IMG/VR virus record: IMGVR_UViG_3300033141_001722
Coordinates: 1 to 43,599 of that record
Source: a virus
Reading direction: 5' to 3' (one strand)
Length of the DNA: 43,599 nucleotides
Shown here piece after piece: positions 1 to 43,599 of the stretch (positions within the stretch are counted from its first letter, which is position 1; the number at the start of each line of letters is the position of its first letter). Under the pieces are notes generated by a model. That model was not told the DNA's origin. It ran no database searches and saw only the letters and a list, made by a program, of their open reading frames with translations. Both the position numbers and the translations under genes were made by a program.

Positions 1-22
1 ATGAAAGCTTTCCGATCCCGAT

Positions 23-52
23 CCGAAGCCGCCCCCGTCCGGGCGGCTTCGG
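23..52 (+). terminator. Perfect 12-bp hairpin at the left end
   Basis: CCGAAGCCGCCC (23..34) pairs perfectly with GGGCGGCTTCGG (41..52) around a 6-nt loop. Only a weak T run (GTTTG) follows, so it is terminator-like rather than a textbook terminator. The same 12-mer as its 5' arm occurs at 43535..43546 near the right end. Confidence 0.6.
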
Positions 53-148
53 TGCGTTTGGGCTTGGGTGGGTCTGCATCCTTGGAAACCGTCAGACCTT
101 GACCCCCCCGCCCTACCAAGGCTAAGTAGGGCAGGGAGGTGAGGGCCT

Positions 149-238
149 ATGGCGCGTGCTGAACCATGCCCATGGGACCAAGCAAGGCTATCGATGGTTG
201 GATCTATGGCTATCGATGGTCGTCGATGGAAGACCTAA
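149..238 (+). CDS. Possible 29-aa small protein
   Basis: An ATG at 149 follows a GGGAGG ribosome binding site (134..139) at a workable distance and opens a 29-codon frame ending in TAA at 236..238, just before the next gene at 257. The frame contains the two GGCTATCGATGGT repeats, so it could equally be a chance reading of a repeated regulatory site. I do not recognise the peptide. It starts MARAEPCPWD and has no membrane or metal-binding signature. Confidence 0.25.
   Translation: MARAEPCPWDQARLSMVGSMAIDGRRWKT
186..230 (+). repeat. ATCGATGGT direct repeats upstream of first gene
   Basis: GGCTATCGATGGT occurs at 186..198 and 208..220, 22 bp apart. The second copy extends to ATCGATGGTCGTCGATG, nearly identical to the pair at 3201..3247. 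Their position just upstream of two separate small genes suggests a protein-binding site. Confidence 0.55.
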
Positions 239-256
239 TCAATGGAGGTTCTACAA

Positions 257-514
257 ATGTCTGAAGGGCGAAAACCAGAGCAGCAGAACGGAAAGTCCAG
301 ACTAAGCAAGATAAAATTCAATCTGGACAGCGTGTTCAATATCCGAGGCAAGCACAACCACTACGTCAAAGTCTCTCTCGTCGTCGAGGATCGAACCCTT
401 GACATGATGGAAGTATGGCAAGAGATGTACCTGCTTCCACACGACCGAGCAGACGCAGCCGTGCACTACGAAAGAATTTTGACGTCCATGGATGCAGCCT
501 ACATAGAAGATTAG
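257..514 (+). CDS. Hypothetical small protein (85 aa)
   Basis: No family is recognised. The ATG at 257 is preferred over the one at 242 because GGAGG (244..248) sits 8 nt upstream of it. The N-terminus is polar (MSEGRKPEQQ). The rest alternates basic and hydrophobic residues with an acidic C-terminus ending in IED, and no membrane segment is visible. Codon use is CGN and ATC leaning, resembling the well-expressed capsid gene more than the replication genes. It is the first clear gene of the + arm, and a G-run/C-run hairpin follows its stop. Confidence 0.6.
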   Translation: MSEGRKPEQQNGKSRLSKIKFNLDSVFNIRGKHNHYVKVSLVVEDRTLDMMEVWQEMYLLPHDRADAAVHYERILTSMDAAYIED

Positions 515-529
515 GCAGCCGGTAATGAT

Positions 530-551
530 GGGGGGGTTGAAAGGCCCCCCC
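530..551 (+). terminator. G7/C7 hairpin after first gene
   Basis: Seven G (530..536) can pair with seven C (545..551) around an 8-nt loop, with partial outer pairing of AGGCAGCCGG against CCGGTGCCT. No T run follows. It may terminate or process the upstream transcript. Confidence 0.5.
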
Positions 552-599
552 GGTGCCTCTTCCCAAAAATCTAAGCCACCATGGCTAAGAGTTTTGAGA

Positions 600-652
600 A
601 GGTGTACCGGAAGATTTAGACGGGTACACCTGACAAATTAAAGGAGGTGTAC
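600..652 (+). promoter_or_regulatory. Mutually exclusive hairpins masking a ribosome binding site
   Basis: AGGTGTACC (600..608) pairs with GGTACACCT (623..631). The same central strand (GTACACCT, 624..631) is also fully complementary to AGGTGTAC (645..652), which overlaps the AGGAGG ribosome binding site of the short frame at 653. The two pairings cannot coexist, which is the layout of an RNA switch or a translational attenuator. Confidence 0.4.
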
Positions 653-700
653 ATGAAAAACGTTAATGGCCATACACACGTGGCATCGATGGCGGCCTGA
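653..700 (+). CDS. 15-aa leader-like peptide
   Basis: AAAGGAGG precedes the ATG at 653 with ideal spacing. The frame encodes MKNVNGHTHVASMAA and stops at 700. Its ribosome binding site lies in the alternative hairpin at 600..652, so it may be a regulatory leader for the gene at 743 rather than a functional protein. Its coding status cannot be settled from sequence alone. Confidence 0.35.
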   Translation: MKNVNGHTHVASMAA

Positions 701-742
701 TGGTAGAGGCCAAAATGAATCGGCAAGCGAAAGGAGACCAAG

Positions 743-1087
743 ATGGGAACCAAAGAGATTGAAGTTAATACCAAAAACGAAGGCAAGCACATGGTCAGCA
801 TATGGACCATAGCAAGAAATGTCGATGAGGAAGCTCTGGCCTCCATATTTAAAACATGGATAAACGTCATGGGAAGGGACTACAATTCAGGTGTAAAATT
901 CGGCAAGCATCTGCGGAAACTACATCGAACCCTGCAGCGCTCCATGATTTGCTTTTTGATTGGAGCCATTGCAGGAATCTCGGATCAAGAACGCGTCGAT
1001 GCCAGAAATGAGACCGCTATAGCCACAGCCAAAAAGATTCGGGATATGTATGAAAATCTGGAACTCCCCATGGGGCCCTTTATATAA
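743..1087 (+). CDS. Hypothetical protein (114 aa)
   Basis: No family is recognised. AAAGGAG lies about 7 nt before the ATG at 743. The first half looks like a soluble alpha/beta protein. A central hydrophobic run (SMICFLIGAIAGI, about residues 73 to 85) could be a buried helix or a short membrane segment. The C-terminal third is helical and charged (ERVDARNETAIATAKKIRDM). It is followed by the 11-bp repeat promoter at 1100..1165, so it probably closes the first early transcription unit. Confidence 0.6.
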   Translation: MGTKEIEVNTKNEGKHMVSIWTIARNVDEEALASIFKTWINVMGRDYNSGVKFGKHLRKLHRTLQRSMICFLIGAIAGISDQERVDARNETAIATAKKIRDMYENLELPMGPFI

Positions 1088-1099
1088 ATCCCACCCCTA

Positions 1100-1165
1100 C
1101 GTCAGCGGGTTGTCAGGCGACTGTCAGCCCCCTGTCGTGGGGGACCAAGCAGGATGTGTTACAAT
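1100..1165 (+). promoter_or_regulatory. Promoter with four 11-bp-phased GTCA boxes
   Basis: GTCAG or GTCGT boxes start at 1101, 1112, 1123 and 1134, exactly one helical turn apart. A -10-like TACAAT starts at 1160 (26 bp after the last box), with no recognisable -35. The same geometry recurs at 43439..43504. Phased direct repeats replacing a -35 are typical of activator-dependent promoters such as those bound by OmpR/PhoB-type or SARP-type proteins. Confidence 0.6.
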
Positions 1166-1253
1166 GGGAGTGTAGGAAAATCAGTGAGAGGAGAATTTCA
1201 ATAGAATATAGGATAGAAATTTCACTAGTACGCGAAGGAACGGAAGGAGCGAC

Positions 1254-1304
1254 ATGCAACGAATGTCGGGACCAACAAATCTTGACAGAAGGACGTCCTT
1301 GTGA
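1254..1304 (+). CDS. 16-aa leader-like peptide
   Basis: GGAAGGAG precedes an ATG at 1254 that opens a 16-codon frame (MQRMSGPTNLDRRTSL) ending inside the next promoter at 1282..1310. The right-end frame at 43569 begins similarly (AAGGAG then ATGCA) and also lies downstream of a GTCA-box promoter. This may be a leader peptide; evidence is limited to the ribosome binding site and the shared context. Confidence 0.3.
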   Translation: MQRMSGPTNLDRRTSL

Positions 1305-1310
1305 TATAAT
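1282..1310 (+). promoter_or_regulatory. Consensus sigma-70 promoter with operator-like dyad
   Basis: A perfect TTGACA (1282..1287), 17-bp spacer and TATAAT (1305..1310) with extended -10 TGA. The spacer contains the perfect palindrome AAGGACGTCCTT (1289..1300), whose core GGACGTCC recurs in the promoter at 3647. It drives the gene at 1391. Confidence 0.9.
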
Positions 1311-1390
1311 GGAGACGTGGAATGACGCCAGCCCAGCCCCCTGGGCGATCGAATGGGGGCAAAACTCTCAGGAAGGAAAAGGAGATAACG

Positions 1391-1762
1391 ATGGCTACGA
1401 AGAAGGTTACTCGTCGTAAGGCAGCCCCCAAACCTGCCCCAAAGAAATCAAAACCCGCTACAAAGAAATCGAAGCCTGCCGCCAGCAAGAAGGCTTCCGC
1501 TGGGCGTAAACCGAAGCGCTATACCGAAAGCGCCCTTCTGGATAAATACCCTTACATCGTCGCCCGTACCCTCAGATTTGAGGAGGAAGGCAAATGGAAG
1601 GGCAAGCAGACGGTGGAGATCCGCTGTCAAGAGCCTGGATGCAAAGCCCGACGCCGGGTGGCAACATCGGATCTGTTTCAGGTCAGAATGTGCGAAGAGC
1701 ACGTTCTGTCCAACCGTCGAGCCCGCCGCCGGAAGGCAAGCAAGGAGCCCATCGCCCCATAG
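1391..1762 (+). CDS. Basic DNA-binding-like protein with Cys/His zinc site, paralogue A (123 aa)
   Basis: The N-terminal 45 residues are a Lys/Ala/Pro tail resembling histone H1 or bacterial HU tails (KKSKP repeats), suggesting nucleic-acid binding. A compact domain follows with C-x4-C and a later C-x2-H (CQEPGC, then MCEEH), a likely zinc site, and an Arg-rich C-terminus. The same domain, including DKYP, FQV and CEEH, is found in 4096..4416, so the two are paralogues. The ATG at 1391 has AAGGAG 5 to 10 nt upstream; longer starts would lie inside the promoter leader. Codon use (CGN, ATC) and the perfect promoter suggest high early expression. A role in transcription control or nucleoid take-over is inference. 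Confidence 0.75.
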   Translation: MATKKVTRRKAAPKPAPKKSKPATKKSKPAASKKASAGRKPKRYTESALLDKYPYIVARTLRFEEEGKWKGKQTVEIRCQEPGCKARRRVATSDLFQVRMCEEHVLSNRRARRRKASKEPIAP

Positions 1763-1774
1763 ATGCCCGTTCAA

Positions 1775-1857
1775 TCCCGGCAGCTTCCCAATCGTTATGA
1801 GGCTGCCGGGAATCGGTCTCACGCCCCCTGATCGTAGACCGGGGGGCGTGAGACCGA
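1775..1857 (+). terminator. Two consecutive strong hairpins
   Basis: TCCCGGCAGC (1775..1784) pairs with GCTGCCGGGA (1802..1811). Directly after it, a 16-bp perfect stem forms between 1813..1828 and 1842..1857 with a 13-nt loop. No T tract follows. They lie between genes 1391..1762 and 1892..2065 and may terminate partially, stabilise the upstream mRNA or serve as processing sites. Confidence 0.6.
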
Positions 1858-1891
1858 GAATCCGCTCGGTAAATGAAACAGGAGGAATCCA

Positions 1892-2065
1892 ATGGCAACA
1901 CGTGAAGAGATGGACAGAGCCGCAGAAGAAGCCCGTAAGGAATTTGAGAAGATCGTGGGAGATGCAAAAGCCACCGCCCAGGATCTAATCACTTTCCATC
2001 AGAAGTGGTACCTCAGAGCTGGGCACAAGCGCCTAGGTCAGATGTACCGATCGGTTGGGCGCTAG
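1892..2065 (+). CDS. Small helical protein (57 aa)
   Basis: An excellent ribosome binding site (CAGGAGGAATCC) precedes the ATG at 1892. The product begins MATREEMDRA and is predicted almost wholly alpha-helical, with an acidic heptad-like first half and a basic end (HKRLGQMYRSVGR), so it could form a coiled coil or a small DNA-binding helix bundle. Codon use matches gene 1391..1762, supporting a real, well-expressed gene. Function is not recognised. Its stop codon lies inside the palindrome at 2057..2070. Confidence 0.65.
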   Translation: MATREEMDRAAEEARKEFEKIVGDAKATAQDLITFHQKWYLRAGHKRLGQMYRSVGR

Positions 2066-2103
2066 CGCCCACATCTTGGTCGGGGGCGGAGAAATCCGCC
2101 CCC
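2057..2103 (+). terminator. Palindrome plus GAAA-capped hairpin
   Basis: GGGCGCTAGCGCCC (2057..2070) is a perfect 14-bp palindrome overlapping the previous stop codon. Then GGGGGCGGA (2082..2090) pairs with TCCGCCCCC (2095..2103) around a stable GAAA tetraloop. It ends just before the ribosome binding site of the gene at 2122, so it may affect that gene's translation as well as read-through. Confidence 0.55.
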
Positions 2104-2121
2104 ATCCTAAGGAGGAACCCC

Positions 2122-2973
2122 ATGAAGATTAAGTACAAGGAGCCCATAGATCTCAAATGGGTAGGGCAAGACCCACCGTACAATGCGGCCCGAGCTATAT
2201 CAAGAATATACCACCGGCCTATAAAATTTCGGGACAAATCCGGATTTGAGATGGTCGCATTTCCGATAGATGATCCATACACAGCCGTTGTATCCGCGGA
2301 TGCTTGGGATGAATGCGGCCCAGATGCTTACGATCCGGATCAAAACCACATGGAATCCAAACCCCGTCTTTTTGGTAGCGTCTCGCACGGTACCTTACGA
2401 GATGAGGACTTGATACCGATATTTATGTACTTGCTTGAAGAACACGACCCCGAGGAGGCGGCCAGGATAACCGCAAGATACTTGGAGACGGGCTGGCCAC
2501 ACTACCGGAGCAAACTCGCGTGGGGAGACCCATTTGATAACAAACAGAAAGAGATGGCCCCACATCTGTTTGGAGATTTGTATGAAGCGCTGTCCGATCT
2601 AGCCTCACCCGGTTATTACTTCGGTGCACACCCCGGAGATGGGGCTGACTTCGGGTTCTGGCTTATAAGCCCGGAAGATTGTGAATTGTCGTGTTTCCTG
2701 CAGCTGCCTACATCAGATTGGTTGGGTAGAGCTGATGAAATGGAAATAAAAGCCGGTGCGGATGTCCTGGCAGAACATATAGAGGATGTAATAACTGAAT
2801 GGGAAGACAGCGCCCACGAGTCCATCTGCAGATGGGTCGAACAGGAGTATGGTATATCCAAGCCCATTAACAGAGATGACGAAGAAGCTATGGAAATCTG
2901 GGAAGATGCCTACGAGAAAATCCTTAATAAAATCAGGAACCTTGTGGCTACACAGCTGGGATTTAAGGAGTAA
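2122..2973 (+). CDS. Hypothetical acidic protein (283 aa)
   Basis: No family is recognised. The ATG at 2122 is chosen because AAGGAGGAACCCC precedes it; upstream in-frame codons run through the hairpins. The protein is soluble, acidic and rich in Trp and Tyr, with no signal peptide or membrane segment. Features include a run of Asp/Glu near the C-terminus (NRDDEEAMEIWEDAYEKI) and a Gly-rich middle (GAHPGDGADFGFW). Acidic, aromatic-rich early phage proteins are sometimes host-take-over factors or DNA mimics, but nothing here proves that. It ends the unit driven from 1282. Confidence 0.65.
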   Translation: MKIKYKEPIDLKWVGQDPPYNAARAISRIYHRPIKFRDKSGFEMVAFPIDDPYTAVVSADAWDECGPDAYDPDQNHMESKPRLFGSVSHGTLRDEDLIPIFMYLLEEHDPEEAARITARYLETGWPHYRSKLAWGDPFDNKQKEMAPHLFGDLYEALSDLASPGYYFGAHPGDGADFGFWLISPEDCELSCFLQLPTSDWLGRADEMEIKAGADVLAEHIEDVITEWEDSAHESICRWVEQEYGISKPINRDDEEAMEIWEDAYEKILNKIRNLVATQLGFKE

Positions 2974-2977
2974 ATTA

Positions 2978-3028
2978 ATGGTACATAAACCAGCACACGA
3001 GAAAGAAGCCAAAATATGGAACCGATAG
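2978..3028 (+). CDS. 16-aa peptide frame
   Basis: The 3' end of the preceding gene supplies AAGGAG (2965..2970) seven bases before an ATG at 2978, opening a frame for MVHKPAHEKEAKIWNR. A minigene of this size may be translated but has no assignable role. Confidence 0.2.
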   Translation: MVHKPAHEKEAKIWNR

Positions 3029-3048
3029 GCCGAAATCCATTAAACTGG

Positions 3049-3136
3049 CCCCCGGAGATGTCCGGGGGTCAACCATGTTAATCAATCACAAATTTTCATA
3101 CTCGGGGAGCATGATCTTAATGTGCCTACCCCGAGT
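3049..3136 (+). terminator. Two hairpins in a 290-bp non-coding stretch
   Basis: CCCCCGGA (3049..3056) pairs with TCCGGGGG (3061..3068) around GATG, a compact terminator-like hairpin. ACTCGGGG (3100..3107) pairs with CCCCGAGT (3129..3136) around a longer loop. Apart from the 3201..3247 repeats I see nothing else in 3029..3260. Confidence 0.5.
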
Positions 3137-3200
3137 TGGTGGGGCAGGGAAGCATAGACATAAACTAATAGATGGGGCAATGGATTAACGTCTACGGAAG

Positions 3201-3247
3201 TTAATCAATGGTCGTCGATGTGAAAATTAATCGATGGTCGTGGATGT
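3201..3247 (+). repeat. Two imperfect 21-bp repeats
   Basis: Two 21-bp copies starting at 3201 and 3227 differ at two positions (consensus TTAATCRATGGTCGTSGATG plus T). They lie directly before the gene at 3261 and match the motif at 211..230. Possible operator or small iteron. Confidence 0.55.
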
Positions 3248-3260
3248 AGGAGATAGGCGG

Positions 3261-3557
3261 ATGAGCGACAAGAATCCAGGTGAGCAAGTATGGATGATAT
3301 CCCCAGTATTAACCGCCATTAAGAAGGCTGTGGAGAACGCGGCAGAGACGGAAAGGGAATACGTGAAAGTATCCGGTACAGCTTGCGTGGAGGGGGTAGA
3401 AACCTGGATCGAATTAAGCAACAGGCTGATTAGCGTTAAGGAGGAGCTGCTAAGGGTATATGGAATGTTTGACTTGCTTCTAATGGTAGTGGATGTGGCC
3501 ACGAAAAGCAATATGGAACCCAAAGTGCAAGTGCCCAGAGACAAAGAGGGGCAGTAA
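3261..3557 (+). CDS. Hypothetical protein (98 aa)
   Basis: No family is recognised. The ATG at 3261 has AGGAGA about 7 nt upstream; the in-frame codon at 3234 falls inside the repeated motif and is not used here. The sequence is mostly helical with a hydrophobic C-terminal helix (YGMFDLLLMVVDVA, about residues 67 to 80) and a charged tail (VPRDKEGQ). The helix is short for a membrane anchor. Confidence 0.55.
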   Translation: MSDKNPGEQVWMISPVLTAIKKAVENAAETEREYVKVSGTACVEGVETWIELSNRLISVKEELLRVYGMFDLLLMVVDVATKSNMEPKVQVPRDKEGQ

Positions 3558-3646
3558 TCGCCGATATAGTTATAAATCTGGCATCATGTACATATGAAAT
3601 TACAAAATCTATACTTTTATGTGGGCGAGATTCGTCCAAGTGTATC

Positions 3647-3676
3647 TTGACACCAGGGACGTCCCTGTGTTATAAT
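3647..3676 (+). promoter_or_regulatory. Sigma-70 promoter with GGACGTCC dyad
   Basis: TTGACA (3647..3652), 18-bp spacer, TATAAT (3671..3676) with extended -10 TGT. The spacer holds the perfect palindrome AGGGACGTCCCT (3655..3666), sharing its core with the 1282 promoter, which suggests one common repressor. Confidence 0.9.
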
Positions 3677-3691
3677 GGAGTGGGTGGCGGT

Positions 3692-3928
3692 ATGTACACT
3701 GTCCATACATATGGTGCCAAGCTAATATGTAGGGGAAAGCTCAGGCCAGACATTAGATACCCAGACAAATATCTTAGGGCGCTATGCAACAGCCAGCACC
3801 CCAGCTGGACCTTTGCAACATGGCACAGAGACGGATCAGCGCTTAACAGAAGCGGGATAGTGTGGAGATGGACGATAGGTCCGGGGACAGTTGACAGATG
3901 TATAGGAGGAACCCATGGCAAGCAATAG
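3692..3928 (+). CDS. Possible small basic protein (78 aa)
   Basis: The frame starts with ATG at 3692, only 15 nt after the -10 box, preceded by GGAG at a long spacing, so its leader would be very short. The product is Trp- and Arg-rich (RSGIVWRWTIG) without a recognised domain. It overlaps the start of the better supported gene at 3915 by 14 nt. It may be real or may be the leader of the operon. Confidence 0.35.
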   Translation: MYTVHTYGAKLICRGKLRPDIRYPDKYLRALCNSQHPSWTFATWHRDGSALNRSGIVWRWTIGPGTVDRCIGGTHGKQ

Positions 3929-4178
3929 AGCTGGATGGATGTCCTATCAGAGAGCTATGGCCAGAGCCCGACTGGTGGACGCAAAACTGGATACGCTAAT
4001 TAACGAAATATGTATTTTGGCGTATGCCGTAGATTCTTTACTAGCTGTATCCCAGCAAATCAAAGGAGACATGCAACTAGTATTAGGGAGGAACGATGAA
4101 AAAAATAAACCCGGTTACGGAGAAAATGAGGAAGATGTTTCCTCGCAAGACAATGACCGCGAAAGAGTTGAAGGATAA
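3915..4178 (+). CDS. Hypothetical protein (87 aa)
   Basis: ATAGGAGGAACCC precedes the ATG at 3915, the same initiation cassette used at 2122 and 6401. The first 55 residues form amphipathic helices (ARARLVDAKLDTLINEICIL); the C-terminal 30 are polar and disordered (GYGENEEDVSSQDNDRE). The 3' end overlaps the next gene by 83 nt, which is unusual and may mean translational coupling. Function not recognised. Confidence 0.55.
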   Translation: MASNRAGWMSYQRAMARARLVDAKLDTLINEICILAYAVDSLLAVSQQIKGDMQLVLGRNDEKNKPGYGENEEDVSSQDNDRERVEG

Positions 4179-4416
4179 GTATCCATGGGTGGTGGGTAAA
4201 ATAGAGGGGGAAGGGAACGACAGAACGGTTCTAATCAAGTGCACTAAGAGGGGATGTACCAATACCCGTCGCACCCGTACCATGGACGTGTTCCAGGTGA
4301 AATTATGTGAGGAGCACCAGATGGAACGGAACGCCGAGATGCTACGCATTAGGCGTAAGAGATGGCGAGAGCGAGACCGGCAGCGGCGAAAAGCAATGCG
4401 CGAGGGTGAGCCGTGA
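4096..4416 (+). CDS. Cys/His zinc-site basic protein, paralogue B (106 aa)
   Basis: It shares with 1391..1762 the block DKYP-x-V, C-x4-C (CTKRGC), RR-x2-T-x-D-x-FQV, CEEH and an Arg-rich C-terminal helix (RKRWRERDRQRRKAMRE). It lacks the long Lys/Pro tail. The four Cys/His ligands suggest a zinc knuckle and the terminal basic helix suggests nucleic-acid binding. GGGAGGA precedes the start. Both paralogues lie downstream of a promoter with a GGACGTCC palindrome, so autoregulation of these promoters by this family is an attractive but untested idea. Codon use is closer to the phage average than that of paralogue A. Confidence 0.7.
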   Translation: MKKINPVTEKMRKMFPRKTMTAKELKDKYPWVVGKIEGEGNDRTVLIKCTKRGCTNTRRTRTMDVFQVKLCEEHQMERNAEMLRIRRKRWRERDRQRRKAMREGEP

Positions 4417-4751
4417 ACAGGCGCTCATTCATTAAATCGCTAGTAACCCTTGTAGGAGGCATTATGTTACCTATACCAGGGTCTGCTGTAGCGCCAGCAT
4501 GCGATCCCATATCCTCTGTGCCCAATATACCTACTGGGTCATATTTGATTGACAATGCTGTAGCTGATGTAAACCCTGGGGGGTATTTGGTTCCATATAA
4601 GTTTGTAAAAAGAATTCTTAATGTAGTGGAGGGGTCAGCAGATGAGGAACAGTCGAAATCTAATACGTCTAACGTTTTCTATTTTGTTGTCGATGATCTT
4701 GTGCCTGACGGTGCCAGCGCTAATCACATTGGGGATAATCTCGGCGTCTAG
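4413..4751 (+). CDS. Exported protein with twin-arginine-like signal (112 aa)
   Basis: A GTG start at 4413 overlaps the previous stop (GTGA) and has GAGGGTGAG just upstream. The N-terminus reads MNRRSFIKSLVTLVGGIMLP then SAVA, matching the Tat motif (R-R-x-F-x-K), a moderately hydrophobic segment and an A-x-A cleavage site near residue 27. The mature part (about 85 residues) is soluble and not recognised. A secreted or periplasmic phage protein could act in superinfection exclusion or lysis timing, which is inference. The 3' third overlaps the next frame. Confidence 0.5.
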   Translation: MNRRSFIKSLVTLVGGIMLPIPGSAVAPACDPISSVPNIPTGSYLIDNAVADVNPGGYLVPYKFVKRILNVVEGSADEEQSKSNTSNVFYFVVDDLVPDGASANHIGDNLGV

Positions 4752-4851
4752 GGGAAGCTTGGGACAAGCGGTTTTGGCCGGGATCCTTACGGCATGGATC
4801 GTATCAATGGGTCTGATTACGCTGAAAAAAGTGCTGTCGAGACTTATTTGA
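4642..4851 (+). CDS. Small two-helix membrane protein (69 aa)
   Basis: GGAGGGGTC precedes the ATG at 4642. Two hydrophobic segments (LTFSILLSMILCLTVPALIT and LAGILTAWIVSMGLITL) flank a short polar loop (SRGSLGQ), and both termini are basic. The size and topology fit a holin-like or inner-membrane exclusion protein. It overlaps 4413..4751 by 110 nt in another frame. Two nested export-related frames are unusual; one may be spurious. It is remote from the endolysin, which weakens a holin reading. Confidence 0.45.
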   Translation: MRNSRNLIRLTFSILLSMILCLTVPALITLGIISASRGSLGQAVLAGILTAWIVSMGLITLKKVLSRLI

Positions 4852-4865
4852 GAGGGATAAGGGAT

Positions 4866-5095
4866 GCGTAACACCGTAACGATCCGTAACAGCCCCCGGA
4901 ATAGGGGTGCCGGGGACACAGTACGGGGGGTCGGCCCCTATTCCACGGGACGTTACGGGATGTTACAATTATAATATTAATATATTTATAGAAGACTCGT
5001 AGGGGGGATACCCATCGGGACCGTTCCGTGGTTCCGGGGCGTAACAGCGTGGAGGGCGGCGATTGTTACGGACTGTTACACTGTTACGGGAACAG
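4866..5095. repeat. Iteron/AT-rich region A, candidate origin or control region
   Basis: About nine GTAAC/GTTAC motifs in both orientations (typical forms CCGTAACA and TGTTACGG) fill 230 bp. An AT-rich tract (4965..4992) lies among them. GGAATAGGGG (4898..4907) and CCCCTATTCC (4935..4944) form a stem, and GGAATAGGGG is repeated in the right-hand region (42894..42903). This combination resembles iteron origins with an unwinding element; it also forms the leader of the radical SAM gene. Confidence 0.6.
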
Positions 5096-5104
5096 GAGAT
5101 CAAA

Positions 5105-6046
5105 ATGGAGATAGCAAAGGATCCTAATGTTTCAATTGTTTTGCCTGGGTGTAACGCTAATTGCGCTTTCTGTTTTATTAACTACAACAAGGCTGTAGTG
5201 GCCGCGGGGTGGTTGGAGCAGCTTGAGAGGAATCTGAACGCGTTACCAAAGGACTTCTGGCAGATAAGTATAACGGGGGGCGAGCCGCTAATAAGTAAAC
5301 ATCTAGTGAACGTGTTGAACGTTATCGATAGATCTAGATGGAAAAAGGTAGTGCTAACCACTAATGCCTTATCACTTGACGAAGAGGTTGCAGGCCGCCT
5401 TAGGGGCAAAGTGGATCATGTAAATATAAGCCGATATTCGTCAAGCAACTCTGTTAATGTAAATGTGTTCGGGGTATATCTAATGCCTACGGATGCCCAA
5501 TTACGTAGATATATATCAATATTGAACATACATGGCATAGATGTAACGTTTAATTGTGTACTACGTCCGTGTGGTTTAGACGAATACGGACGTGCAGGTG
5601 GAGTATATAGATATATAGCATGGGCAAGAGGGTTGGGGGCTCAGGCGGTTTCATTTCGGAAGCAACAAACGGATGGGGGGGATCTGGAACCCACCGCAGA
5701 AGAGAAGGCATTTACACATCACAAAGTAATAAACGAAACGCGCTGCCCCGTATGTAGATCCAAAACCCAGCTAATTAATGGAATGAAGGTAATATGGAAG
5801 GCTGCCTTACATCACCGGGACACAGTTTTGCCAGATAAAGTGCATGAATTAATATGGCAACCATCCGGAGAGTTTACGTTGGACTGGGGCGGCAAATTTC
5901 CTTTAATGAAAGCTTTGCTAAGAGATAATGATATAAGATTGCGACTGGATCTAGGGGTGACGAAAGGAAGCCCGGTTGATGGCGTCACTATTAAGGGCAG
6001 GCCGCATTCCCCTAGAGAAATAATCGTATGGGAATGGCCCATCTAG
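5105..6046 (+). CDS. Radical SAM enzyme (313 aa)
   Basis: The cysteine motif C-x3-C-x2-C (C16, C20, C23 in GCNANCAFCF) binds the 4Fe-4S cluster that cleaves S-adenosylmethionine, and GGEP at 58..61 matches the family's SAM-contacting motif. A further C-x2-C (C214, C217) might hold a second cluster or zinc. AACAGGAGATCAAA precedes the ATG at 5105; a longer TTG start at 5063 lies within the iterons and is disfavoured. The substrate is unknown. It is not clearly QueE, because no other 7-deazaguanine genes are seen. It stands alone between the iteron region and the replication operon, so a role in nucleotide or DNA modification is possible but unproven. Confidence 0.8.
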   Translation: MEIAKDPNVSIVLPGCNANCAFCFINYNKAVVAAGWLEQLERNLNALPKDFWQISITGGEPLISKHLVNVLNVIDRSRWKKVVLTTNALSLDEEVAGRLRGKVDHVNISRYSSSNSVNVNVFGVYLMPTDAQLRRYISILNIHGIDVTFNCVLRPCGLDEYGRAGGVYRYIAWARGLGAQAVSFRKQQTDGGDLEPTAEEKAFTHHKVINETRCPVCRSKTQLINGMKVIWKAALHHRDTVLPDKVHELIWQPSGEFTLDWGGKFPLMKALLRDNDIRLRLDLGVTKGSPVDGVTIKGRPHSPREIIVWEWPI

Positions 6047-6079
6047 TAGCTGCGGACGCTAGAGGCAATAAAATGTATC

Positions 6080-6109
6080 TTGACAGGACATGGCGATGTG
6101 TGGTATAAT
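6080..6109 (+). promoter_or_regulatory. Sigma-70 promoter of the replication operon
   Basis: TTGACA (6080..6085), 18-bp spacer, TATAAT (6104..6109), extended -10 TGG. The preceding TGTATC is identical to that of the 3647 promoter. The spacer lacks the GGACGTCC palindrome but has ACAT-N4-ATGT. It probably drives genes from 6199 to 18321. Confidence 0.85.
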
Positions 6110-6117
6110 AGACATGT

Positions 6118-6137
6118 AGGGACCGACCGTGGTCCCT
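6118..6137 (+). promoter_or_regulatory. Leader hairpin just after the transcription start
   Basis: AGGGACC (6118..6124) pairs with GGTCCCT (6131..6137) around a 6-nt loop, about 10 nt after the -10 box. It could be an operator at the DNA level or a 5' stabilising hairpin in the mRNA. Confidence 0.5.
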
Positions 6138-6198
6138 GGTGGAGTCCACATTTCAGTTGCATTCGGTAAGACAAAGGATGACATGGCAGGCTATCAAG

Positions 6199-6429
6199 AT
6201 GAGAACATTTAGGTGCCCAAGATGTTTAAACCATAACTTGAAACACTTCCGGAGGGGGAGCCTTACCAACGACAGCCATTTTTTGCCGAAGGGGAATAGG
6301 GGCAAGAAGAGGGCCACAAAGGTTCCCGTTCGGTGTTTATATTGTGGCTATAGATGGCGTTCGGTGTCATCGGCTCTGGAGCTTATACAGGAGGAACCCC
6401 ATGGCGAGGAAGAAAAAGCCAACCCCTAA
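6199..6429 (+). CDS. Zinc-ribbon protein (76 aa)
   Basis: Two C-x2-C pairs, CPRC near residue 6 and CLYC about 40 residues later, form a classic zinc ribbon, followed by GYRWRS. Between them is a basic loop (RGSLTNDSHFLPKGNRGKKR). ATG at 6199 is preferred because GGCAGG precedes it and the ribbon then starts at the N-terminus; a GTG at 6139 is possible. Such ribbons occur in transcription factors and rRNA or tRNA-binding proteins. As the first gene behind the 6080 promoter it may be a regulator. It overlaps the next gene by 29 nt. Confidence 0.6.
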   Translation: MRTFRCPRCLNHNLKHFRRGSLTNDSHFLPKGNRGKKRATKVPVRCLYCGYRWRSVSSALELIQEEPHGEEEKANP

Positions 6430-6910
6430 AACCCAGGCATGTACCGTATGTGGGTATCCAAGAAAATTTATACGTATGCGGGAAAGGATTGGCAAGGATG
6501 ATAGGGTCGCCAGATGGCCCGAATACGAGAAGTGCCCCAATAAAAACGATCCAAGCAAGCACCCAACAGCCAAAAACGAATCTTATTTATTAGATGAAGA
6601 GCTACGCAAGGACCCCCGGCTGCGCAAATCAGTAAATAAAGCGGTGGAACATAAAGAAATGCCGGTAGGTAGGTTATTACAAGTACAAAATAAGGCCGAT
6701 CCTCTGGATGAGATATCGGACTGCCTGTTATGGTACGAGGATAACATCGGGGGTCTACCTATAGCTATAGGCGTAAACAGAGAGGAGGCCGGAGATTATA
6801 CATCTATTGAATGGGAATTAGAGGATGGCTCTACCGTGACAATACCAGTATGGCACGCCAAACTAGCCGTGGGATACGGGTACATATATCTCATACAGGA
6901 GGTATCGTGA
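6401..6910 (+). CDS. Hypothetical protein with N-terminal C-x2-C (169 aa)
   Basis: The start at 6401 is set by CAGGAGGAACCCC. The N-terminal 55 residues are basic and contain CTVCGYPRK and a later Cys (EKCPNK), a possible zinc knuckle. The C-terminal half is acidic with beta-type patterning (YTSIEWELEDGSTVTIPVWH). I do not recognise the family. Its place immediately before the nuclease/ATPase/SSB genes suggests an accessory role in DNA processing. Confidence 0.6.
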   Translation: MARKKKPTPKTQACTVCGYPRKFIRMRERIGKDDRVARWPEYEKCPNKNDPSKHPTAKNESYLLDEELRKDPRLRKSVNKAVEHKEMPVGRLLQVQNKADPLDEISDCLLWYEDNIGGLPIAIGVNREEAGDYTSIEWELEDGSTVTIPVWHAKLAVGYGYIYLIQEVS

Positions 6911-6932
6911 AGATAAGACTGGGGAGGTTAAT

Positions 6933-7895
6933 GTGACCACAGTAAAGAAATCGATGTCTATATCGTGGTCACGTCTGAGAGAATGGATGACATGCCACTG
7001 GAGGTACCAGTTGAATTATGAGCTGGGGTGGACGCCGAGGAAGGTGGCCGAACCACTATATTACGGAACGATTTTCCATAGCATAATGGATTACATTTAT
7101 TCGGAGGTGCGTAAGCCAAATCCTGGATATAAACGTCGGAATAGAAAGGCTCTCCGAGCCAAGCTCAGGAGGGAGGGAATGAGGGGGGAGGACCTGGAGC
7201 AAATGCTGGATTGGGTGTTGAGATATATAGCCCATATTGAGAGGTACAAAGAACAGGAGCCGAGATCCGTCATTGCATCGGAGTTTGCGTTTAAGATCCC
7301 ATTGGATATATCTCTAATGGATGAGATAGGCCCCCCCTGGTATTCTTTTAGTGACACATACAGCGACATTTTCTTCGTTGGTATAATGGATCTGATAGTA
7401 GCCCGCCGAAAAACCATAGAGATTTGGGACCACAAGCTACAGGCTAATCACCCGCGCAGGAATGAGTTGGATCATCCCACCATTTCATATCCCCAGATGG
7501 GTATATATGCATGGGCATCTAGGGAATTGGGTTTTCCTGTAGAGCGGTCGGTGCTAAACGTTTTTGGCAAGAGACGAAAGTCAGATAACATTCAGAGATA
7601 CCCAATAAAAGTTACGGACGAGGAGGCCGAGCAATGGAGGAGATGGGTACATTCCAAGGCAGCTGAGATGTTAAGTAATCCGGATCGCAGTAAATCCTTA
7701 GGGTCTATGTATTGCGGTTTCTGTAACTATAAATACCCGTGCATCAAGCACCAGACTGAGGGTGAGAGTGGGTTGACCAGGGCGTTAAACGCGGACTACG
7801 AATCCAAAAGCACTTCATACAGGTCCAAGATAAAATGGCATGAATCGTTTACACCTGACCAAGTAGTTAGAATGGATAAGGAGGTCAACCAATGA
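6933..7895 (+). CDS. Cas4/RecB-like PD-(D/E)XK nuclease with FeS cysteines (320 aa)
   Basis: The nuclease core reads D153 (IMDLI), then D166-x-K168 (EIWDHK), the metal- and catalysis-related acid/lysine set of RecB/Cas4 nucleases. An N-terminal cysteine (C21) and three C-terminal ones (C261, C264, C270 in CGFCNYKYPC) match the split 4Fe-4S ligand pattern of Cas4, AddB and phage relatives. The GTG start at 6933 follows GGGGAGG. Phage members act as 5'-3' exonucleases in recombination or replication. The following genes are a Sak4-like ATPase and an SSB, which fits a recombination module. No cas1 or cas2 is present, so a CRISPR role is unlikely. Confidence 0.85.
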   Translation: MTTVKKSMSISWSRLREWMTCHWRYQLNYELGWTPRKVAEPLYYGTIFHSIMDYIYSEVRKPNPGYKRRNRKALRAKLRREGMRGEDLEQMLDWVLRYIAHIERYKEQEPRSVIASEFAFKIPLDISLMDEIGPPWYSFSDTYSDIFFVGIMDLIVARRKTIEIWDHKLQANHPRRNELDHPTISYPQMGIYAWASRELGFPVERSVLNVFGKRRKSDNIQRYPIKVTDEEAEQWRRWVHSKAAEMLSNPDRSKSLGSMYCGFCNYKYPCIKHQTEGESGLTRALNADYESKSTSYRSKIKWHESFTPDQVVRMDKEVNQ

Positions 7896-8662
7896 AACAA
7901 GGCCAGCCAAAACCTAAAGGATTTCATTGCATGGTTTATGGCACCCCCGGTTCGGGGAAGACAACTATTGCAAGCCAAATGCCTAGGCCTGTTGCCATCC
8001 TGGATGTTGAAGGTGGCTCGGGGTGGCTTTATCACGAATTGGATCAGGTCGATATTTACACAATCAGCCCAGAGGAAGACCCATCAAAGGAAATATCCGC
8101 GTTCTTGAAGGCGGCTACCACGGGTAGAGGCAACCCGTCCAAATATCGTAGTATAGCAATAGATACAGTATCTGCTCTCAGGAGTAGGCACTTGCAGGCT
8201 CTTACCGGAGACAGCCTGCACATAGAATTAGGCGACTATGGCATCGCTACCAACTGGCTTAGGCGTCAGTTATCTATGACGCAATTCGCGCCCCAAATGA
8301 TTATGTGGATTACACATATGAAGGAGGACAGGGATGGACCCCGCATTGTGTACAGGCCTGCTGGGATGAGCGACACTGGGCTTAATGCCTGCGAGGAGTT
8401 GCTAGATGCGATTGTTTTTATGGGAAAAACCACGGACAGAGGAGGTGAAATAACTAGATTTCTATGTACGGAGGAGATAGACCCCTTACAGGGACGCATA
8501 GGCATTATGGCCAAGGATAGGACAGGTTTTCTGCCTGGTTTTTTGGAATTAGATGAGATGGGGGAGGACGGGGTACCCCCAAATATGTTTATGCCGTTCT
8601 TCGGAGAAATTGTAAAGGAGCTAGGATATCATAAGGCTCCAAGAAAGACAACCAAGAAATAG
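7892..8662 (+). CDS. Sak4-like RecA-family ATPase (256 aa)
   Basis: A Walker A motif (GTPGSGKTT, residues 17 to 25) and a Walker B strand ending in Asp (YRSIAIDTV, D91) define a RecA-core ATPase of the AAA_24/Sak4 type common in phages. Such proteins anneal or load onto single-stranded DNA together with an SSB. It overlaps the preceding stop by 4 nt (ATGA) and is followed at 8674 by an SSB-like gene, the usual neighbour. The length matches the family. The C-terminal tail is Lys-rich (HKAPRKTTKK). Confidence 0.85.
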   Translation: MKQGQPKPKGFHCMVYGTPGSGKTTIASQMPRPVAILDVEGGSGWLYHELDQVDIYTISPEEDPSKEISAFLKAATTGRGNPSKYRSIAIDTVSALRSRHLQALTGDSLHIELGDYGIATNWLRRQLSMTQFAPQMIMWITHMKEDRDGPRIVYRPAGMSDTGLNACEELLDAIVFMGKTTDRGGEITRFLCTEEIDPLQGRIGIMAKDRTGFLPGFLELDEMGEDGVPPNMFMPFFGEIVKELGYHKAPRKTTKK

Positions 8663-8673
8663 GAGGAGAGGTC

Positions 8674-9192
8674 ATGGCATCAAAGAAGCAAGAAGAATAC
8701 TACATCGATGATGAGGGTAATGTAAAGGTAAAATACAAAGGCTCATCATTCGAGCCGGTACCCGCCGGGGAATATGATATGATTATTCAGGATGTGGAAG
8801 TACGTACCGGGAAGGAGTCAGGGAACCCATATTTCCATATTGAATTCAGGATCAGTGACGCCGATCCTAGCCTGGATAACAAAGTGGTGTGGGAGAACAT
8901 ATCCCCGGTTGCCCAATGGCGGGTGACCCAGTTAGTGGAGGCAGTATACGGTAAATTTGATGACGTCGAGGAAGACGACGAAATCGAATTCAACGTATTT
9001 GATCTGTTCGGGGCTAAGATCCGGGCCAGAGTTGGTTTGGAGGAGATCGAACAAGGCAGCAGGAAGGGGGAGATGACCAACACGATAACCCGGTTTATCG
9101 CCGCAGATAGTGAGCCCCAACCGGAGCCAAAGAAGAAGGCCCCAGCAAAGAAAAAGACCACAACCCGTCGGAGAGCATCTACCAAGAAATAG
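8674..9192 (+). CDS. DUF669-like single-stranded-DNA-binding protein (172 aa)
   Basis: The central section (FEPVPAGEYDMIIQDVEVRT, then NPYFHIEFRIS) is typical of the phage DUF669 family, OB-fold proteins thought to coat single-stranded DNA beside Sak-type recombinases. AGGAGGAGAGGTC precedes the start. The C-terminus is unusual: a run of about 25 mostly Lys, Arg, Pro and Ala residues replaces the acidic tail typical of bacterial SSB. The tail resembles that of the 1391 protein, which may mean a second DNA-contact surface. Confidence 0.8.
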   Translation: MASKKQEEYYIDDEGNVKVKYKGSSFEPVPAGEYDMIIQDVEVRTGKESGNPYFHIEFRISDADPSLDNKVVWENISPVAQWRVTQLVEAVYGKFDDVEEDDEIEFNVFDLFGAKIRARVGLEEIEQGSRKGEMTNTITRFIAADSEPQPEPKKKAPAKKKTTTRRRASTKK

Positions 9193-9200
9193 CGTTAGTG

Positions 9201-9335
9201 ATGGGGCAGATAGTGGGCGGTAATATGGAAACAGGACAATCCTGCACAAAGAATGAAGATTACCCCCAATGCCGGGTGGGTTCGGACTGGAAGGGGTTCC
9301 TCCGCCTGCCCGGCATTTTGCCAGGGTCAAAATAG
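9201..9335 (+). CDS. Possible 44-aa protein
   Basis: An open frame from ATG 9201 (or 9225) encodes a short polar peptide ending LPGILPGSK. No ribosome binding site is seen and the frame spans a strong hairpin at 9269..9317, so it is doubtful. It is listed because 9193..9373 otherwise has no gene. Confidence 0.2.
   Translation: MGQIVGGNMETGQSCTKNEDYPQCRVGSDWKGFLRLPGILPGSK
9269..9319 (+). terminator. Terminator-like hairpin inside the replication operon
   Basis: AATGCCGGG (9269..9277) pairs with CCCGGCATT (9309..9317) and TT follows, giving TTTT with the arm. The loop contains a GG/CC pair that can extend the stem. It may attenuate transcription between the recombination genes and the primase-polymerase genes. 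Confidence 0.5.
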
Positions 9336-9373
9336 TGGTTCCATCGTCGGTACGCATTTGGGAGGATAGACTT

Positions 9374-9589
9374 ATGGATAACGAATGTGGCAGACCATCT
9401 ATCGGATTCCTAGTGGAGCCCCAAAGAAAGCCCATACCAATGTGTAAGTTCCACCTGGATAAGGCAGTGGGAATGTATATAATGATGGGATTTGGGGCTA
9501 CGGTGGTATATGTGGATACCAATGCTGTATGTGAGAGCTTGGACCCACACCCGGACGGAGACATTACCATGGAAAGAGACCAGGAATGA
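9374..9589 (+). CDS. Small Cys/His protein (71 aa)
   Basis: GGAGGATAGACTT precedes the ATG at 9374; an upstream in-frame ATG at 9269 lies inside the hairpin. Residues include C5 and a later C-x2-H (PMCKFH), which might coordinate zinc, then a short hydrophobic helix (AVGMYIMMGFGATVVYV). Function is not recognised. It is coupled to the next gene by an ATGA overlap, implying a shared role near the primase. Confidence 0.5.
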   Translation: MDNECGRPSIGFLVEPQRKPIPMCKFHLDKAVGMYIMMGFGATVVYVDTNAVCESLDPHPDGDITMERDQE

Positions 9590-9807
9590 AACTTGTAATG
9601 CAACCAGTCAACGTTAATGATAAGGCGGTAACGATCCAGTTATTTGTGGAGTCGTCTACCCGTCATAGGGCATTTATTGGAATTATGTCTTTTACACGAG
9701 CTGAATTTATTTCGTTTAGGGATGTGCTGGTTAGGGGCACAGCATCCAAGAAAACGGATACGGAGCTTATTGTGCATCCATTACTACATGCTCTAGAGAA
9801 ATCATGA
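9586..9807 (+). CDS. Hypothetical protein (73 aa)
   Basis: It starts in an ATGA overlap with the preceding stop and ends in an ATGA overlap with the primase-helicase. The product is a compact alpha/beta protein (MKLVMQPVNVNDKAVTIQLF, then FTRAEFISFRDVLVRG) without metal ligands or membrane segments. No family is recognised. Tight coupling on both sides argues that it is real. Confidence 0.55.
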   Translation: MKLVMQPVNVNDKAVTIQLFVESSTRHRAFIGIMSFTRAEFISFRDVLVRGTASKKTDTELIVHPLLHALEKS

Positions 9808-12443
9808 AGTATTCTGAATTATTTATAGGTAGACCCGGATACCATGCTCTAGCCTACAAAAAGGGTAGGGGATATAGACCCATAAAACGGCCACTGTCCC
9901 CCCTAATCATTCGGAAACATTTGGTGGGGGATATAGTGGCGGGTTTGTATCTTATAAGGCCAAAGGATAATGGAGTACGTCTGGTGGCTTTTGATATAGA
10001 CCAAGACGATCCTTCCTTATCAAAGACCATCGCCCGCAACGCCGTTATAGATGTACCGGATACATCGGTGCTTATAGAACGGACGGGGGGCAGAGGATGG
10101 CATGTATGGATATTTTTCGATGACTGGATAGAAGCCAGGCTAGCACGTGCTTTTATGCGATCAATACTGGAAGGCATAGAATTATCCTACCCGGTGGAAT
10201 TGTACCCAAAACAGGACCGCATACGGGCAGAAGGTTTAGGTAATTTGGTCAGATTACCTTTAGGAGTACATCAGAGAACCGGAAACACTGGCGTATTACA
10301 CAATGCATTTGGTTTACCATTTGAAATAGATGGGAATGAAGAAGATCCGGATTTACCAATAGAACCTGCCCCGCATGGTTTGGTAAGGCGAGTGGCCGAA
10401 ATGCGCTTGGAAGCGGAGAAGGCTGTAATGCCGGTGGTAGATGATGGGGGGCCTGCCACGCTAGCTTGTATAAGCCATTTTAGAAAGGGAGTGAAGGAGG
10501 GGGCCAGAGATGAGGCTATGTTTAGATTAGCCGCATATCTACACAGGCAGCAGATTCCAAAGGATGCGGCTTGGTTAGTATTAGCGAAAGCCAACGAAGG
10601 CAATAAACCCCCACTAACGGATACGGAGCTAAATGTAAAGCTGAATAGCGCCTTCTCCGGAGCAGGATATGGCCTGCCGTGTTCGAGTGATCTTGTGGGG
10701 CTGGACTCCGAATTCTGTAACCCATCATGCCCAGTGTACAGTACTGCTAAGGCACGGGCCGGGGGAGCGGCAGTGGGCAGGCTGCCTGATGCCGCTGGAT
10801 CTAAATTTCCTAGGCTGGTGGAACGGGACCATTCGTATATATATCAATCTATAAATAAAAGTGGAATATTGGAAAAATCTATATCCAACTTCGTTATGGA
10901 GGTATTATCTAGACTAGAGATGCCTGGGGATGATGTGGATGTACTTAGGGTCAGGGCCATAGCGCAAACTGGCAGGGAGGATATAATGGACGTGCCAGTT
11001 AGCGCGTTCTCAAGCAAGGCTATGTTGCTGCGGAAGCTAACCAGGGCTGAGTATGCTTGGTACGGTAGTGATGTACACTGTCAATATCTAAAATCACATC
11101 TTACTTCCATCGATCTGGAGACCCAAATAGCTGTAACCAGGGTTGGGCGGTATACTACCGAGGAGGGAATAGACATATGGGTTACACCAAAAGGAGTTGT
11201 AACCCCAAACGGCGTAGAAACGGAAGGTACAGGATACACATATCACAGGCCAGAACATTTTGGTATTATTCACATTCGTACGCCGGAGAAGAGTTTCTCA
11301 AAGGATCGTGCAAAAAAGGCCGCACGAGATTTATGGAATCTAAACACAGCAGGGGTTATGACTCCCGTAATTGGATGGAGCTTTGCCGTCCCATTTAAGC
11401 CGTTTTTTATGGAGCGGCTTGGGCATTTCCCTTTACTGATGTTATATGGCACAAGGGGGGCCGGGAAGACCCAATTAATACAGCGGACGGTGATGCCTCT
11501 TTTTGGGTATTCAGCAAGGGAGCCGCAAATCTTTTTCTGTGACACCACTCGCTTTGTGATGGTCTCTTATGGAGCATCATCAGCTACTGTGCCCTTGTTT
11601 TATGATGAATACAGGCCAAATGCTTTGCCTAGCACTAAGCTTAGACAGATATGGGACCACTGGCGACATTTGTATGCAGAGGACACCGACCACAGAGGGC
11701 AATCGGATTTATCTCGGTTGTCATTTAAGCAAACAGCCCCCATTATTATAGCCGGGGAAGAGATGGTGATGGACCCGGCCATGCAGGAGCGTATAGTGCA
11801 AGTCGGAATGTCTCCTGATAACCTAACTAGGGACAGGCAGAAAGCATTTCGAAGTATGCCCCCCATGGAGCTGGCCAGCCTAGAATTCATAAAGCACTCA
11901 TTAAGCATAAACCCGGTACCGATACTAGATGCGGCCAGGGAAAGAATATCTGGACAATGGGAGCAGCTTGTTTCCCCTAGGGTATACGATAACATGCTGG
12001 TGGTATCCTTCGGATTGGGGGTGTGGTCAAAATTTACGGGTAGGAAAGTAACTAAGGAGATGACCAATCACATATTTGACGTGTCCCAAATGGTTATAGA
12101 CGATGAGGGAGGCGTGCGCACGGCTCTGTGGGTTGATGATTTCATACTAGATGTAGCTGGAATAGTAGAAGAGAAGGGGCCATTCACTTGGGGTGTGGTA
12201 GAGAGGGATGGGGATAATAGTATGTTGTACATCAACCTACGGAGGGCTCATGCCGAATGGGCAAAAGATATGCGAGCCAGAGGGGACCATGCAGTAGGCA
12301 TTCAACCAATAAAAAGGCAATTGTCGGAAGAGGCCGCAGCCCGGTTTGTAGTAAAAAAGGGCATGCAGAAACGCATGATGGGAGCCAATACCAGGGTATA
12401 TGCTATAGACTTAACAGCCATGAGGGATGTTATAGATGAATAG
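9804..12443 (+). CDS. Primase-helicase with AEP/TOTE-like primase domain (879 aa)
   Basis: The N-terminal domain carries the archaeo-eukaryotic primase signature: D64-x-D66 (VAFDIDQDD) for metal binding, SGG-like TGGRGWH with H100, and GNLVRLPLGVHQRTG near 146 to 160, as in TOTE and PrimPol-type enzymes. A DUF927-like middle region leads to a Walker A (YGTRGAGKTQ, near residue 547), an acidic Walker B (FYDEY, near 598) and a downstream arginine-containing sensor (PAMQERIVQ), giving a superfamily 3-like helicase or translocase. The protein should prime and unwind at the fork beside the family A polymerase that follows. It overlaps the previous gene by 4 nt. Z-genome cyanophage S-2L is also reported to use a PrimPol-type primase-polymerase. 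Confidence 0.8.
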   Translation: MKYSELFIGRPGYHALAYKKGRGYRPIKRPLSPLIIRKHLVGDIVAGLYLIRPKDNGVRLVAFDIDQDDPSLSKTIARNAVIDVPDTSVLIERTGGRGWHVWIFFDDWIEARLARAFMRSILEGIELSYPVELYPKQDRIRAEGLGNLVRLPLGVHQRTGNTGVLHNAFGLPFEIDGNEEDPDLPIEPAPHGLVRRVAEMRLEAEKAVMPVVDDGGPATLACISHFRKGVKEGARDEAMFRLAAYLHRQQIPKDAAWLVLAKANEGNKPPLTDTELNVKLNSAFSGAGYGLPCSSDLVGLDSEFCNPSCPVYSTAKARAGGAAVGRLPDAAGSKFPRLVERDHSYIYQSINKSGILEKSISNFVMEVLSRLEMPGDDVDVLRVRAIAQTGREDIMDVPVSAFSSKAMLLRKLTRAEYAWYGSDVHCQYLKSHLTSIDLETQIAVTRVGRYTTEEGIDIWVTPKGVVTPNGVETEGTGYTYHRPEHFGIIHIRTPEKSFSKDRAKKAARDLWNLNTAGVMTPVIGWSFAVPFKPFFMERLGHFPLLMLYGTRGAGKTQLIQRTVMPLFGYSAREPQIFFCDTTRFVMVSYGASSATVPLFYDEYRPNALPSTKLRQIWDHWRHLYAEDTDHRGQSDLSRLSFKQTAPIIIAGEEMVMDPAMQERIVQVGMSPDNLTRDRQKAFRSMPPMELASLEFIKHSLSINPVPILDAARERISGQWEQLVSPRVYDNMLVVSFGLGVWSKFTGRKVTKEMTNHIFDVSQMVIDDEGGVRTALWVDDFILDVAGIVEEKGPFTWGVVERDGDNSMLYINLRRAHAEWAKDMRARGDHAVGIQPIKRQLSEEAAARFVVKKGMQKRMMGANTRVYAIDLTAMRDVIDE

Positions 12444-12499
12444 CAATAGGCATTTGCGTGTGTTCACTGGAGCAGCAATGTACAGGAGGTACACAGAGC

Positions 12500-14290
12500 A
12501 TGGATGACTGGATGTGGATAGGAGATGATCCACGTGATATACTCAACACCACCGGTAGGCAAGTGGCTCTGGACACGGAGACGACGGGGCTATATTTCCA
12601 GGATGATGTACTGGGCATGGGGCTGGCCTGGAGGGGGAGTGGCGGGGATTTGAAATCCGTGTACATAAAAGCACCCATTGGGCAGATGTCCCTTATGGAT
12701 ATGTCGCTGCCCGGCGGTACTATTAACATAAAGCAAGCCCTGGACGATATACACAAGAACCACACCATTATATATCATAATGAAGTGTTTGACAACAGGG
12801 CGTGCTTCCGCATTAGCGACTCCATGCCAAGGCTAATCACACACGATACCCAGCATATGGCCCCATTACTGGAGTGGCAGGGATCCGTCAGCCTAAGTAA
12901 TCTTTACGCCAAATATGTAGGGGATGAAATATCGGGGGAATACGTGAAGATGAAATCAAATAGACACAGACTAGAAAGTATACCAACTGAATTCGTTGCC
13001 GATTATGGGCGCGGCGATGCCGAGAATACATTAAAATTATTTGAGGTACTAAGGCCTCGGGTGGCCAGGGAGATTAGGAGATCCCTATATTCCGAGGATA
13101 GGGAGTATGCCCGATTGGTTATGCATCTTGTGCGGAGGGGGCTGAAACTCAATTTTAAGTGGTGCCAGCTAACAGAAGCCAGATTTAGCGGCAGGATGCG
13201 AGAAATCGAGAAGCGTCTAAAGTCGCTCGGGCTTAAGAATATTGGATCTAACCCATCTGTGGCGACCTTTCTATATAAAACAAGGGAAATACCCCAATAC
13301 TGCGCCGATATTACTAGAATAAGGAATGCCACGTGGCCAAACGGGGTGCCATCTGTAAGAAGTGATGTGTTGGAACATTACAGGGATGTAGAGGAAGTGA
13401 GGTTGATACTAGAATGGCGACAGCTGCAGGGGGCTATAGGCAAGTGGTTACACAAGTTTAGGGAACATGCTAGCATAGATGGTAAAGTTCATGCTCTGTT
13501 AGACCCATTTGGCACAATATCGGCCAGGATGGCCGCATCAAATCCGAATGTATTGGCAATACCCATAGAGGATAGAGGAGCGGCTTTTGGGTCTATGCGC
13601 GGGATGTTCTCGGAAAGAGGACCTGGCAAATACAATACGAAAAGGTTCGATAAGCTGTGGAGCGTGGATTACTCACAGATGGAAACGCGGTTGGCGGCTG
13701 TAATGGCTAGAGAGAGGGGCTTAATAGATGCACTGAATTCAGACACGGATCCTTACGTAGTTATGGCAAATAACCTGTGGGGAGACACGTCCCGTAGGCA
13801 GGAGGCTAAGAGGGGAACGCTGGCCAGTATATATGCCGCTGGGGCGAATACCCTATCAAATAGCATGAAAATACCAGTAGACCACGCGGCGGATATTCTA
13901 AAAGCCTTTAGATCGATATATCCCCGCATATCTCTTGCCACATCTTTAGCGGAGCGTGTAGCCAAGAAATCCGGACGAATAGAAATATTCACGGGGAGAA
14001 CACGGTATTTTGGGCCAAATGAGGAAAGCTACAAGGCGTTTAACCAGAAGGTGCAGACCACGGTAGCGGAGATAATAAAAAAGGCCATGCTGGATATTGA
14101 AGGATGGCGTCCCGGTATATTACGCTTGCAGGTGCACGACTCCGTTGTGTTCTTTTGCCCCAAGCAAACCCCCAACGACGTTGGGGGAGGCGAATTGGTG
14201 GAGGGGATAAAACTTATACTGGAGGATGCAGTGCCAGCGGAATATAGAGATGTGGTTAAATTTCCTACGGATGGAAAGCCATGGGAATAA
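12500..14290 (+). CDS. Family A DNA polymerase with 3'-5' exonuclease, DpoZ candidate (596 aa)
   Basis: Exonuclease motif I is D25-x-E27 (ALDTETTG), with motif II-like NEVFD and motif III-like YGRGDAENT. Polymerase motif A is VDYSQMETR (D390), motif B R433-x3-K437 then Y445, and motif C VHDSV (H546, D547). The position matching Phe762 of E. coli Pol I is Leu441, and YAAG replaces the usual YG. The ATG at 12500 follows AGGAGG; the upstream in-frame start at 12458 has none. In phages with 2-aminoadenine DNA, the family A enzyme DpoZ accepts dZTP and lies beside purZ, as here. Whether this enzyme prefers Z over A cannot be read from sequence. Confidence 0.9.
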   Translation: MDDWMWIGDDPRDILNTTGRQVALDTETTGLYFQDDVLGMGLAWRGSGGDLKSVYIKAPIGQMSLMDMSLPGGTINIKQALDDIHKNHTIIYHNEVFDNRACFRISDSMPRLITHDTQHMAPLLEWQGSVSLSNLYAKYVGDEISGEYVKMKSNRHRLESIPTEFVADYGRGDAENTLKLFEVLRPRVAREIRRSLYSEDREYARLVMHLVRRGLKLNFKWCQLTEARFSGRMREIEKRLKSLGLKNIGSNPSVATFLYKTREIPQYCADITRIRNATWPNGVPSVRSDVLEHYRDVEEVRLILEWRQLQGAIGKWLHKFREHASIDGKVHALLDPFGTISARMAASNPNVLAIPIEDRGAAFGSMRGMFSERGPGKYNTKRFDKLWSVDYSQMETRLAAVMARERGLIDALNSDTDPYVVMANNLWGDTSRRQEAKRGTLASIYAAGANTLSNSMKIPVDHAADILKAFRSIYPRISLATSLAERVAKKSGRIEIFTGRTRYFGPNEESYKAFNQKVQTTVAEIIKKAMLDIEGWRPGILRLQVHDSVVFFCPKQTPNDVGGGELVEGIKLILEDAVPAEYRDVVKFPTDGKPWE

Positions 14291-14328
14291 TGAATAGGAT
14301 AGGGCTATCCAGAGTAAATAGGATGGAG

Positions 14329-14568
14329 ATGACTCTTATAATCAACTACAGAGGGGTATTTGATAATCCAACAGTAGACGCCTTTTGTAAGCTACTAGAC
14401 ATGGAGGTGGAGGATTTTATCTGGGAGATTAGTGATAGCACGGCGGGCAAAATACGGGATACAGTATTAGAAAGGATTACCAATGGCACTCGGAAACCTA
14501 ACAATAGTGTACGGGGGTCAGTACGGGTCAGAAGGAAAGGGACAGATCGTAGCATATCTGTCAAGTAG
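14329..14568 (+). CDS. Small protein overlapping purZ (79 aa)
   Basis: A frame from ATG 14329 (preceded by AGGATGGAG) runs 86 nt into the purZ reading frame. It encodes an acidic helical first half (AFCKLLDMEVEDFIWEI) and a basic tail (RGSVRVRRKG). An alternative ATG at 14281 overlaps the polymerase stop. The frame is plausible because it fills the gap between polymerase and purZ, but the long overlap makes the tail suspect. Function not recognised. Confidence 0.4.
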   Translation: MTLIINYRGVFDNPTVDAFCKLLDMEVEDFIWEISDSTAGKIRDTVLERITNGTRKPNNSVRGSVRVRRKGTDRSISVK

Positions 14569-15583
14569 ACAACATCAAGCATATGCCGTACGGGTCGGGG
14601 GACCAAACGCAGGGCACACGTTCTTATTACCTAACGGGAAAGCCCAGGTCGTCCAAACTATACCATCAACGCTGTTTATATCCCCAGATACTATCGGCGT
14701 TATTGGGGCCGCGGGGCTAATTCATGAGGATATCTTCTTCAAAGAGGTTGAGCAGGTGTATGAATATACTGGTACAGCGCCCACCATATTACTAGATAGT
14801 AGTGTGGGTTTGATTACTCGCGGCCACATGTCCCGAGAGGGTATACTTAAGGGAACCATTGGATCCACCGGGGAGGGGGTAGGTGCCGCAACAGCGGATA
14901 GGGTAATGCGGGATCCGGATATGGTGGTGGGTTGTCCCACAAACCTAGACAGGTTAATGGATAGGATAGGCTCCAACCTACCGGCCTCTGCGGGATTGCT
15001 GCCGGGCATAGATACAGCAATGGTCCTGAATACTAAATTGCGGGATGGATTAGATGTGGTTATTGAAGGAACGCAGGGAGTAGCTTTGTCTCTATACACA
15101 TCCGGACACTATCCATTCTGTACAAGCCGGGAATGTACACCGCAGGGCATGTTGGCTCAGACCGGTATAGCCGCCGAGAATGCAAATAGTGTGGAAAAGA
15201 TTATGGTTGTGCGGACATATCCAATCCGGGTAGGGGGGCCATCCGGTCCATTGCCTGGGGAGATAACCTGGGATAGGTTATCTAAGAAGACCAATGGGTA
15301 TGTTAAAGAGCCAGAGATAACTACAGTCACCAAGAAACCTAGACGAATAGCTGAGATTGACTTCAAAGCATTAAGAAGAGCGGTTACTATAACCAGACCA
15401 ACCGCCATTGCCCTAACGTTCTTGGATTATTGGTTCCCGGAGATAGCGACAGCTACCAACCCTAGCGCCTTTACCCAAGAGGTGTGGGATAGCATCAACA
15501 ACGTAGAGGATTTGTTGGGTGTACCGGTGAAATTCTTAAGTACCGGTTTCGGTACGGTAATTCCATTAAGAATCACCCTATAG
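14483..15583 (+). CDS. purZ: PurZ-type adenylosuccinate synthetase relative (366 aa)
   Basis: The fold is that of PurA: the P-loop-like GGQYGSEGKGQ, VRVGGPNAGHTF, a TG-x-G-x-G segment (STGEGVGAA), EGTQG, the YPFCTSRE stretch and YPIRVGGPSGP. The decisive residue is Ser16, where PurA has its catalytic Asp (G-D-E-G-K-G); replacement of this Asp is the published hallmark of phage PurZ. PurZ condenses dGMP with aspartate to give the succinyl precursor of 2-aminoadenine (dZMP); host PurB and kinases complete dZTP. About 366 residues is shorter than typical PurA (about 430), as in PurZ. It lies between the family A polymerase and a MazG-like gene, the expected Z-DNA neighbourhood. Confidence 0.9.
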   Translation: MALGNLTIVYGGQYGSEGKGQIVAYLSSRQHQAYAVRVGGPNAGHTFLLPNGKAQVVQTIPSTLFISPDTIGVIGAAGLIHEDIFFKEVEQVYEYTGTAPTILLDSSVGLITRGHMSREGILKGTIGSTGEGVGAATADRVMRDPDMVVGCPTNLDRLMDRIGSNLPASAGLLPGIDTAMVLNTKLRDGLDVVIEGTQGVALSLYTSGHYPFCTSRECTPQGMLAQTGIAAENANSVEKIMVVRTYPIRVGGPSGPLPGEITWDRLSKKTNGYVKEPEITTVTKKPRRIAEIDFKALRRAVTITRPTAIALTFLDYWFPEIATATNPSAFTQEVWDSINNVEDLLGVPVKFLSTGFGTVIPLRITL

Positions 15584-15595
15584 GAGGAGATGGCA

Positions 15596-15946
15596 ATGGG
15601 AAGCCAATTAGAATTCAGTAACTTTATGAATAAGACATTTAGAGAAATCTCCGGGAAGGCACAGGAGAAAGGGAGACAATACACTGGCGGCATAGACAGT
15701 GATGCCTTCTACAATTTTAAGCGATCCGCGTCTGAATGGGACACATGGGTACAATATCAGATCCTGCAGTTTGCCCAGAAACATTGGACCTTCCTAATTA
15801 GATGGGCTAAAACCACAGATCCATATATCAGCCGCAAAAAGACATTGGATAAGGTTAAGGACTCGGCCAAGGATATAGTTGTGTTTATGTTGTTACTACT
15901 ATTTTGGATCGAAACCAATATGCTAGGTACCACGGAGGAGGAGTGA
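15596..15946 (+). CDS. mazZ: MazG-like nucleotide pyrophosphohydrolase, MazZ candidate (116 aa)
   Basis: The all-alpha NTP-pyrophosphatase pattern is seen: F-x-E-I (14 to 18) and KGRQY, then DAFYNF, and a late acidic helix D89-x3-D93 followed by hydrophobic VVFMLLLLFWIE. This is the layout of small phage MazG/DUF1599-like proteins. AGGAGG sits 8 nt before the ATG at 15596, favouring it over the ATG at 15590. MazZ in Z-genome phages hydrolyses dGTP to dGMP, feeding PurZ; the adjacent purZ makes that the leading reading. Sequence identity is low and the family is broad, so the gene symbol is provisional. Confidence 0.6.
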   Translation: MGSQLEFSNFMNKTFREISGKAQEKGRQYTGGIDSDAFYNFKRSASEWDTWVQYQILQFAQKHWTFLIRWAKTTDPYISRKKTLDKVKDSAKDIVVFMLLLLFWIETNMLGTTEEE

Positions 15947-15947
15947 C

Positions 15948-16484
15948 GTGTTGATTTATATGGCCGGGGCAATAGACAGAGCGGATAAAAATGGTGCTTG
16001 GAGGAAGGAGTTACAAAGTACCATATTTCGTCAGTGGGATCCAACGTGTGGATGCGTAACCTTGTACAATCCATACGAGGCATTCAAGCTAACCGGTGTT
16101 CCCCTCATAAATCGGATGGATGCCGAAGCTATTGTAGCAATTAACAAACAGGCTCTATCGCGGGCGGACATTGTAATGGTACACTACACCCCCTTGGTGG
16201 AAACCTGGGGGACGGCTATAGAAACATTCGAAGCGTTCGAATTGGGCACCCCGGTCATTGTGTGGACATCCAATAAGGCAGCATTTGGCGCAGATGATCT
16301 TGAGGACATTACGCCAGCCTTTCTGCCTGTATACCTGCTTGCTCATGCATGGAAAGGGAGATGTTTTGTGGGGGCAAAGGCCGCTGTAAGGGAAATTAGC
16401 AAGGCCATCAGTAAGAGGAAAGCAAACAAACCCACGGATAGATGGAGATTTCGCTTAGCCCATAAGGTTAGGAGGACAACATGA
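15948..16484 (+). CDS. Nucleoside 2-deoxyribosyltransferase-like protein (178 aa)
   Basis: The N-terminus IYMAGAID followed by WRKEL, and the later INKQALSRADIVMV with GTAIETFEAFELGTPVIV, match the Rossmann-like nucleoside deoxyribosyltransferase superfamily. These enzymes exchange or hydrolyse the base of deoxynucleosides or deoxynucleotides; some members (DNPH1/Rcl type) cleave the glycosidic bond of dNMPs. GTG at 15948 is preceded by GGAGGAG. Placed between mazZ and dut, it may remove unwanted dNMPs or salvage bases during Z synthesis. The C-terminal 40 residues are basic (SKRKANKPTDRWRF) and unlike the usual family end. Confidence 0.65.
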   Translation: MLIYMAGAIDRADKNGAWRKELQSTIFRQWDPTCGCVTLYNPYEAFKLTGVPLINRMDAEAIVAINKQALSRADIVMVHYTPLVETWGTAIETFEAFELGTPVIVWTSNKAAFGADDLEDITPAFLPVYLLAHAWKGRCFVGAKAAVREISKAISKRKANKPTDRWRFRLAHKVRRTT

Positions 16485-16927
16485 CGCGCATACTGTTATG
16501 GCAAAAGGTATCTAAACTGGGGGGGTTGAAAAAGTCCCCCTACGAAGGGGATGCTGGAGTGGATATGGTAGTATCAGTACGCACCACTATATATTCGGCT
16601 GAACCGGAACCAACCAAGGTGCCGATGGGAATACGCATAGCCCTACCAAAAGATATGGCCGCCTTGGTGATTGGTAGATCAAGTGTTGCAAGGGAAGGGA
16701 TAGCAGTTGTGCCCACTGTAATAGATCAGGGGTTTAGAGGGCATATATACGCTCTTGTTTATTTGATAAATCCGCGTAAGGGGCATTGCAAGATAATCAA
16801 GGCCGGGGAAAGAATAGCCCAGTTACTGTTAATCCCATGCTTAGGGGACGGGTTGGTGTTAAAGGAGGTTAAACACCTGCCAGAGTCAGAGCGTGGTATC
16901 AGAGGATGGGGTTCATCGGGAGGATAG
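16481..16927 (+). CDS. dut: dUTP diphosphatase (148 aa)
   Basis: Five trimeric dUTPase motifs are visible: DAGVDM (24 to 29), GRSSVA (65 to 70), VIDQGFRGHI with catalytic D82, KAGERIAQLLLI (107 to 118) and the terminal RGIRGWGSSGG. Trp replaces the usual Phe in the last motif. Length and motif spacing fit the family. It hydrolyses dUTP to dUMP and pyrophosphate, keeping uracil out of phage DNA and supplying dTMP synthesis. It overlaps the previous gene by 4 nt and has GGAGG upstream. Together with the two preceding genes it forms a nucleotide-pool block. Confidence 0.85.
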   Translation: MTRILLWQKVSKLGGLKKSPYEGDAGVDMVVSVRTTIYSAEPEPTKVPMGIRIALPKDMAALVIGRSSVAREGIAVVPTVIDQGFRGHIYALVYLINPRKGHCKIIKAGERIAQLLLIPCLGDGLVLKEVKHLPESERGIRGWGSSGG

Positions 16928-16935
16928 GAGAAGTT

Positions 16936-17343
16936 ATGGCGAAACAATGGAAGAAGGTAGAGAAGAGACATGCTGAGTTGTTCGGGACTATCCATACAAA
17001 AACCGCTTTTCCGGCAGCGTTCAGATTGGGCGCTATGCATGGGCGTAATTATCCAGACTGGATAGACGACTATATAGCGGGGGAAAGCAAAAGTGGCATC
17101 AACCTAATACCTAATTGGATACGGGATGCCATAGATCAGGCCATGAGAAATGAGGAGGCTTGGAGCATGGACTCGGACGGGCAGCAACGCATACCGATAG
17201 TCGTGTTACACACCAACAAAGATTTATACGATGAAGACATTGTAATGATCCGGTCAGACATATTCAGGGAAGTAATACTACCAGCTTTATATGCACGAGG
17301 GAAGGCAGTAGAGATGTCATGGGACCGAAAAAGGACAAAATAG
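16936..17343 (+). CDS. Putative PD-(D/E)XK resolvase-like nuclease (135 aa)
   Basis: After a basic start (KQWKKVEKRHAELFG) there is PDWIDDYIAGESKSG, which fits the D, then E-x-K catalytic pair of small phage PD-(D/E)XK proteins annotated as Holliday junction resolvases. LIPNWIRDAIDQAMR matches the helix that follows the E-x-K in that family, and IPIVVLHT is a core strand. AGGATAGGAGAAG precedes the ATG at 16936. Likely role: branch resolution before packaging, or DNA repair. The catalytic lysine and acid fit, but the similarity is short. Confidence 0.55.
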   Translation: MAKQWKKVEKRHAELFGTIHTKTAFPAAFRLGAMHGRNYPDWIDDYIAGESKSGINLIPNWIRDAIDQAMRNEEAWSMDSDGQQRIPIVVLHTNKDLYDEDIVMIRSDIFREVILPALYARGKAVEMSWDRKRTK

Positions 17344-17555
17344 GACTATGTAGGGGGACTGTATGGCATGCAGGATACAAAAGATCAGAGCGCTGCATGC
17401 GACCGGGGGAATTTAAGCACATAACCCCACACGGCCACGAATATTGGCTATGCCTGGACTGCGAGGGCACTATGATGCACCTGCTTGACCAAGACAACGC
17501 TAGAGCAATAAACCAGTTTATATTCGGTGGAAGCCGGACTACAGGGATAATATAA
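17319..17555 (+). CDS. Small Cys/His zinc-site protein (78 aa)
   Basis: It contains CRGTVWHAGYKRSERC and a later C-x2-C (LCLDC) with intervening His residues, a treble-clef or zinc-ribbon-like arrangement. The start at 17319 overlaps the previous gene by 25 nt, and the stop overlaps the next start (TAATG). Function is not recognised. Its place after the nuclease suggests an accessory DNA-binding protein. Confidence 0.5.
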   Translation: MGPKKDKIGLCRGTVWHAGYKRSERCMRPGEFKHITPHGHEYWLCLDCEGTMMHLLDQDNARAINQFIFGGSRTTGII

Positions 17556-17842
17556 TGGGAAAATCGCGGAAGAAGATACCAAGATATTCGGTGGCAAAAG
17601 GGCAACTCCTGGGGACGCAAACGGAAGGAGTACCGAAATTTATCATTGAGGAGCCCCTGGGCTTTTCCAACGAACTAGATGACATCAAAATGCTAGCAAC
17701 TAAACAATTCCGCAAGGGAATAAATGTGTTGATATTGGACACCAAGCACAGTGCTTTGATAGGTGGAATGTGGTGTATCAGCACCGAATTAACTGATACC
17801 GAGGAGAGTGGCCGCGATGAGATCAGTAACATATTACAATAA
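17555..17842 (+). CDS. Hypothetical protein (95 aa)
   Basis: It starts in a TAATG overlap. A basic N-terminus (MGKSRKKIPRYSVAKGQ) leads to an alpha/beta core (INVLILDTKHSALIGGMWC) and an acidic tail. No family is recognised. The reinitiation overlap and the downstream coupled gene support it as a real member of the operon. Confidence 0.5.
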   Translation: MGKSRKKIPRYSVAKGQLLGTQTEGVPKFIIEEPLGFSNELDDIKMLATKQFRKGINVLILDTKHSALIGGMWCISTELTDTEESGRDEISNILQ

Positions 17843-18209
17843 TTACTATATAGTAGTTATACAGGAGCAATATATGAAAGCCAAAGACAGGAGCAAACCT
17901 GATAGGCATATGGGCAGATACCTTACTCCCGGAGATGCCGCAAGGCGAGTTCGATTTCTGTCTAAATATTTCCATAACTTGGCGGTAATTTTCAACGGGG
18001 ATGTTACTATGGTAATCAAACAAGATTCGCCCCTAGAATATGACCCATTGGCTCCACCCTTTTATGAATGTGTAGCAGTATCCCGAGATGGATTTACCTT
18101 CTCAGAGGAGAGAAAGTATGCTTACCCTGGTACTGACGGAAGATACAACGGGTGTCCAGATAGTAATAAAGCAGGGGGCAAGAATGTTAAGCCAAATGAG
18201 AGCGGATAA
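17817..18209 (+). CDS. Hypothetical protein (130 aa)
   Basis: The ATG at 17817 has GAGGAG (17801..17806) upstream; a GTG at 17808 is also possible. The sequence begins MRSVTYYNNYYIVVIQEQYM and continues through a basic stretch and an alpha/beta region (FHNLAVIFNGDVTMVIKQ). There are no metal or membrane motifs. The 3' end overlaps the next frame by 92 nt, so either the tail here or the next gene may be questionable. Confidence 0.45.
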   Translation: MRSVTYYNNYYIVVIQEQYMKAKDRSKPDRHMGRYLTPGDAARRVRFLSKYFHNLAVIFNGDVTMVIKQDSPLEYDPLAPPFYECVAVSRDGFTFSEERKYAYPGTDGRYNGCPDSNKAGGKNVKPNESG

Positions 18210-18321
18210 TTGGCCACATGCCCTACAAGTAGCTGCTGCCGTAGTGGGGGCACCGCACCCCTACGGGACGGACGGGGACGGGTCGGACGGAGGGGCGGGG
18301 GGTAGCGGATGCAATGACTAG
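18118..18321 (+). CDS. Small protein with Gly/Asp-rich tail (67 aa)
   Basis: GAGGAG lies 7 nt before the ATG at 18118. The N-terminal part (MLTLVLTEDTTGVQIVIKQG) is beta-like; the last 20 residues are Gly, Asp and Ser rich (GTDGDGSDGGAGG), likely disordered. It is the last + strand gene before the convergent hairpin. Function unknown. Confidence 0.4.
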   Translation: MLTLVLTEDTTGVQIVIKQGARMLSQMRADNWPHALQVAAAVVGAPHPYGTDGDGSDGGAGGSGCND

Positions 18322-18337
18322 CATATAGTATAATGTA

Positions 18338-18365
18338 CCGCCCCCGGAGGGAGAACCGGGGGCGG
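18338..18365. terminator. Bidirectional terminator-like hairpin between the arms
   Basis: CCGCCCCCGG (18338..18347) pairs perfectly with CCGGGGGCGG (18356..18365) around an 8-nt loop. It sits between the ends of the + and - arms, where a shared terminator is expected, though no T tract flanks it on either strand. A second short hairpin (AGGAGG/CCTCCT, 18372..18388) lies beside it. Confidence 0.65.
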
Positions 18366-18426
18366 ACTCTCAGGAGGAGGAGCCTCCTTACCAAACACCC
18401 GCTAGGGTGGAATGGCCCCACTAGAT

Positions 18427-18780
18427 CTAAGATCGGGATTTAGTACGTTCATAGGCATATTTGGCCGCAAGAATGAAAGTACCTCCAATTGAAACAATAT
18501 TCATCCAGGAGAATTCAATCTCGAAAAACTGACCAGATGCCAGCAGACCAAGCATCCCGATAACACCAGATACGAAATACAACACAAGCAAAGCGATCTC
18601 GTCCTCTACCCCGAGTTTTTGCTTAATCCAATTTAGAGGGCGAGTCCCAAGCAGACCAAGGATAAGGGCCACAATAAGCGTGATAACCTCCTCCGTGGCC
18701 TGGGACAATTCAGTAACTACCTGAAAAGCCACAAGGAACAGCGCGACTACGACGAATAGAAGCAGTTTATATTTTGCCAT
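18427..18780 (-). CDS. Membrane protein, holin candidate (117 aa)
   Basis: Four hydrophobic stretches are visible: LLLFVVVALFLVAFQVV, VITLIVALILGLLG, IALLVLYFVSGVIGMLGLLA and a C-terminal IVSIGGTFILAAKYA. The C-terminus is charged (YERTKSRS). Length and topology fit phage holins, which time lysis by opening the inner membrane. It is the last gene of the virion/lysis arm, but the endolysin is 6 kb upstream beside another small membrane protein, so the lysis assignment is uncertain. AAGGAGATGAA precedes the start. Confidence 0.55.
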   Translation of the reverse strand: MAKYKLLLFVVVALFLVAFQVVTELSQATEEVITLIVALILGLLGTRPLNWIKQKLGVEDEIALLVLYFVSGVIGMLGLLASGQFFEIEFSWMNIVSIGGTFILAAKYAYERTKSRS

Positions 18781-18848
18781 TTCATCTCCTTATATAGGTT
18801 AGGTTGTTAAGTAATGCCTTAATACGTATATATTATCTCCCATAGGCA

Positions 18849-19178
18849 TTACGTGCTACTGACATGGGATAGATTAATAACTCTGAATCTGAATTCGGCA
18901 TTTAGTTCCTCCCCGCCAGCATATGTGGCATTAACGGTTATGACGTGCGTTTCCTTGGTCTTTGTCTCGTCATGCATCTTTATGGCGTTTCCGGATAGAA
19001 CAATCTCCACCGACCCCCCGGTAGGGGATAGGGCGGTACTGCTAACAAGCTCCGCCCCGGTATCCTCATCGTGTACAGTATATGATGAGGTAGTCGGCTG
19101 GGCCAGATTGCCGTCCTTATCTTTGAATGAAGCGGTTACATAGGCTGTGGTTTTCTCGTTAACTGTGTCAAGTGCCAT
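18849..19178 (-). CDS. Small beta-rich tail-associated protein (109 aa)
   Basis: The sequence MALDTVNEKTTAYVTASFKD and the later EIVLSGNAIKMHDE, then HVITVNATYAGGEELNAEFR, is an Ig-like beta sandwich typical of small proteins encoded next to siphovirus fibre or baseplate genes. Its start overlaps the stop of the fibre gene (TAATG), suggesting translational coupling and a joint structural role. I cannot give a precise function. Confidence 0.5.
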   Translation of the reverse strand: MALDTVNEKTTAYVTASFKDKDGNLAQPTTSSYTVHDEDTGAELVSSTALSPTGGSVEIVLSGNAIKMHDETKTKETHVITVNATYAGGEELNAEFRFRVINLSHVSST

Positions 19179-21949
19179 TAGTCACACTCCGTAATATCGA
19201 ATTCTGCTAATCTGTTCTCCAAGTCGTCGAAGTCGGTGTCCCTAGATAACACACTGGACCATGTAGCACGTCTAGTGTAAAAATCGGAAAAACCCATACA
19301 GGCCAGTATTATTCTCCATATTAGATCCACTCTGTGTTCGTGTCTGATGTTATTTATCCCCAACATATGAGCTTGGGCAATAGATAAGCCATCCACTAGA
19401 TGCCCATGCCTCATATTGTTAATTACAAGCAGTATTGCGGGCGATACTATTACGTTGTTCGGGCGATGTAAGTGGCGCAATCCATCAATCTTTAGGTTGT
19501 GCTTCTGGGTGATAAATACTGGATTGATGTAGTGTATATGTCTCAGCCCCTGTATAACAAGCAGCGTGGCTCCGGTTAAGTTAATTTCACTAACGCGTTG
19601 CGTATGTCTCAGGTTGTATATTTGGAGATCGTGTGTTTGTGTAAGGACCAAAGGATCTACGTTATGGGCATGTCTAAGATTATTAACCAACAGGCTATAC
19701 GTTATTGGAAGTAGAATGTCCCCGGTTATGTGGTGGGTGTGGCGTAGGTCATCGACCCTGATATTATGGGATTGCGTTAATGATATATTTTGTATGTGGT
19801 GTGCGTGTCTGATACTATTAATGCCCAGATTATGTAACTGGGTAATGGAGAAGTCATCCAATCTATTTAAATGCCTAATATCATTTATGGTTAATAATAT
19901 CAGGCCCCCGAGATTAGATATACTACTTAATCTATGTTCGTGTCTTAACTCTCTGATTTGTAGATTATGTACTTGAGTTAGGCCTATGTCGCCTGTCGTT
20001 CTATGTAGATGTATGAGATCGGCGATGTTTAATAAGCTAAGTACCGATAATATTAAATCACCAATGCGGTGTGTGTGTTTCAGATCACTAACCTGCAGAT
20101 TATGTGCCTGCGTAAGATTTGTTGCGTCTATTCTATGTTCGTGCCTTAATCCGGATACCTGCAGATTGTGTAACTGGGCGACAATTACATCGTTCACCCT
20201 GTGTTGGTGTATAATGTCATTAATGTCCAATGTACTGGTTACTGATAGGGTTAGACCACCAATGCGGTGTATATGCCGTAGATCTTCAATCTGAAGACTA
20301 TGTGTCTGCGTAAGATCTATTCCGTCTATTCTATGCCCATGCGTTAATCCAGATACTTGCAGATTATGTGACTGTGTAAGGATCACATTATCTGTTCTGT
20401 GCGAGTGTATAAGATTAGCGATATTTAATATATTGGTTACTGATAAGATTGGATCTATAATGTGATGTAGATGCCTCAGACCATCGATTTGCAGATTGTG
20501 TGTCTGTGTAAGATGCACTCCATCTATTCTATGCTTATGTTTCAATCCAGTTATTTGTATATTATGTAATTGGGTTAGATTAATATCGGATGTCTTATGT
20601 AAATGACGAATGCTTTGTATGGCCAGGGTATCAGCATCAGAACCGATGCGGGTTTCCTCGGCCATAACGTCATCATAATACATGTTTATCCAGTTATCGG
20701 TTGTTGTCGTGCTGTGATAACCGCCCAACACTAAAGCATGGGCTGATAGCTCCGTACAATTACCTGATCCCTCCCAGGACCCCTGGGATGTATTATTTAC
20801 CCACATTTCTAGCTTGGCGTTTGTGCCGGAGCGATCATACATAATCTCGATTTCGTAATCGATGTCCTCAGAGAATGTCCACGTGATGCCGGTATTTACA
20901 AAATTCCCTGTACTATCAGTTGCATATACAGTAATAGTTGCCGTAGATGGATTAACATCACAGCGCCAGTATCGATTGGCTGATGAGATAGAGCTTTCGC
21001 TTAGCGTCCACAAACGCATGGCATTTGTATCATCCAGAGTGCCACGATCATCGCAGCGCCATCTCCACCAACAATAGACCTTATCCCCATTCGGCCATGT
21101 GATAAGTTTCCTCATATAGGCAGATGCTGTGACGGTAGTGGAGGATAACAAACAGCGACCGCTATAAACCCCCCCAAGCGCCGGGCTACTAACGACATCT
21201 AGGGTCACTGAACCGCTGGTGTATGTGTAATCCCAGTCACCAAGATCATTATTCTCAAAGTCACAAACTGCGGGGGAATTGGTAAACACGGTTGGAATTG
21301 AAAACTCAACACCACCCATTCTGTGTACATGCCTCAACCCGTCTACCTGTAGTTTATGTACCTGTGCCAATATTATATTGGATATTCTATGTAGATGTCT
21401 TGTGTCATCAATGCCTAGTCCGGATGATATATATGTAAAACGCGGTCGACGTGAGTAACTATCCAGCTGCGCGCCACCACTATCGCGAAGCTCAAAATCC
21501 CAATAATCGCCGGAGGATGCATTAGCAGTATCGATTTCAAGGCAAATACTAACTTCCCAATGATCCTGTCCGGCAAAATCAATACCATCAATTGCATCAC
21601 CAAGCAAGCCATTGCTATCAAGCTCTCCACCGGTGAACGTCAGAGATGATGTTGTAAGCCGATTGTTGTTGTCTGCATCCGCATCAGTGAACCAACTTGA
21701 AGGCGCTGCTCTCAACCCATCAGCGCGAGATTGATCAACGACAGTATAGGCACCTCCATTCTTTGCCGCATAAAGGTATCCACTCCAGTTGTTAGAAGCT
21801 TTCGCGTTTGTGACCTCAAGCTCAATCCGCAGGATTACATGGGTATCGTCACCAATTGAATAGTTAGCATTCTCAGCCGCAAGGCCCGTCCACCCAGACG
21901 TATCTTGGTAGAAGCGAAATCCATTCTGGTTGTAGATTGGGCTAGTCAT
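19178..21949 (-). CDS. Histidine-repeat tail fibre-like protein (923 aa)
   Basis: The N-terminal 175 residues are a beta-rich domain (NGFRFYQDTSGW at the start). A short repeat block follows, then a concanavalin-like domain of about 220 residues (DNWINMYYDDVMAEE near its end). Next is a long tandem array of about twenty 22-residue repeats of the form LTQ-x-HNLQI-x2-L-RH-x-H-R-I-x-D, and a 37-residue C-terminal cap. Repeats alternate between an LTQ-x-H type and an LSV type without the first His; most keep R/K-H-x-H. H-x-H motifs in trimeric phage fibres (T4 gp37 tip) bind iron along the axis. A receptor-binding fibre with a metal ladder is the inference. It overlaps both neighbours by a few bases. 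Confidence 0.75.
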   Translation of the reverse strand: MTSPIYNQNGFRFYQDTSGWTGLAAENANYSIGDDTHVILRIELEVTNAKASNNWSGYLYAAKNGGAYTVVDQSRADGLRAAPSSWFTDADADNNNRLTTSSLTFTGGELDSNGLLGDAIDGIDFAGQDHWEVSICLEIDTANASSGDYWDFELRDSGGAQLDSYSRRPRFTYISSGLGIDDTRHLHRISNIILAQVHKLQVDGLRHVHRMGGVEFSIPTVFTNSPAVCDFENNDLGDWDYTYTSGSVTLDVVSSPALGGVYSGRCLLSSTTVTASAYMRKLITWPNGDKVYCWWRWRCDDRGTLDDTNAMRLWTLSESSISSANRYWRCDVNPSTATITVYATDSTGNFVNTGITWTFSEDIDYEIEIMYDRSGTNAKLEMWVNNTSQGSWEGSGNCTELSAHALVLGGYHSTTTTDNWINMYYDDVMAEETRIGSDADTLAIQSIRHLHKTSDINLTQLHNIQITGLKHKHRIDGVHLTQTHNLQIDGLRHLHHIIDPILSVTNILNIANLIHSHRTDNVILTQSHNLQVSGLTHGHRIDGIDLTQTHSLQIEDLRHIHRIGGLTLSVTSTLDINDIIHQHRVNDVIVAQLHNLQVSGLRHEHRIDATNLTQAHNLQVSDLKHTHRIGDLILSVLSLLNIADLIHLHRTTGDIGLTQVHNLQIRELRHEHRLSSISNLGGLILLTINDIRHLNRLDDFSITQLHNLGINSIRHAHHIQNISLTQSHNIRVDDLRHTHHITGDILLPITYSLLVNNLRHAHNVDPLVLTQTHDLQIYNLRHTQRVSEINLTGATLLVIQGLRHIHYINPVFITQKHNLKIDGLRHLHRPNNVIVSPAILLVINNMRHGHLVDGLSIAQAHMLGINNIRHEHRVDLIWRIILACMGFSDFYTRRATWSSVLSRDTDFDDLENRLAEFDITECD
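19290..20635 (-). repeat. 66-bp tandem array encoding the 22-aa His repeats
   Basis: About twenty in-frame units of 66 bp (some 69 bp) encode the fibre repeats. Units are diverged at DNA level but recurrent words such as the complement of CTTAATCTAT/TGTGT are visible. A shorter block of the same units lies at 21300..21425. Confidence 0.8.
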
Positions 21950-22263
21950 TCTCTCCGCTTCCTGTCAGCATACACGTGCGCCTCATTTAGAATGGCTTGA
22001 TATTGGTCACTTGGGATGGTTTCTCCCCACAATACCAATTTCCATCCTGGTTTAATCTCGTATTGGATTTTACCTGCAAAATCAACACCATAGAAATTCA
22101 TTTCAGGGACATGGCAATAGAAGTCGCCCTTAGTTACTATGTGCCATAGACCAGGACCGTGTTGAGCAATGACCTGTACATTAAGTTTATCAACTACGGA
22201 CAGGCCCTCTAGGTCCGTTTCAACTATTTTACCATCTCCATAGAATATAGCATATTCTACCAT
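21946..22263 (-). CDS. Hypothetical tail-region protein (105 aa)
   Basis: A compact beta-rich protein (YAIFYGDGKIVETD, then YEIKPGWKLVLWGE) with a basic C-terminus (YADRKRRE). It overlaps the fibre start by 4 nt, so its product is probably made with the fibre; fibre chaperone or attachment roles are possible but not shown. No family is recognised. Confidence 0.5.
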   Translation of the reverse strand: MVEYAIFYGDGKIVETDLEGLSVVDKLNVQVIAQHGPGLWHIVTKGDFYCHVPEMNFYGVDFAGKIQYEIKPGWKLVLWGETIPSDQYQAILNEAHVYADRKRRE

Positions 22264-22266
22264 TAT

Positions 22267-22569
22267 TCATTCCCACCATTCAGCTGGGATACTTACCCCT
22301 TCTTTAACAGCCAACATTGCTATCTGGGGCAAATCTGGCCATTCGGGTAAAGTGTATACGTGTACATAAAAGTCAACATCCGATCTGTTCCTTACGTTTC
22401 CAAGGAAATCAACCAGATCCGTTTCCAGGTCCTCGGGGGCAGCATCTGGATTATTTGTTAGCCACACTTGATAAGCGTTGTTGAGTATGGTAAAACCATT
22501 ACCGCCAGTGTCAACCACCCGCAGGATGTATTCGTCGGTACATAGCGACATTACCCGAATGGCCGTCAT
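22267..22569 (-). CDS. Hypothetical protein (100 aa)
   Basis: The ATG at 22569 is preferred because GGAGA lies just upstream, while the longer start at 22587 has none. It is an alpha/beta protein with acidic helices (DAAPEDLETDLVDFLGN) and FYVHVYTLPEWPDLP. No recognised domain. Situated between a Rossmann-like protein and the fibre cluster. Confidence 0.5.
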   Translation of the reverse strand: MTAIRVMSLCTDEYILRVVDTGGNGFTILNNAYQVWLTNNPDAAPEDLETDLVDFLGNVRNRSDVDFYVHVYTLPEWPDLPQIAMLAVKEGVSIPAEWWE

Positions 22570-22583
22570 TTTGATTCTCCATA

Positions 22584-23540
22584 TCATCTACTAACGAATA
22601 TAGTACCCTTTGTACCAGTCTCGTCTACCCCATTCACGTCTTCATCAAATATAGTAACAAATGGACTCTCGAACACGTCCTCAGGTTCTTCCAGATCGAT
22701 TTCCTTAATCTGGTATTCCAGACATTGAACCCATCCAGCCGCCACAGCCGCCTCGTCTCTCTTGTCTCGAACCTTAAACGCCAGTTTTTCGGCCTCCCTG
22801 GATTCCCCCTTCCCGTTCTTTAATAGCGTTTGCAGCTGGCCCTCCAGATTTTGTAAAATGCTGAAAGAATCTCGCTTACGGATTGCCCACATTTCATGTA
22901 GCCGTTCTAAGTCCTGTCTGAAAATCATCTGCGCTCCCTCATATCCATAGCATTTGGTTCTCAATAGCCTTGAGTGTTCTGGAGTATTGGTGATCATTCC
23001 CCTTGCATTTGCTTGACCAAGCAGGTAGAATAGACCGTCCCTCTGGTATCGATATTCAGTATCAACCAGCATTTCTATTCCATACATCTCCACTCTATCC
23101 CAATATCCGAGCTTATCGTGCTCATAGATAGCCAAAGCAAGCATGTAGTCAACAGAGGATCCATAGTACCTAGTGGGCTTGTCGCCTTTTCTAAAATGGG
23201 TACCAAATATATGCTCGGTAACTTCCAATATAGGATATTCCACACAAGATGGAACCTCGTCTCTGAAATCCCCGAGCATATATATAGGATATGGCCGCTC
23301 CTCCTTAAGCCATTCCCAGTGTTCGGTCACCTTTTGATATTCGGGTTGACCGGATTTGCCCATCAACCATACTTGATGCATCTCGAATAGTCTGTCAATG
23401 TAAGGGACCCAATCGTACCTGTAGCTCCAATTCATTGTCCAGATTTCGTCGTGCTCTCTATTCCACACATCCTCCCTGGTTGTTTCGGCTCCACCGAGAA
23501 GGGCCAGAGTGTTATGTTGTTGCGGCATCTGCCAGCTCAT
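22584..23540 (-). CDS. Rossmann-like conserved phage protein in the fibre cluster (about 318 aa)
   Basis: The first strand and loop (TLALLGGAETTRED), EIWTMNWSY, a DRLFEMH motif, PIYML and SSVDYMLALAIYE, then MYGIEML, match a widespread phage family with nucleotide-binding-like topology whose biochemical role I do not know. A central helical coiled coil (SFSILQNLEGQLQTLLK) separates a C-terminal acidic part. Start choice is uncertain: TTG 23561, ATG 23540 and ATG 23528 are in frame and none has a strong ribosome binding site. It overlaps the previous stop. A sugar- or nucleotide-transferring enzyme that modifies virion or host surface is speculation. Confidence 0.55.
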   Translation of the reverse strand: MSWQMPQQHNTLALLGGAETTREDVWNREHDEIWTMNWSYRYDWVPYIDRLFEMHQVWLMGKSGQPEYQKVTEHWEWLKEERPYPIYMLGDFRDEVPSCVEYPILEVTEHIFGTHFRKGDKPTRYYGSSVDYMLALAIYEHDKLGYWDRVEMYGIEMLVDTEYRYQRDGLFYLLGQANARGMITNTPEHSRLLRTKCYGYEGAQMIFRQDLERLHEMWAIRKRDSFSILQNLEGQLQTLLKNGKGESREAEKLAFKVRDKRDEAAVAAGWVQCLEYQIKEIDLEEPEDVFESPFVTIFDEDVNGVDETGTKGTIFVSR

Positions 23541-23892
23541 CGCGCCATGCTGGGAAATCAACCGTGTTGCCGGTAGTTAAAGCCTGCGTTGTGCAGGTGG
23601 TAACCAACAGCAAGGTAGATCCGGTTGACCCGGCCAAAGCTACGTGGTTGGCTGTTCCGGTTGTGTCAACTGTGACCCCGTTCTGAGCGCCGATGGTGAC
23701 TTTGCGGCCATCCACATCACCATCTCCCAGAGTTAGATCGGTTGAAGTAATCGAAACATCCGCTAGTTTGTATGTGGTGACAGCCTCTGCATACGATGTA
23801 GGCTGAGCGCTACACACAGTCATTTGGGTTACGCGTGCTCTTATCCAATCTAGAGCTGCATCCAACATAAGATCGTTCTGCCATACTGCCAT
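23512..23892 (-). CDS. Small conserved tail-region protein (126 aa)
   Basis: The sequence MAVWQNDLMLDAALDWIRAR followed by TVCSAQPTSYAEA and Thr/Ala/Gly-rich beta strands is a type often found near siphovirus baseplate or fibre genes, with a structural beta-sandwich look. It starts in a TAATG overlap with the 49-aa gene at 23892..24041. Function unknown. Confidence 0.55.
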   Translation of the reverse strand: MAVWQNDLMLDAALDWIRARVTQMTVCSAQPTSYAEAVTTYKLADVSITSTDLTLGDGDVDGRKVTIGAQNGVTVDTTGTANHVALAGSTGSTLLLVTTCTTQALTTGNTVDFPAWRDELADAATT

Positions 23893-24041
23893 TAGTGCCT
23901 CCTGATGTTGTTGTTGTGCCTATGTCTCATACTTTGTATGATTAGCGTACAGGTAGAGGGTCTTTTGCGGTTTATGCGCTCCCTCCATCGCTTCCTAAGC
24001 ACCGTCCGGATCCTGTGTTTTGTCCTACTCCAGTTTTTCAT
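23892..24041 (-). CDS. 49-aa basic protein with a fibre-repeat fragment
   Basis: GGGAGGAGCT precedes the ATG at 24041 and the frame ends in TAA overlapping the next start. The N-terminal half is Arg/Lys rich (KHRIRTVLRKRWRERINRK). The C-terminal TLIIQSMRHRHNNNI closely resembles TLAIQSIRHLHKTSDI from the fibre at the start of its main repeat array. It may be a decayed or exapted repeat fragment. Confidence 0.5.
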   Translation of the reverse strand: MKNWSRTKHRIRTVLRKRWRERINRKRPSTCTLIIQSMRHRHNNNIRRH

Positions 24042-24053
24042 TAGCTCCTCCCA

Positions 24054-24533
24054 TTATGTTAGCCACCAGATGCCAACAGTTATATATTGCCCCGCCTTAG
24101 TAAGCCCAAACGGGGAACTCGGCCCCCATTCCCGTTTATCCACCTCGGCTATAACTGAGCGGGGGATTGCGTTATACAGGTTTGGGTGCCCAGACATCTC
24201 CATAGTGCCATCGAACATACGGACGGACCCGTGCTCGGCGATGTTGCCTGATATCATATCATCCGTGATGACGTCTGGCAATACAAAGTAATATCTGGAT
24301 ACACCAGTGCCAGTGGGTGTTCCTGGCCTAAGGCTGGAATTCCATACCCATAAATACGATATGTGAATAATTCCCGGAGATATGCGGTATTTACCCATAA
24401 GATTACCGCCATATGGTTGTGTAGCGGCGTTCCGCAGCCTGACTATGGGAGTAAAATTGCCCCGAATAGTTCCGGGGTCATCCCTTTCAACCTCCATTTT
24501 AAGGGTGCCTTCTACGATTTGATATTCTGCCAT
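24054..24533 (-). CDS. Hypothetical tail-region protein (159 aa)
   Basis: Beta-rich and soluble, with YQIVEGTLKMEVERDDPG at the start and WGPSSPFGLTKAGQYITVGI at the end. No recognised domain. AAAGGAGAATAATTCT precedes the ATG at 24533. Placed between the small membrane protein and the fibre-associated genes, it may be a virion or receptor-binding accessory protein. Confidence 0.5.
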   Translation of the reverse strand: MAEYQIVEGTLKMEVERDDPGTIRGNFTPIVRLRNAATQPYGGNLMGKYRISPGIIHISYLWVWNSSLRPGTPTGTGVSRYYFVLPDVITDDMISGNIAEHGSVRMFDGTMEMSGHPNLYNAIPRSVIAEVDKREWGPSSPFGLTKAGQYITVGIWWLT

Positions 24534-24537
24534 AGAA

Positions 24538-24828
24538 TTATTCTCCTTTCCCGTTAATTTTCATCATTCCTCTCCCTATACCTCTTTCAGTGCCGCGGGC
24601 CGTAGCATCCTCTAAGGCCTTGGGCAACTCATCAAGTTTGGTGCATAGTTTGCTGGCGATGATCTCAGCGGTCTTCTCTGCTATCTGCCTTTCTCTTTCG
24701 AGTGCTGATTCGTGCGTTTTCTTGCTCACAATCCCTCCAGTCCAAAATAAATACAGGAAAACTGTCATAATACCCAGTGAACCTAGGTCTGGTAGGATGC
24801 TAATCACAGAGGACAAATCGCCGCTCAT
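24538..24828 (-). CDS. One-helix membrane protein next to endolysin, holin candidate (96 aa)
   Basis: A single N-terminal membrane segment (LGSLGIMTVFLYLFWTGGIV) is followed by a long charged coiled coil (THESALERERQIAEKTAEII). The start overlaps the endolysin stop (ATGA) and uses AAGGAG. Adjacent, translationally coupled small membrane proteins with endolysin are usually holins or pinholins; the soluble coiled-coil tail is long for one. This and 18427..18780 are competing holin candidates. Confidence 0.55.
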   Translation of the reverse strand: MSGDLSSVISILPDLGSLGIMTVFLYLFWTGGIVSKKTHESALERERQIAEKTAEIIASKLCTKLDELPKALEDATARGTERGIGRGMMKINGKGE

Positions 24829-25757
24829 ATTATCTCCTTTACCCGCATAGACATTTCCACATTAATATCGGGTTTGGGGGGAAAATCGGGTGTCGGCTGA
24901 GAATAATCTACCAGATACCGCTCAAGGGTCAGACCAGAAGATCTCTCCAGCCGGTTTCCGTCCACGCGCGTGTTTCCGGGCACTCCCATGACTCTACCAT
25001 CAAAATACGATCCGGATTGGTGCCAAGCCACATTTTCTCTAGGTATAATGTCTGGTTTGGCTGGTGGTCCGAGGTGCTCCCCGTAAATGGGTTTGGAGTA
25101 ATGCGCCAGTATCCACAGAACGTCCTTCATCCACGCCTGCTGCTCCGCATATGCTCGTATAAACCAATCTGCGGAATATATATCAGCCCTGCGATTGAAG
25201 TTGTTCTGCACCTCATTAACCATCTGGCCCATAACATAGCTAACTCTATTTGGGGCTTGATCGTTCTTTAGCTCCCAGTCCTCAATTATAGGACCCTCGC
25301 CCATATCTCCACCAACTAAATCAAATATCCTTTCTATATTATCTACTTGGCCTCTTACTGATTGAGACATATATGGGACGTGGTACATGGACCTTGGAAT
25401 ATTCGTATACATTTTTAGCGCTTTCCACGTTCTCTCGAAGCGCTTATCCACGTATCCCCACGAGATGCCCCCCCTAACGTAAATAAAGCGAATTCGGGGA
25501 TAGTTATATGCGGCCATAGCTTCCCAATCAGGTTCTACATCCCGACTACCCCCCCAATTATATTCGGATATGTCAATCCCGAACGGCTCCGTATTTTCTA
25601 TGTTAGGTAGGTACGGCTTATATGCCAGATTTGCTAATGCGATAATCGGAGCCTTTAACGTCTCCGATATCTTGCCCCTTACAGATCTTGGACGCCCGAC
25701 AGTCATTGAAGGCGCTCCAACTAATGTCCCCGATACGCTGTCTATTAGATTTGCCAT
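24825..25757 (-). CDS. GH25-like endolysin (310 aa)
   Basis: The core GIDISEYNWGG (GIDIS/Q opening), then FIYVRGGISWGYVD, RSMYHVPYMSQSV and PIIEDWEL matches the TIM-barrel GH25 muramidase family, where acidic residues after the first strand and on the IxDxE strand are catalytic (here D in GIDIS and E/D in IEDWE). An N-terminal segment of about 75 residues is extra and might be a binding or export region. TGGAGTTTTAAT precedes the ATG at 25757. It should cleave host peptidoglycan for lysis or entry. Being in the tail-gene cluster, a virion-associated role is also possible. Confidence 0.65.
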   Translation of the reverse strand: MANLIDSVSGTLVGAPSMTVGRPRSVRGKISETLKAPIIALANLAYKPYLPNIENTEPFGIDISEYNWGGSRDVEPDWEAMAAYNYPRIRFIYVRGGISWGYVDKRFERTWKALKMYTNIPRSMYHVPYMSQSVRGQVDNIERIFDLVGGDMGEGPIIEDWELKNDQAPNRVSYVMGQMVNEVQNNFNRRADIYSADWFIRAYAEQQAWMKDVLWILAHYSKPIYGEHLGPPAKPDIIPRENVAWHQSGSYFDGRVMGVPGNTRVDGNRLERSSGLTLERYLVDYSQPTPDFPPKPDINVEMSMRVKEII

Positions 25758-25758
25758 A

Positions 25759-25986
25759 TTAAAACTCCATTGACATAAGAGAAGCCAATCCCGGATCATA
25801 CACCTCAAACATAGGACCAATTTTCATATTTGTTGTGTATGTTTGCATTAACCCGGCATAGCTGGCGTTATATTTACCCATAGCCACTCCGGTTTTCTCG
25901 GATGATCCACTGGACGAGGCCGCCTGTTTTAGTATAAGATCTATGTCCCCGCCAGGGGTGGTTCTTTTACATCCCATTATTATCAT
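25759..25986 (-). CDS. Small protein (75 aa)
   Basis: No family is recognised. A Gly/Ser/Thr-rich start (MGCKRTTPGGDIDLILKQA) leads to a polar middle and a Met-rich end (YDPGLASLMSMEF). The start overlaps the preceding stop (ATGA); an in-frame ATG at 25977 is an alternative. The stop abuts the endolysin ribosome binding site, so it is probably co-translated with it. Confidence 0.45.
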   Translation of the reverse strand: MIIMGCKRTTPGGDIDLILKQAASSSGSSEKTGVAMGKYNASYAGLMQTYTTNMKIGPMFEVYDPGLASLMSMEF

Positions 25987-26852
25987 ACACCCCTCGTCAA
26001 TCTAGCAATGATCTGATCCGCAAATTGGTCCCTGTTAAACTCTATGCCCACCACATTACCATCCTCATCGTTTGACACACCAACTATATAATTCGTTCTT
26101 GGATCAACCACCAACGAGTCATATGCTATCGCAATGGGAAGCTTTGTTCCCTCCACGAATATCCAAGTATCCGGGCGTAATTCGTTCGGTCGTATTACCT
26201 TTCCAGAGCTATTTACAATTCGTTTTTCCTTGTCAAACTTATTGAACTTGTATTCGTATAATCTCCCGGAGGGCTCAATCCATCTAACATATAGCTTTGG
26301 CCATGTCGATGATGTTGCATGCTCGGATGTTCGTATTGTAAACCATCTATTTGATGTTGGGTTCCGTATGGATGAACCAAGCTTCATTCCGTTATTGCCA
26401 GCGTCAATTAGGGCCTGGAACACAGATGTATTTAATTCGAAATCCTCCCATGTGTCCGCCGTCACCCCAGACAGAGACGTAGGGCCAAACAATAATGCAG
26501 TCGATATATCAACTCCCTCACTCTCCGCGCCAGCCGTTCCCCATGGATTAACTCCATCATAATCGTCCCACGTGGCTCCATCCTCGGTCCAGTCCGGCTG
26601 CAAAACCCGCCATATTACGACATTTTCTACCACGGATGTATATATCGAATTAACATAAAGCGATAGGGTAGCCTTTTGTATTTTAGATCCCTTGCTTATG
26701 CTTGATAAGTCAAACTTTATTAGAATATCATCATTATCACCACCAGAATCAAACCCCAGATTATGGGTGGTGCTGCTACCATAATTAGTGGATGGATTGT
26801 CCTCAGATAGCGCGGTATCTACTATACCAGCCTGTAGTGTAGTTTCAGGCAT
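25983..26852 (-). CDS. DNRLRE-domain protein with baseplate-like C-terminus (289 aa)
   Basis: Residues about 1 to 185 are a DNRLRE beta-sandwich (LQAGIVDTALSEDNPSTNYG, then ILIKFDLSSI and TLSLYV), a module of carbohydrate-binding or surface-exposed proteins. The last 100 residues are different (VIRPNELRPDTWIFV, then DPRTNYIVGVSNDEDG) and resemble the end of the siphovirus tail-hub protein encoded just upstream. GAGGTG precedes the ATG at 26852. A tail protein binding host polysaccharide is the likely role. The arrangement suggests that a DNRLRE module was inserted into a former hub gene. Confidence 0.6.
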   Translation of the reverse strand: MPETTLQAGIVDTALSEDNPSTNYGSSTTHNLGFDSGGDNDDILIKFDLSSISKGSKIQKATLSLYVNSIYTSVVENVVIWRVLQPDWTEDGATWDDYDGVNPWGTAGAESEGVDISTALLFGPTSLSGVTADTWEDFELNTSVFQALIDAGNNGMKLGSSIRNPTSNRWFTIRTSEHATSSTWPKLYVRWIEPSGRLYEYKFNKFDKEKRIVNSSGKVIRPNELRPDTWIFVEGTKLPIAIAYDSLVVDPRTNYIVGVSNDEDGNVVGIEFNRDQFADQIIARLTRGV

Positions 26853-26855
26853 ACA

Positions 26856-27713
26856 TCACCTCACCGGTCTAGCCGCTTGTCTGAAAAAGAAATCCATGTT
26901 TGCACCCACACCCCATACCCATCGGTTAAACCCAGAGTCTCCCACCTCTGCTATGCTATTTAATATAAGATCGGCAGTTCTATCATTGTCCATTTCCTGG
27001 TTTAGTTGGGAAACGTTATCCTCAATATAGGAATTTCTTACAAATTGGCCAACCTCATTCACGATATCAGTTACTATAGTCGTCACAGATGCCTCACCGC
27101 TGTTTGCCGTCTGGTTGTATGTTCTAACTTTTAATGCATGATACCACCCCAAAGCAGTTATTTCTATGGTGGGAACATCCTTTACGTCCCCGCCAAAGTC
27201 TATTTGCCTAACTCCGGGGGATGGAAATGATGTCCATGCCATTATACTTTGGATGTGCTGATCCGCTATATCCAAGCTAACATCACCTGCCACTATGGCT
27301 CTTTCCCTTATCCCAACTCTAGCCTGCGACTCAGTATCATTGAATTTAGTGGATCTTTCTATATCAGTAGATGTATTATACCTACACCACTGACGATTAA
27401 ATACATTATCAAGATTTAATTCGCTTATGGTGGTACCCGTGTCCTCCCTAACACGATGGATGTATCCACCCCATTCTAGATCTCCGTGTTCATTATATTG
27501 TCTAACCTGTCTCATACCGCCATTAGCTAACAAATCGTCGGATAATGCCCTGGTCATTCTATCCGGGGATATATAGAAAGTAAGCGAATGGCACCATCCT
27601 ATATCCCTAAATTTTGGATTCGGCTTCAATATATGTTTCCTGCTTAGGGATAAAGAAAATGATTCCCACTTCAATACAGGATTAGCGCTTATTATTATTG
27701 ACTCTATAGACAT
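26856..27713 (-). CDS. Tail hub/baseplate-like protein (285 aa)
   Basis: Recognised by context and by the pattern of siphovirus hub proteins: DRMTRALSDD, then EWGGYIHRV and a long LNLDNVFNRQ section, ending in NRWVWGVGANMDFFFRQAA. Such proteins sit at the tail tip between the distal tail protein and fibres. The protein stops abruptly after FFRQAARPVR, where relatives would continue with a C-terminal module; a similar module ends the next gene. It overlaps the upstream gene at 27713 by one base. Confidence 0.5.
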   Translation of the reverse strand: MSIESIIISANPVLKWESFSLSLSRKHILKPNPKFRDIGWCHSLTFYISPDRMTRALSDDLLANGGMRQVRQYNEHGDLEWGGYIHRVREDTGTTISELNLDNVFNRQWCRYNTSTDIERSTKFNDTESQARVGIRERAIVAGDVSLDIADQHIQSIMAWTSFPSPGVRQIDFGGDVKDVPTIEITALGWYHALKVRTYNQTANSGEASVTTIVTDIVNEVGQFVRNSYIEDNVSQLNQEMDNDRTADLILNSIAEVGDSGFNRWVWGVGANMDFFFRQAARPVR

Positions 27714-29698
27714 CAGCCCGATCCTCTTAAGGCTAGATAACAGAAATGTCCGTACAGCTCAAACGATAAAGCACAGCCTAATGTTGCTATGAATGGCCCT
27801 GTTCCCCAAGTACCGCCACTGGGAAAATGTCCCATAAGGAAATACAAATGGGTATCGGTCTCGGGTTCTACGCGCAGTGCGGGTCCGCCACGTCCCCATT
27901 CATCGCCGACATATTCATATGAACCAGATACTATCTTTTTTATCGTCCTATCTCTTAATACTCCGCCATCATCTTCAAGAACATTCCCTCCTCTAAGGGC
28001 TGAGGTGCCGTTTACGGAGTCGGTTAAAGGATCCTCAAATGTTACTCCATAGTCGTTTTGGATGGGTAACAGGACCAGATGATATATCTCCATTGTACCT
28101 GTGCCTGTGGTTCTTTCTGCATGTATTTCGAATATTAGATTACCCCCAGTATATACATCCGAAGAATCCGCTTGACCAAATGGGATGCTTATGGTACCAA
28201 GATCTACTATTTCCGCTCCCTCGTCCTCTCCGGACAAATCTACTACCGGAGTATCTTTTTTAGTGTCTGTGGTATTATTGCTATGTATATATGTTCTCAA
28301 CATCACCGCGGTATCCCCAGCACTCCCGGATCCCACCTGTTGACACACAATAAACGCTCTATAGTCGCCTACCCAATCCGCAAGTTTTCCCGTACCCGTG
28401 AACACAACCCTCTTAACCATTGTCGCTTCCCCACTAAACGACACAGCGCAATGATAGCCACCAGGAGACCCAGGGTCTGCCACTGCGGAGCTATCATCCC
28501 CATAAGTTGTTGCCCACCCGGAGGGGTTGTCATGGTTCCCAGCGTTTAAACCGGATACAAAGTCCCCCGGATCGTTCTTCAAGCCAATTAGTATCCTAGA
28601 TAGATTGGCGAAACCCTCGTTTTCGTCCCCTCCCGCTGGCGTAAACATTCTCATACACAAATATGGCCATGTATCCCCTTTTATCAGGGTGCTTGGTATT
28701 CTTACCTCGGGGGTTCTCTGCGCATAAGCGGTTGTTGAGCTTTTGGATGGCACGGTTGTAGTGCTTGTAATGGCAACTATAAATATTCTTAGCCAATATG
28801 CAAGTATACTGTTTATCGATATGGTTGCCCAATCGCTGGGGGGTTTTATATTAATAACCCAATCCCCAGTGGATTTAAATAATTCATCCTCATCCCCGTT
28901 TGGGTAATAGGTTATATCCGTACCACATACCAAATCGACCCAGCTGCCACCGTTCCAATATCTAGCTGCCAGGTTCCACTCGTAATCACCGGCAGTACCT
29001 ATATTAATTACCGCATGTTTCCATGGTCCATCGGTTGATCCTATATAACAACTATCATCAACAGCCGGGGATGATGGAAACAGGGACCCAGACGTAGTTA
29101 GTATATTGGGTCCGTACCCCGCACCATCATCATGAACATATATATGAGTAAGATCGATGTCGTCCCTGAAATTTGATACATGTACAAGAGTAGGGGACGC
29201 TGGTCCATCTGTTGGGTCAAGAACTAGAGCGGATCCCAAAGAATTAGGGGCAGACGATCTCCACACAAAACGCGCGATGCTTACTCCTTGTGTCTCTATT
29301 AGGTTAGCTATATCAAATGTAGTATCAAAAAAATCTGGGTTTGATACTTCTGGACTTTCATATATTTTAGCGTATCTAGCGTTTGTCTCATTTGTTGTTT
29401 GCTGCTCTATCCATACCGGGCCAAATTGTACCGGAAAGCGCCTGTGTAAGTAGGCTTGCTTTAATAGAGAAATTAGGGTGCGTGTTTGGCTGGCGGCGTT
29501 GTCGTGACTAGAGGCGCTAACATACAAATCCCAATGTTCTATAAACAGATCCTCGTCTATACTTTTTGAGGAATATAGCTGATGGGGTATAAATTTAGAT
29601 ACACCAAACCCTCCCCTGGTCGCTACAATGCCGGGGGACGAAGAGTCCAGAAGATCTACACTATCAACTCCATTAGTAACCTTAAAAGTCCTAGCCAC
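27713..29698 (-). CDS. Distal tail-like protein, large form (661 aa)
   Basis: The N-terminal 160 residues resemble siphovirus distal tail (Dit) proteins (ARTFKVTNGVDSVDLLD, then SLLKQAYLHRRFPVQFG). Beyond them lie beta-rich, possibly carbohydrate-binding segments (DISYYPNGDED-type loops, WLRIFIVAITS, LVLLPIQNDYG). This suggests an evolved Dit with added receptor-binding modules. A GTG start overlaps the tape measure stop. It should join the tail tube to the hub encoded next. Confidence 0.6.
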   Translation of the reverse strand: MARTFKVTNGVDSVDLLDSSSPGIVATRGGFGVSKFIPHQLYSSKSIDEDLFIEHWDLYVSASSHDNAASQTRTLISLLKQAYLHRRFPVQFGPVWIEQQTTNETNARYAKIYESPEVSNPDFFDTTFDIANLIETQGVSIARFVWRSSAPNSLGSALVLDPTDGPASPTLVHVSNFRDDIDLTHIYVHDDGAGYGPNILTTSGSLFPSSPAVDDSCYIGSTDGPWKHAVINIGTAGDYEWNLAARYWNGGSWVDLVCGTDITYYPNGDEDELFKSTGDWVINIKPPSDWATISINSILAYWLRIFIVAITSTTTVPSKSSTTAYAQRTPEVRIPSTLIKGDTWPYLCMRMFTPAGGDENEGFANLSRILIGLKNDPGDFVSGLNAGNHDNPSGWATTYGDDSSAVADPGSPGGYHCAVSFSGEATMVKRVVFTGTGKLADWVGDYRAFIVCQQVGSGSAGDTAVMLRTYIHSNNTTDTKKDTPVVDLSGEDEGAEIVDLGTISIPFGQADSSDVYTGGNLIFEIHAERTTGTGTMEIYHLVLLPIQNDYGVTFEDPLTDSVNGTSALRGGNVLEDDGGVLRDRTIKKIVSGSYEYVGDEWGRGGPALRVEPETDTHLYFLMGHFPSGGTWGTGPFIATLGCALSFELYGHFCYLALRGSG

Positions 29699-31941
29699 TA
29701 TACCAGCCTTTCCAATAGATTTACCAATGTACGAAGATCCATTTCCCTGTTCACAGTTATCTGCCCAATATGTAAACCCCGGCTATCATCCCCAGCTGAT
29801 TCTCCAGCGGGTGTGGGCGTCGCTAAAGGCTCTGGGTATTGCACCATACTGCCCCCCATATCCGGCAGAGTGTTCACTACGGTATTTTGAGCAGAGAATG
29901 ATGGATGTAAATCACCTACAAAACTATCCACCATTGCGGATACATTCGCATTAGCCAGCGTGTCCTCCCATCCCAGCAACAGACCTTCGCCAAGATGAAT
30001 GCCCATTTCTCTAGTCACCTTTGACGGACTCTCCACCCCCAATTTTTCGTTTATTCTGTCTATTAGATGGTCCAGAAGCGCTAGGTACTTGGCCTCGTCC
30101 TTTTTTAATCTAGCAAATAAACTGTTACCTAGAGCGCCCTGTAAGTGTACACCCGCTAGCTCCATCTTTAGTGCGCCATCAGTATTAGCCCACACAGCGG
30201 CAGGATCGGCATATGCCCTATTCAGAGTGTCAACCATCTCTTGTGACACTCCCTCAATCTCTGTATATAGCCCATTCCTCATACCATCAAGCATGCCCCC
30301 AGCTATATCTTCGCCATGGGTAAACGCGAATTGTTCAGCATTTATTTGGCTAAGAATATCCACCATGGACAGCGACTCGGCGAAGCCTTGAAATATTTCT
30401 GTATCGGCTAATTCGTCCGCCAGTTCCTTAAATACCTCTACCATACCAGCTAACCGTGGGCCAGGATCCTCCCCTGACAACACGTCGGACAGTGTACCGA
30501 TAGCGGTAGTAAGTAGCACCAGACCCCCAATAACCCCTCCGCTACCTAACGTTAGCAAGAATTCTGTTATTTCCGCAAATGCTTCGCTCGCGCCACCTGT
30601 CCACCATTCCTCCATATTGTCCAAAGTATCGGTTATATCTTGCATAATGATGGGAGCGGCTGATTCTGACATGCTGGTAAGGGAATCTACGAAGTTTTCC
30701 CACATAGGCAGGAAGGCCGATATCCCTTCACTCTGTATTGTACCAAGACTATTTAGCCAATTTGGCAGCTCTTCCTTTATGGGGCCTATCCACGCATCCG
30801 CCAATCCCGCCATACCATCCGATAGATTCTCAAACGTAGTAACGACACTATCAATCTTACCGGCTATGGTGGGTATATCCAGCATATCGATCATGCCTAA
30901 ATGGGATAGCAGATTAGCTATAGCCGTCCCCGGAGATATAATCCCGCTACCTAGATATCCAAGGGCATCGGATAAATATCCAAAATTTTCAGCGGCGTCA
31001 GGGATGCCCTCTACTAGTGGGGAGAGCATGGCCCCAATCGCCTTACCAACCCCCTCCATACCGGACATGAACTTCTCACTCGTAAATAGGTCAAACAGGG
31101 ATGATAGCCCCGGATGTAGAGCATTCGCTATTCCATCAAATACTCTTATCATGTTCAGGTCTTTTACATCTTTAAAATTCGCGATAAGGCCCCACCAAGT
31201 TTGAACAGCTCTTTCGGAAGCGCCATCAAAGCGCTGCATCCAATCTACGATTGCGGCCAAAGCGGGTTCGGCTGGCACCAGACCCTTTCGTATCATGTCC
31301 TCTAATTCACCTGTGGTTACATTAAATGCTTTGGCTACAATATCCCGCACCGGGATACCGACATTGATTAGCTGCCGTATCTCCTCACCCGCCAACCTTC
31401 CACGCTGTCTAACCTGCCCCAGCGCCAAGCCTAATCTCTCTAGCACTTGGGACCCAAACCCTGTAGCAGCGGCGAAATCCATAATCTGGCCAGTCAGGAC
31501 TTGCGCTTCCTTCGTACTAAAGCCATAGGCCCGAGTAAGTCTGAACATCTGGTTAACATCTTCTGCAGTAAATGGGGAGGCTAATGATAGTTTTATCACC
31601 CACCCCATTAACTCCTCAGCCTTTTCCTTGGCCCCCGCTATAGCATCTCTAAATTCTATTGTGTCCCTCCACATGGGACCAAGATCAACCTTCACATCGG
31701 TTAGAAGTTCAGCTCTCGACATTTCCTCCAGGGAAAATTTTATGCGATCGAACCATTCGTAGGCCTCCGCAGCCTGTTTGGTCATGTCAAACAACCCGCG
31801 GGCTATGCGCTCAAACGTCCTGAACGCTATTAGTCCTCCGGCTATCGTGGCAATTCTGCCCAGGGCAGTACCGACTCTACCCAAAGCCCCTGACGCCTTA
31901 TCAACGCCGCGTATTTCGATGGTTACTTCGTCTCTGGCCAT
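29698..31941 (-). CDS. Tail tape measure protein (747 aa)
   Basis: The start MARDEVTIEIRGVDKASGAL and the glycine/alanine helix that follows (ALGRIATIAGGLIAFRTFE) are typical of tape measure proteins, as are later hydrophobic segments (GGVIGGLVLLTTAIGTLSDV). It lies directly after the frameshifted chaperones and before the distal tail gene. Tape measure length sets tail length; 747 residues suggests a tail of roughly 110 nm if about 1.5 angstrom per residue applies. It overlaps the chaperone gene by 19 nt. Confidence 0.85.
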   Translation of the reverse strand: MARDEVTIEIRGVDKASGALGRVGTALGRIATIAGGLIAFRTFERIARGLFDMTKQAAEAYEWFDRIKFSLEEMSRAELLTDVKVDLGPMWRDTIEFRDAIAGAKEKAEELMGWVIKLSLASPFTAEDVNQMFRLTRAYGFSTKEAQVLTGQIMDFAAATGFGSQVLERLGLALGQVRQRGRLAGEEIRQLINVGIPVRDIVAKAFNVTTGELEDMIRKGLVPAEPALAAIVDWMQRFDGASERAVQTWWGLIANFKDVKDLNMIRVFDGIANALHPGLSSLFDLFTSEKFMSGMEGVGKAIGAMLSPLVEGIPDAAENFGYLSDALGYLGSGIISPGTAIANLLSHLGMIDMLDIPTIAGKIDSVVTTFENLSDGMAGLADAWIGPIKEELPNWLNSLGTIQSEGISAFLPMWENFVDSLTSMSESAAPIIMQDITDTLDNMEEWWTGGASEAFAEITEFLLTLGSGGVIGGLVLLTTAIGTLSDVLSGEDPGPRLAGMVEVFKELADELADTEIFQGFAESLSMVDILSQINAEQFAFTHGEDIAGGMLDGMRNGLYTEIEGVSQEMVDTLNRAYADPAAVWANTDGALKMELAGVHLQGALGNSLFARLKKDEAKYLALLDHLIDRINEKLGVESPSKVTREMGIHLGEGLLLGWEDTLANANVSAMVDSFVGDLHPSFSAQNTVVNTLPDMGGSMVQYPEPLATPTPAGESAGDDSRGLHIGQITVNREMDLRTLVNLLERLV

Positions 31942-32431
31942 CCGTCATTCCCATCAGATCCGTATTTGCCCATCATGTGTTTCTTAATGTATGCCCATCT
32001 AGGCATCCACGTAGACCACTCGGCCAGGCTAACCTCTCCTAGCTCTTTGTCCCATGGAAACCTACCTACATCCATAGCCAACAGTATTCTGTTTACCCAG
32101 ACAGGTACCACTGGGTTCTGTGCTACTCCTCCAAAGGCGACAATTATCTGCCGCCTCACACTGGGGGGAGCGAGTCCTCCTGTAAGGAGCTCATCATTTC
32201 TCCCACGGAACCAATTAGCTTGTTTGTTTCCCTCAGAGTCAATTTTCCGCAAGCGGCATAAGCCTCCTCATACTCCATTTTCTCAGAATCCGGGTCGGAC
32301 GAATGGAAACAAAATCTAGCCAATATCTCCCTGATCTGCTTCCACGCACTCTTATCCGGATCTAGCCTTGTACCTTCTAGAGATTCCAGGTCGTCCAGCG
32401 TTAGCTCATTTGCATCTAATCTGATGTGCAC
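31923..32431 (-). CDS. Frameshifted tail assembly chaperone, G-T type fusion (about 169 aa)
   Basis: Two overlapping frames, 32156..32431 and the downstream frame ending at 31923, are joined by a -1 slip on the heptamer C-CCC-CCA (plus-strand TGGGGGG at 32162..32168), seven codons or fewer before the first frame's stop. The fused protein reads DSLPP then SVRRQIIVAF. This layout before the tape measure gene is conserved in siphoviruses and in lambda gpG/gpGT. The fusion keeps the tape measure soluble during tail assembly. Its C-terminal part is Trp-rich (WSTWMPRWAYI). Confidence 0.8.
32156..32431 (-). CDS. Tail assembly chaperone, short product (91 aa)
   Basis: The unshifted product starts MHIRLDANELTLDDLESLEG and ends at the TGA just past the slip site. 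It is acidic and helical, as expected for gpG-like chaperones that bind the tape measure. It follows the tail tube gene with a 19-nt gap and shares its N-terminus with the longer fusion. Confidence 0.75.
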   Translation of the reverse strand: MHIRLDANELTLDDLESLEGTRLDPDKSAWKQIREILARFCFHSSDPDSEKMEYEEAYAACGKLTLRETNKLIGSVGEMMSSLQEDSLPPV

Positions 32432-32450
32432 AACTCATCCTCCCAACACG

Positions 32451-33458
32451 CTACGATATAATATCAGACAGCTCATTAGCCACAACTATCTCCAGGCTAA
32501 GGGCATCCGCGGATGAATATCTACTCTGGAATGTACCTTTGCAGATGTCGTTTCCGTCAACGTCATCGATTGGGTCGAACTTCTCCCATTTGCCCGCCAT
32601 ATCAATCTGCAGAGTGTGATATGTGTATTCAGTTCCAGGGGTTGAAAACTGGGACCCCTCAACCAACAGGCGGATTAGGCGGGTGGTCTCGTCTCGCCAA
32701 GCGGTTTTTTCCGCAGTTGCTGTGCCGTCATGCTCGAATGTAACATTCATGGTTGCATCCGGAGCCCCCTGATTAACGAATGAGAAATACAGCTCTCCGT
32801 CTGCAGTCTCCTTAGGCATTAGCCCGGACCGGATAGTTATCTCACAATCTAGCAGGGTGTTTGATTTCTGTGTGGTTCCAATGGTGCCTCCGCCATCATC
32901 TATGTACAGCTTGGTTTTATTAAACAGCGCGGTCTCCACGGCAGGCACCGACAAAGCTGGTGTGAAGGTTGTGTTTTCTACTTCTGCCCCTATAAGGGTT
33001 CCCGACATCATCCAAGCTTCTCCGGATGCCCCCTTTAATGCAATTTCCGAGGCGAACATATGGGCGCATTTTTCTGCCTGTTGGTTATCCCCGGTCTCCA
33101 CCGTGAAGGTTTTGTATCCAGGTTGCGAAGTCTGTCCACCCGTATATGTATATATGAAATCCGTCCCAGAACCGTCTGCCACACCAGACGTTAAGTCATC
33201 TATGGCTATACACAAAAGCAAGGGTAACTGCTCGAAGGTAAGTGGCGTTTCCGCCAAGTCACACTGAGCCTTTACTCTGGCCGTATACGTGCGATCAGTG
33301 CCCGCCAATACCCCAATGCTCTCGTCAACGAAGGTAATCTCTCGTTGATCATCCAGCATACCAAGGCCCCTCCACAATACCGAAGCGGCCACGGCTGAAC
33401 CGGGGGTTACTTCTAATCCAAACTGAACCTTTCTTAGTTTCTTTATGCCGCCCATCAT
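32451..33458 (-). CDS. Major tail tube protein (335 aa)
   Basis: The start KKLRKVQFGLEVTPGSAV and the beta-sandwich body (DRTYTARVKAQCDLAETPLTF, then WMMSGTLIGAEVE) match siphovirus tail tube proteins of this size class. Order supports it: after the tail terminator, before the chaperones and tape measure. An in-frame second Met follows immediately, so the start may be at either ATG. Expected to polymerise as hexameric rings along the tail. Confidence 0.75.
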   Translation of the reverse strand: MMGGIKKLRKVQFGLEVTPGSAVAASVLWRGLGMLDDQREITFVDESIGVLAGTDRTYTARVKAQCDLAETPLTFEQLPLLLCIAIDDLTSGVADGSGTDFIYTYTGGQTSQPGYKTFTVETGDNQQAEKCAHMFASEIALKGASGEAWMMSGTLIGAEVENTTFTPALSVPAVETALFNKTKLYIDDGGGTIGTTQKSNTLLDCEITIRSGLMPKETADGELYFSFVNQGAPDATMNVTFEHDGTATAEKTAWRDETTRLIRLLVEGSQFSTPGTEYTYHTLQIDMAGKWEKFDPIDDVDGNDICKGTFQSRYSSADALSLEIVVANELSDIIS

Positions 33459-33664
33459 TTATCCTCCTTCTTGCCTGGCCTAGATTTGGTGACTAGGTTT
33501 CCCTTCTTGTTGGAAGCTTCTTCCGAATAAAGACCGGATTCAAGCAGAGTTTTTCTGAGATTAACCCACCCATACTTGGCTTCTAGGCTTTTTATCTCCT
33601 CCCCGGTCAAATTCCTAGCGGGGACCTGGAGAAGAAAATCACCCCGACCTATATATTTTAACAT
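33455..33664 (-). CDS. Small conserved tail-region protein (69 aa)
   Basis: The N-terminus LKYIGRGDFLLQVPARNLTG resembles a small protein often found between tail terminator and tail tube genes in siphoviruses (VPARDLT motif). The C-terminus is basic (SNKKGNLVTKSRPGKKEDK). It overlaps the tail tube start by 4 nt, and AGGAGGAAACG precedes its own start. Its exact role in the virion is not known to me. Confidence 0.6.
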   Translation of the reverse strand: MLKYIGRGDFLLQVPARNLTGEEIKSLEAKYGWVNLRKTLLESGLYSEEASNKKGNLVTKSRPGKKEDK

Positions 33665-33676
33665 CGTTTCCTCCTA

Positions 33677-34087
33677 TTACCTTATCTTAACCGTAGTCCA
33701 GAACCGGGGTCCTACGTGATTCTCTTTCATTCCCCCCCAACTAAGGAACCCAAATTTATAGTTTACATCACCCACCACTGTGTCACATGTTCCATTTAAG
33801 GTAGGGTCGGATAGAACAGCGCACATAAATTCCTCGATTATAGGTATAGCCCCACGCAGCACCGTCTCTAGCGTTTGCGTGGTGAAATGTATCTCAGTTA
33901 TTATCGTATGTAATCCCCTATAATCCCCGGATGTTATAGATCCCATGCTGCCTTCGAACGGATAAGATACGGAAAATACCTTTACAGTCTCTGCCTCTCT
34001 AGCATACTCACCAGCCTTCTCCACGGAATCCAGAGCCCCGGCCACTACCTGCAATTGCTTGCACACGCTATCTAGATCCTTGGCCAT
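33677..34087 (-). CDS. Tail terminator-like protein (136 aa)
   Basis: Its size, position after the connector and pattern (FSVSYPFEGSMGSITSGDY, then LHTIITEIHF and a late KFGFLSWGG) suit tail terminator or completion proteins of the gpU type, which cap the tail tube and join it to the head. The start overlaps the previous stop by one base. Homology is weak at this length. Confidence 0.55.
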   Translation of the reverse strand: MAKDLDSVCKQLQVVAGALDSVEKAGEYAREAETVKVFSVSYPFEGSMGSITSGDYRGLHTIITEIHFTTQTLETVLRGAIPIIEEFMCAVLSDPTLNGTCDTVVGDVNYKFGFLSWGGMKENHVGPRFWTTVKIR

Positions 34088-34722
34088 TATATCGTTACTC
34101 CTCCAGGCATACGGGACAACAACAGCTCGATTTCCGGGTCTATTTTCTGTAGATATCTCATACGCATTAGCTCAGTGACTGCCCCGGCATCCTGGAAAGC
34201 TTGCTTCCCGCGCATAAACCATCTAGCGCACTGGACTATAACAGCTTCCTGTATTACGTTAGGGGGGGTCTCAGACCATCCCCACTTAGCCGTAATTTTT
34301 ACCGATCTGTGGTACTTGTACCATCTGGACTTTGACCCGTTTATTGTATCAATTAGCAGGGATCTGTATGGATACCCCTCGGCAGCGGCGTTATATGGTT
34401 TTACCAAATAATCGTCTGCACTCCATATAGTGTATGTGCTTAGATCCCCAGCCTCTGCCACAGCCACCTCGCTCGGAACATCGGCCATGTGCCCAGGCCA
34501 TAGCTCTAGCCCGCCATTTCCATCAAAATACTTAATTGTAGCTGAGGCTGCTTTAAAATGGCCAGTGGGATAACCAAACCAGTAATCAACAAGCTCACTT
34601 GCCCTGGATACCAGCGCCTCAAGCAGGGGCTGATACTTGCCGGAGTCGCCATCCATAAGCTCACCATCATCAATTAAATGCGTGGCGACATCCTGAGCCT
34701 CTACATAATCCACCGCGGCCAT
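34087..34722 (-). CDS. Head-tail connector, gp6-like (211 aa)
   Basis: A helical protein beginning AAVDYVEAQDVATHLIDD with ELVDYWFGYPTGHF, then SRWYKYHRSVKITAKWGWSE and IQEAVIVQCARWFMRGK, the pattern of HK97 gp6-type adaptor proteins that form the ring below the portal. Placed after capsid-related genes and before the tail terminator, as expected. AGGAGG precedes the ATG. Confidence 0.65.
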   Translation of the reverse strand: MAAVDYVEAQDVATHLIDDGELMDGDSGKYQPLLEALVSRASELVDYWFGYPTGHFKAASATIKYFDGNGGLELWPGHMADVPSEVAVAEAGDLSTYTIWSADDYLVKPYNAAAEGYPYRSLLIDTINGSKSRWYKYHRSVKITAKWGWSETPPNVIQEAVIVQCARWFMRGKQAFQDAGAVTELMRMRYLQKIDPEIELLLSRMPGGVTI

Positions 34723-34732
34723 GGAACCTCCT

Positions 34733-35068
34733 CTACAGGCTGTCTATGTACTTCTTAACATCCGCCTTGGTTATTCTACCAGCAAATCCGGTACCCTCCA
34801 CCAGGGATAGATCAACTTCATGCTTCTCAGCCAGGTCTATAGCATTCTTATTAGCCACAACCGGGATATGGGCTTTATCCTCAGTTGGACCGCTAATGGC
34901 CTTTGCTTTTGTGCCATATTCCCTGCAATCTCCCGCTTCCATTAGCGTTTCTGCGCACCAACGGGGCATATTGCGTATATCCCCAACTCTAACTACCATA
35001 GGGGATGGAATGGTTATGGATGTATCTCTAATAAATACAACCTTCACCATCTCTAGATGTTTACTCAT
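34733..35068 (-). CDS. Protein with C-terminal E3-binding-like domain (111 aa)
   Basis: The last 40 residues (IDLAEKHEVDLSLVEGTG, then AGRITKADVKKYI) closely match the peripheral-subunit-binding (E3-binding) domain of 2-oxo-acid dehydrogenase complexes, a small three-helix domain also found in some phage head proteins. The first 65 residues form a beta-rich part (VKVVFIRDTSITIPSPMVV). AAAGGAGGAATAC sets the start at 35068. It lies between the putative decoration protein and the head connector, so a capsid-binding role is likely; the enzymatic connection is not implied. Confidence 0.65.
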   Translation of the reverse strand: MSKHLEMVKVVFIRDTSITIPSPMVVRVGDIRNMPRWCAETLMEAGDCREYGTKAKAISGPTEDKAHIPVVANKNAIDLAEKHEVDLSLVEGTGFAGRITKADVKKYIDSL

Positions 35069-35140
35069 GTATTCCTCCTTTGGGGCCCAGGATAAACCCG
35101 GACCCCAATTCAAGGAGAGAAGGACGGCCCGCGCCGACCT

Positions 35141-35575
35141 TTACGAAACCTCTACCTGCTCTTCATATGCAGCTGGTTGCGTGGGCGGTAGCCCGCCGCC
35201 CCGATACTGCAAGGCAAAGCAGGTTCCTACCGGGGAATTGGCCGCGGTTAACGTAATGGCCACATATCTAAACCCATTGGCCACATCAAGAGCAGTGTCC
35301 CGTACCTCAATTGACACCATTTTATCATCATCGGTGGCGACTAACTGCGTGATAGCAGCCCCGGTGATGTTTTTAGATCCAGTGCCGGAGGAGTCCGTGG
35401 CCTGCACCACTTGCGCATCAAGGGTGGAGGTTGCGGGCATGTCACCGACATGGATAATAAAAACAATCCGGGCATAGTCCGACATGTCAATGTAGGTGGC
35501 GGGGACAGTTGCGGTAGTAATAGCCGCTGGCACCTGTCCGAGGGTGACCAGCACGTTCTCATGAAAGCTTCTCAT
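35141..35575 (-). CDS. Small beta-rich head protein, decoration candidate (144 aa)
   Basis: AGGAGG precedes the ATG at 35575, immediately downstream of the capsid gene. The body is Ala/Thr/Val-rich beta structure (VPAAITTATVPATYIDMSD, then RYVAITLTAANSPVGTCF), a pattern shared with decoration or head-fibre proteins placed after capsid genes. No direct family match is claimed. Confidence 0.5.
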   Translation of the reverse strand: MRSFHENVLVTLGQVPAAITTATVPATYIDMSDYARIVFIIHVGDMPATSTLDAQVVQATDSSGTGSKNITGAAITQLVATDDDKMVSIEVRDTALDVANGFRYVAITLTAANSPVGTCFALQYRGGGLPPTQPAAYEEQVEVS

Positions 35576-35586
35576 TGTCACACCTC

Positions 35587-36900
35587 CTACGTTGATACTT
35601 TCTGAACCTTAAGGCGATAAGGTTCCATAAGTTTGCCGCCAACCCGTTTCCGGGCCAGATACACGACAAGGTTAGTTTCCGCATATACTTCTCGTAATCG
35701 CTGGATGGACAATCCAACACGATCAACGATTGTATATCCCTTCATATCCCCAAACAAAATTGGGAACGCGTCCGCGGCGATATCCGGCATGAAGGGGGAG
35801 CGAACGACAGGATATCCAAGCAATTGCAAATTGGTTGGGCCAAGGTGACCGACTTGAGCCGTAACCGGCCAGATATATTCACCACTGGTGGCATTTTTCA
35901 ATTGGCGGATTGCCCGTTCGGTGCTTCGCTTGTTGAAGTACCATTTGGAATTGATGTCGTATTGCTCCCCTAGTTCAAAGGCCAGATCGATAAGGCCATC
36001 TGCGGTAAGGGTGGAAGTTGCGCCGGAGATTACCTGCATGCCGTTACCCGTGGTACCTGAGACCACTTGCACCTGAGCATGGGTAAGAATTCCCTGTGGC
36101 TGGCCTGCGCCAGTACCGGAAACCCAAACCGACTCTTCTCCAAGATCATAGGCCTCACTTAACAGATCGATGATATACCCATCAATCGGGAACGACGCAT
36201 CTTCCAGTAGGTCTAGAGTGATAGGCAGAGACGCCATAGCTGTATATACTTCGATGCGCTCCGCACCAAACACAGGATCTGTCACCCGGTGCTCGGAAGC
36301 GGTGGCAGGGGTCTCTCCTACCCATTTCATTCGAACGCCGCTGGTCCAGCGATAGTCTCCCGCATACACCACCTTTGGTACACGTACACTGTCTGTACTG
36401 GTGGTGATCACTCGGGCATTTTGCCGAATGTTGGGCCGGGCGGCGGTTCTTTTCAGCAATTCGCTTCGCCAATCCTCAGGAACGAGGAAGCCTCCAGCAT
36501 CATCTTGGCCTTCTTGCAGGGTCTTACGGTCATTTGGACCCAGTTGACCAACATCGCGTCGGAGATATCCTTCAAAGGCCGATTTATAATCATTTGTGGA
36601 GGTGGCCTCTCTCTGTTTATCTGAGACCATTCCTTCTCCAGGGGCTGATTCACGCCCAATTTCCATGTTGGCCATAGAAGGGGCCTGCGGGTTGGAAATA
36701 AGATCTTGTAGACCTTCTGACTTCAAGGCTAAGTCCAGCATAGCCTTCACTTCATCGGCCTTACCGAGTACCTGACGTACTTCGGTCATGGCCTCCTCGA
36801 AGCCTTCCTCAGTTTCCTTTCCTTCCCATGTATCCCCAATGCTTTTGGCTTTCTTGGCGAGGGCAGCTAGCTGAGTTCGATATTCCTTAGCTGTTTTCAT
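35587..36900 (-). CDS. HK97-fold major capsid protein (437 aa)
   Basis: The N-terminal about 100 residues are helical and charged (AALAKKAKSIGDTWEGKE), the scaffolding delta domain removed by the protease. The mature part starts near GGFLVPEDWRSELLKR, followed by TSTDSVRVP, DLLEDASFPIDGYI and KWYFNKRSTERAIRQLK, typical of the HK97 capsid family, ending in YLARKRVGGKLMEPYRL. The ATG at 36900 is set by GGAGGGTAAC; the longer frame from 36942 overlaps the protease. Codons are biased to CGN and ATT/ATC relative to the replication genes, consistent with high expression. Confidence 0.85.
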   Translation of the reverse strand: MKTAKEYRTQLAALAKKAKSIGDTWEGKETEEGFEEAMTEVRQVLGKADEVKAMLDLALKSEGLQDLISNPQAPSMANMEIGRESAPGEGMVSDKQREATSTNDYKSAFEGYLRRDVGQLGPNDRKTLQEGQDDAGGFLVPEDWRSELLKRTAARPNIRQNARVITTSTDSVRVPKVVYAGDYRWTSGVRMKWVGETPATASEHRVTDPVFGAERIEVYTAMASLPITLDLLEDASFPIDGYIIDLLSEAYDLGEESVWVSGTGAGQPQGILTHAQVQVVSGTTGNGMQVISGATSTLTADGLIDLAFELGEQYDINSKWYFNKRSTERAIRQLKNATSGEYIWPVTAQVGHLGPTNLQLLGYPVVRSPFMPDIAADAFPILFGDMKGYTIVDRVGLSIQRLREVYAETNLVVYLARKRVGGKLMEPYRLKVQKVST

Positions 36901-36902
36901 TG

Positions 36903-37703
36903 TTACCCTCCATAGGATTCTACTAACATCGATAAAGCACAAATCTTGCTCTGCATAAGCCCGAAGTGAGTGTGGATGTTTTCAACATCCTCCGGCTCGG
37001 CTTCAATTAGCAAGGCATCGTTCAAAGCCTTCAACTCATCAAACCATTCTAACTCCTTTACATAGGGCGCACCCAGCATATCATCCAGAGCCCTGCTCAA
37101 CTGAATGACCTCAAATGGGGGCATATCCCCCTGTTCTGTTAACTCAATGCCCGACAGCCTGTTCATGATCTCGTTGAACATTTTTTGGTTGCGGTTGAAC
37201 GTCGCCGGGTTTGCCCCCCAATTTACGGGAGACAGATCCCACAACCTAATTTCCGTTATCTCCCGTATCTTTATCTTAATATCGTCATTCACACTTTCCT
37301 CTACCCAATTGATTTTAATGGCATCAAATCCTATGGAATTTTCCGTAATAGCCCCTTTGCTAATGCCCTCCACGATTTCCTCCCCCCTGGGGGTATTCAA
37401 ATATTCAACGACGCCCTCCAGGGCCCCGGTAGCTTCCGGGTATTTCTCCCTGACCTCATCTGGTAAATCCCCGGCGTCAATCTCATAAGCGTCGATCAGA
37501 GCGGCTACGGGAGGCATAAAGAAATCGTGCTGCCACAACACCTTTACTTTATCCATGCGCTCCTTAAGGGTTTTAGTGAACGACCCTTTCTTTATTTTAT
37601 CTTTATATAAGTCCACCACACCAAATACGGAGAACACCTGCTTAAAGGTATTATCTCCAATGGACTTTACAAATGTCGGGAAAGATTTGTATTCCCTATC
37701 CAT
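36903..37703 (-). CDS. HK97-type prohead protease (266 aa)
   Basis: Family motifs are visible: LWQHD with the conserved His, SIGFDAI with the catalytic Ser, and the acidic strand EIRLWDLSPVNWGANP, as in peptidase family S78. The C-terminal third is extra and helical (FDELKALNDALLIEAEPED), perhaps a scaffold-like tail. It lies directly before the capsid gene. It cleaves the capsid delta domain during prohead maturation. Confidence 0.85.
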   Translation of the reverse strand: MDREYKSFPTFVKSIGDNTFKQVFSVFGVVDLYKDKIKKGSFTKTLKERMDKVKVLWQHDFFMPPVAALIDAYEIDAGDLPDEVREKYPEATGALEGVVEYLNTPRGEEIVEGISKGAITENSIGFDAIKINWVEESVNDDIKIKIREITEIRLWDLSPVNWGANPATFNRNQKMFNEIMNRLSGIELTEQGDMPPFEVIQLSRALDDMLGAPYVKELEWFDELKALNDALLIEAEPEDVENIHTHFGLMQSKICALSMLVESYGG

Positions 37704-37712
37704 AATTTCCTC

Positions 37713-38171
37713 CTAACGAAAACCCGCTTTTCTCAACAAATCTCCCGTACCCTTCTCAACTATATCCACCAGTTTTGCCATTTGTTTACCAACATGTGAT
37801 ATCAGAGTAAACCAGCGACCCTGGTGAATGGGCCTTTGTTGGTGTGGAAAACCCACAACCTGCGTTCCATATAGCTTCTCGGTTCCCCCTCGCAAGCCCA
37901 ATATTACCACCTGCTCTCCCCCAATAGCGCGAACTTCCGACAATGACATTCGGTGTTCACCCCGTTCAGATCTTAAAGCCTTATAAAGCTGATGGGTTCT
38001 TACATATACCTGATTGGGTAGCTCCGGGGGATATGGCGGCATGGATGTAAACAGATGAGTCAACATATCCTCACCGGTTTTCCGGGTAAAACCCTGCCGT
38101 ATAAGGACTATGGCCTTATCCACCTTCGCCATAACCACGTCTACACGTTTTATTCTAAACCTGAACAACAC
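37713..38171 (-). CDS. Minor head or head-closure-like protein (152 aa)
   Basis: A GTG at 38171 follows GGAGG; TTG 38177 and ATG 38132 are alternatives. The section MPPYPPELPNQVYVRTHQLYKAL resembles HK97 gp10-like or related phage proteins, with VVGFPHQQRPIHQGRWFTL after it. Its position between the MuF-like gene and the protease is unusual for gp10-like proteins, which normally lie after the connector. Head-side accessory function is inferred. Confidence 0.5.
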   Translation of the reverse strand: MLFRFRIKRVDVVMAKVDKAIVLIRQGFTRKTGEDMLTHLFTSMPPYPPELPNQVYVRTHQLYKALRSERGEHRMSLSEVRAIGGEQVVILGLRGGTEKLYGTQVVGFPHQQRPIHQGRWFTLISHVGKQMAKLVDIVEKGTGDLLRKAGFR

Positions 38172-38802
38172 GTGCAACCTCCATTATGTTTTCCAGCGAC
38201 ACTCTGCCAGATTTTACTGCTTCGTATATTACGGGTACGTTTTTCAATATCAGTATCGCTTCCAGCCAACACCGACATCGAGCATGAGCGGGCGGTCTAT
38301 CTCCACCATACAGAGCATCGTATAGTTGTATAACCGTTTCGTGCTTTGGCCGGCAGATTGGACACACCCGCTCATCCTCCGCTGTCATCCATATCACCTC
38401 TTCTATTATACCATATATGTCCCACCCCAACAAGTTACCCATAGTGGCGGCAAGGATCGCCTCCGTCATTCCAATGGTCTCCGCCCGAGATTCCCCAAAT
38501 ATAGGCTCTAGGAGATCCTCCAGCTGCTGCTCGTCTTCACCATTCCACAGCTCTATGGCCTTTTCCACCGCGGATCTTGTGGTTTCCCAAATAAGCGACG
38601 CCTGATATGGAGCATTTTGTGATATCCAATCGAGTATTGAATCGTACAGAGCCCCCTCATCGACATGGGGTAGCCCCGCCTCATCCATTACCCCCACTAC
38701 TGACAGGGCTCCCTCCCACATAGCATCCAACCATATTGACACTATGAGATCAATGGTTCGTTCAAATATCTCTTGCCAAAAGGCGTCATCAAGATCCGGC
38801 AA
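38155..38802 (-). CDS. MuF/SPP1 gp7-like minor head protein (215 aa)
   Basis: The N-terminal two-thirds are helical. The C-terminal block WMTAEDERVCPICRPKHETV, then PPAHARCRCWL, is the signature of the phage Mu F head morphogenesis domain (CPIC and HARCRC). It lies directly after the portal gene, the usual place. These minor head proteins associate with the portal. It overlaps the portal stop by 14 nt. Confidence 0.8.
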   Translation of the reverse strand: MPDLDDAFWQEIFERTIDLIVSIWLDAMWEGALSVVGVMDEAGLPHVDEGALYDSILDWISQNAPYQASLIWETTRSAVEKAIELWNGEDEQQLEDLLEPIFGESRAETIGMTEAILAATMGNLLGWDIYGIIEEVIWMTAEDERVCPICRPKHETVIQLYDALYGGDRPPAHARCRCWLEAILILKNVPVIYEAVKSGRVSLENIMEVARVVQV

Positions 38803-40399
38803 TTACTTTCTCCTTTTGCTCATTTAGACTCTCTGTTGCCTTAGCTATTGCCCGGCTTATTATGGCGTCTCTAATTGGATTGGATGGCAGGGGGCCTTCC
38901 CCCTGCTTATGTCCATTGTCGGATTTTCCGCTGCAGGAGGTACTGCACATCTCATAGGCCACAGCCACTACCTGATCTTGATCCCATTCAGGGTGCTCCT
39001 CGGCGATCTCCGGAATCTTCCTTTTTACGCAATCGTCTTCCGATTCCCCCGCCTGTCTACAGGCAGGAGATTTTAATTCACGGAGAACTTCATCAATTTT
39101 TCTGGCTTTAGTGTCCCCCTGGCCGACTGGTTGCTTGAGTGGTACAAGCTGTCCATATTCGCCCTCGGGGATGATTTGGTAGGCGAGGGATTGTACTCTA
39201 ACCTTCCCGGATTCATTAGGTAAGGAGGGCAATCCCATATACCTTCTATATTCGTCAAGCAGGAGCCCCCCGGCCAGAAAATCAGCACGATGCTGTATTC
39301 GCTGCTCGATGTTTTTGGCGAAGAGTACGGATACATTAGAGAAGTCCCACTCCAGTTCAACGTCGGTCCACTCCTCGTCCGCCAATTCCCTCTGGAAAGT
39401 GTCCCTTAGATGGTTAAACATCGGAACCATAGTGTCTTCCCAAAACGCCGTGCGGGCTTCCCTGTAATTAGCGTATGTCGCCCGGTCCAGGCCGACACGT
39501 GCTCCAACCAGAACCGGGGGTATCATGAAAGCCATGCACACTCTGATTTCTGATCTAGCGTCTAGTGCATCAAATCCCATTTCTGAAAAGGAAAACCCGG
39601 TTTTTTGGTATTCAGCGTCGAGGTCCAATACGGCTGGTTCCATCCATTTAGTGTAACCCCCATATCGCTTCCTCCACCTGCGTCGTATATCTTTAACGTC
39701 CGCGTCAATTAGCTTCTTCTTAGTTTTAATTAGCCCAGGCGGTATGCCCCCCGACTCAAAAAATAACTTTAAATAATTCGTTTGTGATATATCAACGTCA
39801 ATCGATTTTGCTGCCACCTCCGCCGGTGCGATGCCTTTGTACAGGGACAGGGGATCGAAAATCTGATATTCTATAACGTTCTCAGCCGAGATGTTTATTG
39901 GTTTCAGTCCCGGAATGCGGTATTCGTAATGCGATACCACCTTTACCGGATCCGGAACCGGGTGCATTCTGTCCGGCCTTAGAGGCCATAGTCTAACGGT
40001 GTTTCCCAGAGGACCCCTCTCTTGCTCCCAATAGCATTTTCCTGTAAGGTCTGCATATATAATGCTAATAGACCATAAGTCAAAATGTGACATACGGTGA
40101 TTAGGGTGATACAGGGGTAAAAGTATGGGATGATCGGTTAAAATTTCACCGGTTTGCTTGTCTCTAGCGATCATCCTGGGGGAGGATGCTGATGTAGATC
40201 TTTCCTGAATACATCTCCATATAAGCTCATTTTTAGTGTATCCCCGAGTCACTAGATTCCTTAGGCCGCCCTTGGTCCATTGCGCCTGCCCTTTTAGATA
40301 GGTCGGTATCATAGTGGCGGCGGCTTTTGCATCCGTAAGCGATAGCCAAGCCAGCCGCATTCTGTCAACAAGTCCCAGCCTGTCCTTATTGCCCCTCAT
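38789..40399 (-). CDS. Portal protein (536 aa)
   Basis: Typical HK97-like portal body: TKNELIWRCIQERSTSAS, then HPILLPLYHPNHRMSHFDLW, TGKCYWE and the AEVAAKSIDVDISQTNYLK helix region. The last about 95 residues carry a separate module (DDCVKRKIPEIAEEHPEWDQ, then VVAVAYEMC) that appears as an add-on in several phage structural proteins. A small palindrome-encoded insertion reading ACRQAG lies at about residue 445. It overlaps the large terminase stop by 4 nt (ATGA). Confidence 0.85.
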   Translation of the reverse strand: MRGNKDRLGLVDRMRLAWLSLTDAKAAATMIPTYLKGQAQWTKGGLRNLVTRGYTKNELIWRCIQERSTSASSPRMIARDKQTGEILTDHPILLPLYHPNHRMSHFDLWSISIIYADLTGKCYWEQERGPLGNTVRLWPLRPDRMHPVPDPVKVVSHYEYRIPGLKPINISAENVIEYQIFDPLSLYKGIAPAEVAAKSIDVDISQTNYLKLFFESGGIPPGLIKTKKKLIDADVKDIRRRWRKRYGGYTKWMEPAVLDLDAEYQKTGFSFSEMGFDALDARSEIRVCMAFMIPPVLVGARVGLDRATYANYREARTAFWEDTMVPMFNHLRDTFQRELADEEWTDVELEWDFSNVSVLFAKNIEQRIQHRADFLAGGLLLDEYRRYMGLPSLPNESGKVRVQSLAYQIIPEGEYGQLVPLKQPVGQGDTKARKIDEVLRELKSPACRQAGESEDDCVKRKIPEIAEEHPEWDQDQVVAVAYEMCSTSCSGKSDNGHKQGEGPLPSNPIRDAIISRAIAKATESLNEQKEKVIAGS

Positions 40400-41964
40400 A
40401 CCCAGATGCCTCCTGCTCCCTCTGTACCGTATCCCCCGCCTAAGTTATAAAACAACATGCAAACTGTATCCCCAGCATCCGTTGATCTACCAATACGCTT
40501 TTTGATATCTTTCTTGGACTCCACTATAACTCCACCGGATGTCATTCTCCATCTAGGGGCGGTAAGATCCGCTAGCAGCACATTATCATGGGGGAGCATA
40601 ACAGGCTCGGATAGCTTCATAGGGTTATCTGGATCTAGCATCTCGCGCATATTCCACCACAATTCCGCTCTGACGTTCACCATATCAAGCAGACCTGATG
40701 CATCTGTAGCTGCCGTTTTTTCGCTGGACACTATGGGATACGGCTCAATTATTTTGTGAGCGCCGTTGGGGTCTTGCCTGTGCTCGTTTACCAGTTCCCG
40801 CATGCGATCATATATGCCCGCCCCCACTCCAATTGAATCTACTCGGGCCGGGATCCTAAGTCCCATGGCCGATTCTTCTTTGTATAACTTTCTTATTTCC
40901 CCCACCAGATACATTGTGTCTCGTTCATTTGAATATTGTAGGGGACCAACCCAATTTCCCCTACGAAATCCCAAGACCGATTTATCTTGTCCACGGGCTG
41001 GATCCAGGGCACACGCTGAGAATTCAAACAGTTTCCCGTAGGATTCTGTCCATCTTGACATGGCATCTCGTACCCACTTATAGGGTATTACTTGCCACTC
41101 GTGCTCCTGACCCACTAACCAGTTACCATCTCGCAGTTGGCTGCGGTATGGTTCCGGCAGAGCCAGCAACCGGGCCACGTAATGGGGATCCTTAGCCAGG
41201 AGGGCTGGATTGTCCTCCACGAACGCAGGGATAAATGTCCTAGATAGGGGAAGCTCACCAGCTGGTCCTACATAATCTGGTCCTTCCACTTCTATGTCTT
41301 GGTCATTTACTCTGGCGAACCAGCGTATTTCTCCAGGTTCTGCGGGATCGTGGTATGTGACGTCTAGCCAAGGCCGCCAACGTCTCAACACCCAGTCGTG
41401 GCCTTCGTTGCCTGGGTTGGTGGCTGACCGCATTCGTTTTGGCGTCCCAATCACAGATCGCAATCGGGACATTAAATAAATATACTGTTCTTCTAGAAAG
41501 GATGTTAGCTCGTCAAATCCTACATAGGAGTAAGCAGCAGATTGATACTTGAACATGTCGTCACGGCGTTCCATATGACCAAAGTCAACCGTGGCTGGCT
41601 TCCGGAGATTTTTGGTAGTGAAATACCAACGGTATTCTCCAGCTTTCCAGCTCCCGACGTTCCAGAAAAGCTCTTTACTCCTAGGAATAAGACCATCCGA
41701 GCGTGTAAGCTCAGGGAATGTGCGTCGGAGGAGTAGGGCGTGGTATCCTGGCACTGTGGTATGCCGTATCGATTCCACAAGTAAGCTCTCGCTCTTGCCT
41801 CCCCCGGCTGCTCCTCCATACAAAAGTTCATCGGCTGGATTACTATGGAAGGCGATTTGGGGTCCTGGCTGGGGACGCCAAACCTGAGCACCTTTTTCCT
41901 CAACTTCATGTAGGTACTCCTCTAGCTGGTTTTCAGTTTTAATTGCTGTTTCGGCCATTTCCAC
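40396..41964 (-). CDS. Terminase large subunit (522 aa)
   Basis: Walker A is GGAAGGGKSES, Walker B is YSYVGFDELTSF, and the coupling motif SATNPGN follows. The RNase H-like nuclease half begins at CALDPARGQDKSVLG with further acids (RVDSIGVGAGIYD and a late DAGDTV). Length is normal for the family. A GTG at 41964 with AAGGGGAA upstream is favoured; an in-frame ATG at 41958 is close. It packages DNA into the prohead through the portal encoded next. Confidence 0.9.
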   Translation of the reverse strand: MEMAETAIKTENQLEEYLHEVEEKGAQVWRPQPGPQIAFHSNPADELLYGGAAGGGKSESLLVESIRHTTVPGYHALLLRRTFPELTRSDGLIPRSKELFWNVGSWKAGEYRWYFTTKNLRKPATVDFGHMERRDDMFKYQSAAYSYVGFDELTSFLEEQYIYLMSRLRSVIGTPKRMRSATNPGNEGHDWVLRRWRPWLDVTYHDPAEPGEIRWFARVNDQDIEVEGPDYVGPAGELPLSRTFIPAFVEDNPALLAKDPHYVARLLALPEPYRSQLRDGNWLVGQEHEWQVIPYKWVRDAMSRWTESYGKLFEFSACALDPARGQDKSVLGFRRGNWVGPLQYSNERDTMYLVGEIRKLYKEESAMGLRIPARVDSIGVGAGIYDRMRELVNEHRQDPNGAHKIIEPYPIVSSEKTAATDASGLLDMVNVRAELWWNMREMLDPDNPMKLSEPVMLPHDNVLLADLTAPRWRMTSGGVIVESKKDIKKRIGRSTDAGDTVCMLFYNLGGGYGTEGAGGIWV

Positions 41965-42625
41965 TCGTAAATTCCCCTTCGATTATCTCATCGGTATAAG
42001 GGATCGGTAAAGGAGCTACGTCAGGCAGCACAAAGATGTTTCTCGCGGTTACTTCTCCTTCCACCTCATGTTTCATTTTACCCACTGTGGGTCTTCCACC
42101 AGTTTCCTTAGCTAAATCTTCCAACACTCCCCTGAAGGCCTGAATAGCCTGTGTGTCCACCGATTTCTCTTCCTTCATTCTGGTGTTTTTTCCTGACCCT
42201 ACCTGCTTTATTACGGTTTTTATTAAGCCGACATCGATTAAGTATTCCAACAACATTTCTGCTATTTGGTTTAAAGCCTTTATCCGAGCAGCTGGGGATG
42301 CGAACTGCTCCAGCGATGCTTCCGCCAACGCCCTTTTCTGCTCTCTAAATATAGTATCGATTTGCTCGTCAGTTACCCTGTTGACCCTTTTTACCCAATT
42401 GTAAGCTGAAGACCACATCTGAATCGTTGATAATTGTCGGGTAGGGGGAGCTTCCGAAGAATTCATGTCCTGTTTATACTTTTTAGGATCACGATATTCC
42501 TCGTACAGCTTCCGAAGACTTCTTCCAGGCCCCATAGCCAAGTAATCAAGAAAACCCTGCTTGGCAGCAGCCGTTTCCCCCCTCAACCTCATTCTTCGTA
42601 TCCTCTCCTTGTTTGTGCCTGACAT
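41939..42625 (-). CDS. Terminase small subunit-like protein (228 aa)
   Basis: The N-terminal part (NKERIRRMRLRGETAAAKQG, then LRKLYEEYRDPKKYKQD) and the TRQLSTIQMWSSAYNWVKRV segment have the helix-turn-helix pattern of small terminase subunits that recognise the packaging site. The ATG at 42625 is chosen because the longer frame up to 42736 runs through the promoter. A long helical region follows. It is immediately upstream of, and overlaps by 26 nt, the large subunit. Confidence 0.75.
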   Translation of the reverse strand: MSGTNKERIRRMRLRGETAAAKQGFLDYLAMGPGRSLRKLYEEYRDPKKYKQDMNSSEAPPTRQLSTIQMWSSAYNWVKRVNRVTDEQIDTIFREQKRALAEASLEQFASPAARIKALNQIAEMLLEYLIDVGLIKTVIKQVGSGKNTRMKEEKSVDTQAIQAFRGVLEDLAKETGGRPTVGKMKHEVEGEVTARNIFVLPDVAPLPIPYTDEIIEGEFTSGNGRNSN

Positions 42626-42706
42626 CAGAACCCCCCGGCCCCCCTGGGGACCACGGCGATGGTCCCCAAGAGAGCCAACTACGGAACAGGAAGTACCCGT
42701 ATATCC

Positions 42707-42736
42707 ATTATAACATATTGAATATATCACAGTCAA
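42707..42736 (-). promoter_or_regulatory. Sigma-70 promoter of the virion/lysis arm
   Basis: On the minus strand TTGACT (42736..42731), an 18-bp spacer and TATAAT (42712..42707) with extended -10 TGT, preceded by ATC as in the + strand promoters (CTTGAC). The spacer carries the dyad ATATT-G-AATAT (42715..42725), different from the GGACGTCC dyads, so it may have its own regulator. It is the only obvious promoter for 24 kb of genes. Confidence 0.8.
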
Positions 42737-42739
42737 GAT

Positions 42740-43090
42740 GCGTTACTGTTACGGTCTTGTAGGGTATGCCCCGTAACACCACGTAACACCGTAACAACGA
42801 CGTAACAACCATCTGTTACGGTAGACGGCGTTGGTGGGTGTGGTATACCCTACAAGAGCTTCCTATACAGTGTAACATTCCGTAACAACTCCCGGAATAG
42901 GGGCTGACCAGAAGCGCAGACAGCCCCCAACACGTAATAGACACGTTTTTTATTTATTATATTTTTTCTTTTTTGTTACATTTGTTACATTGTTACGTTA
43001 GGGATACGTATAAAGAACGTCGGGGGGTATATTACGAGAACGTCCCGTAACATAACGTAACATTCTGTAACATTCCGTACAAGAGCGTCT
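42740..43090. repeat. Iteron/AT-rich region B, candidate origin
   Basis: About fifteen GTAAC/GTTAC motifs in both orientations, most often CCGTAACA or TGTTAC. An AT-rich tract (42945..42990) sits in the middle. It includes GGAATAGGGG, shared with region A, and a GGGGCTG/CAGCCCC stem (42900..42906 with 42921..42927). No gene is visible in 42737..43130. It resembles an iteron origin with a DNA-unwinding element beside the late promoter. Confidence 0.65.
42755..42857. repeat. 13-bp inverted repeat flanking the first iteron group
   Basis: TCTTGTAGGGTAT (42755..42767) and ATACCCTACAAGA (42845..42857) are perfect inverted copies separated by 77 bp that contain about five GTAAC motifs. They could form a cruciform or act as paired protein-binding sites. 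Confidence 0.6.
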
Positions 43091-43130
43091 CATAATATAT
43101 TACCCAGATATATTTCAAACAGGAGAGGGT

Positions 43131-43438
43131 ATGATACCCCCGGCTGGGTTTGCCCTTGCTTCGGTTGGGCAGCCCCCCCTTCCCTTTCGCCATGCCACCC
43201 CGCACCCGCCGAGCCCCAGCCCACACCCGCGGGGGCGAGACCGGAAGCGAGCGCGGGAAGCCGAAGCCCGTGGGGCGGGGGCCAAGCCGTCGCCCGCGGG
43301 AGCGGGGGCGGGGGCGAGATCAAGCCGGGCGGGAGCGCGGGAAGCACGACGCGACGCGGGCGAAAAACCTGCCCCCCCAAGCCCGCCCCCCGAGCCCCCC
43401 GAGCCCGTCCCTCCCCGCGTTTCCGTCCCGTCCCGGAG
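43131..43438. other. Very GC-rich stretch of doubtful coding status
   Basis: Base composition rises sharply to a C/G-dominated sequence rich in CCGG, GGGCG and CCCCC. A plus-strand frame from ATG 43131 (with AGGAGAGG upstream) stays open to the window end in frame with 43569, giving a Pro/Ala/Arg/Gly-rich product, but GC-rich DNA lacks stops by chance. It may be an unusual low-complexity gene, a packaging or end region, or foreign DNA. Confidence 0.4.
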
Positions 43439-43504
43439 CGTCAGCGGAACGTCAGCGGAGCGTCAGCTCCATGTCAAGCACGCGGGCTCCGCGCGTGGTA
43501 CAAT
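43439..43504 (+). promoter_or_regulatory. Second promoter with four 11-bp-phased GTCA boxes
   Basis: GTCAG boxes start at 43440, 43451 and 43462 and GTCAA at 43473, each 11 bp apart. TACAAT starts at 43499, exactly 26 bp after the last box, the same geometry as at 1100..1165. The flanking DNA differs, so the shared layout is not just a copied block. Confidence 0.6.
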
Positions 43505-43568
43505 GGGGGCGGAGGGGAAGCGGATCGGAAAACGCCGAAGCCGCCCGCCCGACCCGAAGGAGCCCACG

Positions 43569-43599
43569 ATGCAGACCGAAGAAACCGAAGCCCGCCAAG
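43569..43599 (+). CDS. Small protein, truncated at window end
   Basis: GAAGGAG lies 7 nt before the ATG at 43569. The frame reads MQTEETEARQ and is cut by the window end. If the molecule is circular and closes with base 1, the frame would continue to a TAA at 123..125 and encode about 51 residues. Downstream of the GTCA-box promoter. Function unknown. Confidence 0.35.
   Translation, partial: MQTEETEARQ

Follow-up and report, generated by a model that had tools for sequence, protein, structure and literature searches.

The uncultivated virus record IMGVR_UViG_3300033141_001722, a linear IMG/VR record of 43,599 nt that is taken here in full (the window), carries two promoters that match those of the bacterial phage-shock gene pspA. 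We estimate at roughly two in three the probability that both sites are activator-dependent σA promoters of rightward phage genes that imitate the pspA promoter of the host, the activator being most likely a host protein, linked to PspA, that joins an ATPase to a winged helix. The two sites have identical box geometry, and in bacteria such an array is linked both to the gene of this candidate regulator and to pspA. We infer that the ATPase-winged-helix protein binds the boxes and activates transcription, and that the signal is membrane perturbation.

Results

Two array promoters in the phage genome

The window derives from a tailed phage in which the terminase, portal, major head and tape-measure genes lie on the minus strand, and the genes for an exonuclease, Sak4, a primase, a family A polymerase and a PurZ-like protein on the plus strand. 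The family A polymerase gene adjoins the PurZ-like (2-aminoadenylosuccinate synthetase) gene at 12458–15583, which suggests a phage genome with 2-aminoadenine (Z). Next, at 15948–16484, comes a nucleoside deoxyribosyltransferase-like gene. A megablast search of annotated phage collections returned no close relatives of the phage. One viral contig, L013, is 99.9% identical to window positions 32836–43587 and is too alike for informative footprinting. The features on which the analysis turns are as follows.

1101–1137, + strand: array 1, four boxes of the form GTC(A/G), one every 11 bp, GTCAGCGGGTT GTCAGGCGACT GTCAGCCCCCT GTCGTGG; 0 by chance
1157–1165, + strand: promoter 1, extended −10 TGTTACAAT at 26 bp from the fourth box, the offset of the host pspA promoters
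1282–1310, + strand: second promoter, predicted from sequence, TTGACA-N17-TATAAT with the palindromic spacer AAGGACGTCCTT, between array promoter 1 and the gene at 1391
1391–1762, + strand: first clear gene downstream of array 1, 123 aa, lysine/arginine-rich, with a C..C..C motif
43440–43476, + strand: array 2, four boxes, all GTCA, one every 11 bp, GTCAGCGGAAC GTCAGCGGAGC GTCAGCTCCAT GTCAAGC; 0 by chance
43496–43504, + strand: promoter 2, extended −10 TGGTACAAT, again at 26 bp from the fourth box
43557–43599, + strand: predicted ribosome-binding site AAGGAG (43557–43562) and ATG (43569) of an ORF that leaves the end of the record, downstream of promoter 2

The boxes of array 1 start at 1101, 1112 and 1123 (GTCA) and at 1134 (GTCG), and those of array 2 at 43440, 43451, 43462 and 43473 (all GTCA), so that every step is exactly 11 bp; the last box of array 2, GTCAAGC, has the form of the proximal box of the host promoters described below. 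The first-pass annotation of this DNA had reported four GTCA boxes at 11-bp steps at both places, and this geometry stands, with the corrections that its coordinates were off by one base and that the fourth box of array 1 reads GTCG. Its placing of TACAAT 26 bp past the last box (1160–1165 and 43499–43504) is borne out at both sites when counted from start to start, and the flanking bases differ as it had stated, the spacers of array 1 being unlike those of array 2. It had overlooked that both −10 elements are extended (TGnTACAATGGGnG at 1157 and 43496). Because the −10 is extended, no −35 would be needed at either promoter, and transcription is predicted to start near 1172 and near 43511.

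The comparison with shuffled sequence proposed in the same annotation came out far in favour of the arrays. No four-box array occurred in 400 Markov-simulated windows, and three-box arrays arose at a rate of 0.0025 per window. When three GTC boxes were combined with TAnnnT and one mismatch was allowed, the only matches in the window were the two array sites, against 0.12 expected. Spacings between GTCA pairs on the + strand of the window peak at 11 bp (5 pairs) and 22 bp (3 pairs), all other spacings being found at most twice.

The promoter at 1282–1310 is probably a tandem promoter under separate control. The protein encoded at 1391–1762 had no Pfam or PHROG match. It shares the motif YPxxV...CxxxxC...DxFQVxxCEEH with the product of 4096–4416; both are small basic proteins and apparently paralogues, and each gene is preceded by a TTGACA-N17-TATAAT promoter with a spacer that is perfectly palindromic around GGACGTCC, a palindrome that is possibly an operator. 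At the other end of the record, the ORF served by promoter 2 would read into the left end if the genome circularises. Dense GTAAC/GTTAC repeats occupy positions 42740–43090, between the terminase genes and array 2, and are possibly a replication origin or a packaging site.

One could envision that the arrays themselves are iterons of a replication origin and that the −10-like sequences are incidental. There is some precedent among viral contigs, four of which (L006, L011, L012 and L017) carry GTCA repeated every 11 bp and then TTAGAT-rich runs, and these may be origins. However, no AT-rich unwinding run follows either phage array, and both copies have an exact extended −10 at offset 26, as at the host pspA promoters. 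We consider an origin very improbable.

The same promoter type precedes pspA in Chloroflexota

A scan of bacteria and phage for such arrays, which the first-pass annotation had recommended, located the pattern chiefly in Chloroflexota. The pattern derived from the phage, with TGnTA(C/T)nAT as the −10, was found at 13 loci in 84,980 species genomes: nine in Chloroflexota (mostly Anaerolineae), two in related Bacillota and two in Bacteroidales, one of these last two being a near-perfect tandem repeat. In the Bacillota (L061 and L070) the three-box promoter pattern stands ahead of clustered genes, one of which is of the penicillin-binding transglycosylase-like kind. The Chloroflexota matches lie mostly directly upstream of a gene of the PspA/IM30 family (PF04012, E = 3e-14), a family connected with membrane stress. 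A simpler pattern applied to 298 Anaerolineae genomes gave 30 matches in 24 genomes, versus none for the reversed control.

In all nine loci that were checked, the gene upstream of pspA encodes an ATPase joined to a Trans_reg_C domain (E = 1e-14 to 1e-19). The product, of about 455 residues, begins with an AAA/STAND-type ATPase (P-loop SNxGKSxLLR, FDEFD) and carries a winged helix of the PhoB/OmpR type at its C-terminus. This winged helix is most similar to OmpR-family response regulators and matches the solved RegX3, WalR, MtrA and PhoB domains; a sequence search with the ATPase part gave no PDB match. The gene is commonly just upstream of pspA and codirectional with it. In some lineages (L110, L113, L115 and L122) the two are separated by a receiver-histidine-kinase gene together with a gene for a very large sensor.

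As a guard against circularity, 60 further neighbourhoods were picked by the protein alone, not by DNA, and the 500 bp after the gene were examined. Of the 256 tetramers, TGTC ranked first and GTCA second in recurrence at an 11-bp step, and spacings between GTCA pairs peaked at 11 bp (8 loci) and 22 bp (23 loci), with no more than 5 loci at any other spacing. Three GTC boxes at 11-bp steps were present in 29 of the 60 neighbourhoods, versus 0.09 expected from shuffles. A −10-like TAnnnT was located at offset 26 in 18 of these 29 loci and at offset 25 in 4, and TGn preceded it in 14 of those 22; the offsets come from a search with the boxes only, a combined score being uninformative in that the boxes dominated it. 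The proximal box of the host promoters is usually GTCAAGC, GTCATGC or GTCGTG.

The promoter also follows the regulator across genomes. A host-type pattern was found in 22 of 80 genomes that carry the ATPase-winged-helix protein versus 3 of 80 without it (p = 4e-5). Seventeen of the newly found host promoters had a clear ORF downstream, and in 16 of these the ORF encodes PspA. Outside the psp locus there was no significant excess (5 of 80 genomes with the regulator versus 3 of 80 without), and a wider regulon was dropped as proof of the regulator. Because the host genomes are related, and the loci are not independent events, all of these host counts are to be read as strong rather than as exact probabilities.

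Step, −10 offset, extended −10 and form of the proximal box all agree between the phage sites and the host promoters. We define the psp-type promoter by three GTC boxes at 11 bp, of which the phage arrays have four each; by a −10 at 25–26 bp after the proximal GTC, a distance that is 26 bp in both phage arrays; and by a proximal box GTC(A/G)(A/T)G(C), to which GTCAAGC and GTCGTGG of the phage conform. The host arrays differ in having mostly three boxes, of which the second is degenerate (GTCGG/GTCCG), whereas the phage arrays have four, nearly all GTCAG.

Which protein reads the arrays

The proposal of the first-pass annotation that a dedicated activator binds in tandem, in the manner of PhoB/OmpR proteins, is well supported, in that the bacterial arrays adjoin the gene of a protein with a winged helix of this type at its C-terminus. 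The annotation had left it open whether the activator belongs to the host or to the phage. A search of all six frames of the window gave no winged-helix or regulator match, and the activator should therefore come from the host. Its mention of SARP proteins finds no support: the candidate regulator carries Trans_reg_C at the C-terminus, behind the ATPase and with OmpR-family response regulators as best match, not an N-terminal SARP winged helix.

If the activator were nevertheless encoded by the phage, the arrays might be compared with the targets of late-gene activators in phages of Gram-positive bacteria, such as Alt of TP901-1. In the TP901-1 late promoter the ALT boxes are four direct repeats upstream of a −10 that lacks a good −35, and the late-gene activator is phage-encoded. 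The arrays described here likewise comprise four direct repeats and a −10 without a good −35, there are two copies in one genome, and several small rightward proteins are without annotation. Against this, the TP901-1 activator serves late genes, whereas the arrays here face rightward genes of the left end, opposite in strand to the structural genes; bacterial chromosomes carry the same boxes; and the window yielded no activator gene. We regard a phage-encoded activator as quite improbable.

The first-pass annotation had raised the possibility of a host phosphate regulator, through which the phage would sense the phosphate status of the host; on this reading the arrays would be Pho boxes of the host PhoB. 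The E. coli Pho box is read through GTCA by a winged helix of the PhoB family, and at phoA the last GTCA starts 15 bp before the −10. The phage arrays share with the Pho box the GTCA core, the head-to-tail repeats at 11 bp and, in the candidate regulator, the winged-helix family, and host PhoB is used by cyanophages (see Discussion). However, the distance from the last box to the −10 is 26 bp here, the arrays control pspA in Anaerolineae, and of the 29 regions upstream of pstS taken from these genomes, none had a three-GTC array. The commonest tetramers at 11-bp steps before pstS were TTAA and TAAC, words that recur every 11 bp in these regions (L184–L213) and are perhaps the Pho box of Anaerolineae. 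Given that no pstS region had the array, phosphate is an unlikely signal for a phage with a host of this group; phosphate control was rejected, and we give the PhoB reading hardly any credence.

Alternatively, a different OmpR-family response regulator of the host might bind the arrays, the pspA promoter being one member of its regulon. These bacteria have 8–32 proteins with OmpR-type winged helices per genome, such winged helices of the PhoB family are able to read GTCA, as at the E. coli Pho box, and the 3 of 80 genomes that have the pattern without the ATPase-winged-helix protein have it before genes other than pspA. Set against this, the neighbours of the array are mostly the ATPase-winged-helix gene and pspA, the latter being the predominant target. 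We think that such a regulator is unlikely, and we favour the ATPase-winged-helix protein as the activator.

The promoter type in other viral contigs, and the host

The pattern of three boxes and an extended −10 was found in 27 stretches among 2.9 million viral contigs, versus 2 for a reversed box word. The 27 include members of unrelated classes, such as a marine podovirus-like group; those that resemble the window are L051, L009, L018 and L038. The promoter of L051 reads GTCAGGCGGGT GTCAGGCCCGT GTCAAGCACGA N12 TGTTATAAT, and the stretch compared matches the window only in PolA (28% identity) and dUTPase (34%). Judged by sequence, L051 is an unrelated phage with the promoter type of the window arrays. 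When a proximal box GTCA(A/G/T)GC was required, L051 and L013 alone remained among the viral contigs.

Another contig, L040, has a pair of array promoters (4414–4467 and 5247–5300) of the same geometry, with upper boxes of the GTCATAA type and GTCAAG as the proximal box. In the marine podovirus-like contigs (L035, L037, L041–L044, L048 and L052–L057), four GTC(A) boxes start 15, 26, 37 and 48 bp before TAGACT, the 15-bp distance being the one at E. coli phoA. Downstream of these arrays come early genes of small size and an ssDNA-binding/primase module.

A search of 396 Anaerolineae genomes with window positions 1–20000 for CRISPR spacers or prophage gave no DNA match. Relatives of the phage TerL were detected by tblastn in 5 of 298 Anaerolineae genomes, at about 36–40% identity, no closer than the TerL of other phages. 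It is from the promoter type alone that we infer the host, which would be a member of the Chloroflexota, Anaerolineae-like.

Discussion

The use of a host regulator by a phage has been described for phosphate: cyanophage genes (pstS of P-SSM2 and genes of S-PM2d) are under the control of host PhoB through Pho boxes (PMC10976474). As proposed here, phage promoters are read in that system by a winged-helix regulator of the host that binds tandem boxes. The cyanophage system differs in its phosphate signal, in its boxes (PyTTAAPyPyT/A) and in its regulator, a two-component response regulator, whereas here the box is GTCA and the linked gene is pspA. In the open-licence literature we came across neither a natural phage promoter controlled by psp nor the use by a phage of the membrane-stress (phage-shock) regulon.

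The psp response of E. coli is induced by infection with filamentous phage, and PspA keeps the ATPase activator PspF inactive until the membrane is stressed (PMC11720261). In E. coli (PMC11237479, PMC11720261) as in Chloroflexota, the gene for an activator (in Chloroflexota a candidate one) that combines an ATPase with a DNA-binding domain lies beside pspA. PspF is an NtrC-type AAA+ protein with a Fis-type HTH that acts at σ54 promoters, and its gene is divergent from pspA. The Chloroflexota protein, in contrast, joins a PhoB-type winged helix to an AAA/STAND ATPase, its gene is codirectional and upstream, the promoter is a σA promoter with an extended −10, and the phage has the promoter too. 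The comparison invites the idea that the ATPase-winged-helix protein is the counterpart of PspF in a Chloroflexota psp regulon, and by the same analogy it would probably be silent until the membrane is perturbed.

We propose the following mechanism. Monomers of the host activator would bind the GTCA boxes in a head-to-tail row, all on the same side of the DNA. Because the lowest box ends near −35, the activator could substitute for the missing −35 element by contacting region 4 of σ, and thereby help RNA polymerase with σA to use the extended −10 TGnTACAAT. The targets would be the leftmost, probably early, rightward genes of the phage. Phage entry or membrane stress might then raise their transcription: the disturbance of the membrane at DNA entry would turn on the PspA-linked ATPase-winged-helix activator, which in turn would turn on the phage genes.

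The analysis thus suggests that a membrane alarm of the host switches on phage genes. In its full form this reading has two parts, that a lytic phage has placed its leftmost, probably early, operons under the phage-shock alarm of its host by way of a PspA-linked activator, and that the psp regulon of Chloroflexota answers to an ATPase-winged-helix protein, not described before, that activates σA promoters. We offer the two together tentatively, as somewhat short of an even chance. The findings point to a binding site for pspA control and a likely regulator in Chloroflexota, and in the main texts of the phylogenomic PSP surveys PMC11237479 and PMC9239133 we found neither the ATPase-winged-helix gene nor its binding site described. 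The promoter type also offers a lead to the host of this uncultivated phage. If the proposal is true, then the damage response of the host would serve the phage as its start signal.

What the first reader, a model, noticed from the sequence alone, without database searches (positions are those of the whole stretch)
12500..16927. Likely 2-aminoadenine (Z) genome: family A polymerase, PurZ and MazG-like gene in one block
PurZ shows the Ser16 substitution for the PurA catalytic Asp and lies between a polymerase of DpoZ type and a MazG-like protein. This trio is the published signature of phages whose DNA has Z in place of A. A deoxyribosyltransferase-like gene and dUTPase follow in the same coupled run, which suggests a wider nucleotide-pool module around Z synthesis than the minimal published set.
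Basis: partly seen in the sequence, partly recalled or inferred. Interest (0 to 1): 0.9.

Follow-up and report, generated by a model that had tools for sequence, protein, structure and literature searches.

The report
Z-DNA gene module, third PurZ lineage
This uncultured tailed phage very likely makes 2-aminoadenine (Z) to replace adenine in its DNA, using a gene set of a kind already described in some soil phages but built from unusually divergent enzymes that fall outside both known PurZ subfamilies.

Summary
The genes are there. A family A polymerase, a PurZ with Ser16, a 118-aa helper, a deoxyribosyltransferase and a dUTPase run in one direction at 12458-16927. The Z-genome reading is supported, with four corrections. 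(1) Ser16 alone proves nothing: many bacterial and archaeal genomes encode PurA paralogs with the same Ser. Better evidence is the conserved TTVT loop and the neighbourhood. (2) The wider nucleotide-pool module is already published: PurZ0 phages carry DmtZ (NDT family), DutZ and DUF5664 (PMC12884076), and this window has the same gene order as HunterDalle. (3) The polymerase is sister to the DpoZ-1 (PurZ0) polymerases (100/97), but keeps Tyr where the described DpoZ clades share Phe, and is far below NCBIfam's DpoZ cut-offs. (4) "MazG-like" is not supported: no MazG or MazZ relationship was detectable. The 118-aa protein is instead a small family also found beside PurZ, MazZ and DatZ in phiVC8/S-2L-type contigs. 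With two IMG/VR contigs (PurZ 46% and 43% identical) the phage forms a lineage outside both known subfamilies; one of the two also carries a PurB-like lyase. Best reading: a new variant of the PurZ0-type Z system. Nothing here measures Z in DNA.

The parts
9804..12443 (+). AEP-type primase fused to a helicase-like region (replication), upstream neighbour as in HunterDalle/Wayne
   Evidence: Pfam AEP-TOTE E 2e-25 and PriCT_1; same position as the primase/polymerase/helicase gene of HunterDalle and Wayne, matched by a profile started from the window protein
12458..14290 (+). family A DNA polymerase with 3'-5' exonuclease, sister to the DpoZ-1 (PurZ0) polymerases; Tyr steric gate kept, Leu at the E. 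coli Phe762 position
   Evidence: Pfam; motif B AKRGTLASIYAAG; tree: window+L015+L185 100/99, with the DpoZ-1 clade 100/97
14281..14568 (+). 95-aa ORF overlapping the start of purZ, doubtful gene
   Evidence: no Pfam or PHROG match and no relative in the other loci
14483..15583 (+). PurZ: succino-2-aminodeoxyadenylate synthetase, Ser16, TTVT loop 280-283, Asp315 at the nucleotide-donor base position
   Evidence: PHROG_1211 E 7.6e-67; NCBIfam PurZ 217 bits against a cut-off of 300; active-site table; trees
15590..15946 (+). 118-aa predicted all-helical protein of a small Z-phage-associated family (KGxxY..NF..KH..DxIxYxLLL); taken here as a dNTP-pool helper
   Evidence: homologs in L015 and L185 and, beside PurZ/MazZ/DatZ, in L206, L209, L260 and near them in L257 (hhalign probability 97.5, E 5.5e-12); phrog_6802, unknown function
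15948..16484 (+). DmtZ-like NDT-family enzyme; Tyr4, Asp10, Pro42, Asn66 and Glu92 match Ghobes DmtZ Tyr6, Asp12, Pro57, Asn77 and Glu103
   Evidence: alignments; model pLDDT 74, Foldseek hits to NDT, DNPH1/Rcl and YtoQ structures at E 2e-5 to 1e-3
16481..16927 (+). DutZ-like trimeric-type dUTPase (GRSS motif, VIDQGFRG, RGIRGWGSSG)
   Evidence: Pfam dUTPase E 2e-22; 31-35% identical to Ghobes DutZ and the Wayne/HunterDalle fusions; alignment

Best explanation
The block is the Z-DNA synthesis module of a tailed phage of PurZ0 type, from a lineage outside the two described PurZ subfamilies. PurZ joins aspartate to dGMP to give dSMP (inferred from Ser16, the TTVT loop and the conserved dGMP pocket), probably with GTP or dGTP as phosphate donor because Asp315 is kept (inferred). 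Host PurB and kinases, or a phage PurB-like lyase as in relative L185, turn dSMP into dZTP. The dUTPase-fold protein (DutZ-like) and perhaps the 118-aa protein hydrolyse dATP and dGTP to monophosphates, removing dATP and supplying dGMP to PurZ. The DmtZ-like enzyme destroys dAMP and can salvage free Z base into dZMP. The family A polymerase next door then copies the genome with Z opposite T. Shown here: gene content, order, active-site residues, kinship. Inferred: every activity and the presence of Z in the DNA.
For: PurZ groups with the Ser-type enzymes, not Asp PurA (100/99), and has the TTVT loop found in all described PurZ and PurZ0 and absent from PurA, which has G[TSA][TV]TGR. Gene order primase-helicase, PolA, PurZ, small protein, NDT, Dut matches HunterDalle, whose close relative Wayne has enzymes shown to hydrolyse dATP/dGTP and dAMP and to transfer deoxyribose phosphate onto Z. 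The block is retained in L015 and L185, with PolA moved downstream of PurZ in L185, while little else in the compared stretches matches. PolA is sister to DpoZ-1 (100/97). DmtZ catalytic residues are all kept. L185 adds a Lyase_1 protein directly after PurZ, which fits a dSMP-cleaving step.
Against: No chemistry is available. Ser-type PurA paralogs exist in many bacterial and archaeal chromosomes with no known Z DNA. The polymerase keeps the Tyr gate and misses the NCBIfam DpoZ cut-offs by far (74.8 of 500 and 62.3 of 350 bits). PurZ misses its cut-off as well (217 of 300). A Bacillus phage not among the PurZ matches has an NDT with the same Tyr/Asp/Pro/Asn/Glu set, so those residues do not prove Z use. 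AU tests do not settle which PurZ group is nearest (p 0.39 for both). Neither DatZ nor MazZ was recognised among the genes scanned.
Confidence: 0.8

Rival explanations
1. The phage makes dZTP but only partly replaces A, because its polymerase is not selective for Z; the pool enzymes bias the dNTP mix and the DNA is a Z/A mixture.
For: Polymerase has the ordinary Tyr gate, no phiVC8-type insertion in motif B and is best matched by a general DNA polymerase I model. S-2L shows that a polymerase without Z preference can be used if dATP is removed (abstract of PMC8065100). No DatZ was recognised here.
Against: The polymerase is sister to DpoZ-1 and stays with PurZ in all three contigs of the lineage; Tyr also occurs in several members inside the DpoZ-1/PurZ0 clade.
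Confidence: 0.12
2. The Ser-type synthetase makes some other (deoxy)nucleotide, not dZ, as the cellular Ser-type paralogs may do, and the phage has ordinary DNA; the module serves nucleotide control or counter-defence.
For: Ser-type paralogs are common in bacterial chromosomes in conserved operons of unknown role.
Against: The cellular paralogs mostly have other loop sequences (TSAT, TTAT, TSTT and the like) and other neighbours, whereas the window has the phage loop TTVT and the Z-phage neighbours; the FastTree puts it with PurZ and PurZ0 (97), less firmly in the careful tree.
Confidence: 0.07
3. PurZ is a recently captured cellular PurA and the neighbours are ordinary phage nucleotide genes.
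For: By sequence search the nearest solved structure is Pyrococcus horikoshii PurA, ahead of phiVC8 PurZ.
Against: Ser instead of Asp, TTVT instead of the PurA loop, and Asp-type archaeal PurA lies outside the whole Ser clade with full support.
Confidence: 0.01

Closest known systems
PurZ0/DpoZ-1 module of Arthrobacter phages Wayne and HunterDalle and Gordonia phage Ghobes (PMC12884076)
   Same: order primase-helicase, PolA, PurZ, small protein, NDT (DmtZ), dUTPase (DutZ) as in HunterDalle; DmtZ catalytic residues; Asp at the donor-base position; polymerase in the sister clade
   Different: PurZ outside the PurZ0 clade (about 32% identical); separate NDT and Dut genes rather than the Wayne fusion; 118-aa family instead of DUF5664; polymerase keeps Tyr instead of Phe
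phiVC8 / S-2L / SH-Ab 15497 Z cluster (PurZ, MazZ or DUF550, DatZ, DpoZ-2)
   Same: PurZ with Ser and TTVT loop; family A polymerase in phiVC8 and SH-Ab; the 118-aa family also occurs in environmental contigs of this type
   Different: no DatZ or MazZ recognised; Asp315 instead of Asn/Gln; no motif B insertion in the polymerase; PurZ 26-31% identical
Cellular Ser-type PurA paralogs (genome contigs L097-L176)
   Same: Ser in place of the catalytic Asp, related fold and length
   Different: mostly a different aspartate-loop sequence, different operons (RNase H/DUF429/kinase or M78 peptidase, DCD-like, dNK, DUF7002), PolA and NDT almost never near

Membership tests
PurZ (2-aminoadenylosuccinate synthetase, broad sense) | Asp to Ser at the PurA catalytic position | tested here: met
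   Ser16 aligned with S23 of S-2L; the six PurA references have Asp; not specific to phages
PurZ (2-aminoadenylosuccinate synthetase, broad sense) | TTVT aspartate loop (S-2L T273-T276) and dGMP pocket residues | tested here: met
   T280 T281 V282 T283; N42, A43, T129, R143, Q198, R249, V250 and R287 conserved
PurZ (2-aminoadenylosuccinate synthetase, broad sense) | NCBIfam NF038379 cut-off (300 bits) | tested here: not met
   217 bits
PurZ (2-aminoadenylosuccinate synthetase, broad sense) | converts dGMP plus Asp to dSMP | not testable with these tools
   needs enzyme assay
PurZ0 subfamily | inside the PurZ0 clade | tested here: inconclusive
   outside the 100/99 clade; a tree with both held together is not rejected, AU p 0.386
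PurZ subfamily of phiVC8/S-2L type | inside the PurZ isolate clade; Asn/Gln at S-2L position 308 | tested here: not met
   outside the 100/99 clade and Asp315; AU p 0.392 leaves sister position open
DpoZ | kinship with DpoZ-1 or DpoZ-2 polymerases | tested here: met
   sister to DpoZ-1/PurZ0 polymerases, 100/97; only five non-PurZ controls in the tree
DpoZ | Tyr to Phe at the steric gate of helix O, shared by both described clades (PMC8599892) | tested here: not met
   Tyr459 in window, Tyr also in L015 and L185
DpoZ | NCBIfam DpoZ cut-offs | tested here: not met
   74.8 of 500 and 62.3 of 350 bits
DmtZ | NDT fold with Tyr6, Asp12, Pro57, Asn77, Glu103 | tested here: met
   Tyr4, Asp10, Pro42, Asn66, Glu92; NDT/DNPH1/YtoQ fold hits; same residues also in a phage NDT away from any recognised PurZ
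DmtZ | dAMP hydrolysis and transfer to Z base | not testable with these tools
   needs enzyme assay
DutZ | dUTPase fold next to DmtZ and PurZ | tested here: met
   dATP/dGTP activity not testable here
MazZ / MazG-like | profile or fold match to MazG, MazZ, DUF550 or DUF5664 | tested here: not met
   no Pfam match; hhalign probability 1.2 to MazZ and 1.1 to the Ghobes-type protein; poor model, no fold hit
DatZ | HD-domain dATP triphosphohydrolase in the genome | tested here: not met
   DatZ profiles do not hit the window; no HD domain in the window genes scanned with Pfam

The most novel reading that the evidence does not exclude
The window, L015 and L185 are a third phage PurZ lineage with its own way of keeping A out of DNA: no DatZ, MazZ or DUF5664, but a new small all-helical enzyme plus DmtZ/DutZ-type genes, and a polymerase that handles Z with an ordinary Tyr gate, so that Z selectivity has another basis than in described DpoZ.
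Probability: 0.35. Interest if true: 0.6.

Novelty: new variant of a known kind. Interest (0 to 1): 0.45.

Why it matters
It shows that phage Z systems are more diverse than the isolates suggest. It offers polymerases that may use Z without the described Phe signature, which bears on the open question of how DpoZ prefers Z over A. It also shows that the Ser signature used to call Z phages is shared by bacterial and archaeal chromosomal enzymes, so Z genomes should be called from several markers together.

Tried and rejected
Megablast against phage isolates: no match. A single-protein scan of viral contigs with PurZ found nothing; an alignment was needed. MazG label: Pfam, NCBIfam, profile comparison with the Ghobes-type protein and with MazZ, and a fold search all failed; it was replaced by the Z-phage family seen. 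Asp12 of DmtZ as a Z-specific marker: rejected because a Bacillus phage NDT not among the PurZ matches has the same residues. Phe steric gate as a universal DpoZ marker: rejected, most PurZ viral contigs have Tyr and Ochrobactrum phage OH has Ser. Placement of PurZ next to PurZ0 or to PurZ by AU test: undecided. A control set of cellular NDT proteins could not be fetched.

Full report
What is in the window. The record is a whole IMG/VR virus contig of 43,599 bases, GC 48%, with early genes on + up to about 18.3 kb and structural genes (terminase, portal, prohead protease, HK97-type capsid, tape measure) on -. The stated block is real: polymerase 12458-14290, PurZ 14483-15583, a 118-aa protein 15590-15946, NDT-like 15948-16484, dUTPase 16481-16927, all on + and tightly spaced, behind an AEP primase-helicase at 9804-12443.

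PurZ. Residue 16 is Ser, aligned with Ser of phiVC8, S-2L and SH-Ab 15497 PurZ and of PurZ0 phages, and with Asp of PurA. The aspartate loop is TTVT, as in all described PurZ and PurZ0, where PurA has G[TSA][TV]TGR; the dGMP pocket residues are conserved; the position that reads the donor base is Asp315, as in PurA and the PurZ0 clade (18 of 18), whereas PurZ isolates have Asn or Gln. From this I infer a GTP-type donor. PMC12884076 states ATP for PurZ0 and GTP for PurZ, while PMC8342488 shows ATP/dATP use by S-2L PurZ, so this point needs an assay. An IQ-TREE of 89 enzymes puts all Ser-type enzymes together apart from Asp PurA (100/99) and pairs the window with L015 (100/99), outside the PurZ isolate clade (100/99) and outside the PurZ0 clade (100/99). 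AU tests do not decide which of the two it is sister to (p 0.386 and 0.392). A later scan found a third member, L185, 43% identical. NCBIfam's PurZ model scores 217 bits, under its 300-bit cut-off.

Ser is not diagnostic. A scan of genome contigs for Ser-type enzymes found 353 related stretches; of 81 sequences read, 75 have Ser, 2 Gly and 3 Asp. The scan patterns included the Ser motif, so this is not a frequency, but it shows that chromosomal Ser-type paralogs are widespread. They fall in two large groups, about 345 aa and about 540 aa with an N-terminal P-loop kinase-like domain, mostly have other loop sequences, and sit in other operons. PolA and NDT genes are near 2 and 1 of 80 of them. 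Of 80 viral contigs, 25 of the 64 with room upstream have PolA and 41 of the 54 with room downstream have NDT or dUTPase. The case for Z therefore rests on Ser plus TTVT plus neighbourhood, not on Ser.

Polymerase. It is a full exonuclease-polymerase of family A. In a careful tree it joins L015 and L185 (100/99), sister to the DpoZ-1 polymerases of PurZ0 phages with their environmental relatives (100/97); the five non-PurZ controls fall outside. Its motif B, AKRGTLASIYAAG, keeps Tyr where PMC8599892 reports Phe as the one mutation shared by both DpoZ clades, and lacks the motif B insertion of phiVC8 DpoZ. Tyr is also present in L015, in L185, and in most polymerases of environmental PurZ contigs, including members inside the DpoZ-1/PurZ0 clade, so Phe is not a general marker. 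NCBIfam DpoZ scores are far below cut-off.

Nucleotide-pool genes. HunterDalle, a Wayne relative, has the order primase-helicase, PolA, PurZ0, DUF5664, DmtZ-DutZ, with small ORFs between; Wayne is the same with an HNH gene inserted, and Ghobes carries PurZ0, DmtZ and DutZ close together as separate genes. The window NDT matches the DmtZ catalytic set (Tyr4, Asp10, Pro42, Asn66, Glu92), is modelled at pLDDT 74 and finds NDT, DNPH1 and YtoQ structures. Asp12-type Asp is found in 48 of 53 NDTs near PurZ, but also in a Bacillus phage NDT away from any recognised PurZ, so it does not prove Z use. The dUTPase is of the trimeric type.

The 118-aa gene. No Pfam or NCBIfam match, phrog_6802 of unknown function at E 2.6e-5, no detectable relation to MazZ or to the Ghobes-type protein, and a low-confidence all-helical model without fold hits. 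It has homologs directly before NDT in L015 and L185, and a related family of about 100-127 aa lies beside PurZ, MazZ and DatZ in L206, L209 and L260 and near them in L257 (E 2.5e-11 to 7e-7, hhalign 97.5%). It is thus tied to Z modules of both kinds, but a MazG activity is only a guess.

Conservation of the block. L015 keeps PurZ (46%), PolA (33%), dUTPase, the 118-aa family and NDT in the same order, with little else alike in the compared stretch. L185 keeps the same five families with PolA downstream of PurZ, and has a 446-aa Lyase_1 protein directly after PurZ, as expected of a PurB-like enzyme for dSMP; Ghobes also carries an annotated adenylosuccinate lyase.

Verdict. A Z-genome phage of PurZ0-like organisation and a new lineage is the best reading (0.8 for the mechanism). 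It is a new variant of a known kind. No step here measures Z in DNA or any enzyme activity.

Noticed in passing
L130, L137, L171, L101 and about 35 further genome loci (genome contigs): Ser-type PurA paralogs of about 345 aa in bacterial chromosomes form a recurrent operon: a ~670-aa protein with RNase_H_2, DUF429 and P-loop kinase-like domains, the PurZ-like enzyme, a DCD-like protein of ~340 aa, and often a deoxynucleoside kinase. No PADLOC 2023 system fits. Could be an undescribed nucleotide-based system.
   Followed up: partly
L139, L147, L169 and about 25 further genome loci (genome contigs): A second recurrent operon: M78 peptidase protein with a DarG-like C-terminal match, a P-loop kinase fused to a Ser-type PurA (~540 aa), and DUF7002. 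Function unknown.
   Followed up: partly
L185:7052-8392: Lyase_1 (PurB-like) protein encoded directly after PurZ in the third member of the lineage, as if the phage brings its own dSMP lyase.
   Followed up: no
L009 (Ochrobactrum phage OH): The polymerase of this PurZ/MazZ/DatZ phage has Ser at the steric gate position, neither Tyr nor Phe.
   Followed up: no
window 43150-43599: The last 450 bases have 67-82% GC with strong AT skew against 48% for the whole record; possibly a chimeric or artefactual contig end.
   Followed up: partly
window 19178-21949 (-): 923-aa protein with many repeats of the type LTQTHNLQIDGLRHLHRI, likely a tail fibre or adhesin.
   Followed up: no
window 5063-6046 (+): Radical SAM protein with weak resemblance to QueE-like and anaerobic ribonucleotide reductase activase families.
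   Followed up: partly
PMC12884076, results section: The paper gives ATP preference for PurZ0 and GTP for PurZ, which seems reversed against S-2L PurZ using ATP/dATP and the Asp to Asn/Gln change at the donor-base position.
   Followed up: partly

Follow-up and report, generated by a model that had tools for sequence, protein, structure and literature searches.

Phage tail fibres are usually trimers. Octahedral iron sites formed by the HxH motifs of three chains are established in gp37 of phage T4, in R2 pyocin fibres and in spike proteins (PMC6116203; PMC6957217), and both histidines of the gp37 pair H929/H931 are essential (PMC6957217). Another fibre protein, gp12 of Alteromonas phage R22Y, carries four HxH motifs approximately 22 aa apart, and six bound ions have been proposed for it (PMC11705849). 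The reading of HxH as an iron-binding motif is used in proposals of phages as iron-binding ligands.

The protein described here is encoded in a 43.6-kb virus record of IMG/VR, which was analysed over its full length and is referred to as the window. An initial annotation of this DNA had regarded the protein as a tail fibre with about twenty histidine-containing repeats and, in analogy to T4 gp37, as a trimeric needle with a ladder of axial metal ions.

Results

The repeat protein (923 aa, ATG start, according to the ORF list and its translation) is encoded at positions 19178-21949 of the window on the minus strand, as are all of its parts given below. The gene shares a few bases with each of its two neighbours, in an operon-like arrangement. 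The N-terminal domain (residues ~1-171; 21437-21949) is predicted to be beta-rich; it yielded no Pfam match and, in a set of 187 segments, a weak match to the N-terminal parts of two other repeat-array proteins, L023 (phmmer E 6e-6) and L017 (6e-4). It is followed by a first repeat block of two units with the motifs RHLH and RHVH (residues ~172-217; 21299-21436), recognized by the HxH spacing, and by an inserted domain (residues ~218-440; 20630-21298), which has the look of a jelly roll by eye. For this insert, which the initial annotation had termed concanavalin-like, a label based on its look, Pfam gave no match to a ConA-like, LamG or any other family, PDB sequences nothing better than E 0.054, and phage records and viral contigs no relative. 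The second repeat block (residues ~441-882; 19304-20629) comprises 20 units of 22-23 aa, delimited by PSSM/DP tiling, by the HxH spacing and by an inner DNA period of 198 bp (66 aa, three units), which was detected by TRF at 20093-20574. A short Arg-rich tail (19181-19303) forms the C-terminus. Searches with this tail gave no significant match, and short Arg-rich tails also follow the arrays of many relatives, e.g. L115, L120 and L012.

The 22 units, two before the insert of ~220 aa and 20 after it, contain 20 exact HxH motifs and two degenerate ones (RHLN and RHTQ). Three gaps between units measure 23 aa and one, across the insert, 242; all other spacings are 22 aa, and for 14 of the 20 HxH motifs the next one is found exactly 22 residues further. 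Residue shuffles of the protein (5,000) gave a maximum of 13 HxH motifs and of two pairs at spacing 22. Arg or Lys precedes the first His in 16 of the 20 motifs. A second motif, [TA]QxH, is present in 13 units, mostly in the order of two units with and one without it (AAB AAB AAB...). All these features, namely about twenty 22-residue His repeats with near-invariant spacing, R/K-H-x-H in most and an additional TQ-x-H in many of them, and a domain between two repeat blocks, had been pointed out in the initial annotation and held up on counting. The units share 38% identity on average, so that the array appears to be old and not freshly amplified.

Terminase, portal, head protease, major head protein and a tape-measure-like protein are all encoded on the minus strand of the window. 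The tape-measure-like gene (29698-31941, minus strand; PHROG tail length tape measure, E 5e-19) marks the tail module, and the repeat gene lies downstream of it on the same strand and in the same block. The next gene (18849-19178, minus strand) encodes a small protein of 109 aa, a possible baseplate partner with a weak match to phrog_912 (E 8e-4). A small ORF is located at the equivalent place in the relative L004; a PHROG search with it gave no match. The repeat gene adjoins Dit and minor tail genes in the relative L007 and is found near portal and terminase genes in L004 to L006. Because of its position in the head and tail strand block, and beside tail or head genes in relatives, the 923-aa protein is likely a tail-associated virion protein, in line with the elongated tail component that had been suggested for it. 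A gene at 24825-25820 (minus strand), which lies between those of the tape measure and the repeat protein, matches a PHROG endolysin (E 1e-6). A gene for a PurZ-like adenylosuccinate synthetase (14483-15583, plus strand; phrog_1211, E 7.6e-67) adjoins those of a family A DNA polymerase (12458-14290) and a dUTPase (16481-16927); judging from these three genes, the phage may have 2-aminoadenine (Z) DNA.

Relatives of the repeat were sought in IMG/VR contigs by means of a DNA pattern of two successive LTQxH units, which is blind to the HxH positions and matched at least 119 stretches. Four loci were supplied by a composite repeat query and all others by this pattern; searches for related loci with the whole 923-aa protein, the mixed alignment A1 or the Microcystis phage protein (see below) as query gave no match. 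At least 97 loci contain ORFs in which [TSAGD]QxH motifs recur periodically, and PSSM and chain tiling delimited at least 1,085 units in at least 91 distinct proteins (about 1,100 units in ~90 proteins). In the proteins among the matches listed, 1,003 of 1,100 unit spacings are exactly 22; the range among these matches is 20-24, with rare turn insertions and modular units. Numbered from the LTQ strand, the consensus is L-T-Q-x-H-x-L-x-V-x-D-A-x-H-x-H-x-A-D-x-V-x, with HxH at positions 14 and 16. In many proteins among the matches listed, the array is preceded by at least 200 residues of non-repeat sequence and frequently followed by a short tail rich in Arg. The sole match in 50,697 phage records was a hypothetical protein of Microcystis phage Mae-JY22 (XAI95683.1; 31.5% identity, E 8e-19), which has the same 22-aa repeat, but differs from the 923-aa protein in its ~8 units, its annotated length of 225 aa and the lack of an insert.

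No convincing match of the repeat was obtained in Pfam, PHROG, NCBIfam or PDB, and no PDB chain matched the family profile with E <= 1. The PHROG and NCBIfam matches of family members, and most of their Pfam matches, were scattered single hits in unrelated families and were discounted as noise arising from the repetitive sequence. Pfam NosD matches were obtained for 12 of 64 members (best E 6e-9) and may reflect generic beta-repeat composition; the 923-aa protein itself had no Pfam match at the gathering score, NosD (PF05048) included. The repeat is a real, widespread and unnamed viral beta-repeat, found in at least about 95 uncultured-virus loci and one cultured-phage relative, and in none of the solved structures or profile libraries, so that such stalks go unannotated. 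The search for it in other metagenomic fibres, which the initial annotation had proposed, yielded at least about 90 uncultured-virus proteins. In three loci (L107, L089 and L096), the repeat forms arrays in two adjacent co-directional ORFs; in L107, one of these holds 19 HxH units and the other 24. The repeat also turns up at 4686-4889 of JADZDL010000482.1 (L127), a contig attributed to a Planctomycetota MAG; this may be a prophage or a binned virus.

The columns of the repeat differ strongly in charge. Among the matches listed, charged residues account for 3% or less in columns 1, 3, 5, 7, 9, 12, 14, 16, 18 and 21, for 64-78% in the turn columns 11 and 19 and for up to 16% in most others. The uncharged HxH positions 14 and 16 are part of the alternating face that also bears the hydrophobic core columns, and the charge alternation thus places HxH and QxH on a core-like face. 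A regular short repeat, inward aliphatic columns and an uncharged core, as expected for a beta-solenoid, are all found. His side chains on the surface had been named beforehand as the observation that would speak against an axial ladder; the alternation, from which the direction of the side chains was deduced, instead suggests that the His columns point inward.

Position 14 is nearly always occupied by one type of residue per protein (His in 52, Gln in 23, Ser in 8 and hydrophobic residues or Thr in 5 of 88 proteins among the matches listed). No His at either 14 or 16 was found in 31 of these 88 proteins, a share that is, if anything, underestimated, since the tiling matrix favours His at both positions. 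Units with both His make up at least 90% in 14 of the 88, with a largest count of 24 in one ORF, and arrays consisting mostly of HQ (L004), HV (L039) or HL (L103) units exist as well. The agreement within proteins above that between proteins (kappa) was 0.78 at position 14, 0.54 at 16, 0.49 at 18 and 0.47 at 12, compared to 0.15-0.17 at the outward neighbours 13, 15 and 17. Adjacent units agreed to the same extent as distant ones (0.87 and 0.86 at position 14; 0.67 and 0.66 at 16). Recent tandem duplication was therefore rejected as the sole cause of the uniformity: the outward columns are variable and distant units are as alike as neighbours, which argues that the ladder is kept uniform along the array. 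Across the repeat family, the ladder is, by these column statistics, chemically interchangeable. Units lacking QxH (positions 3/5) are rarely adjacent (30 pairs vs 66 +/- 6 in shuffles, family-wide), and most arrays of the family begin with such a unit.

In proteins of the His14 type, His14 was present in 455 of 472 units with His16 (96.4%) and in 200 of 209 units without it (95.7%, P=0.67), a comparison in which units of one protein are not independent and which reflects evolution across relatives rather than a direct assay of the 923-aa protein. His14 is kept in arrays with Gln, Leu or Val at position 16 (L004, L039, L103). The frequency of His14 is thus independent of His16, which indicates that the two histidines of HxH do not evolve jointly as a chelating unit, and the joint presence of both histidines on which gp37-type chelation depends does not appear to be a family-wide property. 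The QxH motif is about equally frequent beside QQ (61%) and HH (62%) in the units among the matches listed and so behaves unlike a third ligand; a three-His site composed of QxH and HxH was ruled out on these grounds. A metal function restricted to lineages with all-HH proteins, such as the 923-aa protein, may be compatible with the family statistics.

For structure prediction, ten units (residues 441-660 of the window protein, 220 residues) were submitted to AlphaFold2 with an alignment of 64 sequences. The best model showed regular strands with a period of 22 residues in a single-chain parallel beta-helix (pLDDT 76, pTM 0.64); it was the only one of five to reach this value, the others having pLDDT of 58, 53, 33 and 31. 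A single-sequence run with the whole 923-aa protein gave no confident fold (pLDDT 41) and was set aside. VIA-align related the best model to right-handed parallel beta-helices (Z 16-18.6 over 210-220 of 220 residues), among them a phage depolymerase (6tku, Z 18.6), NosD (7osf, Z 18.1) and the Sf6 tailspike (Z 17). In PDB and BFVD, no Foldseek match fell below E 0.001, and the best E against solved members was above 0.1, beside the VIA Z of up to 18.6 for the same pLDDT-76 model. For perfect repeats, AlphaFold2 has a known tendency to produce false beta-solenoids with high confidence (PMC11795689). In contrast to such artefacts, the repeat is imperfect here, the single-sequence run remained without a confident fold and the supposed core lacks the buried charges by which artefacts are marked. 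The model tentatively suggests a solenoid topology for the repeat array.

Discussion

With moderate confidence, the 923-aa protein is regarded as an adhesin-like tail component with a beta-solenoid stalk, in which a swappable internal His ladder would not require metal. The array would fold into a long, rigid beta-stalk, for which a beta-solenoid (parallel beta-helix) is the most likely form, each turn corresponding to one 22-residue unit. Strand 1 would comprise positions 21-9 (V-x-L-T-Q-x-H-x-L-x-V) and strand 2 positions 12-18 (A-x-H-x-H-x-A), both alternating between inward and outward residues, with the ten columns of lowest charge (see Results) facing inward. Positions 14 and 16 would then represent an internal ladder along the whole stalk, filled with one kind of residue per protein, i.e. 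His in the 923-aa protein and Gln, Ser/Thr or hydrophobic residues in relatives. Such a ladder would pack and form hydrogen bonds, and the fold would need no metal. The most likely role of the protein is that of a stalk bearing binding domains; the N-terminal and the inserted domain are the likely ligand-binding parts and might mediate receptor binding.

Some further points speak against the solenoid. Direct stacking of units should give local dependence, whereas adjacent units are hardly more alike at positions 14 and 16 than distant ones, and a trimeric beta-fibre with an alternating core would account for many of these sequence patterns as well. Such a metal-free trimer (similar to a triple beta-spiral), in which the alternating face would be the trimer core and the His, Gln, Ser or hydrophobic rungs interchangeable layers, is somewhat unlikely, but is the most probable of the alternatives. 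It accords with the trimeric state of most tail fibres, with column patterns that fit any long beta-core, with modular units that tolerate rare turn insertions (spacing 20-24) and with the missing local dependence between rungs. On the other hand, Pfam revealed no trimerisation or chaperone domain in ten full-length relatives, and the monomer prediction closes each unit on itself. Clearly less probable is the trimeric needle of the initial annotation, in which, on the model of T4 gp37, each unit would hold one iron bound by six His from the HxH motifs of three chains, up to ~20 ions in total. Three-chain iron sites of this kind are precedented in gp37, R2 pyocin fibres and spikes and have likewise been proposed for R22Y gp12, and the 14 relatives with at least 90% HH units would suit it. 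The repeat has, however, no sequence relation to gp37, R22Y gp12 or any solved structure; His14 persists without His16, whereas gp37 needs both H929 and H931; and 31 of 88 relatives lack His at both 14 and 16. Together with the single-chain beta-helix model, the uncoupled His pair leaves the axial metal ladder unsupported and weakened, though not refuted.

A one-chain solenoid in which the HxH of strand 2 faces the QxH of strand 1, giving a row of internal sites for metal or protons, is highly improbable. Designed cross-beta HxH peptides (synthetic amyloids) do bind zinc (PMC10008563), and in a two-sheet model His5 of the A-type units would come to lie near His14 and His16. The distance between cross-beta layers is too long for shared binding (PMC10008563), however, and the equal QxH frequencies beside QQ and HH indicate no co-selection of a three-His site. 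Returning to the metal-independent solenoid stalk, a more far-reaching proposal can be made, which we consider speculative and rather improbable: the family might constitute an extensive and hitherto undescribed class of viral tail stalks, all based on one 22-residue beta unit, with a continuous, two-residue-wide internal ladder re-set per protein (His, Gln, Ser or hydrophobic), the all-His versions with up to ~24 HxH rungs acting as a metal- or proton-responsive row. As judged from the sequence data, the histidines of the ladder look more like replaceable core filling than like an iron-binding chain, and an HxH motif in a phage fibre should not by itself be taken as evidence of iron binding.

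Compared to known systems, the 923-aa protein shares with T4 gp37 its origin from a phage, the presence of many HxH motifs (20 here) on an elongated, beta-structured part and a possible role in receptor binding. The motifs of gp37 are irregularly spaced in a Gly/Ser/Thr-rich sequence, whereas the 923-aa protein has strict 22-aa units, aliphatic core columns and a second motif, QxH, and HxH is dispensable within its family. The analogy to gp37 drawn in the initial annotation is thus not one of homology (hhalign probability 0.1 over 6 columns). R22Y gp12 resembles the protein in HxH motifs ~22 aa apart in a phage fibre (PMC11705849), but its repeat reads HxHxIxDIxGL...LDxK; hhalign found no relation, and homology was ruled out. 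The 923-aa protein may still work like gp37 or R22Y gp12, although the coupling test speaks against its membership in these groups. The best structural matches of the predicted model are right-handed parallel beta-helices of the NosD type, to which some family members also have profile matches, in contrast to the 923-aa protein itself. To our knowledge, an internal His/Gln ladder and the LTQxH motif are not features of NosD. With His, Gln, Ser and hydrophobic ladders on one scaffold, the family provides a natural comparison for studying the function of buried HxH motifs in viral fibres.
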